Part shown: positions 1-35,952 of the stretch, piece after piece
How the letters are laid out: the number at the start of each line of letters is the position of its first letter
How positions within the stretch are numbered: the stretch's first letter is position 1
Virus record (IMG/VR): IMGVR_UViG_3300031857_000638
Span: 1 to 35,952 of that record
DNA from: a virus
Length of the DNA: 35,952 nucleotides
Reading direction: 5' to 3' (one strand)
Notes under the pieces: generated by a model
The model's input: the letters and a program-made list of their open reading frames with translations, nothing else
Databases searched by the model: none
What the model was told of the DNA's origin: nothing
Program-made: the position numbers and the translations under genes

Positions 1-782
1 TCAGATAATTGTTTTGGTTCGTGGTGTTCAAATGTTTCCCATAACTTTAATAGTTCATCAAAGTCCTGAACTTTATTATAATCCCAATCAGTTAACATAG
101 TTAAGTATGTTCCCAATCTTGCACCATAGATAGCCCATTGTCCGTTCTCAACATCCATGCCTACGTTATGCCATATAGTAAGGTTGTTTAAATTTCGTGT
201 AGCAACATTTTTCTTAAACAAATCTACATCAGGTTTTTGTCCACTAACCAAACACATTTTTACACCTTCACGGAATCCAGCACGCCATGCTTGAAAGGGA
301 GTATAGTTTGGATATGTTGTAGAATAACAATCATACATACTCCAATAAGAACCATTTAAATAATCTAAACAAAAATCAATAGTTGTAGTAACATTACCAC
401 CGCTATTTTCATGCGTTTTCATATTTTTTACATAAGTTTTAGTCCAGCTACTTAAGCCGCCATTGCCATATTGCAATCCATTAATTACATTTCTAGCTTT
501 CCATCGATACTGTGCGTGTTGATAACTTTCGTCCTTATTTGTAAAATCTAATGTTAAGTTAAAAAAATTAAAATCAGGTAAATTATCTCCGTCAATTAAA
601 ATAAATCTTTCTGTATCACTTTCTTCTGCCGCAGCTTTGTGTGCAGCATCACTACCCTTAACTCCGTCAACTCTACGTGCCCAAGGTATCATGTTTTGAA
701 TTTTAACCCAAAATTCTTCTTTTTGTGGTTCATCATAACTTAGGTAAATGCAATCTAAGTCTGCAATATCAATTACGTTCAT
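1..782 (-). CDS. Glycosyltransferase-like protein, C-terminus cut off by window edge
   Basis: An open frame runs from ATG at 780-782 to the left edge without a stop, so about 260 N-terminal residues are visible. Around residues 34-67 there is a pattern I associate with phage GT-A type glycosyltransferases: an IPWARRVDGVKGSDAAHKAA stretch, then an acidic run leading into the hydrophobic strand ILIDGDN with a DxD-like motif at D64-G65-D66. DxD motifs bind the metal and nucleotide-sugar in such enzymes. The start overlaps the end of the upstream 96-aa gene by 14 bases, and I see no Shine-Dalgarno sequence, so translational coupling is likely. It is the last visible gene of a compact group behind the tail-fibre genes. 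The enzyme class is inferred from the motif; donor and acceptor are unknown. Confidence 0.75.
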   Translation of the reverse strand, partial: MNVIDIADLDCIYLSYDEPQKEEFWVKIQNMIPWARRVDGVKGSDAAHKAAAEESDTERFILIDGDNLPDFNFFNLTLDFTNKDESYQHAQYRWKARNVINGLQYGNGGLSSWTKTYVKNMKTHENSGGNVTTTIDFCLDYLNGSYWSMYDCYSTTYPNYTPFQAWRAGFREGVKMCLVSGQKPDVDLFKKNVATRNLNNLTIWHNVGMDVENGQWAIYGARLGTYLTMLTDWDYNKVQDFDELLKLWETFEHHEPKQLS

Positions 783-1059
783 TTAAAGTTAAGCTCCATT
801 TTTTTGAATTAGGTCCATTATGAATTATGCTAATATCATTGATATGGCAACTTGTTCCATTTTGACTAGGGTTAAGTTTAGCAATTAGCTTTTTATCATA
901 TATACTTACAATTTTTTTATCAATTATTTTAATGTCAAATCTTGATTGAAAATATGTATCAGAATCAATGACGATAAAATTACCATCTAACTTTTCACAA
1001 GTATAAAATAATGCTTTTCCAGCATCATCATAGTATAATCTAAATTCAGGTAAGTTCAT
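769..1059 (-). CDS. Small conserved-type hypothetical protein (96 aa)
   Basis: A 96-residue protein opening with LPEFRLYYDDAGKALFYTCE. It has alternating short hydrophobic and charged stretches that suggest a small beta-rich domain, and no signal peptide or membrane segment. Similar small proteins with an RxYYDDxGxxLFYT opening are, from memory, common hypothetical genes in marine T4-like phages; no function is known to me. It overlaps the upstream glycosyltransferase-like gene and the downstream partial gene by 14 bases each, so it is almost certainly translated as part of this operon. An AGAG sequence lies directly before the ATG, too close for a classical ribosome binding site, which again points to coupling. 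A role linked to the flanking sugar-transfer genes is a guess from position only. Confidence 0.75.
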   Translation of the reverse strand: MNLPEFRLYYDDAGKALFYTCEKLDGNFIVIDSDTYFQSRFDIKIIDKKIVSIYDKKLIAKLNPSQNGTSCHINDISIIHNGPNSKKWSLTLNERN

Positions 1060-1843
1060 TCTCTATTATATTACAAAAGTTTTTTATATGATAATGAAAT
1101 GGATATAGTTGCGGATATGTGCTTACTCTTATGTTATTATGGTTAACCTCATAAATTAATTCTTTTGTCCAATCTTCAGATTGCAAATCGTTTATGTATT
1201 GTTTCATGTGAACCATACTAAAAGAATCAAATTTTGGTAGGGTGGTATTCTCTACCCCATGTATATGACAGGCTATAGCATATACCCAATCAGTAGTTGC
1301 TTTCTCATTAATGTTACATTTTAACATAGGCTTTAAACTTTCCCAGTTTTCAAAACAATGTTTAATCGTTTTAAAAAAGTTTTCTGCAAACTCTCCTTTT
1401 TTAAAATATGTCATTGCGTTATACACATTTGGAAGACTATTATTTGTGATAAAACCCCTATAAAATAGGTTATCGCTAATTTCTCCTCTAAAGTTTCTAA
1501 TAGTTGATGATACAACGACTTCATTTAACTGTAATGTATCCCACCAATAATCTATGTTAATTGGTACATACATATCTGCTTCTAATTTGATAGTTTGATC
1601 ATACGGGCTAGCCTCATAGACTTGCCAATCGTTAGATAATTTCCAAGATGAATCTTTGTCCAAATCACCGTAGGGTAAAGCTATAACGTAATCAAAATAT
1701 CTACTGTATTCTACATCATCAGTAATAAGTGCTATACTTGCGTTAGGCATTACCTTTTTTATACTTAGTGCAAGCATTTCTGCACATTTTACATAATTTA
1801 TAGTTTTTGTATTTTGTGCTAAAACAACATATCCTTTAGTCAT
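1046..1843 (-). CDS. GT-A glycosyltransferase-like protein, paralogue of the next upstream gene
   Basis: A 265-residue protein with the start of a nucleotide-sugar transferase fold: a first beta strand (KGYVVLAQNTKTINYVKCAE), a second strand ending in ALITDD near residue 41, and the segment YEASPYDQTIKLEADMYV, where L-E-A-D-M sits at the position of the metal-binding DxD loop. Its neighbour (253 aa) shares the same order of motifs: KGxxxxAxN, IxYVKxA, LITD, SPYDxTxxL, then FKK. The two are therefore paralogues. It overlaps the upstream gene by 8 bases and the downstream gene by 14. GGAAA before the ATG can serve as a ribosome binding site. The classical second aspartate arrangement differs from the neighbour (EAD against DVD), so its catalytic competence is uncertain. 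The substrate is unknown; modification of tail fibres or host glycans is inferred from location. Confidence 0.75.
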   Translation of the reverse strand: MTKGYVVLAQNTKTINYVKCAEMLALSIKKVMPNASIALITDDVEYSRYFDYVIALPYGDLDKDSSWKLSNDWQVYEASPYDQTIKLEADMYVPINIDYWWDTLQLNEVVVSSTIRNFRGEISDNLFYRGFITNNSLPNVYNAMTYFKKGEFAENFFKTIKHCFENWESLKPMLKCNINEKATTDWVYAIACHIHGVENTTLPKFDSFSMVHMKQYINDLQSEDWTKELIYEVNHNNIRVSTYPQLYPFHYHIKNFCNIIENELT

Positions 1844-2597
1844 TGAATATTTCCATAAAGTTATTTTTATCTAGCATATGAAAATCCGTATCTTTTATCA
1901 AAATATATTTTGTTTTTTCTTCACGTAAAATAATTTTATATTCTGTTTCGGATAATTTTTCGACAAACGTATTCTCACCAATATGAAGTAGATTCCAAGG
2001 AATATAATTTGAAATATTTTCTATGTGACCATTTATTATCCTATTTGCTATTGCAAAAGCATGATCATTTCTAAATGTAGTAGACCACATTCCATGCAAA
2101 TCTACATAATGTTGATAATTTTCTTGAACCATTTTAACAGATTCAAACAAATGCCTTAATCTATCAGTTTTTTTAAAAAATAAAACTGTAGCCCATAACG
2201 TGTTAAAACTTGAAGATCCTAATTTTTCTTGTTCAAAATTAGGATACATTAAAAAACTACTAGTGTTGTGAATACAAAAATCATCATAAAAATCAAATAC
2301 TTTCAGTAATTTTGATGAGTTTATGACGTAATCTACATCCAATACAAGTGTTTCATCGTAGGGAGAAAGATTATATGCATTATACCTTCCCTTATTATTC
2401 CAAACTTTTTGTCTTTTAATATTTGAACTGTCTTTTTCTAAATAAATTATATTATCAAATTTAAAAGTTGTTTCTGCATCTGTTATAAGAGTGCATGGTA
2501 AATTTAAATAATCGTTGACTTTTCTAGCGGTAATGCTTGCCATTTTAACATAATCTATTTCATCATTGTTAAAGGCAAATAGTAATACGCCCTTCAT
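1836..2597 (-). CDS. GT-A glycosyltransferase-like protein, paralogue of the adjacent gene
   Basis: A 253-residue protein sharing the motif order of its 265-aa neighbour: an N-terminal strand KGVLLFAFNN, then IDYVKMA, LITDA, and SPYDETLVLDVDYV carrying a D-V-D motif, followed by a TVLFFKK segment. This is the layout of a small GT-A type transferase in which the DxD coordinates the metal and sugar nucleotide. No signal peptide or membrane segment is seen, so a cytoplasmic enzyme is expected. The start ATG shares bases with the stop of the upstream 101-aa gene (ATGA overlap), and the end overlaps the next gene by 8 bases, so the group is translationally coupled. Such genes near tail fibres in marine T4-like phages are usually left as hypothetical. 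The fold assignment is by motif only, and the substrate is unknown. Confidence 0.75.
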   Translation of the reverse strand: MKGVLLFAFNNDEIDYVKMASITARKVNDYLNLPCTLITDAETTFKFDNIIYLEKDSSNIKRQKVWNNKGRYNAYNLSPYDETLVLDVDYVINSSKLLKVFDFYDDFCIHNTSSFLMYPNFEQEKLGSSSFNTLWATVLFFKKTDRLRHLFESVKMVQENYQHYVDLHGMWSTTFRNDHAFAIANRIINGHIENISNYIPWNLLHIGENTFVEKLSETEYKIILREEKTKYILIKDTDFHMLDKNNFMEIFND

Positions 2598-2899
2598 CGT
2601 TTTTTTCTTAATTCAGTCCATTCTTCATGCCATTCAGTCATAACATTATGGTATATAGAATGGGCTTTTATACTTAATGATTCTTTATTAACCTTAATTG
2701 GATTTTCATGCAAATCTAATATAACAGTTTCAATAAGTGTAAGGGAAGAAAGAAAACTTAAGAAATCAGGTGTGGCTTTCCAAAGCCCGCCCTGATCTGC
2801 AAAAATTAATTTACTTTGATATTTTTCTTTGAGATAGTGTTTAGCCAAATTATGATCAAATTTGGCTTTTGATTCTTTAATTAGTTCATCTGTATTCAT
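2594..2899 (-). CDS. Small conserved-type hypothetical protein (101 aa), fibre-region gene
   Basis: A 101-residue, mostly helical, charged protein beginning MNTDELIKESKAKFDHNLAK and ending in a basic tail (ELRKKR). I chose the ATG at 2897-2899; a TTG directly upstream (2900-2902) would add one residue and has no support. From memory, small proteins with the SKxxFDHxxAKxxLKEKYQxK opening and a central GGLWKxTP motif occur beside tail-fibre genes of marine T4-like phages; their function is not known to me. An assembly helper for the preceding fibre proteins is possible but unproven. The stop overlaps the ATG of the next gene (ATGA). No Shine-Dalgarno sequence is visible, and a late-promoter-like octamer sits only 5 bases upstream of the start. 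Confidence 0.72.
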   Translation of the reverse strand: MNTDELIKESKAKFDHNLAKHYLKEKYQSKLIFADQGGLWKATPDFLSFLSSLTLIETVILDLHENPIKVNKESLSIKAHSIYHNVMTEWHEEWTELRKKR

Positions 2900-2904
2900 C
2901 AAAA

Positions 2905-2912
2905 TATTTAGA
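2905..2912 (-). promoter_or_regulatory. Weak late-promoter-like octamer before the 101-aa gene
   Basis: The minus strand reads TCTAAATA, one mismatch from NATAAATA, in the 35-bp gap after the 332-aa gene. With T4 late geometry the start would be at 2899, the A of the ATG. The mismatch and the AT-rich background make this tentative. Confidence 0.35.
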
Positions 2913-2934
2913 ATACAGAGCGACTATGAAAAAA

Positions 2935-3933
2935 TTAACTGCCTGAAACTGTGCTGCTTATGGAAACATTTCCCCAACTGGGTGATAGGTATGAACTGCT
3001 AGGAAGTCTAGCGACACACGTTACAGTTGAGTTTGGTCCTGATAAACCTAAAGAAGTAGTACCGCCATCCGGTAATGAATCCCAAGTTGTAGTAATTGTT
3101 AAAATACTTCCAGTATCACCATTTGTACCTTGAGCACCATTTGTTCTAGCTTGTACTTCAATAAAACTAGAAAGATATCCAGTTGGACCTACAGTTGCAC
3201 TCATTTTAAAAAGAGTAGCATTAGTACTAGTAAGCGCATAATAACCATTATTTGAAGCTATTGTAGTTGGTGTTCCACTCCCACCTGTTCGTGTAACTCC
3301 GCTAAAATTTGTGCCTGCAATATTTTGTGTACCGCTGTTTACTGCACTTATTGTGATTGTACCGCATGCTGAGGCAAGAGTATTCCACAAATTATTCATA
3401 TTCGTTCCACTAGGGTGTGAAAAACTTAAGGCTAATTGCCCGCCTGCATTAAAGAAATATCTTGCCTTATCACCTGAATCAAACGATATAGTATGCGTAA
3501 ATGTTAATTTAGTACTCCATGAAGAAGCATAAGTGCGAGTATTTGTAGAGGTTGATCCTTGCGCTGCTGCATTATTTCTGTTTGTAAAAATAGTATTTAA
3601 ATTGTTTGCGAATATAGATGTTGCAGGCACACTTGCTGTCATGTATGCACTAATTAATTGACCATCTGACGTTATTGAAATAGGAGTAATTGTACTGCCT
3701 TGGTGAGATGCAATATTCTGTATATTATTAATCAAAAAATTCCACTGTTCGTTTGTTACTTTAAAAAGCGAATTGTTCGCAGTAACTTGATCGACTGCAG
3801 TTTGTCCTAATCCGGATCTACCATTACCTATTGCCAAAACTGCATTTAATGTGTTAGCTGTAGCGGTTGGATTTGCACCAACATATCCATTATAGTCAGA
3901 AGCATCAATTCTTTGATTTTGTCCGTAAGTCAT
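2935..3933 (-). CDS. Tail-fibre-like virion structural protein (332 aa)
   Basis: A protein rich in Ser, Thr, Asn and Gly with almost no charged clusters, typical of beta-structured phage fibres. The first ~80 residues are more helical (AVDQVTANNSLFKVTNEQWN near 47-65). The middle holds TFTHTISFDSGDKARYFFNA followed by GGQLALSFS (about 144-172), a motif I know from structural proteins of marine phages. The C-terminal part contains a collagen-like NGAQGTNGDTG stretch (about 265-275) and ends in Ser/Thr-rich strands. The start at 3931-3933 has a GGGG ribosome binding site 6 bases upstream, which overlaps the end of the 397-aa gene region. The two genes are only 10 bases apart and likely cotranscribed. 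A role as short fibre or fibre-associated adhesin is inferred from composition and position. Confidence 0.8.
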   Translation of the reverse strand: MTYGQNQRIDASDYNGYVGANPTATANTLNAVLAIGNGRSGLGQTAVDQVTANNSLFKVTNEQWNFLINNIQNIASHQGSTITPISITSDGQLISAYMTASVPATSIFANNLNTIFTNRNNAAAQGSTSTNTRTYASSWSTKLTFTHTISFDSGDKARYFFNAGGQLALSFSHPSGTNMNNLWNTLASACGTITISAVNSGTQNIAGTNFSGVTRTGGSGTPTTIASNNGYYALTSTNATLFKMSATVGPTGYLSSFIEVQARTNGAQGTNGDTGSILTITTTWDSLPDGGTTSLGLSGPNSTVTCVARLPSSSYLSPSWGNVSISSTVSGS

Positions 3934-3943
3934 TATATTCCCC

Positions 3944-5137
3944 TTACTTAATCACAACAATTGCTGTAACTTCACCGATGCCTTCTGATGTTTTTGTAGT
4001 AAGGCTTCTTCCTATGACATTAAATGAACCTGCTTCGCCGTCTTTTGCTGCTCTTGCATAACCTTTTCCAGCACTAACAAGACGATCACCTTTTTTAACT
4101 TTACCTTTTACTTTTACTGGAACTCTACCACTAATAGCAACTGCAGGGTGTGTATTATCATCTCCTGCTGCACTGTTCATCATATACGCTGCGCTTGTGC
4201 TGATTACTCCAAATACATTATTACTCAATTCATCAACTACCGCTGTGATTTCAGCAACACCGCCCAGTTCAACCACTGTCCCAGCATCGTAAGGTTGATC
4301 CGCTTCAAAACGTTCCGCTAAGTCAGCATATGTAGCTTGCAATCTAGCACTAGGACTAAGCTGCCAAATACCAGTAATATTGCCGCCACCTGCTAACTCG
4401 CTAGTTGTAACTTTGTTAGGTGCAATGTTTCCAGTAAATTGTGTCACTGCATTCGCCCCGGTAAGATAATCGAATACATTTGCATTAGTATAAGTACCAG
4501 CCGGATTAAATGGTACACCATTACCATACATGTACCTATCGCATTTTATACCAAATGAATTAGATGTCCATGATATATTACCATTTTGCATAGTCCAGTT
4601 ACCTTGTGCTGACCATGCCCCTACAATAGTACCACCTGTTGTAGCACCACCTGTTGTAATTGAAGTAGTATTGGCTGATCCTAATCGTGCGACTGTTAAA
4701 TTTGCATTTGCTGCAAATAAATTACCTGTAACATTAGCTGTAGTTACTGTAATTGAATTACCGATTATAGCGTTATTAGATGTAATATTGTTTGCAATGA
4801 TATTACCAGTTGCATTAACGTTAGCTAAGGTTGCATTACCTGCTGCTGTTGTAGATGTTAATGTAATCCAATTACTTGCTACAAGGGTACCATCAGCTGG
4901 ACATATACTTAATGTGTTTGTGGTTGTATTAAACCATAGTTGTCCTCTCAGAGGATTAGGGGGAGGAGAACTTGAGGCATAACTTTCAAGCTGTCTAACA
5001 AAGTTTGTATCTAAAACTTGTCCGTAATTAGACTTGTTTCGTCCAGGAAGTCCCAATGATGTACTATTGGTATTAATTGTACCGTCTTGAATTGTTGTTA
5101 GTACAGTACCGTCGCTTCGTATAATTGTATATGCCAT
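3944..5137 (-). CDS. Tail-fibre protein with repetitive shaft and conserved C-terminal domain (397 aa)
   Basis: The N-terminus (AYTIIRSDGTVLTTIQDGTI, then a LWFNTTTNTL motif near 67-76) is one I associate with fibre proteins of marine T4-like phages and probably attaches to the virion. Residues about 95-165 form a repetitive Asn/Ala/Thr-rich shaft (ANVNATGNIIANNITS and variants). From about residue 268 a compact domain begins with ATYADLAERFEADQPYDAGT and continues with GRVPVKVKGKVKKGDRLVSA. It resembles C-terminal domains of other phage fibres, some of which act as autoproteolytic or trimerising chaperones; that activity is not shown here. The gene has its own late-type promoter right after the 206-aa gene and a GGAG ribosome binding site 9 bases before the ATG. 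Its likely role is host recognition. Confidence 0.85.
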   Translation of the reverse strand: MAYTIIRSDGTVLTTIQDGTINTNSTSLGLPGRNKSNYGQVLDTNFVRQLESYASSSPPPNPLRGQLWFNTTTNTLSICPADGTLVASNWITLTSTTAAGNATLANVNATGNIIANNITSNNAIIGNSITVTTANVTGNLFAANANLTVARLGSANTTSITTGGATTGGTIVGAWSAQGNWTMQNGNISWTSNSFGIKCDRYMYGNGVPFNPAGTYTNANVFDYLTGANAVTQFTGNIAPNKVTTSELAGGGNITGIWQLSPSARLQATYADLAERFEADQPYDAGTVVELGGVAEITAVVDELSNNVFGVISTSAAYMMNSAAGDDNTHPAVAISGRVPVKVKGKVKKGDRLVSAGKGYARAAKDGEAGSFNVIGRSLTTKTSEGIGEVTAIVVIK

Positions 5138-5166
5138 GTGTTTTTACTCCATTTTTTAAACTTTAG

Positions 5167-5174
5167 TATTTATC
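5167..5174 (-). promoter_or_regulatory. T4-type late promoter (GATAAATA) for the 397-aa fibre gene
   Basis: The minus strand reads GATAAATA, matching the T4-like late -10 element NATAAATA recognised by gp55. It begins directly after the stop codon of the 206-aa gene and leaves a leader of roughly 24 bases, with GGAG in place, before the ATG at 5137. Three other copies in the window occupy equivalent positions before late structural genes. Confidence 0.75.
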
Positions 5175-5795
5175 TTATATGGTAACAAGGTTTGTTAAAC
5201 TTTGAATACGCACTGTGTAATCTATTTGAATCTGTCTATTAAGACTTTTTTGAACCGGATGAAAAATGACATGGGTCAATAGTCTTGTGGTTTCGTTTCC
5301 GGCTGGGTCAGTGCCATAATCTGCTAAAAGCCCAATTTCATCAAACGTATAAGTAGATTCTAACTGGGTACTATTATCAAATGCTGCTTGGCCAGCTGGT
5401 TCTCCGTAGTCGAGTAAGCACTGAACTACTATATCACTGTAAACTTTTCCTATTATGTGCGACACGACCATTTTATTTCTTGCAGGATCTGTGTTTAGAA
5501 CACTGGTGTCATCTACAATTTTTTCATAAGTTTGATTATATAATGCTGCATTTTGACCTGTCGTATTAGGTGGTAAATATGTAATAATTCCGGTGCTATC
5601 GATGCTTGCTCCGCCGTTTCCAAACGCCATTTTAAAAATACCACCATATCCCCTACTACTTAATGTATCAGCGATGGATTCTGACATATTTTCATAATGT
5701 ATTGCATTTTTTTTGTCAACAAGAATCTCTCCTGTATTAGGATCAGAAATTTTGACGAAACCTTCTATTTTTAATTGATAATTTATTGTAGACAT
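5175..5795 (-). CDS. Virion structural protein, tail/baseplate-associated (206 aa)
   Basis: A 206-residue protein with an N-terminal strand-rich motif GFVKISDPNTGEILVDKKNA (residues 12-31), followed by IHYENMSESIADTLS and a GGIFKMAFGNGGASID motif. The order of motifs is one I recognise from structural proteins encoded near tail fibres in T4-like marine phages, where the exact role is unknown. The ATG overlaps the stop of the upstream 48-aa ORF (TAATG), and AGAGG sits 9 bases upstream inside that ORF, so translation is well supported. Residues 13-29 resemble the C-terminal half of the 48-aa product. The ORF probably depends on the late promoter at 5948-5955. Attachment of fibres to the baseplate is a plausible but unproven role. 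Confidence 0.8.
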   Translation of the reverse strand: MSTINYQLKIEGFVKISDPNTGEILVDKKNAIHYENMSESIADTLSSRGYGGIFKMAFGNGGASIDSTGIITYLPPNTTGQNAALYNQTYEKIVDDTSVLNTDPARNKMVVSHIIGKVYSDIVVQCLLDYGEPAGQAAFDNSTQLESTYTFDEIGLLADYGTDPAGNETTRLLTHVIFHPVQKSLNRQIQIDYTVRIQSLTNLVTI

Positions 5796-5941
5796 TAATC
5801 ATCGCCTCTTTTTTGGACTAAAACTTCATTAGTTTTAGGATCAAAAATCTTAATAGCTGAGCTAAAAATGAATCCCGCATTTTCATCGGGTCTTTGCTCC
5901 TCTTTTATTTTTGTGTCAATCGTGTTATCTTTTTCAGTCAT
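5795..5941 (-). CDS. 48-aa ORF resembling the N-terminal motif of the 206-aa protein
   Basis: A 48-codon ORF with ATG at 5939-5941 and TAA at 5795-5797; its stop shares one base with the ATG of the 206-aa gene (TAATG). Its first 20 residues are charged (MTEKDNTIDTKIKEEQRPDE). Residues 29-45 (AIKIFDPKTNEVLVQKR) align with FVKISDPNTGEILVDKK of the neighbour, with nine identities over the KI-DP-T-E-LV-K pattern. It is either a genuine small protein or a remnant of a duplicated gene start. There is no Shine-Dalgarno sequence, and the late promoter just upstream would start transcription at about 5942, making this start leaderless from that promoter. Readthrough from the giant gene upstream could also supply it. 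Coding status is moderately supported by the family-like motif. Confidence 0.55.
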   Translation of the reverse strand: MTEKDNTIDTKIKEEQRPDENAGFIFSSAIKIFDPKTNEVLVQKRGDD

Positions 5942-5947
5942 AATATG

Positions 5948-5955
5948 TATTTATC
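5948..5955 (-). promoter_or_regulatory. T4-type late promoter (GATAAATA) for the 48-aa ORF and 206-aa gene
   Basis: The minus strand reads GATAAATA, 6 bases before the ATG of the 48-aa ORF and 8 bases after the stop of the giant gene. With T4 late promoter geometry (the element ends near -6) the start site would be about 5942, immediately before the ATG. The mRNA would thus carry the 48-aa ORF as a leaderless cistron, or as an untranslated leader for the 206-aa gene. Confidence 0.7.
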
Positions 5956-5963
5956 ATCAGTTT

Positions 5964-8900
5964 TTAGTCGCTTTTTAAGAAATTAGCTGGTACAGAGTTA
6001 CTTATCTGTAATGGATCCCCTGAGGCTGCATAGTCATCAGAATTCCAAACTTTGTTATTATAGAAAGAATCTAGTATATCTTTAGTAGATAGACTAAACA
6101 CATAAGAATAGGTGTCATGAACAGGAAGGGCTGCTGTCCCATCTACCCCTCTTGTTATTCCAGATAACGTATTAGTACTGATATTTGCGAGTTTAAATGA
6201 TATTTTTTCCCCATTTATAAGAATCGCCTTACCAAATCGCAAAGTAATTACCAAATTATCCCCTAAACTTACATCATCTGTGAAAACTATCTTAGTAACA
6301 GAATTTACAGTGTCCAAATAATATTTGGATTGGTTTAATATAATTTCAGTAGTTTCGTTATAAATTGATAGTAACACAATATCAACTATACTATAATTTA
6401 AATAGACAAGTAGTTGATTATTCACATTTTGAACAATAGCGTTTGTTGTTTCATCGTCTAATAATGTAGTTATGTCATTAACATGAATTTCAGTATCAGT
6501 CGGGTACAATGGGTCAACTAACCAAGTTCTATTTTGAAGGTTACTATTACTAATAGTCATACTACCTTTCCTATCAACCTGAAGTGAATACCAAAGTTCA
6601 TTTGGGGTCGGGGAAGGCATGAAACTCGTAACTATAATTGTATTACCTAAACTGATAGGAGACATAATACTTAATCTATTGTTAGGCTGATTTATTCTTA
6701 AATTGTCTGGGGTAACTCTAGTACCGTTGATATGTACAAACAATCTATTCACATCAACAACATCAAATGTTGGTTGAGTCAACTGAATAGTATTTGTGTA
6801 TTTCCAAATATACCCACCTGATCCTACCCCATTAATAAAATAAGTACCAAAAGTATTTCCAATTACAGGTATTGACATGGTTGAATCTAAATACAGTTCA
6901 AATGGATAATACGTTACTGCGTTTTCAACATATGTGGGTAAAGGTCTTACATAAAAAATATTATTATTAATTTCTGGTATGTTTTGAACTCCGTCGATTA
7001 AAACTTGATCTTGATCAACAAAATTGGGATTAGTTGCTGTAGTAATTATCACCGGAGTTGCAGGGGTATTTACATAATATATAGGAGTAACTCGTATAGT
7101 GGTAGATGTTTGCGTCACAAAATATTGATTTTGCGTATCGTTAAATGATGTTACACTCACTATAGTTGTAGCAGGTATAGAAGGTAGTATAGTTAAGGTG
7201 TTACCTACAATAGTATAATCAATCGTGTTTCTTGCACGAATACCATCTACTTCAACTACTGCATTAGTAGCATTGCTACCTCCCATAAAGTTAGTTAAAG
7301 TAAACACTTGTGGCCCACTAGTGTATTGAAATACCTGAGTTTCTGGCATACAATATTGGTACGAATTTGTAGTAGTAGGACCAAATATAGCAAAACTTAC
7401 ATATTGTGTTGTAGAATCTACTATTGAATCAAAAATTATTCTAATTGAATTTGATTTATTTGGCTCTATTCTGTAATCAGTGTTTAATGTTTGTTTTACT
7501 CCATTTATATAAACCACAGAAAATAAATAAACTCCTGATCTAAATGGATATTCTGTGTCAATATAACTTTCATTTTTTTCAGTATCTAATTTGATAGGAA
7601 TAGTGTCTGATGTTCCTTTTGATTGTTGATTTCCTCCACCAATATCATAACACTCAAAATAAATTTTTTCCGTTGGAGAAATAGGAGATGTCAAAGTAAC
7701 AGTTTTGTTTACCCAATTAATTGTTTGAATTTTTGTTAGGCTAGTTGCGGTTGGTACATCACTTACTTTATAGATTCTAGTCGCTCTGGTGTTTGAAGAA
7801 GATATAATATATACCGCAATTTCTGTCACAAATGGTGATATACCTGCAAATGAAAACTGAGTGATATTTTCAGTTTCTATAGTCACTCCTACCATATTAA
7901 AACCAAAATTATCATATACGCCTGGGTCCCAAAGTGAGCCTGGTGTAGTTTTGACAATCATTTGTAAATTATCAGAAATCACAGCAGGAACCATTTCTTC
8001 TGGTCCATAACCCGACAGGAACGTTTCTCCCTGAATAGTGTATTGAGGTTCTTCTACAAGTAAAAATGAAATATTTTCCCAATCAATTATATTTCTACTT
8101 CTTAAAATTGTTGAATTTTCACCGACTACTATTAAATAAGTACCATCAAAACTTATTTCATTTAAAGTATTAACTGTAATTGTAGCTGTTTGGTTCCAAA
8201 CTTGACCATCACCGCTGTATAACACAATACCGTTATTTCCAACTAATACGTAAGTGTTTAATGCAAATATACCATGATTAATTTCTGTAGTAAACACAGG
8301 ACCTAATATCGTTGCAGGATTCCAGTTACTAGCATTGACTGACCAATATATTTTACCTAACTCCCCTGCTGCAATAATTTTTGTGGGTGAATTAAAAACT
8401 GTGTTAAATTTTGCGTCAATTGTTTGATTTGTGTTTGTCCACTCTATACCGTCATAGCTTATAATTACTCTTGATTGTTCCTCAAAAACTGGTGAAGGAG
8501 TATTTGCCCCTTCAATGACTGAAGTACCACTACCAACTGCGACAAATCCTTCAAATATGAGGCCTGATCCAGAAATATAACTTACAGATTTTAAAACATT
8601 TGGCAATCTACTTTGAAAACTAAACCCTGTTCCCCAACTTGTTGCATTAATACTGGTTAAGAGGTTGCTACCTACCGCCACATAGTTATTATTGTAATAT
8701 GCAACACTATAAAGCTCATCGTTCGGAGTTTCTACAGAAAGTGTATCGAACCCTGTAACATCAAAAGGTGCGTCATCAAAAACAGTATAAGACCCAACAC
8801 TTACCCAATTATATCCATCATAACTAATAAGTAAAGGTGCACTAGAATTTTGAGCGGAAATCACATAAAAAGAACCTGAATAAATTATACTTGTTACATT

Positions 8901-11900
8901 TAAAGGAACATCACTAATCTTTTTGAATAACCAGTCTCTTCCGTTCGTGCTATATAAAACTGTAGCATGATTTGGTGTATTACCTACAGCGACATATTTC
9001 ATTCCATCGTACACTATACTCTTTATATCAATTTCTTTTGGATAAAATGGCTGCCCCTGTAAATTAACATCTAATTCAAAATCTTCATCAAACTTATTAC
9101 CTAAATTAGTTCCGTTAGGATATTCTAAGCCTGACAATAACAAAGGTAAATAGTTACCTGGCATGTTACCTGTAGGTTGATAGTATGTAACTATTCTATC
9201 AAGTGCATTAATTCCTAAATAGTCACTTTGCAACAGTTCCCATTTTGTAAAATCAAATGTGCTATCGCTATTTGCAACGATGCACTTATACAATTTATTA
9301 TTGTAGGCTACTAGCGAAGCTGATGGTGTTGTAAATGGTTCCGGATAAAATCCGATATCCCCTGTGGTAAATATAAACGGAGTTCCAACTGTATTCTTTA
9401 CTGGATCTGTTAATATTGAATTGTAATATAATCTGCACTGAGTAGCTGTTATGGGCACAGTATAGTATTCGGCATAAGCGTTAGCACAGATTCCACTAAG
9501 TGAATAAAATACTATGCCTCCTGATTGAGCGAAGGTAACTGTTATTATCAAATCATTAGCAGGGCTAGTACCTCCTAATAACGATCCTGAAATAGTAATT
9601 TTATCACCGGTTGTGTAAATATTTCCAAAATCTTTTATATCAATAAAGTACTCATTAAGCACAGTTTGTCCATAAATCTTAGGACTAGTGACCCAAATAA
9701 TTGCACCACCTGATCCAGAATTATCATATATGTATGGAGTTGTTAATCTACTAGTCTTGTAGAAATATAATTTTGTTTTATTTAAATATCCTGCACTTAA
9801 TGTACTAGCAGCATAGTTAAAAGTAACAATTACATTGTTAGTACCTGTCTCAGTCGTAACGTTAGTAATAGGAACTGTTGCACCTTGTAAACTGGACCTA
9901 AAAACAGTAGAAGGGATTCCTTCTACTACATACTGAGTTATTGATCCAGGAAGTGTAACTTGCGCAACAGTGATTGTACAACTGTTGAGAGGTGCGGTTC
10001 CGCCTAAAGAAGTACCAGGTATAGTAATTACGTCACCAACTTGATAGCCTAACCCACCACTATTAAGGTCTGCAGTATAGACTCCATAAGTATTTCCTGA
10101 TGAATTAAAATTAGGTGGTTCATCTTCATTTCCATATATCCAAGCGTACACATTGAATATAGCACCGTTTCCTCCCGGCGGGGCTACAGAACCAGAAACA
10201 GAATTATAAGGTATTGCAGTTGCTAATCTACTTCCGTAACTTGCATCATTTCCAATACTGTTATAATCAGAGATGTAGAATTGATTAGGGGCCCAAGGTT
10301 GAACTACTGGGGTATAACTTGTTCTATCAAACTTCAAGATAGGAGTAATTTGTCTTGTAGGAGCATTACTTGATATTGGGATTAATCTAGCTCCCAGTGA
10401 TAGAATATGATTATCACTTGGTGTTTTACTTTGAACTAAACTTAATCGATACGTATCATTTATAGCATTAATTTTTGAAATGTAAAATGCTATTGCAGTT
10501 GGTCTGTTTTCGTTAGCTAAAGTAACTGTGGGTTTTTGCAGCCCATATTCAATTAGTCTAATGTAATAATATTGCTTATCAATCAATCCTAAAATAGGAG
10601 TTACATTATCACCTTTTCTATACTGTAATAAGTCTCCTGTTTCAAAAAGTTTGAAAGGAACGTTTACGGTATTATTTGTAAAATTAATATCAGTAGAGTC
10701 AAATTTATGTTCTATCGCTGGTTCAATAATGAGTTCTGGTAGAACTTTATATCCTTCACCTGAGTTTAAAATAGTAACTGCAATGACTTCATCTCCTGAC
10801 ATTTGTGCTTTGATCGCAGCTTGAACCTTAGGAGCAGGAAAAATTGAAGTATCAACATATGTGATTATATTAGGTGGTTCGGTATAGGCTCTGCCTGCAT
10901 ACAATACAGTTACAGCAGGTAAGTCAATATAAATTTTAGTACCCGGCATGTGTTCTACGACTTCGGTATCAAATGCTCCGCGTGTCAGTCCTGATAATAT
11001 ACCTAAATCTCTATCAACTTGATTATATCCGATGAATTCGTTATCTATTTTTATAACACCTGTTACAGGATAGCCAAATGCATTGTCTACGATAATAACT
11101 TTAGTTGCGACTGGCACATATGCTTTTAACAAACCAATAAAATAATTTGGTCTTCCTTGTAATTTAACTCCATAATTATTAAACCACTGATTGTATTGAG
11201 TTTCATCCCATATAGGATCAGTAGTAGTATATTGTGAGTCTTTTGTTGTATCACCAAAAACTAGCTCAGGTGTTACGAATGAATTTAATTCAGCATTCCA
11301 CTGAGAAGGTAAATCAAAATCAGTTATATTACCATCATAGATATTTGTTTTTGTATATTTTAAACTAAATTCTTTTAATTTTACTCTATATGGTTTAACT
11401 TCATTAATGTATCCATATAGAAAATCTTCATTGTCTCTTTGGAAATTTTTAATTTGTTCCAATTCTCTTAAGGTATGTTCAACATCTAAGAATGATGTTT
11501 TGTTTAACCAAGGCAAGTAATTACCAAATTCATCACTTTCGGTGATTATATAATTAAACAATAAAATTAAACCTTGATTTCTATAAATCAGCAAATCATC
11601 AGTAAATACTTCTTCATTTAATCCACGAATTATATTATATGTTTCGACAGAGGGAAACGTATCATAAGGATCGCTATCAAAAAAGCTATCACCGAATCCT
11701 ATACCATTAATGCTGTAATTCCAAAGCGAGTCTTTAATTTGAATTGTACCTAATTCTAACCCTATTCTCTGCCAAGAATTTACTCTGTAAATATAGACCT
11801 CACGTTTTCCGTTACTGTTAGAATTTACTCCGACTATCATATTTTCATACGGAGTTAGTTTTTCTAAATCGTAATATTTGGCAACATCAATATCAGTTTT

Positions 11901-14900
11901 TGTTGAGTCTGAATAACCTTCCTCCCACCAATTCACATATTCCCAATAATTATTTGTATCAAAATTATCACCCGAAATTGTAAAGAATGCAGGGGCATTT
12001 ACACCTGTTATTGCGGATCCGCCTAATGATAAGAAACTTGGATTTTTTAATTCTGTTATTGGAAACTTTATCATTACATTATTTGCAAATTGAACATAAT
12101 TTTGTAAAGCTTTTAATCTATTATAGAAAAAACTTTGATTAGGTCTTAAATTAGTTCCAGTTTGTAATAATCTAGGCAAGAATGGGTTAGGTACTGCTTG
12201 ACCTTGTGCATCAACACCAGCAAAACTATCTAGTAATTTTCTGTATAGTCCGTCTGGTCTTACAAGATTGTTGTATAGTGTTGGCAGTCCTGGTAAGAAA
12301 TCTTCAGCATAACCATCTCTTATTAATTTAAATTCAGTGTGTGCAACATCATTACCTAAGTTAGACTTAAATCCTAAGTGTAAGCTAGTAAAGTTTGAAC
12401 TAATATATTCAGATACATTATACAAACCAAATACGTTTTGCTTTAACGGTGCTAAAAATGCTATGCCTGAACTAATAGGATTGGATATGTATGATGAAAT
12501 GATATTATCAGAAAGCGTCTTGTTCGCACTTATTACATTGCCTATATTTTTTACCCAATAATAATATCTTGTAACAATTGTGCCGCCATTAATTACCTCA
12601 TAAAGAGTAGTGTAAGAATCAATATCATATACTGTCCCAACACCGGAATAATCGATAGGCAACACATCACTTTCTATCCAAGTATAAACCGAAACAATAC
12701 TGCCAGGAAATACACTACCCCAATATTTGCTATTATAAACTATATCATTTTGATGATAATCAATAAATCTTGTTTGAGAGGTGTCGAACCAAAGCTTACC
12801 AACATACTGTTGTCCCCAAACAACTTTTGTAGAACTATTATTGTTATATCCTGCAGGATCTACACTTGAAATATAATCAAGATTTTCTCTTACAGCTCCC
12901 AATAGTTTGCCCTGCAAAGGATCAATATAATCTAAATTTACAATATTTAGGCTATTAAGATTGTTGTAAATAGAAACTATGTGTAATGAGTCAATATCAA
13001 CACTTTGATTAGGATTTCTATAAACACTCCAGTCAGACGCATTAGAGTTGTTTATAAAAATGTTCGCACGACCATTTTCACTTCCTGTTAAATAGTTCGG
13101 AGAACCAATAATAACCTTATAGTCATTAAATGCTATAGAGGTTCCATAATATGGTACACTACCAATATTAGTAGAAGTATCGTTAAGGAGCTGCGCTAAT
13201 ACAAAATTTCCTATATTGTTTATACTTTCATTGTATGCTCCTAAATAATCGTACATGTAAGCAGAACCTGCTTCAACTAAAATATCTACAAATATAGTAA
13301 AATTATTATCAAATATGGTATCGTTTGTGTAATCTTCATCGTCAGTAAAATCAAAATTTGTTTGAGTGTACCTATTGCTCGTAGGAGCAGTAACTACAAA
13401 AGAATTAAATTCATTGAATTTAAGTGCGGATCCATATTGCGTTGCGTTTTGAATATTAGGATCGTGAAACTCTTGTGTTTTTTGATAATATGTGATTCCC
13501 AAACTAGCATAATCAGCTTCGGCAAAAACAGTTAAATTAAGTTTATCTCCGGATGTATTGAGATTTTGATTTATAAGTTGAATTACTAATTTATTATCTA
13601 TTGTTTTTGAAGCAGTTACGTTTGGTATATTCGCTTGTATTATAGCACTTACAGCGCCATCTATACCTGTGCTAGGTAATGTTACAAGAAAACCATTTAT
13701 TAAAATATTTTGCTGCGTTGAAAGTGAATACGCAGTTGAGCCAGTTATTATTCCAAATTTTTTGCCTGCATTAGTATAACGGTAAACGCTTCCTTCAGTA
13801 CCTGTAGCATCAACTATGTCGAACGGAGCACCAATTAATAGTTCATTACCAAACGTATTAATATCCAATCCTTTACCATAAAGCATTCCGATTCTAGGAT
13901 TAGAAACTTGGCTATGACCAATTAGTGTCTGAGATAAAACAAAATCATTTCCTTCAACTGTGATTAAATCGCCGGCGTTAATTTGAATATTAATAGTCAG
14001 TATATTAGTAGAAATAGTATAGTTACTTGTGCTTAACACAACACCATTTCGTAATACTGTCACTGAATTTACAGGAGTCCATCCTAATGTGAAGCTTGTA
14101 GTTAATGTAAGTATTGAATTGAAATTGCTTTCAAAAACCTGTCTAATTCTATTGTAAACATACACGGCTCCTGTATCTGTAACAGCATTAAAATCTTGAT
14201 TTGGTGCGCTTACAAATAATTGAGTTCCATTATAATTGGTAGCAATGTTTGATCCAAAATTTGTTGCCGATCCAGCACCAGTAATTGTTGCTACATTAGT
14301 GTAATTGTAATATGCTCTATAAACTATAGTACCTGCAGTAACGCCTGCAAAAAAGTAACCATCAATTGTAAAGGTTGTGGTGTTTGCTGAAGAACTATAT
14401 GTACCAGTTATTATTTTATAAGTTTGAGCAGTATCAGCATTAGAAAAACTAACCATTTGTCCTTCTAACAATAATGACCTTCTATCACCGCTTACAGTAA
14501 ATTGTGTGCCATTCTGCTGTATAGCTGTTGTTAAAGAATAGCCTATGCTTGTATAGGTTAAAAACGTATTTCTTCTATATGCAAAAACTTGTCTGGTTGA
14601 ACTTTTTCCAACAAAGAAATAATTACAATCATCTGACATTACTACTTTATCTGTAAGTCCGCTTACGTTAAAAGAATTTTGTAAAGCAACAGCTTCAATT
14701 TTTTCTGTTTGAACTAACTCATAAATGTACACTGTGCTTGTCGCTGCAGATTTTAACACTGCTAAAAAGTTTTGTTGCTTATCCATACTGGTACCAAAAC
14801 CAGTTGGGCTTGACGATAGTGTTATTGTTTCTTCTAAATTCCAAAAGTTTACATTTGAAATATACTTGTATCTGTAAATGTTTCCTGCACCCGAATCAGC

Positions 14901-17900
14901 TATAAAATATCCAAGCTTAGTGTCATAAGCAACACTACTTCCAAAGGTTGTAGTAGGAGATGGCTTAGTAAATGTGGTTGTACCTAAATAGTTAATTGAT
15001 TTTCTATAAACCGCCCATGTACCATCTATATTTTCGTCTACCCAAACAGTATTTTTTACAAATTCTGTATCTAATAAATTTAAATTTATAATATCTTTTG
15101 GTGAATTTACTCTTTGATTTTGTAATTTAGAAACGATACCTGTTGATTCTATATTTGGTATAGATAACGGTAAGCTCAAATCAATCACAACTGAGTTTGC
15201 ATTACCTATTTTTACAACAACGTGAAAACCGTCTACAGCACTTGCATAATTCAAAATTAATATTACAGAATTAACTGTTAAGCCGTGAGGTTTGCTGAAA
15301 AATACTGTACATGTATCATTTAAATTATTAACAACATTTACAATAGAAATTACGTCAGTAGAATTACTTAGAGAAATGGTTGCATAAGCTTTCCAATCTC
15401 CCTTAAAATCAGCTATCCATACATATTCATTTTTATAAACATCATTAATTGAAACTAGATTTTGATTTAAATTCGTTACCTTATATGAATGCATTTTGAC
15501 ATCTTCAAAATTTACATATCCAGCTGAAGGCAACTGATTCATTTTATAAGATGGTAATAAAGGTAAAATTCTTATATTTTGCGGGACACGACCATAGTTA
15601 GTCAGTCCATACAGAGGTATTTCTTGCATCGACCCTGGTTCAGATTCACCATTTATTACACTAATGATTGAGGGATTTCCGTTTAACTTTTGTTCTTCAA
15701 GCTTAAATTCAATAAAGTTTTGATCTAATACACCGCCGTAGTTTCCAACATTTATAGACCAATTTTCATAAACAGTATAGTTTATTCCTCCTGTAGGCAA
15801 ACTTATATTTTGAATTGCAGAAGTGGCTTGTTTACTTCCTTTCTCTACAATCATAGTTTTATATAAATTTACTTGAGATATATCATCTAAATTAGCAGCG
15901 ACTAGGTAATTTCTTGGTCTATATCCAATAAGAGAAAATGCTAATAAATCCGCATCATTTTCCAAATTTGCAGTGTATGAATTATAATATAAAGTGCTTT
16001 CATATGCTCTGCTACTTGCATTCGGTAATAACCCTTTTTGTATTTCATCATAATCTACTTTTGTCCAAAATCCTTGTTGAAAGGTATCTGACGGTTGGAT
16101 TATTTCATTAGCAGCGTAATAATTATTTTTATATTTGACGATAATACCTTTAGTATATTTGGTATTGATTTGCCATTCCAAAACATTGTCTTGATTTAAA
16201 ATAAAACCCTTAGTATCAACTGTGCCGTCCCACGTAGCAGTTTTTGCTCCTTTTAAAAGCATACGATACTGTCGTAGACCTGTATTAGGATCGTAAATTA
16301 AATCATTAAAAAGTGTAACGTTATCAAACACAATCGCATGTTCCATATTACTAAGGTTAGCATTAAGGTATGCAATAGTATCATCAACTTTGATTGGAAT
16401 CGCAGAGAATTCAACACCATTACGAATAACTGACATATCCTTAATTTGTATAGGAATCAAATTCTGATTCAAAATGTAATTTTGTTCTTGAATAGTAAGA
16501 GGTTGTACAATAGAGTTTTCTTTGTCTATAACAATCTTTTTAGCTAAAGGATTTATATTTAGTATTGAACCTGTTTCCCACCCTGCTTGTATCCATGCAA
16601 GAACTTCTTGAATCATAGTGTTCCAATTGAGAATTACATTATTTTCTACTTGATCAAATAAGAGTCCCTGAGAACTTAAATAGTTTCCATACCCATTTAT
16701 AAATTCTGCTAAAGCCTGCGGCGTACTAAACTCTGTACTGTAAGGTACAATTATCACTCTATCACTAGAATTTTTTGATATTTTTACTGATAAAGATCCA
16801 GACGTAATTGTTTCGTATTTACCATTTACTAATGGAGCCAATGCTTTAAAATAAATTTTGTTTTGGCTATTTCCATAAACCTGATATCCTGTATCAGTTT
16901 TTTGAATTATAATTGAACTATAAATTATTGTGTCAAACGGCTGATTTTCATGTAATAAAACACTATAGCTTTCATCTGGTATTAGTAGAGTATTATTTTT
17001 GCTATTCGGTGAGCCTTTGTCTACATAAAACTTCAGCAATTCTTTGTCACTGAATCCAGCTAATCTGTATACCAAACGAACATCTAGATTGTTTAAATAA
17101 TTTGTAAGTAGATCATAACCTGAGTTACCAGTACTCTGTACATAATCTACAATCCAATTTATATAACTATGTTGTGCTGTTCCACTACCATACACAACGG
17201 TGCCTGTTGTAGTAAATCTAAATTTATCATTTAACAAATATTGATTAAATTCTGTATTATATTTGTAGGTATCTAAATTTTCACCCAATGCAAAAAACTT
17301 TGCTGGCTTACATAACGCTAAAATTTTAACTAAATCAAAAGGCCAAGTGCTACTTTTTAGATAACTATATTCGGCAGGCCCCCAATCACCTACTTTCCAT
17401 TGAGTTTGAAAGGTTAATTCATCATAATTACCTATAACGGAATTTAATGGATCTACTAAGTTACCTAAATCATCTACTGGCAAAACTTTTAACAAACCTG
17501 GTCTTTTTCTAGACTCAATTATTATAGGATTACCGTCATTATAATCATAGCCATTTTCCATATCAGTCCACAACACCAAGTTATTTTTAGTATAAGGTGC
17601 TGCGCCATAATAGCCATCCCACCAAACTGGTTTATTAGTATATCCAATTAGTTCCCATGGAGTTAAGTTTGGAGTTGCAGTATCGAAAAACCAATTGTAA
17701 AGACCCTTCCAATTGCCTCTTTTTACAATTGTGTTGTCTAATTTATTTGTAGCTTGATAATAATTATATGTATATGGATCGGTTGTAATATAGTATTGTG
17801 ATTTGTAATCTATTCTATTTTGTCCTACCCAATTTAAAAAGGATAAAGAATATAATTGTAAAATTTCATCGTAATTATAATTTGTTTTTCTAAACTGTCC

Positions 17901-20900
17901 AGGTAAAATTTCATCACTTGATATAGGAATTCTAGAACTAACTTTTATATTATTATAAATTCTACATTCGAACTCAAAAATTACCTGATCTCTATAATCA
18001 GTAAGATTACCATTTGTATAACTTCCGTATAGCGTAGTTAACGAACCATCATGTCCTTTAATAAACCACGTTGGTGTTAGATAAGAAGAATCGTAAACAA
18101 CCTCAGGTACGGTTGCAGGATAAAATCCTAACTTAGTTGGTGTGTTTGGAACATAACTTCCATAAGTTTGGTTATATTCATTAACGACTATTACATCACC
18201 TGCGATTAAATCTGTTTGAACTGTTACTAAAGGTTCGTCTGCACTCACAGTATAATCGACATTTCTGATTAATTGTTTTTCTACTAGAACTCCCTCTACC
18301 TCTCTCAACACATAAAGAAGTACACCATTATAATTGGCAGAGCTAAAATTATAAATCTTACTTAAAGAAAATTGTGCTTGTTGTACATCCGCTTTAAAAG
18401 TATATCTATTAGTAATATACGCTCCTCTGTTTGGAAGCATGTCTGACCAAAAGAATGAGTTATTTTGAGCTTTAAAAGAGGTAATTTCATTAATAGCGTT
18501 ATCTAAAATAGTAGATGCTATTTGATAACTTTCATAAGGAGTTTTATTTACGATATCTATCAACAAACTTTTATACTTAACATATTCGTTTGCATTAAAG
18601 TTTAAAGCATCAATTAAATTATAATTTGCATTTTTTAACAAAGCTCCTGTCAATGACAGTGGAGCACTATTTTGAATAATTTTAGTTCCGTATCTAACTA
18701 GATTGGGCAAATCTCTATAATTGTTGGAACCAAAAATTTGACCTGTAATTCTTTTGCTGTTTGTGCAAATACTTAAGTAGTGATTTTTTAAATCTCCTAA
18801 ATTTAAATTTTTTATTTGTGCGTTGAAAATATTATTTTCTAAATTTGTGGGAATAGTAAAATATGCATTTTTACTAACTTGATTACTATAAATTAAAATT
18901 TGCACTGGTGTTTCTAAAATTGGATTAGCATTTAAAGTTACAATTGTAGTATTATTTTCTACTACATAACTAAATTCACTGTCAAATAATACATTATCTC
19001 TAACAGTAACTTTAATTACAGGCCATGCAGTAGATTCTGATGAATTTGCTGGTACATCACAAATAAATTTAGCATCTCCGTTTAAAGGATTGTAGTTAAA
19101 TGTGAACGCCTGATATTGAAAACTTTCTGATATAGCTGTTTGCCATCCTAACTCTCGATTATATGTGTCACGTGAATTATAATTATATACGTATCCTTCA
19201 TTAACATTTTGTGTAGTTGGGTTTCCATTTAATACATAGGTAAATTGATCCGTATTAAAAGAAACATCAAATTGAATATCTCCTATGTTATCTACTGAAC
19301 TATATTTTAAAGGAAATCCCAGTACGGGATCATTATTCCCTGTTCCAGTTGCATATTGAAATAAAGATGTTCCAATAAAACTAGAACTATTATAATAATC
19401 TGTATCACCAAAACTTAAACCATTAGTATCAAATACATCAAATAAAGGTGGCTGATTTACTGTTGTTTTGAGTTGTCCCTGAATCCAATTTGTTCCATCA
19501 AACCAATACGTATATCCCTTTCTTACTTGTCCTAGTAAAACAACAACTTGGTCAAGATTTTCTATGTCACCGTTCGCAATCTTTGTAAATGTTATGATTG
19601 GTGGTGCCTGTGTTAAAAGAACGTTCCCTGAATCATTGGATAATTGTATAAATGAACTTAAATTAGGGTCCGTGCTTAATCTAAGTGAAGTAGTATTAGG
19701 TTTATCGTACACATAATATTTGGTAAATGCAGATAATCCACCTATACTTTGATTCAAAGAAACTAAACTACCCACAACAAATTTCGTTGAATCAGAAACA
19801 GTTAACCTATCAGTGGAAGCAGACGTTGAAACAATTGTAGTTGATGTTTGTAGTGCCTCCGCAGTTGAAACAAAATTTACTCTAAAAATTTTGTTTCTAA
19901 CATTAACGTCTGTGTCCGCAGAAAATACGACCCGACAGCCGTCAAATAAACCAAAACTTGATCCGTCTGGATAATATTGCAATTGATTTGCAACTTGTGT
20001 AAAGGCGTCTGTAGCGGTTACATCAAAATAATCGACTGGTCCTCTAGCCTCAGTACCTAAATTAAATAATTTTAAATTAGGATAAAATTCAATAATTGGT
20101 CGTTTTGCTCTGGCTTCATTACTGTTAATTACGTTTAATAAATTACTACTATTAGTGTGTTTAATAGTTTCTTGTATTACTTGTGAGTGAAACCATCTAT
20201 TTCCGCGTGACCATGCATTTAAATTATTTGCTGCTCTACTAATTGTAATATAATCTTGTGCAATTGGTGATTCAACAATATCAGAGTATGGTGCTATATC
20301 ATATGGCGATATATCGTATGGATAATATACACTTTGAGAATATGATTCTGGAGTTACAAGTGATGAATTTGGTATTAATTTAATTCCTGTCCCTACACCT
20401 TCTACATAATATTGGTCATTCTTGTATTTCTCAGGAATAATATCTCCTGAGAAACTAATTTTTAAACCATTAGTAAATTTTACATTATTAGGAGAAGTAT
20501 AAGTTAACTTACCTAAAATTTCAGTTTCTACATTTATAAAATTTTCAGTATTGTTATCAACTATTTTTATTATGCCGAATTTTTTTAAATTAGAACTATC
20601 TTGATAATACAAAACATCTAAAGGAGCAGTTATTTCTGGAATAATTTGTATCTCACCAGTTTGTAAACGAACAAACTTTTTAGAAATATATTTGTTTCCT
20701 GATAAAACTGTTATATTCGTATCTTGTGGGATAACAGTTAGTGGAGTAAGACTTATTATAGGGTCACCTGGTATATCAGTTTCATTATAATTAACTTTGA
20801 AGAAAAATTGATTTACGTTGACAAATGTAGTAGAATCAAATCCTACAGGATTTATTGTATCCTGATCAAAAGGAAGCTCATCAAAAAATGTTTCTACCGA

Positions 20901-21803
20901 TGCATTTTGCAGAGCAGATGATCCATAAAACAAAATAGTTTTGTCAAGTAAATTGGTTGCACCATCAATATTTCCAATTGTGCTTAATCGTTGACCATGT
21001 ATGTTAGTAAAGGCTTGATCGCTTACTAGGTCTACATTTATATTCCCCTGATATGTAGTTTCGTTCTGTGCATCTGATCTAGGGACATTAAAAGTAATTA
21101 CTCCCTCGTTTGTTCCGTTATTTTCTAATCCAAAAATATCTCTGGTGCTAACATTTGTTCTGTTAGGTACAGTGCCAGACAATCCAGGCATTGTTTGAAT
21201 CCAAAATTTTGAATTTTGTTTAACATTAAAATAGTATGTTCCGCCTCTTAAGAGTGTTATAACCGGGTTAAATTCTTCTATTTTAAAATTATCTTGTATG
21301 AACAAAAATTCATTTGTCTGACTTATTACATCAAAAAATGAAGTTAAATTTACCGGTAAAGGTTCGACATTAACAACATCAGGACCAAACGGTAACCAAT
21401 AATATTGACTATAATTTGACAGTTTATCTAAATCTGCAAAACTATCCCAACTATAAAATTGATTATCAAACAATAAAGAGTTATTAGTAATTGGTGCGCC
21501 CTGTAGTTTTAGCGCATCAATCATTTCAGGATAACTTATAAAATCTATAGCACGGCTAGTCTCATTTTTTTTAAAAATGATAGCTGGTTCTAATTGATAA
21601 TCTGTTCTTGTTTTATTAATTTCAGGTACGTAATAGGAATTAGGAGTAAGACCATATTCAAATCTTCTTCCAATATAACCTTGTAATTTTTCTAAATCTT
21701 GCTGTTTAACAAGTTGATCCAATGTGGCGGATAGAAAATTTTCATTAGGTGTTGTTTTAAAAATTTCTGGAAGAAAATCAATTGTTCTTACTTGCGCTAC
21801 CAT
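5964..21803 (-). CDS. Giant baseplate/tail structural protein (5279 aa), gp7-position
   Basis: One uninterrupted reading frame of 15.8 kb, starting 11 bases after gp6. The N-terminus (TIDFLPEIFKTTPNENFLSA, then ATLDQLVKQQDLEKL and YYWLPFGPDVV near 130) and internal segments (WKVGDWGPAEYSYL; NEVKPYRVKLKEF, with P at 3471) are of a kind I know from very large structural proteins of marine T4-like phages. Its position after gp6 is that of T4 gene 7 (about 1030 aa), so a baseplate wedge role is inferred. Two repeat regions stand out: FG-GAP-like blades about 2287-2920 (F/Y-G starts at 2287, 2336, 2516, 2642, 2790, 2886) and seven YDG...W repeats about 4260-4580. Paired LGGT(A/S)P modules lie at 3933 and 4076, and two L(S)G(L/I)TRG modules at 3607 and 5217. 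Only a weak GGAAAA site precedes the ATG, with no late promoter. Confidence 0.9.
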   Translation of the reverse strand: MVAQVRTIDFLPEIFKTTPNENFLSATLDQLVKQQDLEKLQGYIGRRFEYGLTPNSYYVPEINKTRTDYQLEPAIIFKKNETSRAIDFISYPEMIDALKLQGAPITNNSLLFDNQFYSWDSFADLDKLSNYSQYYWLPFGPDVVNVEPLPVNLTSFFDVISQTNEFLFIQDNFKIEEFNPVITLLRGGTYYFNVKQNSKFWIQTMPGLSGTVPNRTNVSTRDIFGLENNGTNEGVITFNVPRSDAQNETTYQGNINVDLVSDQAFTNIHGQRLSTIGNIDGATNLLDKTILFYGSSALQNASVETFFDELPFDQDTINPVGFDSTTFVNVNQFFFKVNYNETDIPGDPIISLTPLTVIPQDTNITVLSGNKYISKKFVRLQTGEIQIIPEITAPLDVLYYQDSSNLKKFGIIKIVDNNTENFINVETEILGKLTYTSPNNVKFTNGLKISFSGDIIPEKYKNDQYYVEGVGTGIKLIPNSSLVTPESYSQSVYYPYDISPYDIAPYSDIVESPIAQDYITISRAANNLNAWSRGNRWFHSQVIQETIKHTNSSNLLNVINSNEARAKRPIIEFYPNLKLFNLGTEARGPVDYFDVTATDAFTQVANQLQYYPDGSSFGLFDGCRVVFSADTDVNVRNKIFRVNFVSTAEALQTSTTIVSTSASTDRLTVSDSTKFVVGSLVSLNQSIGGLSAFTKYYVYDKPNTTSLRLSTDPNLSSFIQLSNDSGNVLLTQAPPIITFTKIANGDIENLDQVVVLLGQVRKGYTYWFDGTNWIQGQLKTTVNQPPLFDVFDTNGLSFGDTDYYNSSSFIGTSLFQYATGTGNNDPVLGFPLKYSSVDNIGDIQFDVSFNTDQFTYVLNGNPTTQNVNEGYVYNYNSRDTYNRELGWQTAISESFQYQAFTFNYNPLNGDAKFICDVPANSSESTAWPVIKVTVRDNVLFDSEFSYVVENNTTIVTLNANPILETPVQILIYSNQVSKNAYFTIPTNLENNIFNAQIKNLNLGDLKNHYLSICTNSKRITGQIFGSNNYRDLPNLVRYGTKIIQNSAPLSLTGALLKNANYNLIDALNFNANEYVKYKSLLIDIVNKTPYESYQIASTILDNAINEITSFKAQNNSFFWSDMLPNRGAYITNRYTFKADVQQAQFSLSKIYNFSSANYNGVLLYVLREVEGVLVEKQLIRNVDYTVSADEPLVTVQTDLIAGDVIVVNEYNQTYGSYVPNTPTKLGFYPATVPEVVYDSSYLTPTWFIKGHDGSLTTLYGSYTNGNLTDYRDQVIFEFECRIYNNIKVSSRIPISSDEILPGQFRKTNYNYDEILQLYSLSFLNWVGQNRIDYKSQYYITTDPYTYNYYQATNKLDNTIVKRGNWKGLYNWFFDTATPNLTPWELIGYTNKPVWWDGYYGAAPYTKNNLVLWTDMENGYDYNDGNPIIIESRKRPGLLKVLPVDDLGNLVDPLNSVIGNYDELTFQTQWKVGDWGPAEYSYLKSSTWPFDLVKILALCKPAKFFALGENLDTYKYNTEFNQYLLNDKFRFTTTGTVVYGSGTAQHSYINWIVDYVQSTGNSGYDLLTNYLNNLDVRLVYRLAGFSDKELLKFYVDKGSPNSKNNTLLIPDESYSVLLHENQPFDTIIYSSIIIQKTDTGYQVYGNSQNKIYFKALAPLVNGKYETITSGSLSVKISKNSSDRVIIVPYSTEFSTPQALAEFINGYGNYLSSQGLLFDQVENNVILNWNTMIQEVLAWIQAGWETGSILNINPLAKKIVIDKENSIVQPLTIQEQNYILNQNLIPIQIKDMSVIRNGVEFSAIPIKVDDTIAYLNANLSNMEHAIVFDNVTLFNDLIYDPNTGLRQYRMLLKGAKTATWDGTVDTKGFILNQDNVLEWQINTKYTKGIIVKYKNNYYAANEIIQPSDTFQQGFWTKVDYDEIQKGLLPNASSRAYESTLYYNSYTANLENDADLLAFSLIGYRPRNYLVAANLDDISQVNLYKTMIVEKGSKQATSAIQNISLPTGGINYTVYENWSINVGNYGGVLDQNFIEFKLEEQKLNGNPSIISVINGESEPGSMQEIPLYGLTNYGRVPQNIRILPLLPSYKMNQLPSAGYVNFEDVKMHSYKVTNLNQNLVSINDVYKNEYVWIADFKGDWKAYATISLSNSTDVISIVNVVNNLNDTCTVFFSKPHGLTVNSVILILNYASAVDGFHVVVKIGNANSVVIDLSLPLSIPNIESTGIVSKLQNQRVNSPKDIINLNLLDTEFVKNTVWVDENIDGTWAVYRKSINYLGTTTFTKPSPTTTFGSSVAYDTKLGYFIADSGAGNIYRYKYISNVNFWNLEETITLSSSPTGFGTSMDKQQNFLAVLKSAATSTVYIYELVQTEKIEAVALQNSFNVSGLTDKVVMSDDCNYFFVGKSSTRQVFAYRRNTFLTYTSIGYSLTTAIQQNGTQFTVSGDRRSLLLEGQMVSFSNADTAQTYKIITGTYSSSANTTTFTIDGYFFAGVTAGTIVYRAYYNYTNVATITGAGSATNFGSNIATNYNGTQLFVSAPNQDFNAVTDTGAVYVYNRIRQVFESNFNSILTLTTSFTLGWTPVNSVTVLRNGVVLSTSNYTISTNILTINIQINAGDLITVEGNDFVLSQTLIGHSQVSNPRIGMLYGKGLDINTFGNELLIGAPFDIVDATGTEGSVYRYTNAGKKFGIITGSTAYSLSTQQNILINGFLVTLPSTGIDGAVSAIIQANIPNVTASKTIDNKLVIQLINQNLNTSGDKLNLTVFAEADYASLGITYYQKTQEFHDPNIQNATQYGSALKFNEFNSFVVTAPTSNRYTQTNFDFTDDEDYTNDTIFDNNFTIFVDILVEAGSAYMYDYLGAYNESINNIGNFVLAQLLNDTSTNIGSVPYYGTSIAFNDYKVIIGSPNYLTGSENGRANIFINNSNASDWSVYRNPNQSVDIDSLHIVSIYNNLNSLNIVNLDYIDPLQGKLLGAVRENLDYISSVDPAGYNNNSSTKVVWGQQYVGKLWFDTSQTRFIDYHQNDIVYNSKYWGSVFPGSIVSVYTWIESDVLPIDYSGVGTVYDIDSYTTLYEVINGGTIVTRYYYWVKNIGNVISANKTLSDNIISSYISNPISSGIAFLAPLKQNVFGLYNVSEYISSNFTSLHLGFKSNLGNDVAHTEFKLIRDGYAEDFLPGLPTLYNNLVRPDGLYRKLLDSFAGVDAQGQAVPNPFLPRLLQTGTNLRPNQSFFYNRLKALQNYVQFANNVMIKFPITELKNPSFLSLGGSAITGVNAPAFFTISGDNFDTNNYWEYVNWWEEGYSDSTKTDIDVAKYYDLEKLTPYENMIVGVNSNSNGKREVYIYRVNSWQRIGLELGTIQIKDSLWNYSINGIGFGDSFFDSDPYDTFPSVETYNIIRGLNEEVFTDDLLIYRNQGLILLFNYIITESDEFGNYLPWLNKTSFLDVEHTLRELEQIKNFQRDNEDFLYGYINEVKPYRVKLKEFSLKYTKTNIYDGNITDFDLPSQWNAELNSFVTPELVFGDTTKDSQYTTTDPIWDETQYNQWFNNYGVKLQGRPNYFIGLLKAYVPVATKVIIVDNAFGYPVTGVIKIDNEFIGYNQVDRDLGILSGLTRGAFDTEVVEHMPGTKIYIDLPAVTVLYAGRAYTEPPNIITYVDTSIFPAPKVQAAIKAQMSGDEVIAVTILNSGEGYKVLPELIIEPAIEHKFDSTDINFTNNTVNVPFKLFETGDLLQYRKGDNVTPILGLIDKQYYYIRLIEYGLQKPTVTLANENRPTAIAFYISKINAINDTYRLSLVQSKTPSDNHILSLGARLIPISSNAPTRQITPILKFDRTSYTPVVQPWAPNQFYISDYNSIGNDASYGSRLATAIPYNSVSGSVAPPGGNGAIFNVYAWIYGNEDEPPNFNSSGNTYGVYTADLNSGGLGYQVGDVITIPGTSLGGTAPLNSCTITVAQVTLPGSITQYVVEGIPSTVFRSSLQGATVPITNVTTETGTNNVIVTFNYAASTLSAGYLNKTKLYFYKTSRLTTPYIYDNSGSGGAIIWVTSPKIYGQTVLNEYFIDIKDFGNIYTTGDKITISGSLLGGTSPANDLIITVTFAQSGGIVFYSLSGICANAYAEYYTVPITATQCRLYYNSILTDPVKNTVGTPFIFTTGDIGFYPEPFTTPSASLVAYNNKLYKCIVANSDSTFDFTKWELLQSDYLGINALDRIVTYYQPTGNMPGNYLPLLLSGLEYPNGTNLGNKFDEDFELDVNLQGQPFYPKEIDIKSIVYDGMKYVAVGNTPNHATVLYSTNGRDWLFKKISDVPLNVTSIIYSGSFYVISAQNSSAPLLISYDGYNWVSVGSYTVFDDAPFDVTGFDTLSVETPNDELYSVAYYNNNYVAVGSNLLTSINATSWGTGFSFQSRLPNVLKSVSYISGSGLIFEGFVAVGSGTSVIEGANTPSPVFEEQSRVIISYDGIEWTNTNQTIDAKFNTVFNSPTKIIAAGELGKIYWSVNASNWNPATILGPVFTTEINHGIFALNTYVLVGNNGIVLYSGDGQVWNQTATITVNTLNEISFDGTYLIVVGENSTILRSRNIIDWENISFLLVEEPQYTIQGETFLSGYGPEEMVPAVISDNLQMIVKTTPGSLWDPGVYDNFGFNMVGVTIETENITQFSFAGISPFVTEIAVYIISSSNTRATRIYKVSDVPTATSLTKIQTINWVNKTVTLTSPISPTEKIYFECYDIGGGNQQSKGTSDTIPIKLDTEKNESYIDTEYPFRSGVYLFSVVYINGVKQTLNTDYRIEPNKSNSIRIIFDSIVDSTTQYVSFAIFGPTTTNSYQYCMPETQVFQYTSGPQVFTLTNFMGGSNATNAVVEVDGIRARNTIDYTIVGNTLTILPSIPATTIVSVTSFNDTQNQYFVTQTSTTIRVTPIYYVNTPATPVIITTATNPNFVDQDQVLIDGVQNIPEINNNIFYVRPLPTYVENAVTYYPFELYLDSTMSIPVIGNTFGTYFINGVGSGGYIWKYTNTIQLTQPTFDVVDVNRLFVHINGTRVTPDNLRINQPNNRLSIMSPISLGNTIIVTSFMPSPTPNELWYSLQVDRKGSMTISNSNLQNRTWLVDPLYPTDTEIHVNDITTLLDDETTNAIVQNVNNQLLVYLNYSIVDIVLLSIYNETTEIILNQSKYYLDTVNSVTKIVFTDDVSLGDNLVITLRFGKAILINGEKISFKLANISTNTLSGITRGVDGTAALPVHDTYSYVFSLSTKDILDSFYNNKVWNSDDYAASGDPLQISNSVPANFLKSD

Positions 21804-21814
21804 ATATTTTTCCG

Positions 21815-24800
21815 TTAAGGTTGTAGTTGTTCAGGAGTAATCGCTGAAATAATAACTATATCGTTTGATTGAGCACCGTTCACAAAAATCTCATACGGCG
21901 CACACCTTATTTCATATAAATCACCAAAAGTCAAAGAGGGGTCTTTTGGAACTAAGATCGCAGAACTTATAAGTCCATCTAAATTTGAATGTAAGTATGC
22001 GCTTAGTTCACTAAAAAAGAAGGTATCTCCAAAATCCCAATTATCAATACTAAAATAATTATTCATTGCAGTAATAACTGCAGCACGAACTTCACTATCA
22101 CTCGCTGTTGTCAGACTAGACTTTATTACTTTAATAGTAGCCTGTAGCTGAGGAGAAGCTTTGTTACCAAAAAGAGGTTTGAAAGTGACGCTATTTAAAA
22201 CAATTGTGTCACTCATCATTTTGTAGTCATTTACTTTGTTATATTCTTGTGTTAATTGTTCTACTGTTGGTCTCAGTGGTTCAGATACAGTTCCCGTTGT
22301 GTCTTTAATCCAGTTGTTATAAGAAGTATAATAAGCCAAAGTTACTACATATAAATCAATGATGTTTGTTGTACCAGGATCAATTCTTGTAGTGTTATTA
22401 CTTAAATGATTGTATTGAAAAAATAAACTTTGTCTTCCTGATTGTGAGGAATAATTTGTTACTTCTGTTAAATTTACGATGTTTAATGATGTTGTGTCAG
22501 CAACAGATTTATAAAATTTATTTTCTACGTATGTGTAAAAAATTTGTCCTACAGGAAATTCATATTTAACTACTTCAACATCGTTTTTATTTCCATAAGA
22601 ATAATTAATTAAAGTTGGTTCAGTTAATCCATTTTTTGTAAGATAATTAATATCAGTAAAAGTCTCAATAAAAACAAAATTTGAGGTGTTTGTTGAACCA
22701 AAAGTATAACCTGTAATGGTAGTAAAAAAATCTGGATTATCAATTAAAGAAGAATTTTTTGAGTCTAGACTACTTACCTCAATCGCATAATCATCAGGGT
22801 AACCGTCTGATTCAACTGTTTGTCCTACCACATTAAGTCTAAAATCTTCTCCTAAAATAGATAATGAATTAGGTGTCGTATTAGTTTTTAAAACTTTGAC
22901 CGTATCATAAGCTAAGGTTCCTGATAGAGGATCAAAAATAATTTTTTCTGAATCAAAAGTAAACCTTGTATTCTTAACACTTCCAAAATAATATGTGATA
23001 GCTTTACTTGTTATTCTATATGCACCCTCTCCTAAACTTTCAAATTTTATAAGAGCGTCTGGTCTATTATAGCTTCCTATAAACCATCTATTAACATTAA
23101 CCGGCAGAATATTCACATAATATAAAGAAAAACTTTGTAAATTCTCAAAATAAGTTAGAACTTCTTGCAATATTGGATTCGGTAAGATATTATCAAAAAC
23201 TGGAATAATAGTTTCAAGGATTGCACCAGTTGAAACAAACTTACTTAAACTTACTGGACCTAATCCATTATATAAATTGCCCTCACCCCCGTTAAACCCA
23301 TCCTCAACAACGTTTAAAACATTTACCCACATAAACGTATTATTAATTGAAGGTGCAGCTCCTGCTACTAATCTATCATTAAGAAAGTAATATCCAGATG
23401 GAGCAACAAATTTTAATAAAGAACCAGGTGTGCAATATTTCATATTATATGCACTATAAATACCCGCTGCAACAGGTCCTGCTACATTTTCAAAATAACC
23501 AGTAACTAGTGTACCATCATAACTCGTTTGATTCCATGTTGTAATGCCATCGCCTGAAGCAACATTAATAGGATATCTAGCACAGGTTACAACATAATAT
23601 TGATACAGATTTCTATTTGAGATAATTTCTAGAATTTGATTACTAAATAACCTATTAGCGGATCCTGATGCCTCACTTATATTAAAGTCGTAGAACTTAT
23701 CATTGCTGTTAAAATATAATGCTCCGTCATCAGAAAAACTAGTTGTGCTTGAATACTTGCCAGTTGGATCAAGTAAATCAAAATTTCTTGAAATTCCAAT
23801 AGAACTTCTATTTAAAGCTTTTGTTTTTATTATAGAACTGTAAAGTGTGTATGGAAAATTATTATAATCTTCACCATTTACCATTCTGTTTTGAGAATAA
23901 AAGTGTACGGGTGCTTTTGCTTTTATATCTGGTATAGACTCTCTTGATTGGGCATTATTAACAGGCTGTGTTAGCTCAACCGTCATAGTTAAAGTTTCAA
24001 TGCGATTAAATTTACTTACATAACTGAAAGTTAATGTAGTATTTGTTAGTTCAGCGGGATCGATTGAATATTGCAATCCATTACTTGATCTTACATATGC
24101 TCTAAAAGAACCAACAGGAATCTCACTAAAAACACCGTCCCCAAAAATATAATTTACTTGATCGTTAAATCTAGAAGTTACAGAAAATACTGATTTACGT
24201 GAATTTTCTTCCCTTAAATAAGTATTTGCATATAAATTATCTACTTGTTGCCAATAATTTAAATTATTATTAGTTGAATCAATTTTATACAACCATGTAT
24301 CAGTATTATTAATTCCTTGTATTTCTCCTATTGGAACTACCTGATTTGCAATTTGTTGATTTAATGTAAAATCATAATTTACAAGTGAACCTTGTTTAAA
24401 ATATAAAAAGAATCCAGTGTTTAAACTACCGTAACCTAATTTATCATTTCTGTATAAAATATTAAATGTGCCTTTTGGATTAGGAGGAATTTCGTACACA
24501 TAGGTTTGATTTAAACTTGTAGCACTCACCCCTTCAAAATTCATAGTTACACCACCAACTGTTGCATTAAAAGGTATAACAGGTAAAACAGTATTTGGAA
24601 TACGCAAAGAATATTCTTCAGTTTTAATATTTGAAATTTCTTGTGTATTACCAGGTCTCCCGACTCGTTGTGCATCAACTAATGTGGCATTTATTATAGA
24701 ATAAAATTGCTCTAACCAATTTGGATTAGCAGGGTCGTTCCAAAATACAGGTATACCTGCAAGACCTAAACCATTGATGTCTACAACATTTTCTGTTGTA

Positions 24801-25171
24801 GTTAGACTAGTAATTTTTAAAAATCCTTGAGCAGCATTATTTCTTTTTGGATTATAATTTACTAAATTTGCTAGTTTAATTACACTGTCTCTACGTTCTG
24901 CGGTGTCGATAAAATTTTCACGTGTGTTCAGATCATCCCTAAATGAGACAGCCTGACCCATAAATGCAATAACATCTAGTAGTGCTATAAATTCACTACT
25001 CTCAACATAATCATTAAAAGTTTCTGGGTAGTACAAACGCAGGTAATCTATAAAACTTTTTCGCAAAGTTTCATAGTCATAGCTTTGAAAATTTGCTTGA
25101 CTATAGGTTTTATAGACTGTTTTCCAGTCATTCACACCAAAAATTGTTGCCTGTCTTGAACTTGTAGCCAT
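21815..25171 (-). CDS. 6: Baseplate wedge protein gp6
   Basis: An 1118-residue protein matching the gp6 (baseplate J-like) wedge subunit that forms the iris-like ring around the T4 hub. The recognisable N-terminal region is the FIDYLRLYYPETFNDYVESS segment (40-59), followed by the strongly conserved EFIALLDVIAFMGQAVSFRD (60-79), NTRENFIDTAERRDSVIKLA and NLVNYNPKR. The C-terminal part (LNSVTFKPLFGNKASPQLQA; DTFFFSELSAYL) also fits the family. It is much longer than T4 gp6 (660 aa), as I recall for marine relatives, with extra material in the middle. It follows gp25, as expected for partners that interact in the wedge. It has its own late-type promoter at 25190-25197 and an AGAG ribosome binding sequence. 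Confidence 0.93.
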   Translation of the reverse strand: MATSSRQATIFGVNDWKTVYKTYSQANFQSYDYETLRKSFIDYLRLYYPETFNDYVESSEFIALLDVIAFMGQAVSFRDDLNTRENFIDTAERRDSVIKLANLVNYNPKRNNAAQGFLKITSLTTTENVVDINGLGLAGIPVFWNDPANPNWLEQFYSIINATLVDAQRVGRPGNTQEISNIKTEEYSLRIPNTVLPVIPFNATVGGVTMNFEGVSATSLNQTYVYEIPPNPKGTFNILYRNDKLGYGSLNTGFFLYFKQGSLVNYDFTLNQQIANQVVPIGEIQGINNTDTWLYKIDSTNNNLNYWQQVDNLYANTYLREENSRKSVFSVTSRFNDQVNYIFGDGVFSEIPVGSFRAYVRSSNGLQYSIDPAELTNTTLTFSYVSKFNRIETLTMTVELTQPVNNAQSRESIPDIKAKAPVHFYSQNRMVNGEDYNNFPYTLYSSIIKTKALNRSSIGISRNFDLLDPTGKYSSTTSFSDDGALYFNSNDKFYDFNISEASGSANRLFSNQILEIISNRNLYQYYVVTCARYPINVASGDGITTWNQTSYDGTLVTGYFENVAGPVAAGIYSAYNMKYCTPGSLLKFVAPSGYYFLNDRLVAGAAPSINNTFMWVNVLNVVEDGFNGGEGNLYNGLGPVSLSKFVSTGAILETIIPVFDNILPNPILQEVLTYFENLQSFSLYYVNILPVNVNRWFIGSYNRPDALIKFESLGEGAYRITSKAITYYFGSVKNTRFTFDSEKIIFDPLSGTLAYDTVKVLKTNTTPNSLSILGEDFRLNVVGQTVESDGYPDDYAIEVSSLDSKNSSLIDNPDFFTTITGYTFGSTNTSNFVFIETFTDINYLTKNGLTEPTLINYSYGNKNDVEVVKYEFPVGQIFYTYVENKFYKSVADTTSLNIVNLTEVTNYSSQSGRQSLFFQYNHLSNNTTRIDPGTTNIIDLYVVTLAYYTSYNNWIKDTTGTVSEPLRPTVEQLTQEYNKVNDYKMMSDTIVLNSVTFKPLFGNKASPQLQATIKVIKSSLTTASDSEVRAAVITAMNNYFSIDNWDFGDTFFFSELSAYLHSNLDGLISSAILVPKDPSLTFGDLYEIRCAPYEIFVNGAQSNDIVIISAITPEQLQP

Positions 25172-25189
25172 ACTTTTATCTCTTTTTTA

Positions 25190-25197
25190 TATTTATC
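25190..25197 (-). promoter_or_regulatory. T4-type late promoter (GATAAATA) upstream of gp6
   Basis: The minus strand reads GATAAATA 18 bases before the gp6 ATG, in the 47-bp gap after gp25. A start near 25184 would leave a leader of about 13 bases carrying GAGAT. It probably also drives the giant gene downstream, which has no late octamer of its own. Confidence 0.72.
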
Positions 25198-25218
25198 TTT
25201 GCTAAAAACCCACTATTT

Positions 25219-25674
25219 TCAACGGTTATTTAATGATACTGTGCTACTCCCTTTATCAAAATTAAGTTGTAATAGCTGAACTTTGTTCTGAGGAGATACT
25301 GCCATTTCAATTTCTGTCAAAAATCCATTTTCATAGGGATAAGTTGTGATAGTGTTTAATATTATTCTAGGATCCTGAGCCGCAATGCGGCGAATTTCGT
25401 TGTCAATCTGAATTTGAATCTCAGGAATATTTGGTTCGAATATGTATGTCCAAATAGAGGTCCCATATGCAGGATTCCCTACTTTTTGTCCTTGTGGAGT
25501 ATTAAGAGCGTTTAAAAAATCGACTATCACAAGTTGATCATCATAAAGACTGAACTTTTTGTTTGGTAAAACAGGAGCAATAATTGATCCAGGACCACCA
25601 CTTATTCCAGGTGGAATAATTGAAGGTTTCTGTGCATTAGTGAATAATGTGCTAAATCCTTTGTATATAACCAT
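25219..25674 (-). CDS. 25: Baseplate wedge protein gp25
   Basis: A 151-residue protein of the gp25 family, the small wedge subunit that nucleates sheath assembly and resembles type VI secretion TssE. Residues 66-82 (GNPAYGTSIWTYIFEPN) contain the diagnostic EPN-type motif, followed by a helix (EIQIQIDNEIRRIAAQDPRI) and terminal beta strands (TEIEMAVSPQN). The first ~40 residues are a Gly/Pro-rich, marine-phage-like extension compared with T4 gp25 (132 aa). It sits between gp5 and gp6, consistent with a physical partnership with both. A TGAG sequence upstream of the ATG may act as the ribosome binding site, and the gap from gp5 is 13 bases. Confidence 0.93.
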   Translation of the reverse strand: MVIYKGFSTLFTNAQKPSIIPPGISGGPGSIIAPVLPNKKFSLYDDQLVIVDFLNALNTPQGQKVGNPAYGTSIWTYIFEPNIPEIQIQIDNEIRRIAAQDPRIILNTITTYPYENGFLTEIEMAVSPQNKVQLLQLNFDKGSSTVSLNNR

Positions 25675-25687
25675 AATAATATCTCAC

Positions 25688-28588
25688 TTAACCATATAAT
25701 TCTTTGTATGCCAACTCTACTGCTGTTTCTAAACTTTCAACTTCACGGATTGAATCTTTATAATCACGTAATGCAGTTACGGCTTGAACAGATTCGCCAC
25801 CGTATGTAGAAACAGCTTCTTTCCATTTAATTTTGTTTTGCCTTCTATTATTAACTGCGACATCCAATTCTCCCCTTAAATCATTATATTGTTCTAAAAC
25901 CTCTGCCTTAGGAGGTTTAGATTCGGCACTATCTGAGTATGGTAGAGAAATTCTTTTATCGCTATAGATTTCTGTAGTGGCGCTTTTTATTGAGGATCTA
26001 TCAACTGTATTTACTGCAGCAGTTGGCATTTTAGTCGCTGCAGGACCATTTGAAGATATAGATTTAGACGCACTTTGTAAACTTGCTAACTCGTCTGATG
26101 GTACATTTGATACTGTAGCATTTACTAAACCATTAGTTGATGCATCCACAGATTGTGTTATCTGAGACGGATTAACAGTGGTAGGCGAAGTAAAATAAGA
26201 TGAACTAACGTTATTGCTAATTGCATTGTCGCCGCCGTACAATCCACCAACTGCGTTGCCACCATTTTGACTATTTTTACTATTCAACGCTGATAAATTT
26301 TGAGGCTTGCCAGCGGTTAATTTAGTATAACTGCCTTTGATAGCATTAAACACAGCAGAGGCTGCACCTACAACTGCAGCTCCAATCGCAGCTCCTGTTG
26401 ATATAACAGAAGAAACCATTGAACCAACTGGGCTAAGTAATTTTTCAGCCATATTTGCCGCATAGTTCCCTGAAGATATTGTAGATGCGATTGCTCCATT
26501 ATTACTTTGAGCTGATGGTGTAGTATTAGAACCGGATGCACCATTTACATATGATTTTACTGGTCCTATTCCATACGATGATGTACTATTAACTAACCCT
26601 GTTATTTGAGTTGGGCTTTCATTCCCTTGAATAATACCGTTACTCTTTAATTGATTGTAACTGCTATTCATTAAATTTACTTGCGTAGAAGTTTGTGCAG
26701 TGCTACTTTTGTTATAATCATTTATATTGTTAATACCGTCTTTACCTGTGAGCAAATTAGGTGGTATAGATTGATCTAATGATTTATTATTTTGAATTAA
26801 ATTATTTGCAACGGTGCTTGCACCTGGTTTAAGGACTCCAGCTTCTTCAAGTTGATTTGGTGAATGTCCTAGTTTTCCTAAAACAGCAGTTTTACTTCCG
26901 TTGTTAGTTACGATTCCTCCTCCTGCTAAAGCTGCTGAGCCTTTAACTGGATCAGTGCCGGCAGAAACGGCTGCTTGGGACACCGCAGCAGATGTTGTAT
27001 TTTTATCAAAGTTACCTTTCGCAGATTTAGAGCTAGGAACCGTTGATGCAACCGCAGGAGTAGTCACTTTAACAGGAACATTTGCAGTTGCAGCGTTTGT
27101 ATTTTGAACTGCAGGTGACGGAGGTGAGGGGAAATTGCCGGCTGCACTATCATCGATTTTAACATCAACTCCTTTATTCGCATCAGTCCAAGGTGTATGA
27201 GCAGGAACACGTGAATTTATGCTAGGCAATTTAGCAGGGGCAGGAACCCATCCTTGTGTTTCGTCAAAAAATGTATCAGTGTGTTGTACTACTGGTATAG
27301 GTTTAATCTCAGCAGGAACTGTTGGCGAACTACCTGTATTCAGATTAATTTTACTTCCGTTAATATAAGTTACTGCATCGCTTTTAAATGATGAAGTGCT
27401 TTTTGATAAAAAACTCATTGCTTCATCAACCTTTACAGTATGATTTTTTAAAGTTTGTTGACTAAAATTTTCACCAACTCGTAGATTTGTATTTTTATCA
27501 CTATTAATATTCAGTTCTTCTGCAAAAATATTAAATTTTTTCTTAGCATTAATATTAATATTATTATCCGCGTGTAAATTTAAATCACCTTTGGTTCTTA
27601 CATTTATACTATTAGTAGCATAGATATCTACTGTACCTTCTTTACCTAATTCAATATAGCTTTGACCATTGCTATGTATTATAAAAAGAGTTTGACCATC
27701 GTCACTCATTGTGATTTGATGTCCAGATGCGCTACGTAATCTAATTAAATTGTTTTGTCCAAAAAAATCACCATCATCTAAAACGAACGTGTGTCCACCT
27801 CTGCGACCTATTAATTTAGCCTGCTCAGCAGTCCCTGAGTCTACGTTTTTTCCTAACTCCCCTTCACTACCTCCGGTAATACCTTTATAAATTGGTCTAC
27901 CTGGAGTGGATATACCAAAAACTTGAGATGGACTTTCTCTAGTAGAACTACTTGTAATCGTTCCTCGTACAGAATCTCTAAGTAGCCCTTGTTGCCAAAG
28001 TTGCGCAGCAACTATTTTGTGAACTGGTTTAGCCTGATCATAAAAAGTTGGAGTATTGTAAAGTTGATTATTCTGCACATTCATTTCAACTGTAGGTAGA
28101 TTTGAAGATCCACCAAACTTTTCTGCCTCAGCTTCTTCCATTATTACATCATTAGTAGATCCAATTGCAGGAACCATATGTGTTATTCCTGGTTGCGGAA
28201 TGCATCCTATGTAATAACCAAAATCCTTTTTACCATACAAAAACAAACATACGACTTCTGAACCTATATCTGGCGATGTTGCCCAAAATCCATAACTAGT
28301 AGGATTTTCTAAAAACGTACCATAAGAAGAATCACTTGCAGTGTTAGGAGCATAATCACCCGGTAAAAATCCATAAAAGGGAGATAGATAACTTACAACT
28401 ACCCAAGAACTTGAATCATTAGGATCGGTAGCACCAAAATCTGCAATATAAACTTTAATTCTTCCAGTACGGATGCTATCAACATTTTGTTTAACTATTC
28501 CTTTTACTGCGAAAGGATATGAAATTGATCCTCCCGGATTTAATTTATATTGTTCCGTAGTACCAGAAGTTTTTATAATATTATCCAT
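25688..28588 (-). CDS. 5: Baseplate hub/spike protein gp5-like, no lysozyme domain seen
   Basis: A 966-residue gp5/VgrG-type spike. Residues about 22-150 form the OB-fold (GRIKVYIADFGATDPNDSSS; then GSEVVCLFLYGKKDFGYYIG). Residues about 262-420 are the triple-stranded beta-helix, seen as short alternating repeats (INVRTKGDLNLHADNNININ). No T4-lysozyme-like domain separates the two, unlike T4 gp5. A PAHTPW motif (462-467) precedes a long Ala/Ser/Asn-rich tail, in which a LGHSPNQLEEAGVLKPGAS motif (about 573-591), TGKDG and QVNLM look like a domain I recall from other phage spike proteins. Residues 724-750 form an uncharged Gly/Ala-rich hydrophobic segment, and the C-terminus is a charged helix (EVESLETAVELAYKEL). 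The ribosome binding site is AAAGG. It should form the membrane-piercing spike. Confidence 0.9.
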   Translation of the reverse strand: MDNIIKTSGTTEQYKLNPGGSISYPFAVKGIVKQNVDSIRTGRIKVYIADFGATDPNDSSSWVVVSYLSPFYGFLPGDYAPNTASDSSYGTFLENPTSYGFWATSPDIGSEVVCLFLYGKKDFGYYIGCIPQPGITHMVPAIGSTNDVIMEEAEAEKFGGSSNLPTVEMNVQNNQLYNTPTFYDQAKPVHKIVAAQLWQQGLLRDSVRGTITSSSTRESPSQVFGISTPGRPIYKGITGGSEGELGKNVDSGTAEQAKLIGRRGGHTFVLDDGDFFGQNNLIRLRSASGHQITMSDDGQTLFIIHSNGQSYIELGKEGTVDIYATNSINVRTKGDLNLHADNNININAKKKFNIFAEELNINSDKNTNLRVGENFSQQTLKNHTVKVDEAMSFLSKSTSSFKSDAVTYINGSKINLNTGSSPTVPAEIKPIPVVQHTDTFFDETQGWVPAPAKLPSINSRVPAHTPWTDANKGVDVKIDDSAAGNFPSPPSPAVQNTNAATANVPVKVTTPAVASTVPSSKSAKGNFDKNTTSAAVSQAAVSAGTDPVKGSAALAGGGIVTNNGSKTAVLGKLGHSPNQLEEAGVLKPGASTVANNLIQNNKSLDQSIPPNLLTGKDGINNINDYNKSSTAQTSTQVNLMNSSYNQLKSNGIIQGNESPTQITGLVNSTSSYGIGPVKSYVNGASGSNTTPSAQSNNGAIASTISSGNYAANMAEKLLSPVGSMVSSVISTGAAIGAAVVGAASAVFNAIKGSYTKLTAGKPQNLSALNSKNSQNGGNAVGGLYGGDNAISNNVSSSYFTSPTTVNPSQITQSVDASTNGLVNATVSNVPSDELASLQSASKSISSNGPAATKMPTAAVNTVDRSSIKSATTEIYSDKRISLPYSDSAESKPPKAEVLEQYNDLRGELDVAVNNRRQNKIKWKEAVSTYGGESVQAVTALRDYKDSIREVESLETAVELAYKELYG

Positions 28589-28597
28589 TTTGTACCT

Positions 28598-30973
28598 TTA
28601 AACTGCTCTTCCCTCTTGATTTACACGTATAAAATCACTTACTAAATTACTTGATTGTAATGAGTCATCATCGACTACACTTGAATTAAATGCTCGTTGT
28701 TGATTAAAGGCAACCCCAACATTTGATCCAACTGTTGATTCAGCAGGGGTCGCATCGTCAGTCACCAATCTATTGGTTATTGATTGCTCAGTTGGTTGCC
28801 AATATGTATCTGGCGTGGTTTGTTGTGATTGTGATGATGAATTGACTGGGAATTCTTGATTCCCAAAACCATATGTATTAGTTCCTAACTGTTCTGCTTG
28901 ATTTGTAGTTGTTTCTCTGCCTTCTGCAGTTACCGATGTGGTTTTACGAACTGTTGGATCTGTCCACAACACAAGATCCAAATCTTGTGTAAATCTTCCT
29001 TTAGTTAATGAACTAGTTACAGATAAAACCATATAAACTAAACCTGAAACATTTTGTTTACCTTGTTCCATTAATGCATTTTGAGGTTGCGAGCCATTAT
29101 CATAAAAAGTAATATTTTTATTAATGGTTAATAAACCAGTGCTAATGTTATAATCTAATCCTTCGTAGAAGTTTATTTCAATAAAAATTTGCCCTCCTAA
29201 AGGATTTATTTGTAAATTATCAGTGTAAGCGGCTTCTCTAGGTGTGCTTGCATTTTTAGCAGTTCCTATACTTGTCATTAGATAATCAGGATCACCCATT
29301 ATTTGTAATTTAGCTTTAATTTGATCACCCGGGCTGTACAAATTTGTTTTTATAGAACCAATAGGAATACCGCCTTTGCTTGCATTTAATTCCGACCCAA
29401 TGTTTTTACTTCCAGGAACAATAGGGGTGTTGCCTAATCCGTCATTTGGTTTTTCTTTCTGATCGTCGGATCCTCCGGGTAAAAAATATAATGCATTATA
29501 ACTTGTTTCAAAATTTAAAACCTCTGTATTCTGTCCTGTAAAATAATAATTATATACTTTATATGGTCCATAATAATCTGACCTACTTTCAGGTTCTATA
29601 AAAACTGATTTTACATAAGGTATTTTATAAGGAGCTACATAATAAGTTATGTCAAATACATAATCATTTCTTAACGAATCATAACCTTTAGGTTTTACTA
29701 CAGGATTAATTGAATACCAATCTAAAATTTTTGATCCTTTATTTCCACTTGCAGGCTTATCTTCTAAAATTCCATCCTCTGTATAAACAGTATCAAGTGC
29801 CTTTGTTATATACTCACTTTGTAAAATAACATTGTCAATAAATTTAGTTAATGTCATTCCCCCTGCTATCGCCAATGTTCTTGTATTAGGATTATAAGTT
29901 AAGTTTTTTCTACTATCTTTAGCACTTATTTGACCGCTAGTGGTAGGGGAACCCATTTCTGCTTTGACTTTATCATATCGTTCCTGTGATGTAAGTTTTG
30001 CATACTTAATTGCATCATCAATTTCAATATGATATGAGTTGGTATATTTGGCTTTACCATTATTATAAAGTTGTTGTTCTCTCTCATTCATTATTTGAAC
30101 AATACCTCTTGCATTTGGATTGTCAGCGTCAATTTCATTACCAACCAAAACTTCACCCACTGTTGTACCCGATACTTGTCTATCTTCTGGAATTTGATTT
30201 CTTTTAACACCATATGCTTCTTGCACAGATAATGGTGTAGCCTTAATAGTATAAACTGTGCTTTTTCCATCAAGCCTAAATGAAAAATCAGTTATTGAAA
30301 GAGGAAAGAAACTAGCATTACTACCTACCTTCGTTCCTGTTTGACCTGATCCGGTACCTGAATACAACCCGCTTTCTCTACCTGGAATTATTTCTTTAAT
30401 TGCGTTTCCTGCATCATCGTACCCTAAAAAACTTATTGAAAGAACATAAAATTGTTTTATTGAATCTTTATTGTCTTGTATACCAGGTAATCCGCTGTTC
30501 AACGCTGCTTCTAATGCTCTTTGTTTAAGAACACTTGTAAAACTGAAGCCCATAGGCTCATAAATTTTAAATTCAAAATTTATTGAATTAGTCGCTGATT
30601 CAGTTGCCTTTGTATTACAAAAAGTCTTAAAGGTCAAATCATCAATAAAGTACTCAGCGTTTTCATTAATTCTAGGAGCATCGCTTTGAGAAGGAGTGCC
30701 ACCTGATTCAGCAACCGTAAAAAATCCTTCGTTTGTTCCTATGTATGTCATACCAGATTCTATGAATCTAATATATGCTTCAGCAGTGACCATGTACAGA
30801 ATAAGTTTATAAGTAAAACTAGCATATTCGTTAAGAGGATTTTTTGGTCTACCGCCATATAAAGCAACTAGGTAACCATCATTTTCTTCTCCTGTTACTT
30901 CAATAGGTCTTGAACCTACCGTTTCACCTGCGGGAATAAAGCCATCATCTTGTGCCTGATTTTGATCTGCCAT
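28598..30973 (-). CDS. Baseplate structural protein, possible hub (791 aa)
   Basis: A 791-residue protein between gp53 and the gp5 spike. The N-terminal region (GYLVALYGGRPKNPLNEYAS, then FTYKLILYMVTAEAYIRFIE) and segment NFEFKIYEPMGFSFTSVLKQ (about 128-150) followed by YVLSISFLGYDDAGN recall virion proteins that I know as unassigned structural proteins in marine T4-like phages. The middle contains YKIPYVKSVFIEPESRSDYY and GQNTEVLNFETSYNALYFLP; the last ~150 residues are Gln/Ser/Thr-rich and probably flexible. It may do the job of T4 gp27, the hub that binds the spike, because it immediately precedes gp5 and gp27 is otherwise missing here. That is inference from location. It starts just after gp53 with one intervening base and has no strong ribosome binding site. 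Confidence 0.82.
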   Translation of the reverse strand: MADQNQAQDDGFIPAGETVGSRPIEVTGEENDGYLVALYGGRPKNPLNEYASFTYKLILYMVTAEAYIRFIESGMTYIGTNEGFFTVAESGGTPSQSDAPRINENAEYFIDDLTFKTFCNTKATESATNSINFEFKIYEPMGFSFTSVLKQRALEAALNSGLPGIQDNKDSIKQFYVLSISFLGYDDAGNAIKEIIPGRESGLYSGTGSGQTGTKVGSNASFFPLSITDFSFRLDGKSTVYTIKATPLSVQEAYGVKRNQIPEDRQVSGTTVGEVLVGNEIDADNPNARGIVQIMNEREQQLYNNGKAKYTNSYHIEIDDAIKYAKLTSQERYDKVKAEMGSPTTSGQISAKDSRKNLTYNPNTRTLAIAGGMTLTKFIDNVILQSEYITKALDTVYTEDGILEDKPASGNKGSKILDWYSINPVVKPKGYDSLRNDYVFDITYYVAPYKIPYVKSVFIEPESRSDYYGPYKVYNYYFTGQNTEVLNFETSYNALYFLPGGSDDQKEKPNDGLGNTPIVPGSKNIGSELNASKGGIPIGSIKTNLYSPGDQIKAKLQIMGDPDYLMTSIGTAKNASTPREAAYTDNLQINPLGGQIFIEINFYEGLDYNISTGLLTINKNITFYDNGSQPQNALMEQGKQNVSGLVYMVLSVTSSLTKGRFTQDLDLVLWTDPTVRKTTSVTAEGRETTTNQAEQLGTNTYGFGNQEFPVNSSSQSQQTTPDTYWQPTEQSITNRLVTDDATPAESTVGSNVGVAFNQQRAFNSSVVDDDSLQSSNLVSDFIRVNQEGRAV

Positions 30974-30974
30974 A

Positions 30975-31274
30975 TTATATGCCGTATGCTGCTGTTAGTG
31001 TTTCTTGTTGAGGTAAGTAAATTCCTACCCCTGTGATAAAATCGAAAAGAGGGTCTTTTAATCTGTTTGGATTACGTTGTGCAAACACCCACCATAACGA
31101 TGGGTTTCCGTACAAGTCATAAGCTAATAAATCAGGTCGCAAATTATATGTTGGTGTAATTTCCCAATATACATCATCTGCTTTTTTTGGTAGTGGTCTA
31201 TCTACCATAATGTCTAAAAATTGATTGTTAACAATGTCTGTTGCATAATAAGGACTAGTTGTTGGATATAGCAT
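30975..31274 (-). CDS. 53: Baseplate wedge protein gp53
   Basis: A 99-residue protein matching the conserved core of gp53, the wedge subunit that in T4 helps join adjacent wedges. The diagnostic stretch is YNLRPDLLAYDLYGNPSLWW, then VFAQRNPNRLKDPLFDF and GVGIYLP. I chose ATG at 31272-31274: the stop of the upstream gene overlaps it (TAATG), and GGAGG lies 9 bases upstream. A TTG two codons further upstream would sit only 4 bases from GGAGG and is not preferred. It is shorter than T4 gp53 (196 aa), lacking the C-terminal extension. Its place before the putative hub and gp5 parallels the T4 53-5 order. Confidence 0.9.
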   Translation of the reverse strand: MLYPTTSPYYATDIVNNQFLDIMVDRPLPKKADDVYWEITPTYNLRPDLLAYDLYGNPSLWWVFAQRNPNRLKDPLFDFITGVGIYLPQQETLTAAYGI

Positions 31275-32554
31275 TACCAAATTCCTCCAATATCTGATTT
31301 TCCAGTTCCAACTAATAATCTTCCTGTAGCATATTCTTTAAGACTAAATGCATTTGCCATAGCAAATCTAGAAATAATAGGAATACAACCTATTTGAATT
31401 TGAATTTTAGTAGGTACGTAGGTTGGATTTGAAACTTCTGCAATATTAAATTCAGGTCGGGTTGATCTTGCACCGGGAGTTAAGCCTGCATTTTTCAATC
31501 TAAAAAAAGATGATAATAAAGTTCCGATAGATGAACCACCTAATATATTTTTTGGTGTATTAGTTTGTGATTCAATGTTTTGTCCTCCTGTGTTGCTTAT
31601 TACGCCCGCTTTAATGTAATCAACATCTGTAGGTAAAGTATAGCTAAATGAAGTTATTGCAACTGGATGATAGTTAAATTGATACTGACCAAATCCTGAC
31701 AGATAACATAAAGGTGGCGGAGTACCTCTAAGAGGATTACTATCAGCACCATAAAACATTTTAGTTACTGATTTGAAAAAGTGTATTACTGCTAGTAAAT
31801 AGTTTGCTTCATGTGTATCTTGTGCAGTGAAATCACCAGTAATATTAATATCTCCTACATTGCTATTTTTGTATTGATATATCCTATAATTAGTATGAGC
31901 CAAGTCTGTTGGTTCATAGTTTGCATTATATGATACTGATACCTGAGGAACATAGGGAAATATAACTCCTTGCGTTGTGAACAATGGATTTAATATATGA
32001 TCGGCACTTTGTCTTGCTTCTGGGTCATTATATAAATAGGTAGATCCTGGGGCTAAACTAATTCTAAATCTCCAATCTTGCTGTGCCAAAAACTGCGCCT
32101 GTTGTCTTTGAACAGATTGTTCTTGTGTAGTGATTAAACCACCTAAATTTACGCCGCTTGCAGGATCTTCTAGATTACTTGGTTCAAAGTTCAGTGGTCT
32201 TTCAAACTCGTTGACTGGTTCGTCGGTTACTGTTCGTTGTGCTTGTGATTGGAAATCATATCCGCTGCTTTCATTATTAACTGGTTCATCACCGACTGTT
32301 CTTAAAGGAGCAGGTACGGGAAAGTTTGCAGCGGTCACTGATGTGCCAGATGGTGCAAAAAGTGTGGTATTAACATTTGTTGGAGTAGGGTTTTGAATTA
32401 AAAATCCAATTGGGGACGGACGGTAATACCCTGCTTCAGCACTGGATATTCCTGCTTGACTTAATAGTTGTTCCTGACTTAAATTGGGGCTGGATTGGCG
32501 TAATTCATTGTAAGCCTGTGCTTTTTCTGGGTCAAATCCATTTACAAATGCCAT
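31274..32554 (-). CDS. Tail/baseplate structural protein of marine T4-like phages (426 aa)
   Basis: The first gene of the leftward late block. Residues about 1-140 are low in order: a helical GFDPEKAQAYNELRQSSPNL, then a repeat-like stretch with two copies of RTV(G/T)DEPVN and many Gln, Asn and Pro. The folded part begins near DWRFRISLAPGSTYLYNDPE, continues with GVIFPYVPQVSVSYNANYEP and HTNYRIYQYKNSNVGDINIT, then FTAQDTHEANYLLAVIHFFK. This is a conserved signature of marine T4-like structural proteins. Counterparts of T4 gp48/gp54 (tube cap) are not otherwise present here, so it could belong there, but I cannot show it. An AGGAAA ribosome binding site and a late promoter precede it. Function is not established. 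Confidence 0.82.
   Translation of the reverse strand: MAFVNGFDPEKAQAYNELRQSSPNLSQEQLLSQAGISSAEAGYYRPSPIGFLIQNPTPTNVNTTLFAPSGTSVTAANFPVPAPLRTVGDEPVNNESSGYDFQSQAQRTVTDEPVNEFERPLNFEPSNLEDPASGVNLGGLITTQEQSVQRQQAQFLAQQDWRFRISLAPGSTYLYNDPEARQSADHILNPLFTTQGVIFPYVPQVSVSYNANYEPTDLAHTNYRIYQYKNSNVGDINITGDFTAQDTHEANYLLAVIHFFKSVTKMFYGADSNPLRGTPPPLCYLSGFGQYQFNYHPVAITSFSYTLPTDVDYIKAGVISNTGGQNIESQTNTPKNILGGSSIGTLLSSFFRLKNAGLTPGARSTRPEFNIAEVSNPTYVPTKIQIQIGCIPIISRFAMANAFSLKEYATGRLLVGTGKSDIGGIW
32211..32302 (-). repeat. Short imperfect repeat within the 426-aa gene (RTVxDEPVN twice)
   Basis: Two copies of a 9-residue motif, RTVGDEPVN and RTVTDEPVN, are separated by 13 residues in the disordered N-terminal part of the protein. 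The DNA copies (about 32276-32302 and 32210-32236) differ at several wobble positions, so the peptide rather than the DNA is what is kept. A binding-motif function is a guess. Confidence 0.6.
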
Positions 32555-32575
32555 AGTTGTTTCCTGTTATTTACA

Positions 32576-32583
32576 TATTTATC
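32576..32583 (-). promoter_or_regulatory. T4-type late promoter (GATAAATA) for the leftward structural block
   Basis: The minus strand reads GATAAATA 21 bases before the ATG of the 426-aa gene. It fits the gp55-dependent late element and leaves a leader of about 16 bases including AGGAAA. No late octamer was noticed in the short gaps before gp53, the 791-aa gene, gp5 or gp25, so this one probably drives all of them. Confidence 0.75.
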
Positions 32584-32634
32584 GCTAAATAATATGACGT
32601 TTTTTACCTTTTCTCTTAAAAAAACTTGCATTTC

Positions 32635-32662
32635 TATCACTTTTGATGTTACTATAGTGATA
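32635..32662. promoter_or_regulatory. Inverted repeat in the divergent control region
   Basis: TATCAC at 32635-32640 and GTGATA at 32657-32662 form 6-bp arms 16 bases apart, and ACTATAGT at 32651-32658 is itself an 8-bp palindrome. The repeat overlaps the possible sigma70-like promoter of gp55. It could be an operator or an RNA hairpin; nothing in the sequence decides this, and arms this short can occur by chance in AT-rich DNA. Confidence 0.3.
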
Positions 32663-32671
32663 ACTTATTAA
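32643..32671 (+). promoter_or_regulatory. Possible sigma70-like promoter of gene 55
   Basis: TTGATG (32643-32648), a 17-base spacer and TATTAA (32666-32671) each match four of six consensus positions. The start would fall near 32678, two bases before the gp55 ATG. A competing pair, TTGCAT (32626) with TACTAT (32650) at an 18-base spacing, would give a leader of about 18 bases. The choice between them is uncertain. Confidence 0.4.
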
Positions 32672-32679
32672 CCTAACTT

Positions 32680-33576
32680 ATGACAATAACACCTAAAAAA
32701 CCAGTAAATTACCTAAACAACAAAGATATTCTCAAAGAAATACATGCAAGCAAGAACACATACTGCACATATCTAGACAAAACTAGTGATCATAGATATG
32801 ATTTTATAGTAGATATGCCGCATGCTAGTATCGAAGAAAGCCTTAAGTATGCTGCAAAACCTAAAATTATAAAAGAAGCAAAAGAAACTAGAGCAACTAG
32901 ACTTAGCATAGAAACCGGTGAAACAGTAAATCCAAAAAAGATTCCTACTTCTGATTTAGTATTCAGGATAATGACTTGGGATCATATTCCTGTAGCCCCT
33001 AAACAACCTAGAAAAGTAGAAAAGAAAAAATCAGCAAAAGACATATTTGAATTTGAAGATACGATAGAAGATATTTTTGTTGATTTGGATGATCCTACAA
33101 CAAAAGATGAAGTAGACGATATGGTTCATGTTCGTGTCAACTTTCCTCCCTTCCAACATTTTCGCATGGACGAGAACAAAACCTTTCATTGTATAGGAAA
33201 GAGTCACTGGAGTGGTGATTTAAAAACGGGATCATTCAATAAAGATCATGGAAATATAACTGACAAGCTAGCCAGAATGTACATTATGTTATGTGAAAAA
33301 TATGCTATGAAATTTAACTGGCGTGGATACACATATAACGATGAAATGCGCAACAGTGCTATTTTACAGTTGACATATGTTGGATTACGATTTAACGAAG
33401 CCAAAAGTCAAAACCCGTTCGCATATTATACTGCAGCAATAACAAATAGTTTCTGCCGTGTATTAAACAGTGAAAAACGAAATCAAAATATACGTGACGA
33501 TATATTAGAAATAAATGGACTAAACCCAAGCTGGAGTCGTCAAAATAGTGAAGGCTTTTCAACATACGAAGAATAA
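32680..33576 (+). CDS. 55: Late-transcription sigma factor gp55 with long N-terminal extension
   Basis: A 298-residue homologue of T4 gp55, which directs host RNA polymerase to late promoters. The recognisable part is C-terminal: NITDKLARMYIMLCEKYAMK (192-211), FNWRGYTYNDEMRNSAILQL (212-231) and NPFAYYTAAITNSFCRVLNS (245-264), corresponding to sigma region 2-like sequence. The very start (KPVNYLNNKDILKEI, 7-21) also looks like gp55 of marine relatives. Between them lies a long insertion (about 40-185) with a basic linker (KQPRKVEKKKSAKD, 108-121), an acidic-hydrophobic stretch (IFEFEDTIEDIFVDLDD, 122-138) and a conserved-looking HVRVNFPPFQHFRM. T4 gp55 has only 185 residues. No Shine-Dalgarno sequence is visible. 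The GATAAATA promoters in the window are its likely targets. Confidence 0.88.
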   Translation: MTITPKKPVNYLNNKDILKEIHASKNTYCTYLDKTSDHRYDFIVDMPHASIEESLKYAAKPKIIKEAKETRATRLSIETGETVNPKKIPTSDLVFRIMTWDHIPVAPKQPRKVEKKKSAKDIFEFEDTIEDIFVDLDDPTTKDEVDDMVHVRVNFPPFQHFRMDENKTFHCIGKSHWSGDLKTGSFNKDHGNITDKLARMYIMLCEKYAMKFNWRGYTYNDEMRNSAILQLTYVGLRFNEAKSQNPFAYYTAAITNSFCRVLNSEKRNQNIRDDILEINGLNPSWSRQNSEGFSTYEE

Positions 33577-33585
33577 CCATATGTA

Positions 33586-33614
33586 TTGAAAAGACTTACA
33601 TAAATTGCTATACT
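33586..33614 (+). promoter_or_regulatory. Sigma70-like promoter of gene 47, predicted leaderless
   Basis: TTGAAA (33586-33591), a 17-base spacer and TATACT (33609-33614) form a near-consensus sigma70 promoter. Standard spacing puts the transcript start at 33621, the A of the gp47 ATG, and the gene has no Shine-Dalgarno sequence, so the mRNA would be leaderless. Confidence 0.65.
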
Positions 33615-33620
33615 TAACCT

Positions 33621-34637
33621 ATGACAAATTTATTTAAGAAGGCAGCAGTATTCACAGATATACATTTTGGATTAAAATCAAACAGTTTGCAACATAACCA
33701 AGACTGTGAAAAATTTGTAGATTGGTTTATCTCTCAAGCAAAGATTGAAGGGTGTGAGACTTGTTTCTTCTTGGGAGATTATAACCATCATCGTGCTAGT
33801 ATCAACATTCATACCATGCAATATGGTCTTAAGGCACTGGAGAAATTAAATGATAACTTTGATAGGGTATATTTTATCCCAGGCAATCACGATCTTTATT
33901 ATCGTGACCGTAGGGACATTCATAGTGTTGAGTGGGCTAAACATTTACCGAATGTTGAAATAATTAACGACTGGTATATCACAAAAGATATTGTAATCGC
34001 TCCTTGGCTAGTGCAAGAAGATTGGAAACGATTACAAAAACTTAGCGGTAAATATTTGTTTGGTCATTTTGAATTGCCTAACTTTTTCATGAACGCTATG
34101 GTAGAAATGCCGGATCACGGTGAAATTAATTCTACGCATATGACAGGATTTGAAAAAGTTTTTACTGGGCATTTTCACAAACGTCAATCAAAAAAGAATG
34201 TTTGGTATATAGGGAATGCTTTCCCACATAATTACGCTGATGCAGGTGATGATGCTCGGGGCATGATGATACTTGAATGGGGAGGTGAGCCGGAGTTTCA
34301 TAGTTGGCCAGATCAACCTAAATATCGTGTCTATAAATTAAGTGAAATTTTAGAGAACCCTGAAGGACTACTTTTAAAAGATTCTCATATAAGAGTCCAT
34401 TTAGATATAGATATAAGTTACGAAGAAGCAAATTTTATTCGTGAAACATTAATCCCTAAACATAGTTTACGTGAAATGGCACTCATACCTATGAAGTTAG
34501 ATCAAGTGTCAAATGATGTTAATGCAGGTGAATTAAAGTTTGAATCAGTTGATCAAATTGTATTAGATCAAATTGGTGCAATAGAAAGTGATTTTTACGA
34601 TAAAAAATTGTTGTTGGAGATTTATAGAAACATATGA
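33621..34637 (+). CDS. 47: Recombination endonuclease subunit gp47 (Mre11/SbcD-like)
   Basis: A 338-residue calcineurin-like phosphoesterase that pairs with gp46 to process DNA double-strand ends for recombination-dependent replication and host DNA breakdown. All phosphoesterase motifs are visible: FTDIHFG (D13, H15), LGDYNHH (D53), PGNHD (N89-H90-D91), GHFE (H149) and TGHFH (H184, H186). Its length agrees with T4 gp47 (339 aa). The C-terminal third is the less conserved domain that would contact DNA or gp46. The stop TGA overlaps the ATG of gene 46 (ATGA), implying coupled, equal translation of the two subunits. A sigma70-like promoter sits immediately before the start; there is no ribosome binding site. 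It differs from the late genes in strand and promoter type. Confidence 0.95.
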   Translation: MTNLFKKAAVFTDIHFGLKSNSLQHNQDCEKFVDWFISQAKIEGCETCFFLGDYNHHRASINIHTMQYGLKALEKLNDNFDRVYFIPGNHDLYYRDRRDIHSVEWAKHLPNVEIINDWYITKDIVIAPWLVQEDWKRLQKLSGKYLFGHFELPNFFMNAMVEMPDHGEINSTHMTGFEKVFTGHFHKRQSKKNVWYIGNAFPHNYADAGDDARGMMILEWGGEPEFHSWPDQPKYRVYKLSEILENPEGLLLKDSHIRVHLDIDISYEEANFIRETLIPKHSLREMALIPMKLDQVSNDVNAGELKFESVDQIVLDQIGAIESDFYDKKLLLEIYRNI

Positions 34638-35952
34638 TTCAATTAAAAAATATAACATTACGTAACTTTCTAAGCATAGGTGCTGTGACTCAAGCTGTTA
34701 ATTTTGATCGCACAGACCTTACTCTTATATTAGGTGAGAATTTAGATTTAGGTGGTGACGGTGCTCGTAACGGTACAGGTAAAACAACATTAATACAAGG
34801 TCTGTGTTATGCACTGTTTGGTAGTCCTATCAATAACATTCGTAAAGACAATTTAGTGAATAGAACTAATGGTAAGGGCATGTTAGTTACACTTGAATTT
34901 TCTGTCAATGGAACTGATTATAAAATAGAACGCGGCAGAAAACCAAATCTACTACGTTTTTATACAAACAACGAACAAATATCAAAAGATGACGCACAAG
35001 GTGAGAATAAAGAAACACAAATAGCGATTGAAAAAGTAATTCACATGAGCCTAGATATGTTTAAGCACATTGTTGCCTTAAACACATATAGTGAACCTTT
35101 TCTTGCAATGAAGGCAAATGATCAACGTAACATTATTGAGCAGTTACTTGGTATCACTTTGTTAAGTGAAAAAGCAGAATCAATAAAACAGTTAATTAAA
35201 GATTCCAAAGATAACATTCAGCAAGAAGAATTTAAAATAAAAGCAATTGAAGAGGCTAACAAAAGAGTAAAAGAACAGATTGACGCACTTAAACGTAGAC
35301 AAACGCTTTGGAAACAAAAACATGAGGCAGATACAGAATCTCTCATGAACCAATGGTTAGAACTACACAACGTAGATATTGCTGCTGAATTACAGGCACA
35401 CAAAGACTTAGCAACATATAATGTAAAAGTTAAAGAAAAAACAGAATTGCAAAAGTGGTTAACTAGTGCTGAACTGACCTTAGCTAAAGAAAATAAACAA
35501 TTAGAAAAACTAAAGTTAGAGGTTGAAACACTTAGAAAGCACGAATGTTATGCTTGTGGTCAGCAAATGCACGACACTAAGCATGAAGAGGTATTAGCTA
35601 GCAAAGAAAAAACATTGCAAGAAACAGCTTTGCAAGTTCTGACAACATCAGGTGAAATAGAAACACTTAGTAAACAAATTACTGATTTAGGTGAGATAGG
35701 TGTGATGCCTAAATGTTTTTATGACACAGAACAACAAGCATTTGAACATGCCAACAAGATGACAAGTTTAGAAGATTATATCAGAAAAAAAGCAGAAGAA
35801 ACTGATCCATATTTAGAACAAATTGCTGATATGGAAAATCAAGCTTTGCAAACTATTGATTTTAATAATATTAATGTACTTACTAGAATAATGGAACATC
35901 AAAAGTTTTTACTTGATTTATTAACTAGTAAAGATAGTTTTGTTCGTAAAAA
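34634..35952 (+). CDS. 46: Recombination endonuclease subunit gp46 (Rad50/SbcC-like), truncated by window edge
   Basis: The first 439 codons of an SMC-type ATPase; the frame is still open at the right edge. The N-terminus (IQLKNITLRNFLSIGAV) is typical, with the Walker A loop at 43-51 (GARNGTGKT). A Q-loop-like region (HIVALNTYSEPFLAMKANDQ, about 144-163) matches the family. A coiled-coil arm rich in Lys and Glu starts near residue 180. At 305-308 the CYAC sequence is the CxxC zinc hook that joins two arms, and a second coiled coil follows. The Walker B and signature motifs lie beyond the window. T4 gp46 has about 560 residues. It overlaps gp47 by 4 bases (ATGA); GGAG lies 13 bases upstream, rather far for a ribosome binding site. 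Confidence 0.95.
   Translation, partial: MIQLKNITLRNFLSIGAVTQAVNFDRTDLTLILGENLDLGGDGARNGTGKTTLIQGLCYALFGSPINNIRKDNLVNRTNGKGMLVTLEFSVNGTDYKIERGRKPNLLRFYTNNEQISKDDAQGENKETQIAIEKVIHMSLDMFKHIVALNTYSEPFLAMKANDQRNIIEQLLGITLLSEKAESIKQLIKDSKDNIQQEEFKIKAIEEANKRVKEQIDALKRRQTLWKQKHEADTESLMNQWLELHNVDIAAELQAHKDLATYNVKVKEKTELQKWLTSAELTLAKENKQLEKLKLEVETLRKHECYACGQQMHDTKHEEVLASKEKTLQETALQVLTTSGEIETLSKQITDLGEIGVMPKCFYDTEQQAFEHANKMTSLEDYIRKKAEETDPYLEQIADMENQALQTIDFNNINVLTRIMEHQKFLLDLLTSKDSFVRK

Follow-up and report, generated by a model that had tools for sequence, protein, structure and literature searches.

The window (the whole stretch of DNA analysed here, a 35952-bp IMG/VR fragment) carries a baseplate gene cluster of the T4 superfamily, in the order gp53, gp5, gp25, gp6 and a giant gene, with gp55, gp47 and gp46 on the opposite strand. 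The genes of this cluster and the two that follow it are:

30975..31280, minus strand, gp53-like baseplate wedge subunit
25688..28588, minus strand, gp5-like hub / tail lysozyme family protein
25219..25674, minus strand, gp25-like baseplate wedge subunit
21815..25171, minus strand, gp6-like baseplate wedge subunit of 1118 aa (PHROG 10646)
5964..21803, minus strand, giant virion structural protein of 5279 aa (PHROG 10938), from its ORF and profile match
5175..5795, minus strand, 206-aa partner protein (PHROG 11259), present in every group member examined
3944..5137, minus strand, tail-fibre-like protein with a C-terminal Peptidase_G2-type self-cleaving chaperone domain

The giant ORF consists of 5279 codons with zero internal stops and takes up 44.06% of the window, which bears out the single uninterrupted frame of the preliminary description. 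The remaining two frames of the minus strand contain 470 and 673 stops, their longest open run being 60 codons, and the GC3 of the gene is 19% against a GC content of 33% for the overall sequence. An ORF of 5279 aa is also found in the independent contig L094, with 100% identity across the query slice, so the frame is no assembly accident, and close relatives possess ORFs of 5281, 5281, 5282, 5284, and 5364 aa. While an artefact of assembly or frame is ruled out by the identical ORF in independent contigs, simple repeat expansion is ruled out by the DNA itself, which has no long repeats, only diverged modules at the protein level. The gene is under purifying selection over its full length, strongest in the conserved scaffold described below. 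Compared with four close relatives (68-96% identity per segment), dN/dS is at most about 0.15 (<0.16) in every computable segment, with the smallest values in the scaffold (0.03-0.05 for core 1) and larger ones in the variable arm; as dS is saturated, only this ranking of segments is safe.

The protein is a member of PHROG 10938, a 3324-position family of RaK2-like giant virion structural proteins, with E-values of 2e-182 for its first half and 9e-50 for its second, the profile match spanning the N-terminus and both scaffold cores. With tblastn, the giant was found in 85 phage records, those listed being overwhelmingly jumbo phages, and the gp6 of the group in 91. A search of IMG/VR with a core slice gave at least 497 contigs with relatives, of which the best 80 were kept. 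Complete ORFs of the IMG/VR relatives range from 3585 to 6629 aa, and the window protein is therefore not the largest of its kind. Homologs of 3323-4555 aa lie directly after gp6 in the isolates PA5oct (gp355, 3857 aa), Atu_ph07 (gp180, 4449 aa), Phosso, 121Q (gene 582, 3323 aa), RaK2 (ORF070w, 3326 aa), GAP32 (GAP32_230, 3341 aa), and CBB (CBB_236, ~3340 aa). These share with the window protein the N-terminus, both scaffold cores and the location after gp6. However, the window protein is 0.7-2 kaa longer, its FG-GAP-type and Asp-box propellers and its CBM5/12-like patch were not found in the isolate proteins compared, and it has two TRG modules where the isolate giants have one or none. A divergent member of 3138 aa, annotated only as hypothetical, also follows gp6 in Stenotrophomonas phage RAS14 (L156:20971-30387).

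The homolog of PA5oct carries the annotation ESI-MS/MS, and CBB_236, confirmed here to be the ORF adjoining the gp6 gene CBB_237, is listed for the CBB virion on the strength of 21 unique peptides, which cover 7.72% of the protein (PMC5259590). As these homologs have been annotated as detected by mass spectrometry or reported in virions, the giant of the window is very probably a structural protein too, in agreement with the earlier designation of it as a virion protein.

The order gp55/gp47/gp46, gp53, gp5, gp25, gp6 and giant is common to PA5oct, 121Q, RaK2, GAP32, and CBB, and the order gp25-gp6-giant is also found in Atu_ph07 and Phosso. The giant gene directly follows gp6 in the gp53-gp5-gp25-gp6 cluster, with the exception of SCTP-2, where gp6 lies elsewhere and the giant is separated from it; the linkage of gp6 and giant is therefore not absolute. 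Another giant ORF, of about 3096 aa (L004:8609-17899), lies ahead of the giant in that phage. The partner protein of PHROG 11259 was present in 30 of 30 relatives compared (38-100% identity). Its gene is inverted and relocated in 121Q, RaK2, and GAP32, and the PA5oct copy is annotated as MS-detected. The fibre-like protein has an N-terminal portion of ~75 residues which is widely shared across relatives, sometimes in multiple copies per locus (L139, L140), and which looks like a shared anchor. Beyond these genes, positions 3-2597 of the window hold a cluster of uncharacterised genes, just one of which has a PHROG match (1903). Judged by eye, they are putatively glycosyltransferase-like, and two of them (1046-1843 and 1836-2597) are distant paralogues of each other with about 24% identity.

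The conserved and variable segments of the giant were derived from an alignment of 35 family members, and all module boundaries given are approximate. Its parts are:

21354..21803, minus strand, residues 1-150, N-terminal segment, conserved across the whole family
21039..21323, minus strand, residues 161-255, module common to PHROG 677 (tail-fibre connector family, E 1e-6), a variable insertion
15504..18413, minus strand, residues 1131-2100, scaffold core 1, present throughout the family
16059..16190, minus strand, residues ~1872-1915, predicted CBM5/12-like carbohydrate-binding patch inside core 1
12999..14951, minus strand, residues 2285-2935, FG-GAP-type beta-propeller repeats with inter-blade insertions
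11169..12998, minus strand, residues 2936-3545, scaffold core 2, universal, with helices at its end
10908..11081, minus strand, residues 3575-3632, first TRG module, where the variable arm starts
6249..10907, minus strand, residues 3633-5185, variable arm flanked by the TRG modules
9915..10073, minus strand, residues 3911-3963, GxGY-type repeat 1, resembling residues 4054-4105 (E 7e-6)
9489..9644, minus strand, residues 4054-4105, GxGY-type repeat 2
7989..9035, minus strand, residues 4257-4605, predicted Asp-box (BNR/Ycf48-like) beta-propeller
6072..6248, minus strand, residues 5186-5244, second (C-terminal) TRG module

Segments retained in nearly all aligned members are residues 1-150, 501-600, about 700-1130, 1200-2100, 2940-3545, and the C-terminus, with variable regions separating them. 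In separate HMM searches, each of the distant members tested proved to have the N-terminus and both cores. The universal scaffold is made up of the N-terminus (1-150), residues ~500-2100 and residues 2940-3545. Insertions in the longer relatives are frequently about 80 or 107 residues in length. Together, the alignment, the repeats and the Pfam and HMM searches support the proposal that the protein grew as complete domains were inserted into a conserved scaffold.

Structure prediction of slices had been put forward in the preliminary description as a check. AlphaFold models reach a pLDDT of about 90 across much of residues 1050-1840. The core 1 model had no Foldseek match in the PDB at E<=0.001 other than the local CBM-like patch, and among viral models its significant matches were confined to its own family and distant relatives. 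A phmmer search of the middle of the protein against the PDB returned only noise. For the region of residues 2040-2960, compared with the PDB only, the hits were mostly propeller proteins (best E 3.8e-8). TM-scores were low, and the first propeller is for this reason unproven as a closed ring. Of 29 relatives, 23 gave a Pfam FG-GAP_2 match in this region, the best at 6.9e-13, the window protein itself giving only E 0.5 (FG-GAP). About 7 repeats can be counted by eye, and this propeller is found in uncultivated relatives and not convincingly in isolates. The CBM5/12-like patch falls below the Pfam cut-off (E 0.063) and locally matches 3wx7 (1.8 A over 48 residues); none of the seven isolate proteins compared has it at the corresponding place.

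Within the arm, residues 4257-4605 align with themselves as repeats, with E-values as low as 8e-12, and contain seven Asp-box motifs (at 4285, 4327, 4384, 4449, 4488, 4530, and 4569) spaced about 40-65 residues apart. In this region PSII_BNR was detected in 6 of 20 relatives and a match to the Ycf48 propeller was obtained at E 8.4e-7, and on its sequence it is predicted to be a seven-bladed Asp-box beta-propeller. This element is restricted to a clade of long members (n=23, including the window protein and its identical copy), 22 of which have two TRG copies bracketing an arm of 1.6-2.8 kaa, while shorter family members carry a single C-terminal copy or lack the module. The TRG module is roughly 45 residues long, and the two copies of the window protein, at residues 3583-3625 and 5193-5236, match one another at E 9e-8.

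As the preliminary description stated, the gene, directly following gp6 and gp25, occupies the position of T4 gene 7. T4 gp7 (1032 aa), like the window protein, is encoded after gp6; however, it is five times shorter and homology between the two sequences is undetectable. Sequence of gp7 had been thought to be kept at the N-terminus and around residues 1350-1550 and 3440-3480. These stretches are conserved in the family, but neither profiles, Pfam models nor the gp7 core find anything of gp7 in them. The profile check of slices suggested there, run with hhalign on 13 slices against T4 gp7, gp8, gp9, gp10, gp11, and gp12, was empty, with a maximum probability of 5% (gp10) and at most 0.8 for gp7, and direct homology to these proteins was rejected. 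As a positive control, the gp6 of the window matched T4 gp6 with 72% probability and an E-value of 3e-5, hhalign E-values being uncalibrated and from single comparisons. The Pfam models for the Gp7 helical domain, domain V and domain VI match T4 gp7 and miss the window protein. By profile comparison, the gp7 core (the dFYs-KGT region of T4, phiN3, and cyanophages) is absent from the window family, and a search of nine whole isolate genomes from the group did not find it either; T4 and three cyanophages scored as controls, among them S-CREM2, which lies outside the alignment. An Asp-box-like motif (SNDKGQTW, residue 212), retained in several relatives, is present in T4 gp7 (L144:9061-12159), hinting at a propeller-type repeat there as well.

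In cyanophages the gene after gp25-gp6 is likewise giant, with sizes from annotated coordinates of 6387 aa in Synechococcus phage S-IOM18 (L159:3216-22379, the T4 gp7 core still being matched), 4458 aa in MED4-213, 4225 aa in ACG-2014f, and 3007 aa in S-SSM7, and it matches the T4 gp7 profile. This giant gp7 of the Kyanoviridae (PHROG 701, e.g., S-IOM18) resembles the window protein in its place after gp25-gp6, its similar size, its modularity and its TRG module, but it has retained the core motif of T4 gp7, which is lacking from the window family. The TRG module is the sole piece shared between the window family and cyanophage gp7 (E 4e-9). Such features would fit a true gp7 ortholog diverged past sequence recognition, in parallel with the cyanophage proteins. 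To the identical position and the size that a recognisable gp7 can reach there may be added the order of helix then TRG, common to both at E 1.5e-7 over 113 columns. However, the helix alone is insignificant (5-9%), the TRG module is probably mobile, and the core motif is absent, even though the cyanophage core pairs with T4 gp7 at Prob 97 by the same method and the gp6 of the window is still recognisable as gp6. Orthology appears a tenable but rather unlikely explanation.

The giant might also be a protein of the tail-fibre or whisker type, encoded next to the wedge genes but with no part in the wedge itself. Its modular make-up, rich in propellers and CBMs, typifies proteins that contact the host, SCTP-2 has it uncoupled from gp6, and hair-like or whisker structures occur in CBB and Atu_ph07. 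We regard this as improbable nonetheless, since the scaffold is conserved like a core component and is present in isolates that have neither propeller, gp6 and the giant co-occur almost perfectly, and no other gp7 was found.

With regard to gp8, gp9, gp10, and gp11, earlier described as unrecognisable at this locus, Pfam models for gp7, gp8, gp9/10, and gp11 all remained below cut-off in eight whole isolate genomes carrying the family, T4 and K491 scoring as controls. It is possible that the giant also replaces gp8-gp11, although it is doubtful that one protein has assumed all the roles of gp7 to gp11, as divergence could hide gp8-gp11 and so account for their apparent absence, weak sub-threshold gp9/10-like matches exist in SCTP-2 and some long IMG/VR relatives, a downstream gene of PA5oct is noted as gp10-like, separate conserved structural genes (PHROG 11259 and the fibre gene) lie downstream, and S-IOM18 with its 6387-aa gp7 retains genes annotated gp8 and gp9, so that a giant does not imply their loss. 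Equally unlikely is the fuller version of this idea, in which one chain displaced gp7 and took on the outer-wedge roles of gp8-gp11, wedge and arm thereby forming a single polypeptide that would be re-armed by exchanging propellers and sugar-binding modules between its TRGs.

On balance, the giant probably acts in the wedge region of a jumbo myophage of the RaK2-like group (T4 superfamily), combining a scaffold with a host-contact arm in gp7's place. This reading builds on the demonstrated ORF, family membership, gene order, modules and selection, and on the detection of homologs in virions. The universal scaffold would join gp6 and gp25 in each baseplate wedge, with location, contacts and copy number all presumed, and would have come to the structural place of T4 gp7 either by replacement or by divergence beyond recognition. 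Substitution of gp7 has a published precedent in the T4 superfamily, the VrlC-type proteins reported to stand in for gp7 in pelagimyophages and cyanomyophages (PMC7029224). Into the giant's scaffold, and onto its end between two TRG copies, the lineage has inserted whole modules, namely the CBM5/12-like patch, the FG-GAP-type propeller, the Asp-box propeller and the GxGY repeats. These probably form an arm reaching out from the baseplate, either to bind glycans on the host surface or to hold a fibre encoded by the downstream genes; the next two genes, for the PHROG 11259 protein and the fibre-like protein, fit such a model. Against this reading are the lack of sequence similarity to gp7, a core 1 that matches nothing in the PDB, and the separation of gp6 and giant in SCTP-2.

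Giants at the gp7 position of cyanophages and the catalogued RaK2-like family were previously known. What appears to be new is the uncultivated clade of long members, which have two propellers and an arm bracketed by TRG modules, together with isolates in which gp7-gp11 are not recognisable; a brief search of the open-access literature found no paper on the anatomy of the giant. A common family (at least 497 IMG/VR contigs and 85 phage records), for which "hypothetical" or "virion structural protein" is usually the only label, can now be described as a scaffold that carries modules, with a role open to testing. Should it be a wedge protein, RaK2-like jumbo phages build baseplates in which gp7-gp11 are not recognisable, and the gp7 position would have been inflated in these phages and in cyanophages either separately or from one diverged ancestor.

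Follow-up and report, generated by a model that had tools for sequence, protein, structure and literature searches.

Residues 4258–4583 of a 5279-residue protein encoded in the window (the whole 35,952-nucleotide stretch of viral DNA that was analysed) are predicted to form a seven-bladed β-propeller of the Ycf48 type; most probably it serves as an optional module for binding, without enzyme activity. Computation establishes its fold class, its insertion site, its presence in one clade with several clean absences, the purifying selection acting on it and its lack of conserved catalytic residues. The Ycf48-type fold is already known; here, it is found within a giant gp7-position protein of a large phage. 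The features referred to below are as follows.

25219..25674, minus strand: gp25-like baseplate wedge subunit (PF04965 barely over the cut-off, phrog_43)
21815..25171, minus strand: gp6-like baseplate wedge subunit, encoded next to the giant on its upstream side (phrog_10646, E 3.1e-245; phrog_219, E 5e-26)
5964..21803, minus strand: giant gp7-position baseplate-region protein, 5279 aa (ORF list, phrog_10938, neighbouring gp6-like gene)
13020..14996, minus strand: upstream propeller (FG-GAP type, integrin-alpha-like), interrupted by inserted domains, residues about 2270–2928 (model, VIA)
11169..12971, minus strand: conserved core used for finding relatives and for the tree, residues 2945–3545
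9033..9131, minus strand: half of the host domain that precedes the propeller (GLEYPNG...), residues 4225–4257, recognisable in five propeller-less relatives
8055..9032, minus strand: predicted Ycf48-type seven-bladed propeller, residues 4258–4583 (repeat test, AlphaFold2, Foldseek, profile against the PDB), with the blades (each from the leave-one-out profile and AlphaFold2):
8904..9032, minus strand: blade 1, residues 4258–4300
8724..8903, minus strand: blade 2, residues 4301–4360, with a long low-confidence loop
8601..8723, minus strand: blade 3, residues 4361–4401
8415..8600, minus strand: blade 4, residues 4402–4463
8298..8414, minus strand: blade 5, residues 4464–4502
8178..8297, minus strand: blade 6, residues 4503–4542
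8055..8177, minus strand: blade 7, residues 4543–4583
7899..8054, minus strand: half of the host domain that follows the propeller (...QGETFLSGYGPEEMVP...), residues 4584–4635, recognisable in five propeller-less relatives

An earlier note on this DNA had placed a seven-repeat propeller at 8079–9011, which is the right place but slightly short, as it begins inside blade 1 and ends at the last Trp; the closing Trp residues that it listed, at 4291, 4333, 4390, 4455, 4494, 4536 and 4575, are all exactly there. Its seven repeats are borne out by a leave-one-out test, in which a profile of six blades scores the seventh and is compared with 1000 shuffles of each blade: blades 1–7 score 29.4, 7.0, 9.1, 8.8, 8.0, 20.4 and 22.5 bits, and 0, 3, 1, 0, 0, 0 and 0 shuffles per 1000, respectively, score as high. 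The repeats are real, with the weakest scores against shuffling in blades 2 and 3. The AlphaFold2 model (alignment A4, 40 sequences) gave seven blades of three to five strands each, with pLDDT values in 10-residue blocks of 83–96 except at the first and last residues and at about 4330–4359, the long loop of blade 2, where they are 70, 47 and 40; ring closure was judged by structural matches to closed seven-bladed propellers (Foldseek and VIA). The structure prediction that the note had proposed as a check thus returned a mostly confident seven-bladed propeller, in which the blades are unequal in length (39–62 aa). In relatives, inserted domains lie within blade 5 or between blades 5 and 6.

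Focusing on the family, the A4 profile matches five PDB sequences, all of them Ycf48 (E 1.3e-7 to 3.1e-6), and these are the only PDB sequences matched at E up to 1, while Ycf48 entries, including 8am5 chain S, make up nine of the ten top Foldseek matches of the propeller model. The top VIA-align rows for the same model are virginiamycin B lyase (Z 28.6) and CylK, with no Ycf48 among the 50 rows listed; the family assignment rests on the profile sequence match and the Foldseek order, and not on Z, because propeller folds are all close to one another. Among the 40 members, DUF6242 matches 16 and PF14870 (YCF48) matches nine at E up to 0.01. The copy in the window, searched alone, falls under every Pfam cut-off, with sub-threshold names only from Pfam and PHROGs (DUF6087, DUF6242 and phrog_11523), one chance-like match and no Ycf48 from phmmer against the PDB, and no matches from tblastn against phages at 1e-5. 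Relaxing the tblastn search to E 10 gave 17 phage records, ten of which are labelled gp7 or baseplate wedge initiator/subunit (four of these ten are S-CAM9 isolates and two are S-SSM7 records). Four Thermus records matched in a plasmid search, two of them labelled YCF48-related, and genome contigs, when scanned, gave just three loci, all in Bacteroidota; in the one locus with its ORFs read, a repeat protein of 730 aa resembles Ycf48. The earlier description of the domain as a Ycf48/BNR-type propeller therefore agrees with the model, Foldseek, the PDB profile and the Pfam matches of the members, and the family comparison that it proposed returned Ycf48 and DUF6242 and no sialidase family.

The domain resembles Ycf48/HCF136 (PDB entries 2xbg, 5oj5, 5ojp, 5ojr and 8am5) in having seven blades with the same kind of blade motif, but differs in sitting within a giant tail-region protein, in being acidic (pI 4.3, with five Arg among 326 residues) and in showing no sign of the D1-binding Arg patch. 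Ycf48 binds its protein partner D1 through this conserved patch (PMC10403576); in an alignment of middling confidence, the profile consensus has e, n and d at the patch positions R219, R220 and R237, respectively, and R180, R196 and R215 are not placeable.

The propeller sits whole, via short linkers, in a loop of a C-terminal domain of the giant protein. In five relatives (L044, L071, L080, L082 and L083) the site is empty, the flanks adjoining with few residues between them. The second propeller was found in 42 of 80 core loci; these fall in one clade of 54 core rows, of which five others have the clean empty site and seven are cut by a contig end. All 42 also match the first propeller, both propellers together are the common state of one clade, and the view that two propellers in one chain are unusual did not hold. 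Since some relatives have and others lack the propeller at the same place, it probably serves for binding as an optional module and is not needed for tail assembly. Gains and losses were read by eye on a quick, midpoint-rooted tree, on which the propeller label needs 12 changes if cut rows are scored as a label of their own; losses are inferred from a single clade, with a support of 100, and the absences could alternatively reflect replacement by recombination. A reading of the propeller as unique was dropped: the first scan of viral contigs had given one identical contig, and a C-terminal scan found the propeller in close relatives that short patterns had missed.

Purifying selection acts on the propeller, which is maintained: omega was 0.066–0.088 in five pairs from five close propeller-carrying relatives, with dS saturated in four of the five. 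Over 780 pairs the mean identity was 38% for the propeller and 60% and 47% for the flanks, and in 40 sequences the only invariant residues within the propeller are W, S, G and L; from such comparisons, its surface appears to be variable. In the relative L022 the propeller is 77% identical, the segment before it 80% and the segment after it 74%. Because the propeller diverges no faster than its neighbours among close relatives, and dS is saturated in four of the five pairs, nothing points to diversification driven by a receptor.

The position of the giant gene supports a location in the baseplate region. The gene order gp53, gp5-like, gp25, gp6 and giant, compared with the order in T4, is that of a T4-like baseplate cluster of a contractile tail, in which the giant directly follows the gp6-like gene and thus occupies the position of T4 gp7. 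With hhalign, the best probability against T4 gp7 was 0.4 for nine chunks and 0.2 for four finer ones, where the positive control was weak too, at 17.7 for the gp6-like protein and T4 gp6. One T4-gp7-like motif, searched for as a pattern, occurs in two of five cyanophage proteins and not in the giant. The giant matches phrog_10938, 'virion structural protein', in pieces between residues 3 and 3249, three chunks (E 1e-70, 5.2e-110 and 4.1e-51) covering much of the first 3250 residues. It is likewise homologous in pieces to the giant virion structural proteins of jumbo phages (PA5oct gp355, PBECO4 gp538, Atu_ph07 gp180 and Phosso; phrog_10938), from the N-terminus to residue 3241–3544 depending on the isolate (blastp, seven isolates). 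The gene of the jumbo-phage protein follows one labelled baseplate wedge in five of seven records, and at E 0.01 the propeller profile finds no match in any of the seven proteins (3332–4555 aa). PA5oct gp355 is marked ESI-MS/MS in its record, and from this homologue we infer that the giant is probably part of the virion. The source is an uncultured large virus of bacteria.

A propeller of the same type is found near the C-terminus of cyanophage gp7 proteins of 3001–4107 aa (S-SSM7, S-CAM9 and DSL-LC03), labelled baseplate wedge initiator/subunit, which would represent a parallel use. The hhalign probability for the propeller is 98.9 (E 1.4e-17), and a second region, residues about 3570–3806, reaches 96.9. 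However, the cyanophage propeller is flanked by GGxGY-type stretches and that of the giant by a YPN/PEELVP domain, the family core at 2945–3545 was not found in cyanophage gp7, and cyanophage gp7 is similar to T4 gp7 (hhalign 88.3), whereas no such similarity was detected for the giant, for which the control was weak. It is possible, although we hold this tentatively, that large giant-protein phages and T4-like cyanophages, distantly related groups with contractile tails, independently plugged a Ycf48-type propeller into their gp7-position protein, and that among the giant-protein phages it comes and goes between lineages, always at a single loop, as an interchangeable specificity disc on the wedge, apart from the fibres. 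A literature search covering titles and abstract openings, with most subscription journals outside it, gave no paper describing a propeller for gp7 or for the giants of this family.

We favour a reading, with about an even chance of being right as a whole, in which a Ycf48-type propeller in a loop of the gp7-position giant serves as an outward-facing, non-enzymatic binding disc for a variable partner and is dispensable for assembly. The disc would be displayed on the outside of the baseplate and would touch its partner, most likely a host cell surface component met during landing, and the giant protein would fold and assemble without it. A β-propeller on a baseplate has a counterpart in the receptor-binding protein of the S. 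aureus phages 80alpha and phi11, whose propeller 'platform' is the suggested binder of GlcNAc on host wall teichoic acid (PMC7048315); that propeller, however, has five blades and belongs to a separate trimeric receptor-binding protein, and is no insertion into a protein at the wedge position. The wedge proteins of baseplates are generally regarded as structural, and a propeller present or absent at one loop, with the same type in cyanophage gp7, suggests that host-contact modules in large phages may sit on the wedge and not on fibres alone. This idea is testable because the empty-site relatives supply related proteins with and without the disc.

A weaker but still serious candidate is docking within the virion, in which the propeller would be a structural platform that holds either a tail fibre or an adjacent wedge subunit, much as Ycf48, its nearest solved relative, holds D1. 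Such a role fits most of the facts behind the host-facing reading. The protein partner of Ycf48, the close-relative divergence of the propeller, which is like that of the neighbouring segments, and its place in a wedge-position protein are all consistent with docking. The five relatives in which the site is closed argue against it, as does the retention of the next two genes downstream in propeller-less L071, L080 and L082, in which the 206-aa gene is 80–96% identical to that of the carriers (of the five, the contig of L044 ends too early and L083 was left out). It is improbable that the propeller is a neutral relic, captured once, tolerated and now being lost: the clean absences within the carrier clade and the other domains inserted inside the propeller in L024 and many other relatives would fit this, but omega of about 0.07–0.09 and a propeller that is still recognisable at 31–50% identity to the copy in L059 speak for its maintenance.

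A catalytic role as a BNR/sialidase or other glycan-cleaving domain is very improbable. Its SxDGxxW-type hairpins, which we liken to the Asp-box, and the SxDNGxTW of several relatives recall such enzymes. BNR sialidases have a conserved catalytic Arg triad, a Tyr/Glu pair and an Asp. A sialidase proper is unlikely because the propeller columns of the 40 sequences hold no Arg, Asp, Glu or His that is invariant or reaches 90%, and the Pfam and PDB profiles returned no sialidase family. Least probable of all is a virus copy of Ycf48 acting on photosystem II of a cyanobacterial host, which Ycf48 as the sole PDB sequence match and the similar cyanophage propellers might suggest, but against which stand the location inside a baseplate-region protein, the unmatched Arg-patch positions and the acidic composition described above, along with the absence of psbA from all 12 related records, which says little as most of these are fragments.

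The upstream propeller is distinct, as had been claimed earlier in describing the two as unrelated. Its model (pTM 0.84) has a seven-bladed fold, and integrin alpha takes the first five VIA rows (Z 33.4–30.7, the best being integrin alphaL), followed by WD40 proteins (Z 30.7); no integrin is among the first 50 Foldseek matches, and its FG-GAP repeats score below the Pfam cut-off (PF01839, 11.7 versus 22.1 bits). The two propellers differ in age, as the first also occurs in all five relatives with the empty site and, in the outgroup clade, in at least eight rows; this suggests different roles for them, rather than two receptor sites.

Seven blades, starting at residues 4258, 4301, 4361, 4402, 4464, 4503 and 4543, make up the second propeller, residues 4258-4583 of the 5279-residue giant protein, and the seven Trp positions assigned to them in the earlier note were all exact. 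With each blade left out in turn and scored by a profile of the remaining ones, blades 1-7 gave 29.4, 7.0, 9.1, 8.8, 8.0, 20.4 and 22.5 bits, which were equalled by 0, 3, 1, 0, 0, 0 and 0 of 1000 shuffles per blade; the repeat exceeds chance, and its weakest members are blades 2 and 3. An AlphaFold2 model of residues 4190-4720, computed from an alignment of 40 sequences, has a mean pLDDT of 75 and a pTM of 0.60, with propeller blocks at 83-96 and values below 50 in the flank 4190-4253, in two pieces of the blade-2 loop (4338-4343 and 4349-4358) and in the stretch 4585-4623. The earlier note had likened this fold to sialidase/Ycf48-type (BNR-like) propellers, and rightly so: the alignment profile matched five PDB sequences at E up to 1, all of them Ycf48, and of the ten PDB chains that Foldseek ranked highest nine are Ycf48, including 8am5 chain S, which is counted here because the PDB profile search names it so. 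Within Pfam, at E up to 0.01, DUF6242 was matched by 16 of the 40 alignment members and PF14870 (YCF48) by nine; the copy from the window, taken alone, exceeded no Pfam cut-off. The best 50 VIA-align rows (Z of 28.6 to 25.3) were all propellers of many kinds, none clearly ahead and none Ycf48. Among the viral models matched by the propeller, the S-SSM7 'baseplate wedge initiator' ranked tenth.

The presence of this domain varies among relatives of the giant protein. A core profile (residues 2945-3545) matched at least 598 stretches, at least 579 of them relatives, and the best 80 loci were retained; at E up to 0.01 the propeller profile found 42 of these and missed 38, of which 30 have a complete C-terminus and eight are cut. 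At the same threshold it matched none of the seven homologues from jumbo isolates (PA5oct, SCTP-2, Phosso, PBECO4, Vibrio 2.275.O, Atu_ph07 and XaC1). In the core tree (86 distinct rows from 92, rooted only at the midpoint and with unsure long isolate branches), every propeller row falls into one clade with a support of 100, comprising 42 carriers, five members without the propeller and seven cut ones, whereas the two adjoining environmental groups hold 24 rows without it and one cut row, and all seven isolates lack it. A propeller-only scan of viral contigs gave 72 loci, of which 65 belong to the giant family by agreement of core profile and downstream motif, a share that is biased since the scan was seeded with that family; five are cyanophage-gp7-like proteins (L184-L188) and two lie elsewhere (L179 and L183). 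L183 is a 2639-residue phage protein, several stretches of which align with the segment of the cyanophage gp7 profile that covers the propeller.

The propeller sits as an insertion between two flanks of a host domain. In five non-carriers (L044, L071, L080, L082 and L083) the upstream flank, NMPG or similar followed by YPN...N.F, is joined to the downstream flank, QG..F..G(Y/F)(G/A)PEEL, with only a few residues replacing the propeller, which shows that the host domain can occur in its absence. The giants of the carrier L062 and the non-carrier L071 are 61-79% identical over long stretches outside the site, and the downstream 206-residue products are 96% identical.

The giant gene lies in a T4-like baseplate cluster on the minus strand of the window, which represents the whole virus record of 35,952 bases; the part compared of a 56.8-kb IMG/VR contig is identical to bases 1-19,116.

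Features of the cluster and of the giant protein
30975-31280, minus: gp53-like gene of the baseplate cluster
25688-28588, minus: hub/gp5-like gene of the cluster
25219-25674, minus: gp25-like gene of the cluster
21815-25171, minus: gp6-like gene of the cluster, directly before the giant
5964-21803, minus: giant open frame, 5279 residues, after the gp6-like gene
13020-14996, minus: first propeller, model nearest integrin alpha
10386-11096, minus: GGxGY-type region in common with cyanophage gp7 (residues about 3570-3806, hhalign)
5175-5795, minus: 206-residue open frame after the giant (phrog_11259, unknown function)
3944-5137, minus: open frame with a Peptidase_G2 autoproteolytic domain (PF11962, barely over the cut-off)

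A homologue of the 206-residue frame follows the giant gene in six of the eight relatives compared: three of four carriers (L035, L047 and L062, not L074) and three of four non-carriers (L071, L080 and L082; the contig of L044 ends). The longest giant open frame among the 80 loci, in L076, has 6632 residues.

The giant occupies the place of gp7 in the cluster. Compared in nine chunks with T4 gp6, gp7, gp8, gp9 and gp10 it gave no match, but the gp6 control was also weak (17.7 when run with a profile), and the lack of a T4 signal is thus no proof against homology. Cyanophage gp7 compared with T4 gp7 scored 88.3 in hhalign. The giant itself matches cyanophage gp7 at two places, in the propeller (98.9, E 1.4e-17) and in the region with GGxGY-type stretches (96.9, E 1.6e-10). 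At E up to 0.01 the propeller profile matched all five cyanophage proteins tested, which had been picked as earlier search matches and of which only S-SSM7, S-CAM9 and DSL-LC03 are labelled gp7 or baseplate wedge.

The first propeller, within residues 2230-2969 (model pTM 0.84), is best called integrin-alpha-like on the basis of its model: integrin alpha chains fill the first five VIA-align rows (Z of 33.4 to 30.7) and WD40 proteins follow closely (30.7), whereas WD40-type proteins make up most of the first 50 Foldseek matches, which also include some endosialidases but no integrin, and the Pfam FG-GAP score is under the cut-off. Set against Ycf48 for the second propeller, these results indicate two propellers of different types. 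Using phmmer, the first region was detected in every one of the 42 carriers of the second propeller, in the five members of their clade that lack the latter, and in the outgroup clade in at least eight rows, and thus in both environmental clades, which makes the first propeller the older. Two different discs are present, as the earlier note has it; the idea that both bind receptors gained no support beyond that.

The second propeller is probably displayed on the baseplate as a rigid disc with a variable binding partner. Contact with the host surface is preferred for three reasons: the propeller is optional, its surface differs between members of the clade, and host-glycan binding has been suggested for a baseplate propeller of S. 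aureus phages (PMC7048315). The serious rival is docking inside the virion. In the alignment of 40 (780 pairs) the mean identity is 38% for the propeller and 60% and 47% for the flanks; the only invariant residues inside the propeller are W, S, G and L, the nearly invariant ones include no Arg, Asp, Glu or His, and there is no conserved catalytic site. psbA was found in none of 12 related records. The propellers of five close relatives, of which two have one and the same sequence, are 76-79% identical to that of the window, similar to the adjoining segments. It is under purifying selection, with omega of 0.066-0.088 in five overlapping pairs, of which only L024/L025 (dS 0.87, omega 0.073) escapes saturation, as the propeller dS exceeds 1.7 in the other four. 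The novelty is moderate: both the propeller type and this kind of giant phage protein are known, and they come here with a clear pattern of presence and absence and with a parallel in cyanophage gp7.

Many loci, among them L036, L047, L064 and L074, carry an extra beta-rich domain at one site of the propeller, around blades 5 and 6. In L024, a domain from further upstream in the protein recurs inside blade 5 as a copy of 80 residues (3151-3230 of the open frame; 67% identity to residues 2686-2771 of L024 itself), which may reflect either real shuffling or an assembly artefact.

Follow-up and report, generated by a model that had tools for sequence, protein, structure and literature searches.

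The DNA analysed here, a viral window of 35,952 nucleotides, encodes a giant protein in which a run of FG-GAP-like repeats stands out, and the locus raises the question of what kind of module these repeats form, how it relates to the rest of the giant and what it might do there. The giant lies in a baseplate gene cluster, and the genes that bear on its identity are these:

5964..21803, minus strand: giant structural protein, 5279 aa, an ORF in the baseplate gene cluster
21815..25171, minus strand: gp6-like baseplate wedge gene (matches two 'baseplate wedge subunit' families: phrog_10646 at E 3.1e-245 and phrog_219 at E 5e-26)
25219..25674, minus strand: gp25-like baseplate wedge gene (phrog_43, 'baseplate wedge subunit', E 2.6e-9)
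25688..28588, minus strand: gp5-like hub gene (match at E 4e-36 to phrog_13211, 'baseplate hub subunit and tail lysozyme')
3944-5137: gene with tail-fibre-like matches, elsewhere in the window than the giant

When the giant was divided into five overlapping pieces, four of them matched phrog_10938, annotated as a virion structural protein (E 1.5e-58, 8.7e-119, 7e-23 and 3.4e-52), with no phrog_10938 match to the last piece (residues 3901-5279). The orthologue in PA5oct was detected by ESI-MS/MS according to its record note, and CBB_236, the orthologue in CBB, appears in a table of mass-spectrometry-detected proteins of that phage (PMC5259590). By this family membership and by these orthologues, the carrier is a structural protein. 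The order of genes in the window (gp25-like, gp6-like, giant) is also that of the PBECO4, XaC1 and CBB annotations, and can be compared with gp6-gp7-gp8 in T4 and gp25-gp6-gp7 in S-SSM7; the giant, directly after the gp6-like gene, thus occupies the gp7 position of T4. Since a single T4 gp7 sequence gave a probability of 0.4% or less against eight giant-family pieces in hhalign, so that homology was not detected, we use gp7 as a positional name for the giant. The uncultured jumbo phage group that carries it is represented by contigs of up to 524 kb.

The first-pass annotation had proposed that the repeats form a seven-bladed propeller, and structure prediction agrees: AlphaFold2, run on a 45-row alignment, returned a closed seven-blade ring (pLDDT 82.2, pTM 0.83) whose closest solved folds are integrin alpha heads. 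In VIA-align, residues 41-699 of the model align with these heads; integrin alpha chains make up 48 of the 50 solved structures among the matches listed, the best of them with Z 33.9 and an rmsd of 2.3 A over 332 residues at 17% identity, and a WD40 propeller also scores Z 30.8. Foldseek alone placed Elp2 and other WD40-type chains on top with low TM-scores, an outcome that we take to be caused by the inserts described below, and VIA-align was used for ranking instead. A profile search of PDB sequences was likewise led by an integrin, alpha-4, at only E 0.013. Residues 2271-2917 are accordingly predicted to form a closed seven-bladed ring of four-stranded blades of the FG-GAP/integrin-alpha type. 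The last blade would be closed by an N-terminal strand (residues 2271-2278), as we infer from the range of the integrin alignment; in integrins an N-terminal strand likewise closes the last blade. The region had thus been recognised correctly in the first-pass annotation, whereas its start had not, the fold beginning about 16 residues earlier with this closing strand. The parts of the propeller, all on the minus strand, are as follows:

13053..14993, minus strand: seven-bladed FG-GAP propeller, residues 2271-2917 (predicted; AlphaFold2, VIA-align, FG-GAP_2 in relatives)
15003..15056, minus strand: N-terminal neck hairpin (TVWVDENIDGTWAVYRK), residues 2250-2267, strongly conserved and outside the aligned propeller range
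14823..14948, minus strand: blade 1, residues 2286-2327 (model strand list)
14661..14801, minus strand: blade 2, residues 2335-2381 (model strand list)
14574..14651, minus strand: strands A-C of blade 3 (residues 2385-2410), which has lost its FG motif in the window copy; the probable strand D is at 2500-2507
14307..14573, minus strand: insert I1, blade 3 C-D connection, of variable length and low confidence (pLDDT blocks 48-68; occupancy 0.57)
14133..14267, minus strand: blade 4 strands A-C, residues 2513-2557 (model strand list)
13971..14132, minus strand: insert I2, blade 4 C-D connection, a small beta module, residues 2558-2611
13776..13895, minus strand: blade 5 strands A-C, residues 2637-2676 (model strand list)
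13491..13775, minus strand: insert I3, blade 5 C-D connection, a small alpha/beta domain, residues 2677-2771 (model strand and helix list)
13191..13448, minus strand: blade 6 (residues 2786-2871), better conserved than any other blade
13269..13382, minus strand: acidic loop between strands B and C of blade 6 (residues 2808-2845; FDFTDDE...NDT.FDNN)
13053..13154, minus strand: strands A-C of blade 7 (residues 2884-2917), completed by residues 2271-2278 as the fourth strand
13020..13034, minus strand: C-terminal strand of the neck, residues 2924-2928 (WSVYR, from DWSVYR)

This map accounts for the irregular length of the units, suspected from the outset to reflect insertions: I1-I3 lie within blades 3-5, and the blades are therefore of unequal length. 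The face that bears the loops and inserts is assigned from the strand order of the model. The look-alike flanks GTWAVYRKS and DWSVYRNPN are indeed present but, judging by the strands of the model and the extent of its alignment, they lie outside the blades as a neck. A recurrence of the I2-like small beta module elsewhere in the giant was considered and set aside, as there were only weak first-pass matches (E 0.0026-0.032 at 1119-1209, 5015-5058, 4848-4886 and 652-725); iterated values were inflated and left unused, although nothing reached 0.05 in the reversed protein or in 20 shuffles.

The sequence signature of the repeats is in line with this fold. The ORF and the repeat motifs were found where they had been reported, with F/YG starts at 2287, 2336, 2516, 2642, 2790 and 2886 and VSAP/IGAP/VTAP/IGSP motifs at 2531, 2657, 2804 and 2899. 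A composite blade pattern, post hoc because it was composed with the sequence already in view, has four matches in the whole giant, every one inside the propeller region, as against a mean of 0.03 and a maximum of 1 in 500 shuffles. The glycine of F/Y-G is kept in 40-45 of the 45 aligned relatives in six blades; in blade 3 the motif is absent from the window copy, and an xG...A.S.D form is found in 24 of the 45 rows. A Pfam scan gave a divided answer: the window copy alone passes no FG-GAP-type cut-off (E 0.38 and 0.27; 11.6 of 22.1 bits), but FG-GAP_2 is above cut-off in five of ten relatives and some match at E<=10 occurs in 39 of 45. Because the window copy falls below the cut-off, its FG-GAP signature rests on these relatives, which are 75-80% and about 40% identical to it.

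Calcium-binding DxDxDG loops are common, though not universal, in the A-B turns of FG-GAP propellers. Their presence in these blades, raised as a possibility in the first-pass annotation, was not upheld, since the strict motif D.[DN].[DNS]G, the only pattern searched, is found in the A-B turns of none of 45 members. It does occur in 34 of the 45 rows, in the neck hairpin (32) and in the B-C loop of blade 4 (2). The phage propeller shares with the integrin alpha heads (alphaL, 5e6s; alphaM, 7usm) a seven-bladed FG-GAP-type ring. It differs from them in lacking the strict calcium motif in its A-B turns and in the placement of its inserts, which interrupt the C-D loops of blades 3-5; in integrins the I domain lies between blades 2 and 3. 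An integrin alpha subunit also possesses further ectodomains, a membrane anchor and a beta-subunit partner, and is a cell receptor rather than a phage structural protein; since the carrier's matches are to a family of phage virion proteins, we do not claim membership of the integrin alpha subunits.

The giant contains a second propeller of another family:

8073..9029, minus strand: BNR/Asp-box propeller, residues 4259-4577, seven repeats counted by eye

AlphaFold2 modelled it with pTM 0.74, VIA-align matches reach Z 28.7, and its relatives match DUF6242 and PSII_BNR. It is related (E 9.7e-20) to the BNR propeller of S-SSM7 gp7 (SSSM7_103, 3001 aa), which is annotated as a baseplate wedge subunit. 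No core shared by the giant and S-SSM7 gp7 was detected, the resemblance being confined to short repeats and the BNR propeller, and the S-SSM7 record has no match to the FG-GAP propeller at E<=1.

That the FG-GAP propeller is an insertion in the giant, as first suggested, holds relative to cultured relatives. The phrog_10938 giants of PBECO4, CBB and their relatives are related carriers that follow a gp6-like gene and match on both sides of the propeller; the phrog_10938 alignment spans the propeller region, with 408 profile positions over 1077 residues, and the anchors flanking the site lie 747-802 residues apart in the window as against 71-126 in PBECO4, XaC1, Vibrio 2.275 and PA5oct. None of seven cultured relatives has this propeller at the equivalent site, and the PBECO4 and XaC1 giants, which lack it, measure about 3330 aa against 5279. 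At the same site Atu_ph07 and Phosso carry about 1000 residues with Gly-rich repeats, and SCTP-2 a stretch of different material; the identification of the latter as LamG, made by eye, found no support in Pfam (E<=1) or among PDB sequences (E<=10).

Environmental relatives present another picture. A query made of the flanks only confirmed 518 loci, of which the best 80 were kept, a sample thereby biased to near relatives; four of these (L119, L135, L154, L158) were dropped as the contig stops short of the site, and the propeller is present in all 76 loci that reach it, two of the copies being partial at a contig end. Among these best 80, 18 contigs are also in the set found with the propeller as query, and 58 of the 76 testable loci are on contigs not found via the propeller sequence itself. 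In the propeller-query set, where 80 of 116 loci were kept, all 80 carry the propeller, a count that is uninformative on frequency because the propeller's own sequence had served as the query. Judged from these sequences, the propeller is a fixed part of the giant in the environmental relatives sampled. A tblastn search of 50,697 phage records, from which records very near the window were possibly excluded, found nothing at E<=0.01, a result compatible with more distant relatives.

The conservation of the propeller is uneven. With three near-identical rows of the 45 left out, the acidic loop of blade 6 has a mean pair identity of 0.69, as compared with 0.40-0.48 for blades 1-5 and 7, and is the most conserved stretch of the propeller, on par with the neck (0.69) and the C-terminal flank (0.66). 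Distances between propellers track those between cores (Spearman 0.82-0.83 over 100 distinct propellers taken from 143 complete sets; core against core gives 0.86, and not one of 199 permutations reached the observed value), and swapping of propellers within the clade is not supported. One pair, L124/L169, has a core distance of 0.12 but a propeller distance of 0.34. In four close pairs the propeller has a dN/dS of 0.08-0.10, ratios that are rough because dS is near saturation. These comparisons suggest that the propeller evolves under purifying selection and is inherited together with the giant's core.

What, then, might the propeller do? Based on sequence, predicted models and gene order in a T4-like jumbo phage, we hold with moderate confidence that residues 2271-2917 are an integrin-alpha-head-type propeller set on a two-strand neck in the gp7-position giant, where it serves as a docking platform. 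Each giant, one of six in the baseplate should the T4 gp7 stoichiometry apply, would carry its propeller at the periphery of the baseplate. Blade 6, strongly conserved and bearing the acidic B-C loop, would touch a partner that stays the same, such as a further wedge protein or a fibre anchor, while the other blades and I1-I3 on the C-D loops of blades 3-5 would face outwards and offer a broad surface to hold fibres or touch the cell weakly. The propeller would then be a rigid docking platform and not the main reader of the receptor.

It is possible, though we think it rather less likely, that the propeller is instead a receptor- or glycan-binding head on the host surface, with blades 1-5 and the inserts as its binding face. 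Phage baseplate propellers with a proven or suspected receptor role have been described (PMC4901313): the phi11 RBP of an S. aureus siphophage, a homotrimer whose cavity could take GlcNAc, resembles our case as a propeller within a baseplate component but has five blades; PhiKZ gp131C (4GBF), a seven-bladed propeller at the baseplate periphery of a myophage, is the C-terminal domain of gp131 rather than an insert in a wedge giant, a comparison made by description only. The propeller is also less conserved than the giant outside both propellers (0.40 versus 0.51), its dN is 1.3-1.6 times that of the upstream core in 6/6 pairs, a pattern that an exposed part binding a ligand could also show, and the material found at this site differs in other lineages. 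Against a receptor head stand the lack of hypervariability indicated by the low dN/dS, the C-terminal part of the giant, which changes faster than the propeller in 6/6 pairs, the co-inheritance with the core, a best conserved site that is an acidic loop and not a variable pocket, and the tail-fibre-like gene elsewhere in the window. Docking would account for the purifying selection, the joint inheritance with the core and the conserved acidic loop at least as well as receptor binding.

An inert spacer or stiffener of an outsized baseplate, devoid of binding function, could explain why seven cultured relatives manage with no propeller at the site, but appears improbable given its retention in every testable relative (76/76, among the best 80 of 518) and a loop nearly invariant at about 40% identity, which exceeds a spacer's needs. 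Some propellers are enzymes, and weak Lactonase (7/45) and Arylesterase (4/45) matches in relatives (best E 0.0013 and 0.017), with an acidic blade 6 loop that could perhaps hold a metal, point that way; two of the Arylesterase matches nevertheless lie below cut-off (13.8 and 15.7 of 21.3 bits) and the structural ranking is led by integrin heads, which are not known to be enzymes, making catalysis very unlikely. Propellers of other kinds occur in CBB, where CBB_550, 552 and 554 are described as Kelch-type propeller proteins, CBB_552 being present in the virion (PMC5259590); these are separate proteins, unlike the FG-GAP propeller built into the giant. In the open-access literature we found no paper joining FG-GAP with jumbo phage and baseplate, or with phage tail, and none of the papers on FG-GAP and phage concerned phage baseplates by title.

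The docking reading can be extended, more speculatively still, to the site itself. The position after the W.VY neck might be a module bay in the gp7-position giant, in which one large environmental lineage fixed an integrin-head-like propeller while others hold other material or almost nothing; the propeller would be an integrin-like adaptor, the acidic loop of blade 6 keeping a tail-fibre element, one that detaches or rotates, locked until contraction. At this locus the core baseplate genes of a group of uncultured jumbo phages include a propeller of the integrin-head type, and two propellers of different families share one chain; the blade 6 loop and the lineage-specific content at one gp7-position site provide a testable handle on how oversized baseplates are built and decorated.

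The gene set of the window, a 35,952-base virus record, reads as the baseplate cluster of a T4-like myovirus, and the giant encoded in it contains the propeller at residues 2271-2917 (window 13053-14993, minus strand):

5964-21803, minus strand: the giant, 5279 aa in a single frame
21815-25171, upstream in the giant's direction: gp6-like gene (phrog_10646, E 3.1e-245)
25219-25674, upstream in the giant's direction: gp25-like gene
25688-28588, upstream in the giant's direction: gp5-like hub gene
32680-33576, strand opposite to the giant: late sigma factor gene

A further protein (window 3944-5137, minus strand) matches phrog_6427, of unknown function, with its C-terminus (E 1.7e-16) and, more weakly, the tail fibre family phrog_19602 (E 1.9e-4).

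The family phrog_10938, made up of virion structural proteins, matches the giant to either side of the propeller and in four of the five pieces searched; none was obtained for the final 1379 residues. Each propeller flank matches 57 phage records (21-33% identity among the matches listed). In PBECO4, CBB, XaC1 and PA5oct the orthologue of the giant is preceded by a baseplate wedge gene; the CBB wedge gene is named gp6 in PMC5259590, where a table includes the CBB orthologue, CBB_236, among the proteins detected by mass spectrometry, and the database record of the PA5oct orthologue carries an ESI-MS/MS note. The gene order is gp6-gp7-gp8 in T4 and gp25-gp6-gp7 in S-SSM7. No homology to T4 gp7 was detected for pieces of the giant, and "gp7" is therefore a positional name here. 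S-SSM7 itself has two ORFs of ~3000 aa labelled gp7 (L189, 5562-14585, and L188, 7651-16656), with scant mutual similarity (best blastp E 0.004).

The first-pass annotation had proposed, from sequence alone, an FG-GAP-like propeller of seven blades. Its motifs were found as placed, its seven blade starts agree with the AlphaFold2 strand list, and AlphaFold2 (45 sequences) modelled a seven-bladed propeller with pLDDT 82.2 and pTM 0.83. In VIA-align, integrin alpha chains made up 48 of the best 50 of 968 chains compared (Z 30.6-33.9), led by alphaL, which aligned over 332 residues at 17% identity (Z 33.9, rmsd 2.3 A); two chains of Ciao1, a WD40 protein, took the remaining places (Z 30.8 and 30.6, 10-11% identity). 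Foldseek alone placed Elp2 and other WD40-type chains on top, with low TM-scores, and PDB sequences searched with a profile gave integrin alpha-4 at no better than E 0.013. The case for a seven-bladed propeller is thus stronger than that for the FG-GAP/integrin subtype, for which the sequence signal of relatives and the VIA ranking are the joint basis. In the viral library the top match was an uncultured phage protein (E 5.3e-30, 19% identity). Among the best 50 entries, three bear the name FG-GAP repeat protein, so such propellers are not new to viral proteins as such. A 393-aa 'hemagglutinin' of Atu_ph07 also has a predicted fold similar to the propeller (E 6e-10).

The Pfam FG-GAP match of the window copy lacks significance (E 0.38 for a long piece, 0.27 for the domain alone). 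In relatives, FG-GAP_2 exceeds its curated cut-off in five of ten, each scanned singly, and some match at E<=10 occurs in 39 of 45 (best 1.3e-13). In blades 1, 2, 4, 5, 6 and 7, between 40 and 45 of the 45 rows conserve the F/Y-G glycine; blade 3 of the window copy has no F/Y-G motif, and an xG...A.S.D form is found there in 24/45 rows. A composite blade pattern, defined post hoc, occurs four times, always in the propeller region (mean 0.03 in 500 shuffles).

Blade anatomy was read from the AlphaFold2 strand list, with faces inferred. The irregular unit lengths remarked on earlier are explained in the model by three inserts, which we read as occupying an equivalent place in three consecutive blades:

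Residues 2411-2499: I1, C-D connection of blade 3, low confidence, length varies
Residues 2558-2611: I2, C-D connection of blade 4
Residues 2677-2771: I3, C-D connection of blade 5

The integrin-aligned range begins at about model residue 41 in VIA-align; blade 7 should therefore be closed by a strand formed of residues 2271-2278. The flanks GTWAVYRKS and DWSVYRNPN are alike, as had been noticed, but form a neck outside the ring. Conservation within the propeller is highest in the 38-residue B-C loop of blade 6 (FDFTDDE...NDT.FDNN), whose mean pair identity over 42 rows is 0.69; blades 1-5 and 7 have 0.40-0.48, and the flanks reach 0.69 (N-terminal) and 0.66 (C-terminal). Calcium loops in the blades, a check proposed earlier, found no support in the strict motif: D.[DN].[DNS]G lies in an A-B turn in 0/45 members, and elsewhere it falls in the neck hairpin in 32 rows and in the blade 4 B-C loop in two. 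This hairpin (WVDENxDGxW, residues 2250-2267; window 15003-15056, minus strand), with the motif in 32/45 members, lies outside the propeller and could be a metal site.

With the upstream flank sequence alone as query (best 80 of 518 confirmed loci, a set skewed to near relatives), the contig ended before the site in four loci; all remaining 76 carry the propeller, two of them partially at a contig end, and 58 of the 76 lie on contigs not returned by the propeller search. Seven cultured relatives were also compared. Anchor spacing is 125 residues in PBECO4 (802 in the window), 71 in XaC1 (751), 126 in Vibrio 2.275 (747) and 107 in PA5oct (794), and 1065 in Atu_ph07 (808) and 1064 in Phosso (813), both with Gly-rich repeats between the anchors. 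The site in these last two holds ~1000 residues with GWGY..P.VTV.G-type repeats (L083, Atu_ph07, aa ~2120-3180; L084, Phosso, aa ~2140-3200). In SCTP-2, whose upstream anchor was missed by the profile, tblastn anchors lie ~444 residues apart (~820 in the window) and enclose different content. Searched with the propeller profile, the records of six of the seven gave nothing at E<=1; Phosso yielded 14 partial matches, all outside the giant (best E 1e-4), including L089 (92223-92957) and L090 (ORF of 3702 aa).

The giant has a second propeller, of BNR/Asp-box type (residues 4259-4577; window 8073-9029, minus strand), with seven repeats counted by eye, a model pTM of 0.74 and virginiamycin B lyase as top solved-structure match (Z 28.7). 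At E<=1 it matches DUF6242 in 24/41 relatives and PSII_BNR in 16/41, the window's own DUF6242 match being under the cut-off (16.6 of 29 bits), and it has a relative (E 9.7e-20) among the domains of the protein annotated as gp7 in cyanophage S-SSM7. Two relatives lack it between retained flanks (L029 aa 4744-4827; L116 aa ~4690-4775, upstream flank by eye), which marks it as a gain-or-loss module.

The main rival to a docking role is that the propeller may directly bind a receptor, as the first-pass annotation had considered, or a glycan; PMC4901313 offers precedents in PhiKZ gp131C and the phi11 RBP. In four close pairs (relatives' loci L003, L005, L006 and L008) propeller dN is 0.130-0.176, with 0.094-0.114 for the upstream core and 0.170-0.217 for the C-terminal part, and propeller dN/dS is 0.08-0.10 with dS near saturation; the more distant pairs L103 and L104 likewise give core < propeller < C-terminal part. 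Mean pair identity among 16 full-length proteins is 0.40 for the propeller, 0.32 for the second propeller and 0.51 elsewhere. Over 100 distinct propellers, propeller and core distances correlate (Spearman 0.82-0.83; core versus core 0.86; 0/199 permutations as high), the pair L124/L169 being an exception (core distance 0.12, propeller 0.34). These patterns suit a functional part that is conserved yet evolves more quickly than the core, rather than a receptor reader undergoing diversification.

Propellers of this fold, including ones in viral proteins, are already known; our searches of open-access papers yielded no mention of a propeller embedded in a wedge-position giant or its retention in a clade, nor of three equivalent inserts and a conserved blade 6 loop. 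We predict with confidence a seven-bladed FG-GAP propeller that the sampled relatives retain, with a constrained blade 6 loop, in a structural carrier at the gp7 position. T4 gp7 is monomeric and present in 6 copies per tail according to a table in PMC3004832, and the giant would likewise be present as six copies per baseplate. The propeller would sit at the baseplate periphery, where blade 6 may dock a constant partner and the remaining blades and inserts would be displayed outwards.

Follow-up and report, generated by a model that had tools for sequence, protein, structure and literature searches.

Results

The long gp55 and its relatives

The window (the whole stretch of viral DNA that was analysed, 35,952 nucleotides) carries an open reading frame for a long form of gp55, the late-transcription sigma factor. 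Its usual downstream neighbour, gp47, follows on the same strand, and virion genes lie upstream on the opposite strand (Table 1). Nearly the same order, with baseplate and virion genes, gp55, gp47 and gp46, is seen in RaK2, Atu_ph07 and PA5oct. A profile search matched residues 7–290, insert included, to PHROG 12791, a family named 'sigma factor for late transcription', with E = 1.8e-71. The ordinary gp55 family, phrog_234, matches residues 188–289 only (E = 5e-21), and the sigma-R2 homology domain was found with phrog_234, phmmer and VIA-align. The preliminary description of this DNA had set the 298 aa of this protein against the 185 aa of T4 gp55, and had placed a basic linker at residues 108–121 ahead of IFEFEDTIEDIFVDLDD at 122–138; the lengths and both segments are as it described them.

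Table 1. Positions of the features in the window.
Feature	Positions	Strand	Basis
Long gp55, late-transcription sigma factor, 298 aa	32680..33576	+	PHROG 12791 and phrog_234 profiles
H1 of sigma-R2 fold, residues 10–26 (NYLNNKDILKEIHASKN)	32707..32757	+	phmmer, VIA-align, position-specific score
Entire insert, lying between sigma-R2 helices H1 and H2, residues 24–193	32749..33258	+	phmmer, VIA-align
Inserted folded domain, first half, residues 27–108	32758..33003	+	AF2 pLDDT mostly >90; conserved clade-wide
Disordered basic-acidic loop, residues 109–149, window's lineage only	33004..33126	+	AF2 pLDDT ~53–61; length comparison
KKK, residues 115–117	33022..33030	+	conserved in 55–56/59 lineage sequences
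Motif M1, DIFEF, residues 121–125, candidate partner-binding peptide	33040..33054	+	59 lineage sequences
Motif M2, IFVDLDD, residues 132–138, second acidic-hydrophobic motif	33073..33093	+	59 lineage sequences
Inserted folded domain, second half, residues 150–193 (NFPPFQH, SHW)	33127..33258	+	AF2 pLDDT ~95
Sigma-R2 H2–H4 core, residues 194–278	33259..33513	+	phmmer, AF2, VIA-align
C-terminal tail (EGFSTYEE region), residues 289–298, not T4-like	33544..33573	+	column entropy
gp47 (SbcD-like), usual downstream neighbour of long gp55	33621..34637	+	phrog_100, E 3e-64
Late-promoter-like GATAAATA upstream of virion gene	32576..32583	-	
Late-promoter-like GATAAATA upstream of ORF starting at 25171	25190..25197	-	
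Late-promoter-like GATAAATA in intergenic gap	5948..5955	-	
Late-promoter-like GATAAATA upstream of ORF starting at 5137	5167..5174	-	

Alignment with relatives, a check that had been suggested, shows that the insert is common to the full-length relatives, both cultured and environmental. Full-length matches were found by tblastn in 56 phage records, which include RaK2-like and PA5oct-like phages (Paride among the latter), Atu_ph07 and Phosso; 121Q is also among the cultured phages with a full-length long gp55. The match in Salicola SCTP-2 covers 68%, and the best cyanophage and pelagiphage matches span only about residues 166–292. There are 598 relatives in viral contigs, and more distant relatives were gathered with PA5oct and RaK2 as queries. 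The best 80 of the 598 range from ~57% to 100% identity, and the insert is present in these 80, two of which are interrupted by contig ends. An assembly error or a chance open reading frame is ruled out by the relatives that carry the insert in the viral contigs and in the phage records.

The gp55 reading frames of five relatives (L129, L130, L132, L133 and L134) are 621–636 aa long and contain an intein-like insertion. It falls precisely at the conserved sigma-R2 NWRGY/TYLDEM motif (NWRGY^C...GN^TYLDEM or TYVDEM) and gives a weak LAGLIDADG_3 match, along with matches to intein-containing families. L134 is closer to the lineage of the window than the other four.

Position of the insert in the sigma-R2 fold

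Comparison by phmmer with T4 gp55 (7D7C chain F) gives two collinear pieces, residues 6–23 with T4 5–22 and residues 194–267 with T4 40–115. The N-terminal piece is weak alone (1.6 bits), yet it is collinear with the other. A stretch of about 170 residues, a net gain of about 150–165, thus stands where T4 gp55 has 17, and since the two pieces flank the insert, the insert lies inside the sigma-R2 fold. The preliminary description had counted about 145 extra residues before the sigma core; the extra residues are real, but they are within sigma-R2 and not ahead of it. The AlphaFold2 model of the window protein, built from 102 aligned sequences (mean pLDDT 87), aligns with T4 gp55 in VIA-align with Z = 12.6 over 122 residues, 11..292 to T4 10..152. 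This alignment, through T4 residue 152, takes in the helix-loop-helix after R2, which is present in the model as helices 246–278 and 285–290.

When H1 of the long proteins is turned into a position-specific score, the N-terminus of T4 gp55 is located at position 8, with 0 of 1000 shuffles scoring as well, and that of cyanophage S-RIM32 is found too (7 of 1000). The position is correct but the score weaker for HTVC008M (69 of 1000); for the relative L161, the best position is also correct, but 176 of 1000 shuffles are equal to it. Because the score misses the N-terminus in most very short gp55s, the homology of H1 is shown for T4 and S-RIM32 and not for all. Asn-14 of the window protein corresponds to Asn-13 of T4 gp55, which touches the −9 promoter base and whose alanine mutant is impaired (PMC7892883). 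This contact, together with phmmer, VIA-align and the H1 score, makes the N-terminal helix part of the sigma fold.

The model also aligns with sigma70 (6psq_L; VIA-align, 11..266 to 110..447, Z = 9.1, 85 residues, 2.4 Å). The aligned range of sigma70, as judged by its ends, spans the non-conserved region (NCR), and this places the insert in the NCR position. The sigma70 NCR touches promoter DNA at −16/−17 and β′, and is itself contacted by activators, RbpA and GrgA among them (PMC7403470).

The inserted folded domain

The two halves of the inserted domain are predicted to form one compact mixed α/β unit, and the insert modelled alone retains nearly the same elements. The suggestion that the insert is an added domain is thus supported, as it is common to 96 aligned relatives and is predicted to fold. 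Ser-24, Lys-25, Asp-41, Ile-43, Arg-96, His-102, Pro-104, Phe-158, Ser-175, His-176 and Gly-191 are invariant across the 96 sequences. Four residues of the domain, Cys-29, His-102, His-160 and His-176 (window 32764–33207), are nearly invariant, and a metal site or a contact surface is possible.

In Pfam, the window protein has no match, and only scattered weak matches were seen among the members. No sequence relative of the insert was found in the PDB, and no PDB fold match was obtained for the insert alone (Foldseek best E = 1.9; VIA best Z = 2.6). It matches one predicted viral protein of 134 aa, A0A2Z5HHY8 (E = 9e-6, 24% identity). Paralogues of the insert were not found elsewhere in the same genomes, where the phrog_37247 matches are gp55 itself, nor was the insert found in T4, HTVC008M or S-RIM32. 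The literature names the gene in several phages, although we found no description of the insert there; most subscription journals lay outside this search.

The acidic loop and the C-terminal tail

The two halves of the domain are separated by a disordered loop. The gap from HIP to NFxPF is 45–53 residues in the 80 closest sequences (L001–L080), which are the lineage of the window; it is 19 residues in PA5oct-like, 5–13 in RaK2-like relatives and 21 in Atu_ph07. Within the loop, the patterns KKK, D-I-[FLI]-x-F and F-x-D-L-E-D are conserved and the rest is variable. In the 59 lineage sequences, M1 has Asp at 121 in 56, Ile at 122 in 56, then F, L or I, any residue, and Phe (49) or Leu (8) at 125, and M2 has F or L at 133 in 59, D or E at 135 in 59 and Leu at 136 in 57.

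Variability in gp55 peaks in the last ten residues, with a mean column entropy of 2.26 bits vs 0.29 for the core; the insert has about 1.4 and 1.0 bits. The C-terminus, EGFSTYEE, had been described as no obvious match to a clamp-binding tail, and we agree, as it is not T4-like. The annotated late sigma of S-RIM32 also has no clamp-binding C-terminal tail, so such a tail, though usual, is not defining for the gp55 family.

Late promoters

The window has about four times fewer copies of ATAAATA than expected, 7 vs 30 from shuffles. All four minus-strand copies have the form GATAAATA[CT] and fall between genes, in gaps that amount to 3.7% of that stretch; three of the four are 25–36 nt ahead of a gene start. 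In the relative G002, which has 36 GATAAATA sites, 16 precede a conserved ORF by ≤150 nt and 3 fall within one. The T4 late promoter is TATAAATA, and the GATAAATA sites of the window and of G002 are close to this consensus. In CBB, ATAAATA was reported upstream of structural genes (PMC5259590). These putative T4-type late promoters support the presence of a working late sigma.

gp33, gp45 and gp43 in the long-gp55 genomes

gp33 is a fast-diverging protein. No match to phrog_254, which is all that absence means here, was found at E ≤ 10 in nine long-gp55 genomes; the same family is found in T4, HTVC008M and S-RIM32. The CBB authors likewise found no gp33, and they reported no gp45 (PMC5259590). 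In the long-gp55 genomes examined, an ORF of 243–255 aa directly follows gp43, and its scanned members belong to phrog_12062, 'unknown function' (loci L172:4302-5033, L173:4288-5019, L168:2466-3212 and L170:4996-5739). A six-member alignment of this gp45 candidate failed against T4 gp45 alone, but a larger alignment compared with an alignment of gp45 from T4, HTVC008M and S-RIM32 succeeded (hhalign P = 1.4e-5, 180 columns, probability 80). One member matches the gp45 family directly. Because of these two matches, a diverged clamp is probably present; synteny and the weak profile match suggest that the phrog_12062 ORF is probably this gp45.

Two genomes have gp43 split in two ORFs ~2–2.3 kb apart (L167/L168 in PA5oct, L291/L292 in G041); an intron, an intein or a homing element may be the cause. 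In IMGVR_UViG_3300027749_002876 (524,565 bp), two gp43 matches (L218, L261) are near both ends, which may reflect a terminal repeat or a joined assembly.

The C-terminal tails in T4 are SLDFLFG (gp43), SLDFLYEAND (gp55) and TLDFLL (gp33), and the similarity among the three does not hold in every T4-related phage (PMC2988020). The gp43 proteins of the window's lineage end in DDLFTFG, DDLFSFG, DDFFSFG or DSLFSFG. Since gp43 is distant from gp55 and most contigs have one of the two, the pairing rests on four genomes (L020, L026, L033 and L044), in which the gp43 cores DLFTF/DLFSF/DFFSF/SLFSF compare with DIFEF/DIFDF/DIFLF/DLILF in the gp55 loop; the common core is D-φ-φ-x-F. When conserved ORFs are ranked by a profile built on the gp43 tails, the gp55 loop does not stand out: gp55 comes only 40th of 162 in one set and 23rd of 146 in another. 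In the set of 162, D[ILFM]F.F occurs in gp55 and gp43 only, but about 0.9 ORFs are expected by shuffling, and the D-φ-F-x-F pattern was picked after both sequences had been inspected, so this co-occurrence is not proof. Given the low rank of gp55 and the 0.9 ORFs expected by chance, sequence alone does not prove a clamp tether. One spurious short ORF aside, a C-terminal tail like that of gp43 is seen in no other conserved protein.

Discussion

The extra residues of the long gp55 are very likely an inherited insertion in the NCR position of sigma-R2, as judged from the predicted structure and the alignments. We suggest that a folded domain was inserted ancestrally between H1 and H2 in a clade of jumbo T4-like phages. 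By homology, and in view of the promoters, the sigma-R2 core (H1 plus H2–H4) would bind the clamp helices of RNA polymerase and open GATAAATA promoters. The inserted domain, from its position, would most likely sit against the outside of RNA polymerase or the DNA upstream, in the manner of the NCR. A disordered loop of 45–53 residues would then have grown out of the domain in the window's lineage, and the basic stretch and two acidic-hydrophobic motifs of this loop would most likely tether the protein flexibly to a partner.

The phage's own sliding clamp is the leading candidate for this partner, with the loop standing in for the C-terminal motif that is missing and for gp33, which was not detected; the acidic loop may in this way connect late transcription to DNA replication. 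We hold a clamp-tether role tentatively, as the best explanation of the loop. The preliminary description had proposed that the clamp-binding element moved inward, and this is plausible. Conserved islands in a disordered loop, combined with a free C-terminus, are what a binding motif moved inward would look like, and the D-φ-φ-x-F core points the same way, whereas the gp43-tail profile and the loopless cultured relatives speak against it. RaK2, PA5oct and Atu_ph07 combine a long gp55 that has no loop with the lack of a detectable gp33, which means that replacing gp33 does not generally require the loop. That a single protein would combine gp55 with bivalent clamp tethers, M1 and M2, dispensing with gp33 and the C-terminal motif, seems to us unlikely.

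A serious possibility, if short of probable, is that the architecture is right but the loop binds, instead of the clamp, the core of RNA polymerase, a host factor or a phage regulator, for example an anti-sigma or a co-activator not yet recognised. Conserved islands in a disordered loop would suit a short linear motif of any kind, the loop earns no special score from the gp43-tail profile, and the cultured relatives manage without it. Furthermore, the NCR and its sigma2 neighbours are a common docking site, used by RbpA and GrgA (PMC7403470). However, M1 resembles the clamp-binding tails in type, with a D-φ-φ core and a basic linker ahead of it, and the gp43-like tail is, but for the one spurious ORF, otherwise absent from the conserved proteins.

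Could the insert be a fused functional replacement of gp33, which would make the long gp55 the missing natural fused late sigma? Geiduschek and Kassavetis noted that a fused gp55–gp33 late sigma was not found in nature, and engineered gp55–gp33 fusions with an internal clamp motif function in vitro (PMC2988020). The failure to detect gp33 in nine of nine long-gp55 genomes, with which the CBB authors agree (PMC5259590), is in keeping with such a replacement. Nevertheless, we regard it as improbable. Homology to gp33 is rejected, as there is no sequence similarity (hhalign probability 0.04); the insert is mixed α/β, while gp33 is made of five helices (PMC7892883), a comparison by fold class; and the insert is in the NCR position, while a flap-binding domain would be expected downstream of sigma-R2. 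It is likewise very doubtful that the insert only elaborates the structure passively, as many NCRs of primary sigma factors do, and has no clamp or co-activator role: it diverges faster than the core and varies in length, but the clade-wide invariant residues argue for a conserved surface.

T4 late transcription is the standard example of a replication clamp activating transcription. A review asks why no natural fusion of gp55 and gp33 has turned up and in how many phages the link to the clamp persists (PMC2988020). The large clade of jumbo phages described here includes cultured members that infect Pseudomonas, Klebsiella, Escherichia, Salmonella and Agrobacterium. Its late sigma contains an additional domain within the core, and gp33 is not detectable in it. 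A gp55 with an inherited extra folded domain, from which a flexible acidic loop extends in the window's lineage, appears to be a clade-wide design of giant T4-like phages that we did not find described. These are concrete proteins for asking whether the clamp link has been kept, moved or lost.

Compared with T4 gp55, the window protein has the same YVNNK motif in H1, the same sigma-R2 core followed by a pair of helices, and the same type of late promoter. It differs in having about 170 residues between the matched pieces, where T4 has 17, and in its C-terminus, since T4 gp55 ends in the clamp-binding tail SLDFLYEAND and the window protein does not. With T4 gp33 (phrog_254) it would share only the proposed function, a tether between RNA polymerase and the clamp; gp33 is a separate protein with no sequence similarity to the insert and a different predicted fold class. 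The sigma70 NCR is likewise an insertion between region 2.1 and a helix that corresponds to the end of region 1.2, although no similarity of fold was detected for the insert alone (best PDB match, Z = 2.6). The long gp55s of RaK2, 121Q, PA5oct and Atu_ph07 match over the full length and have the insert domain and the same order before gp47/gp46, but the cultured members of PHROG 12791 have 5–21 residues where the window's lineage has 45–53 with the acidic loop.
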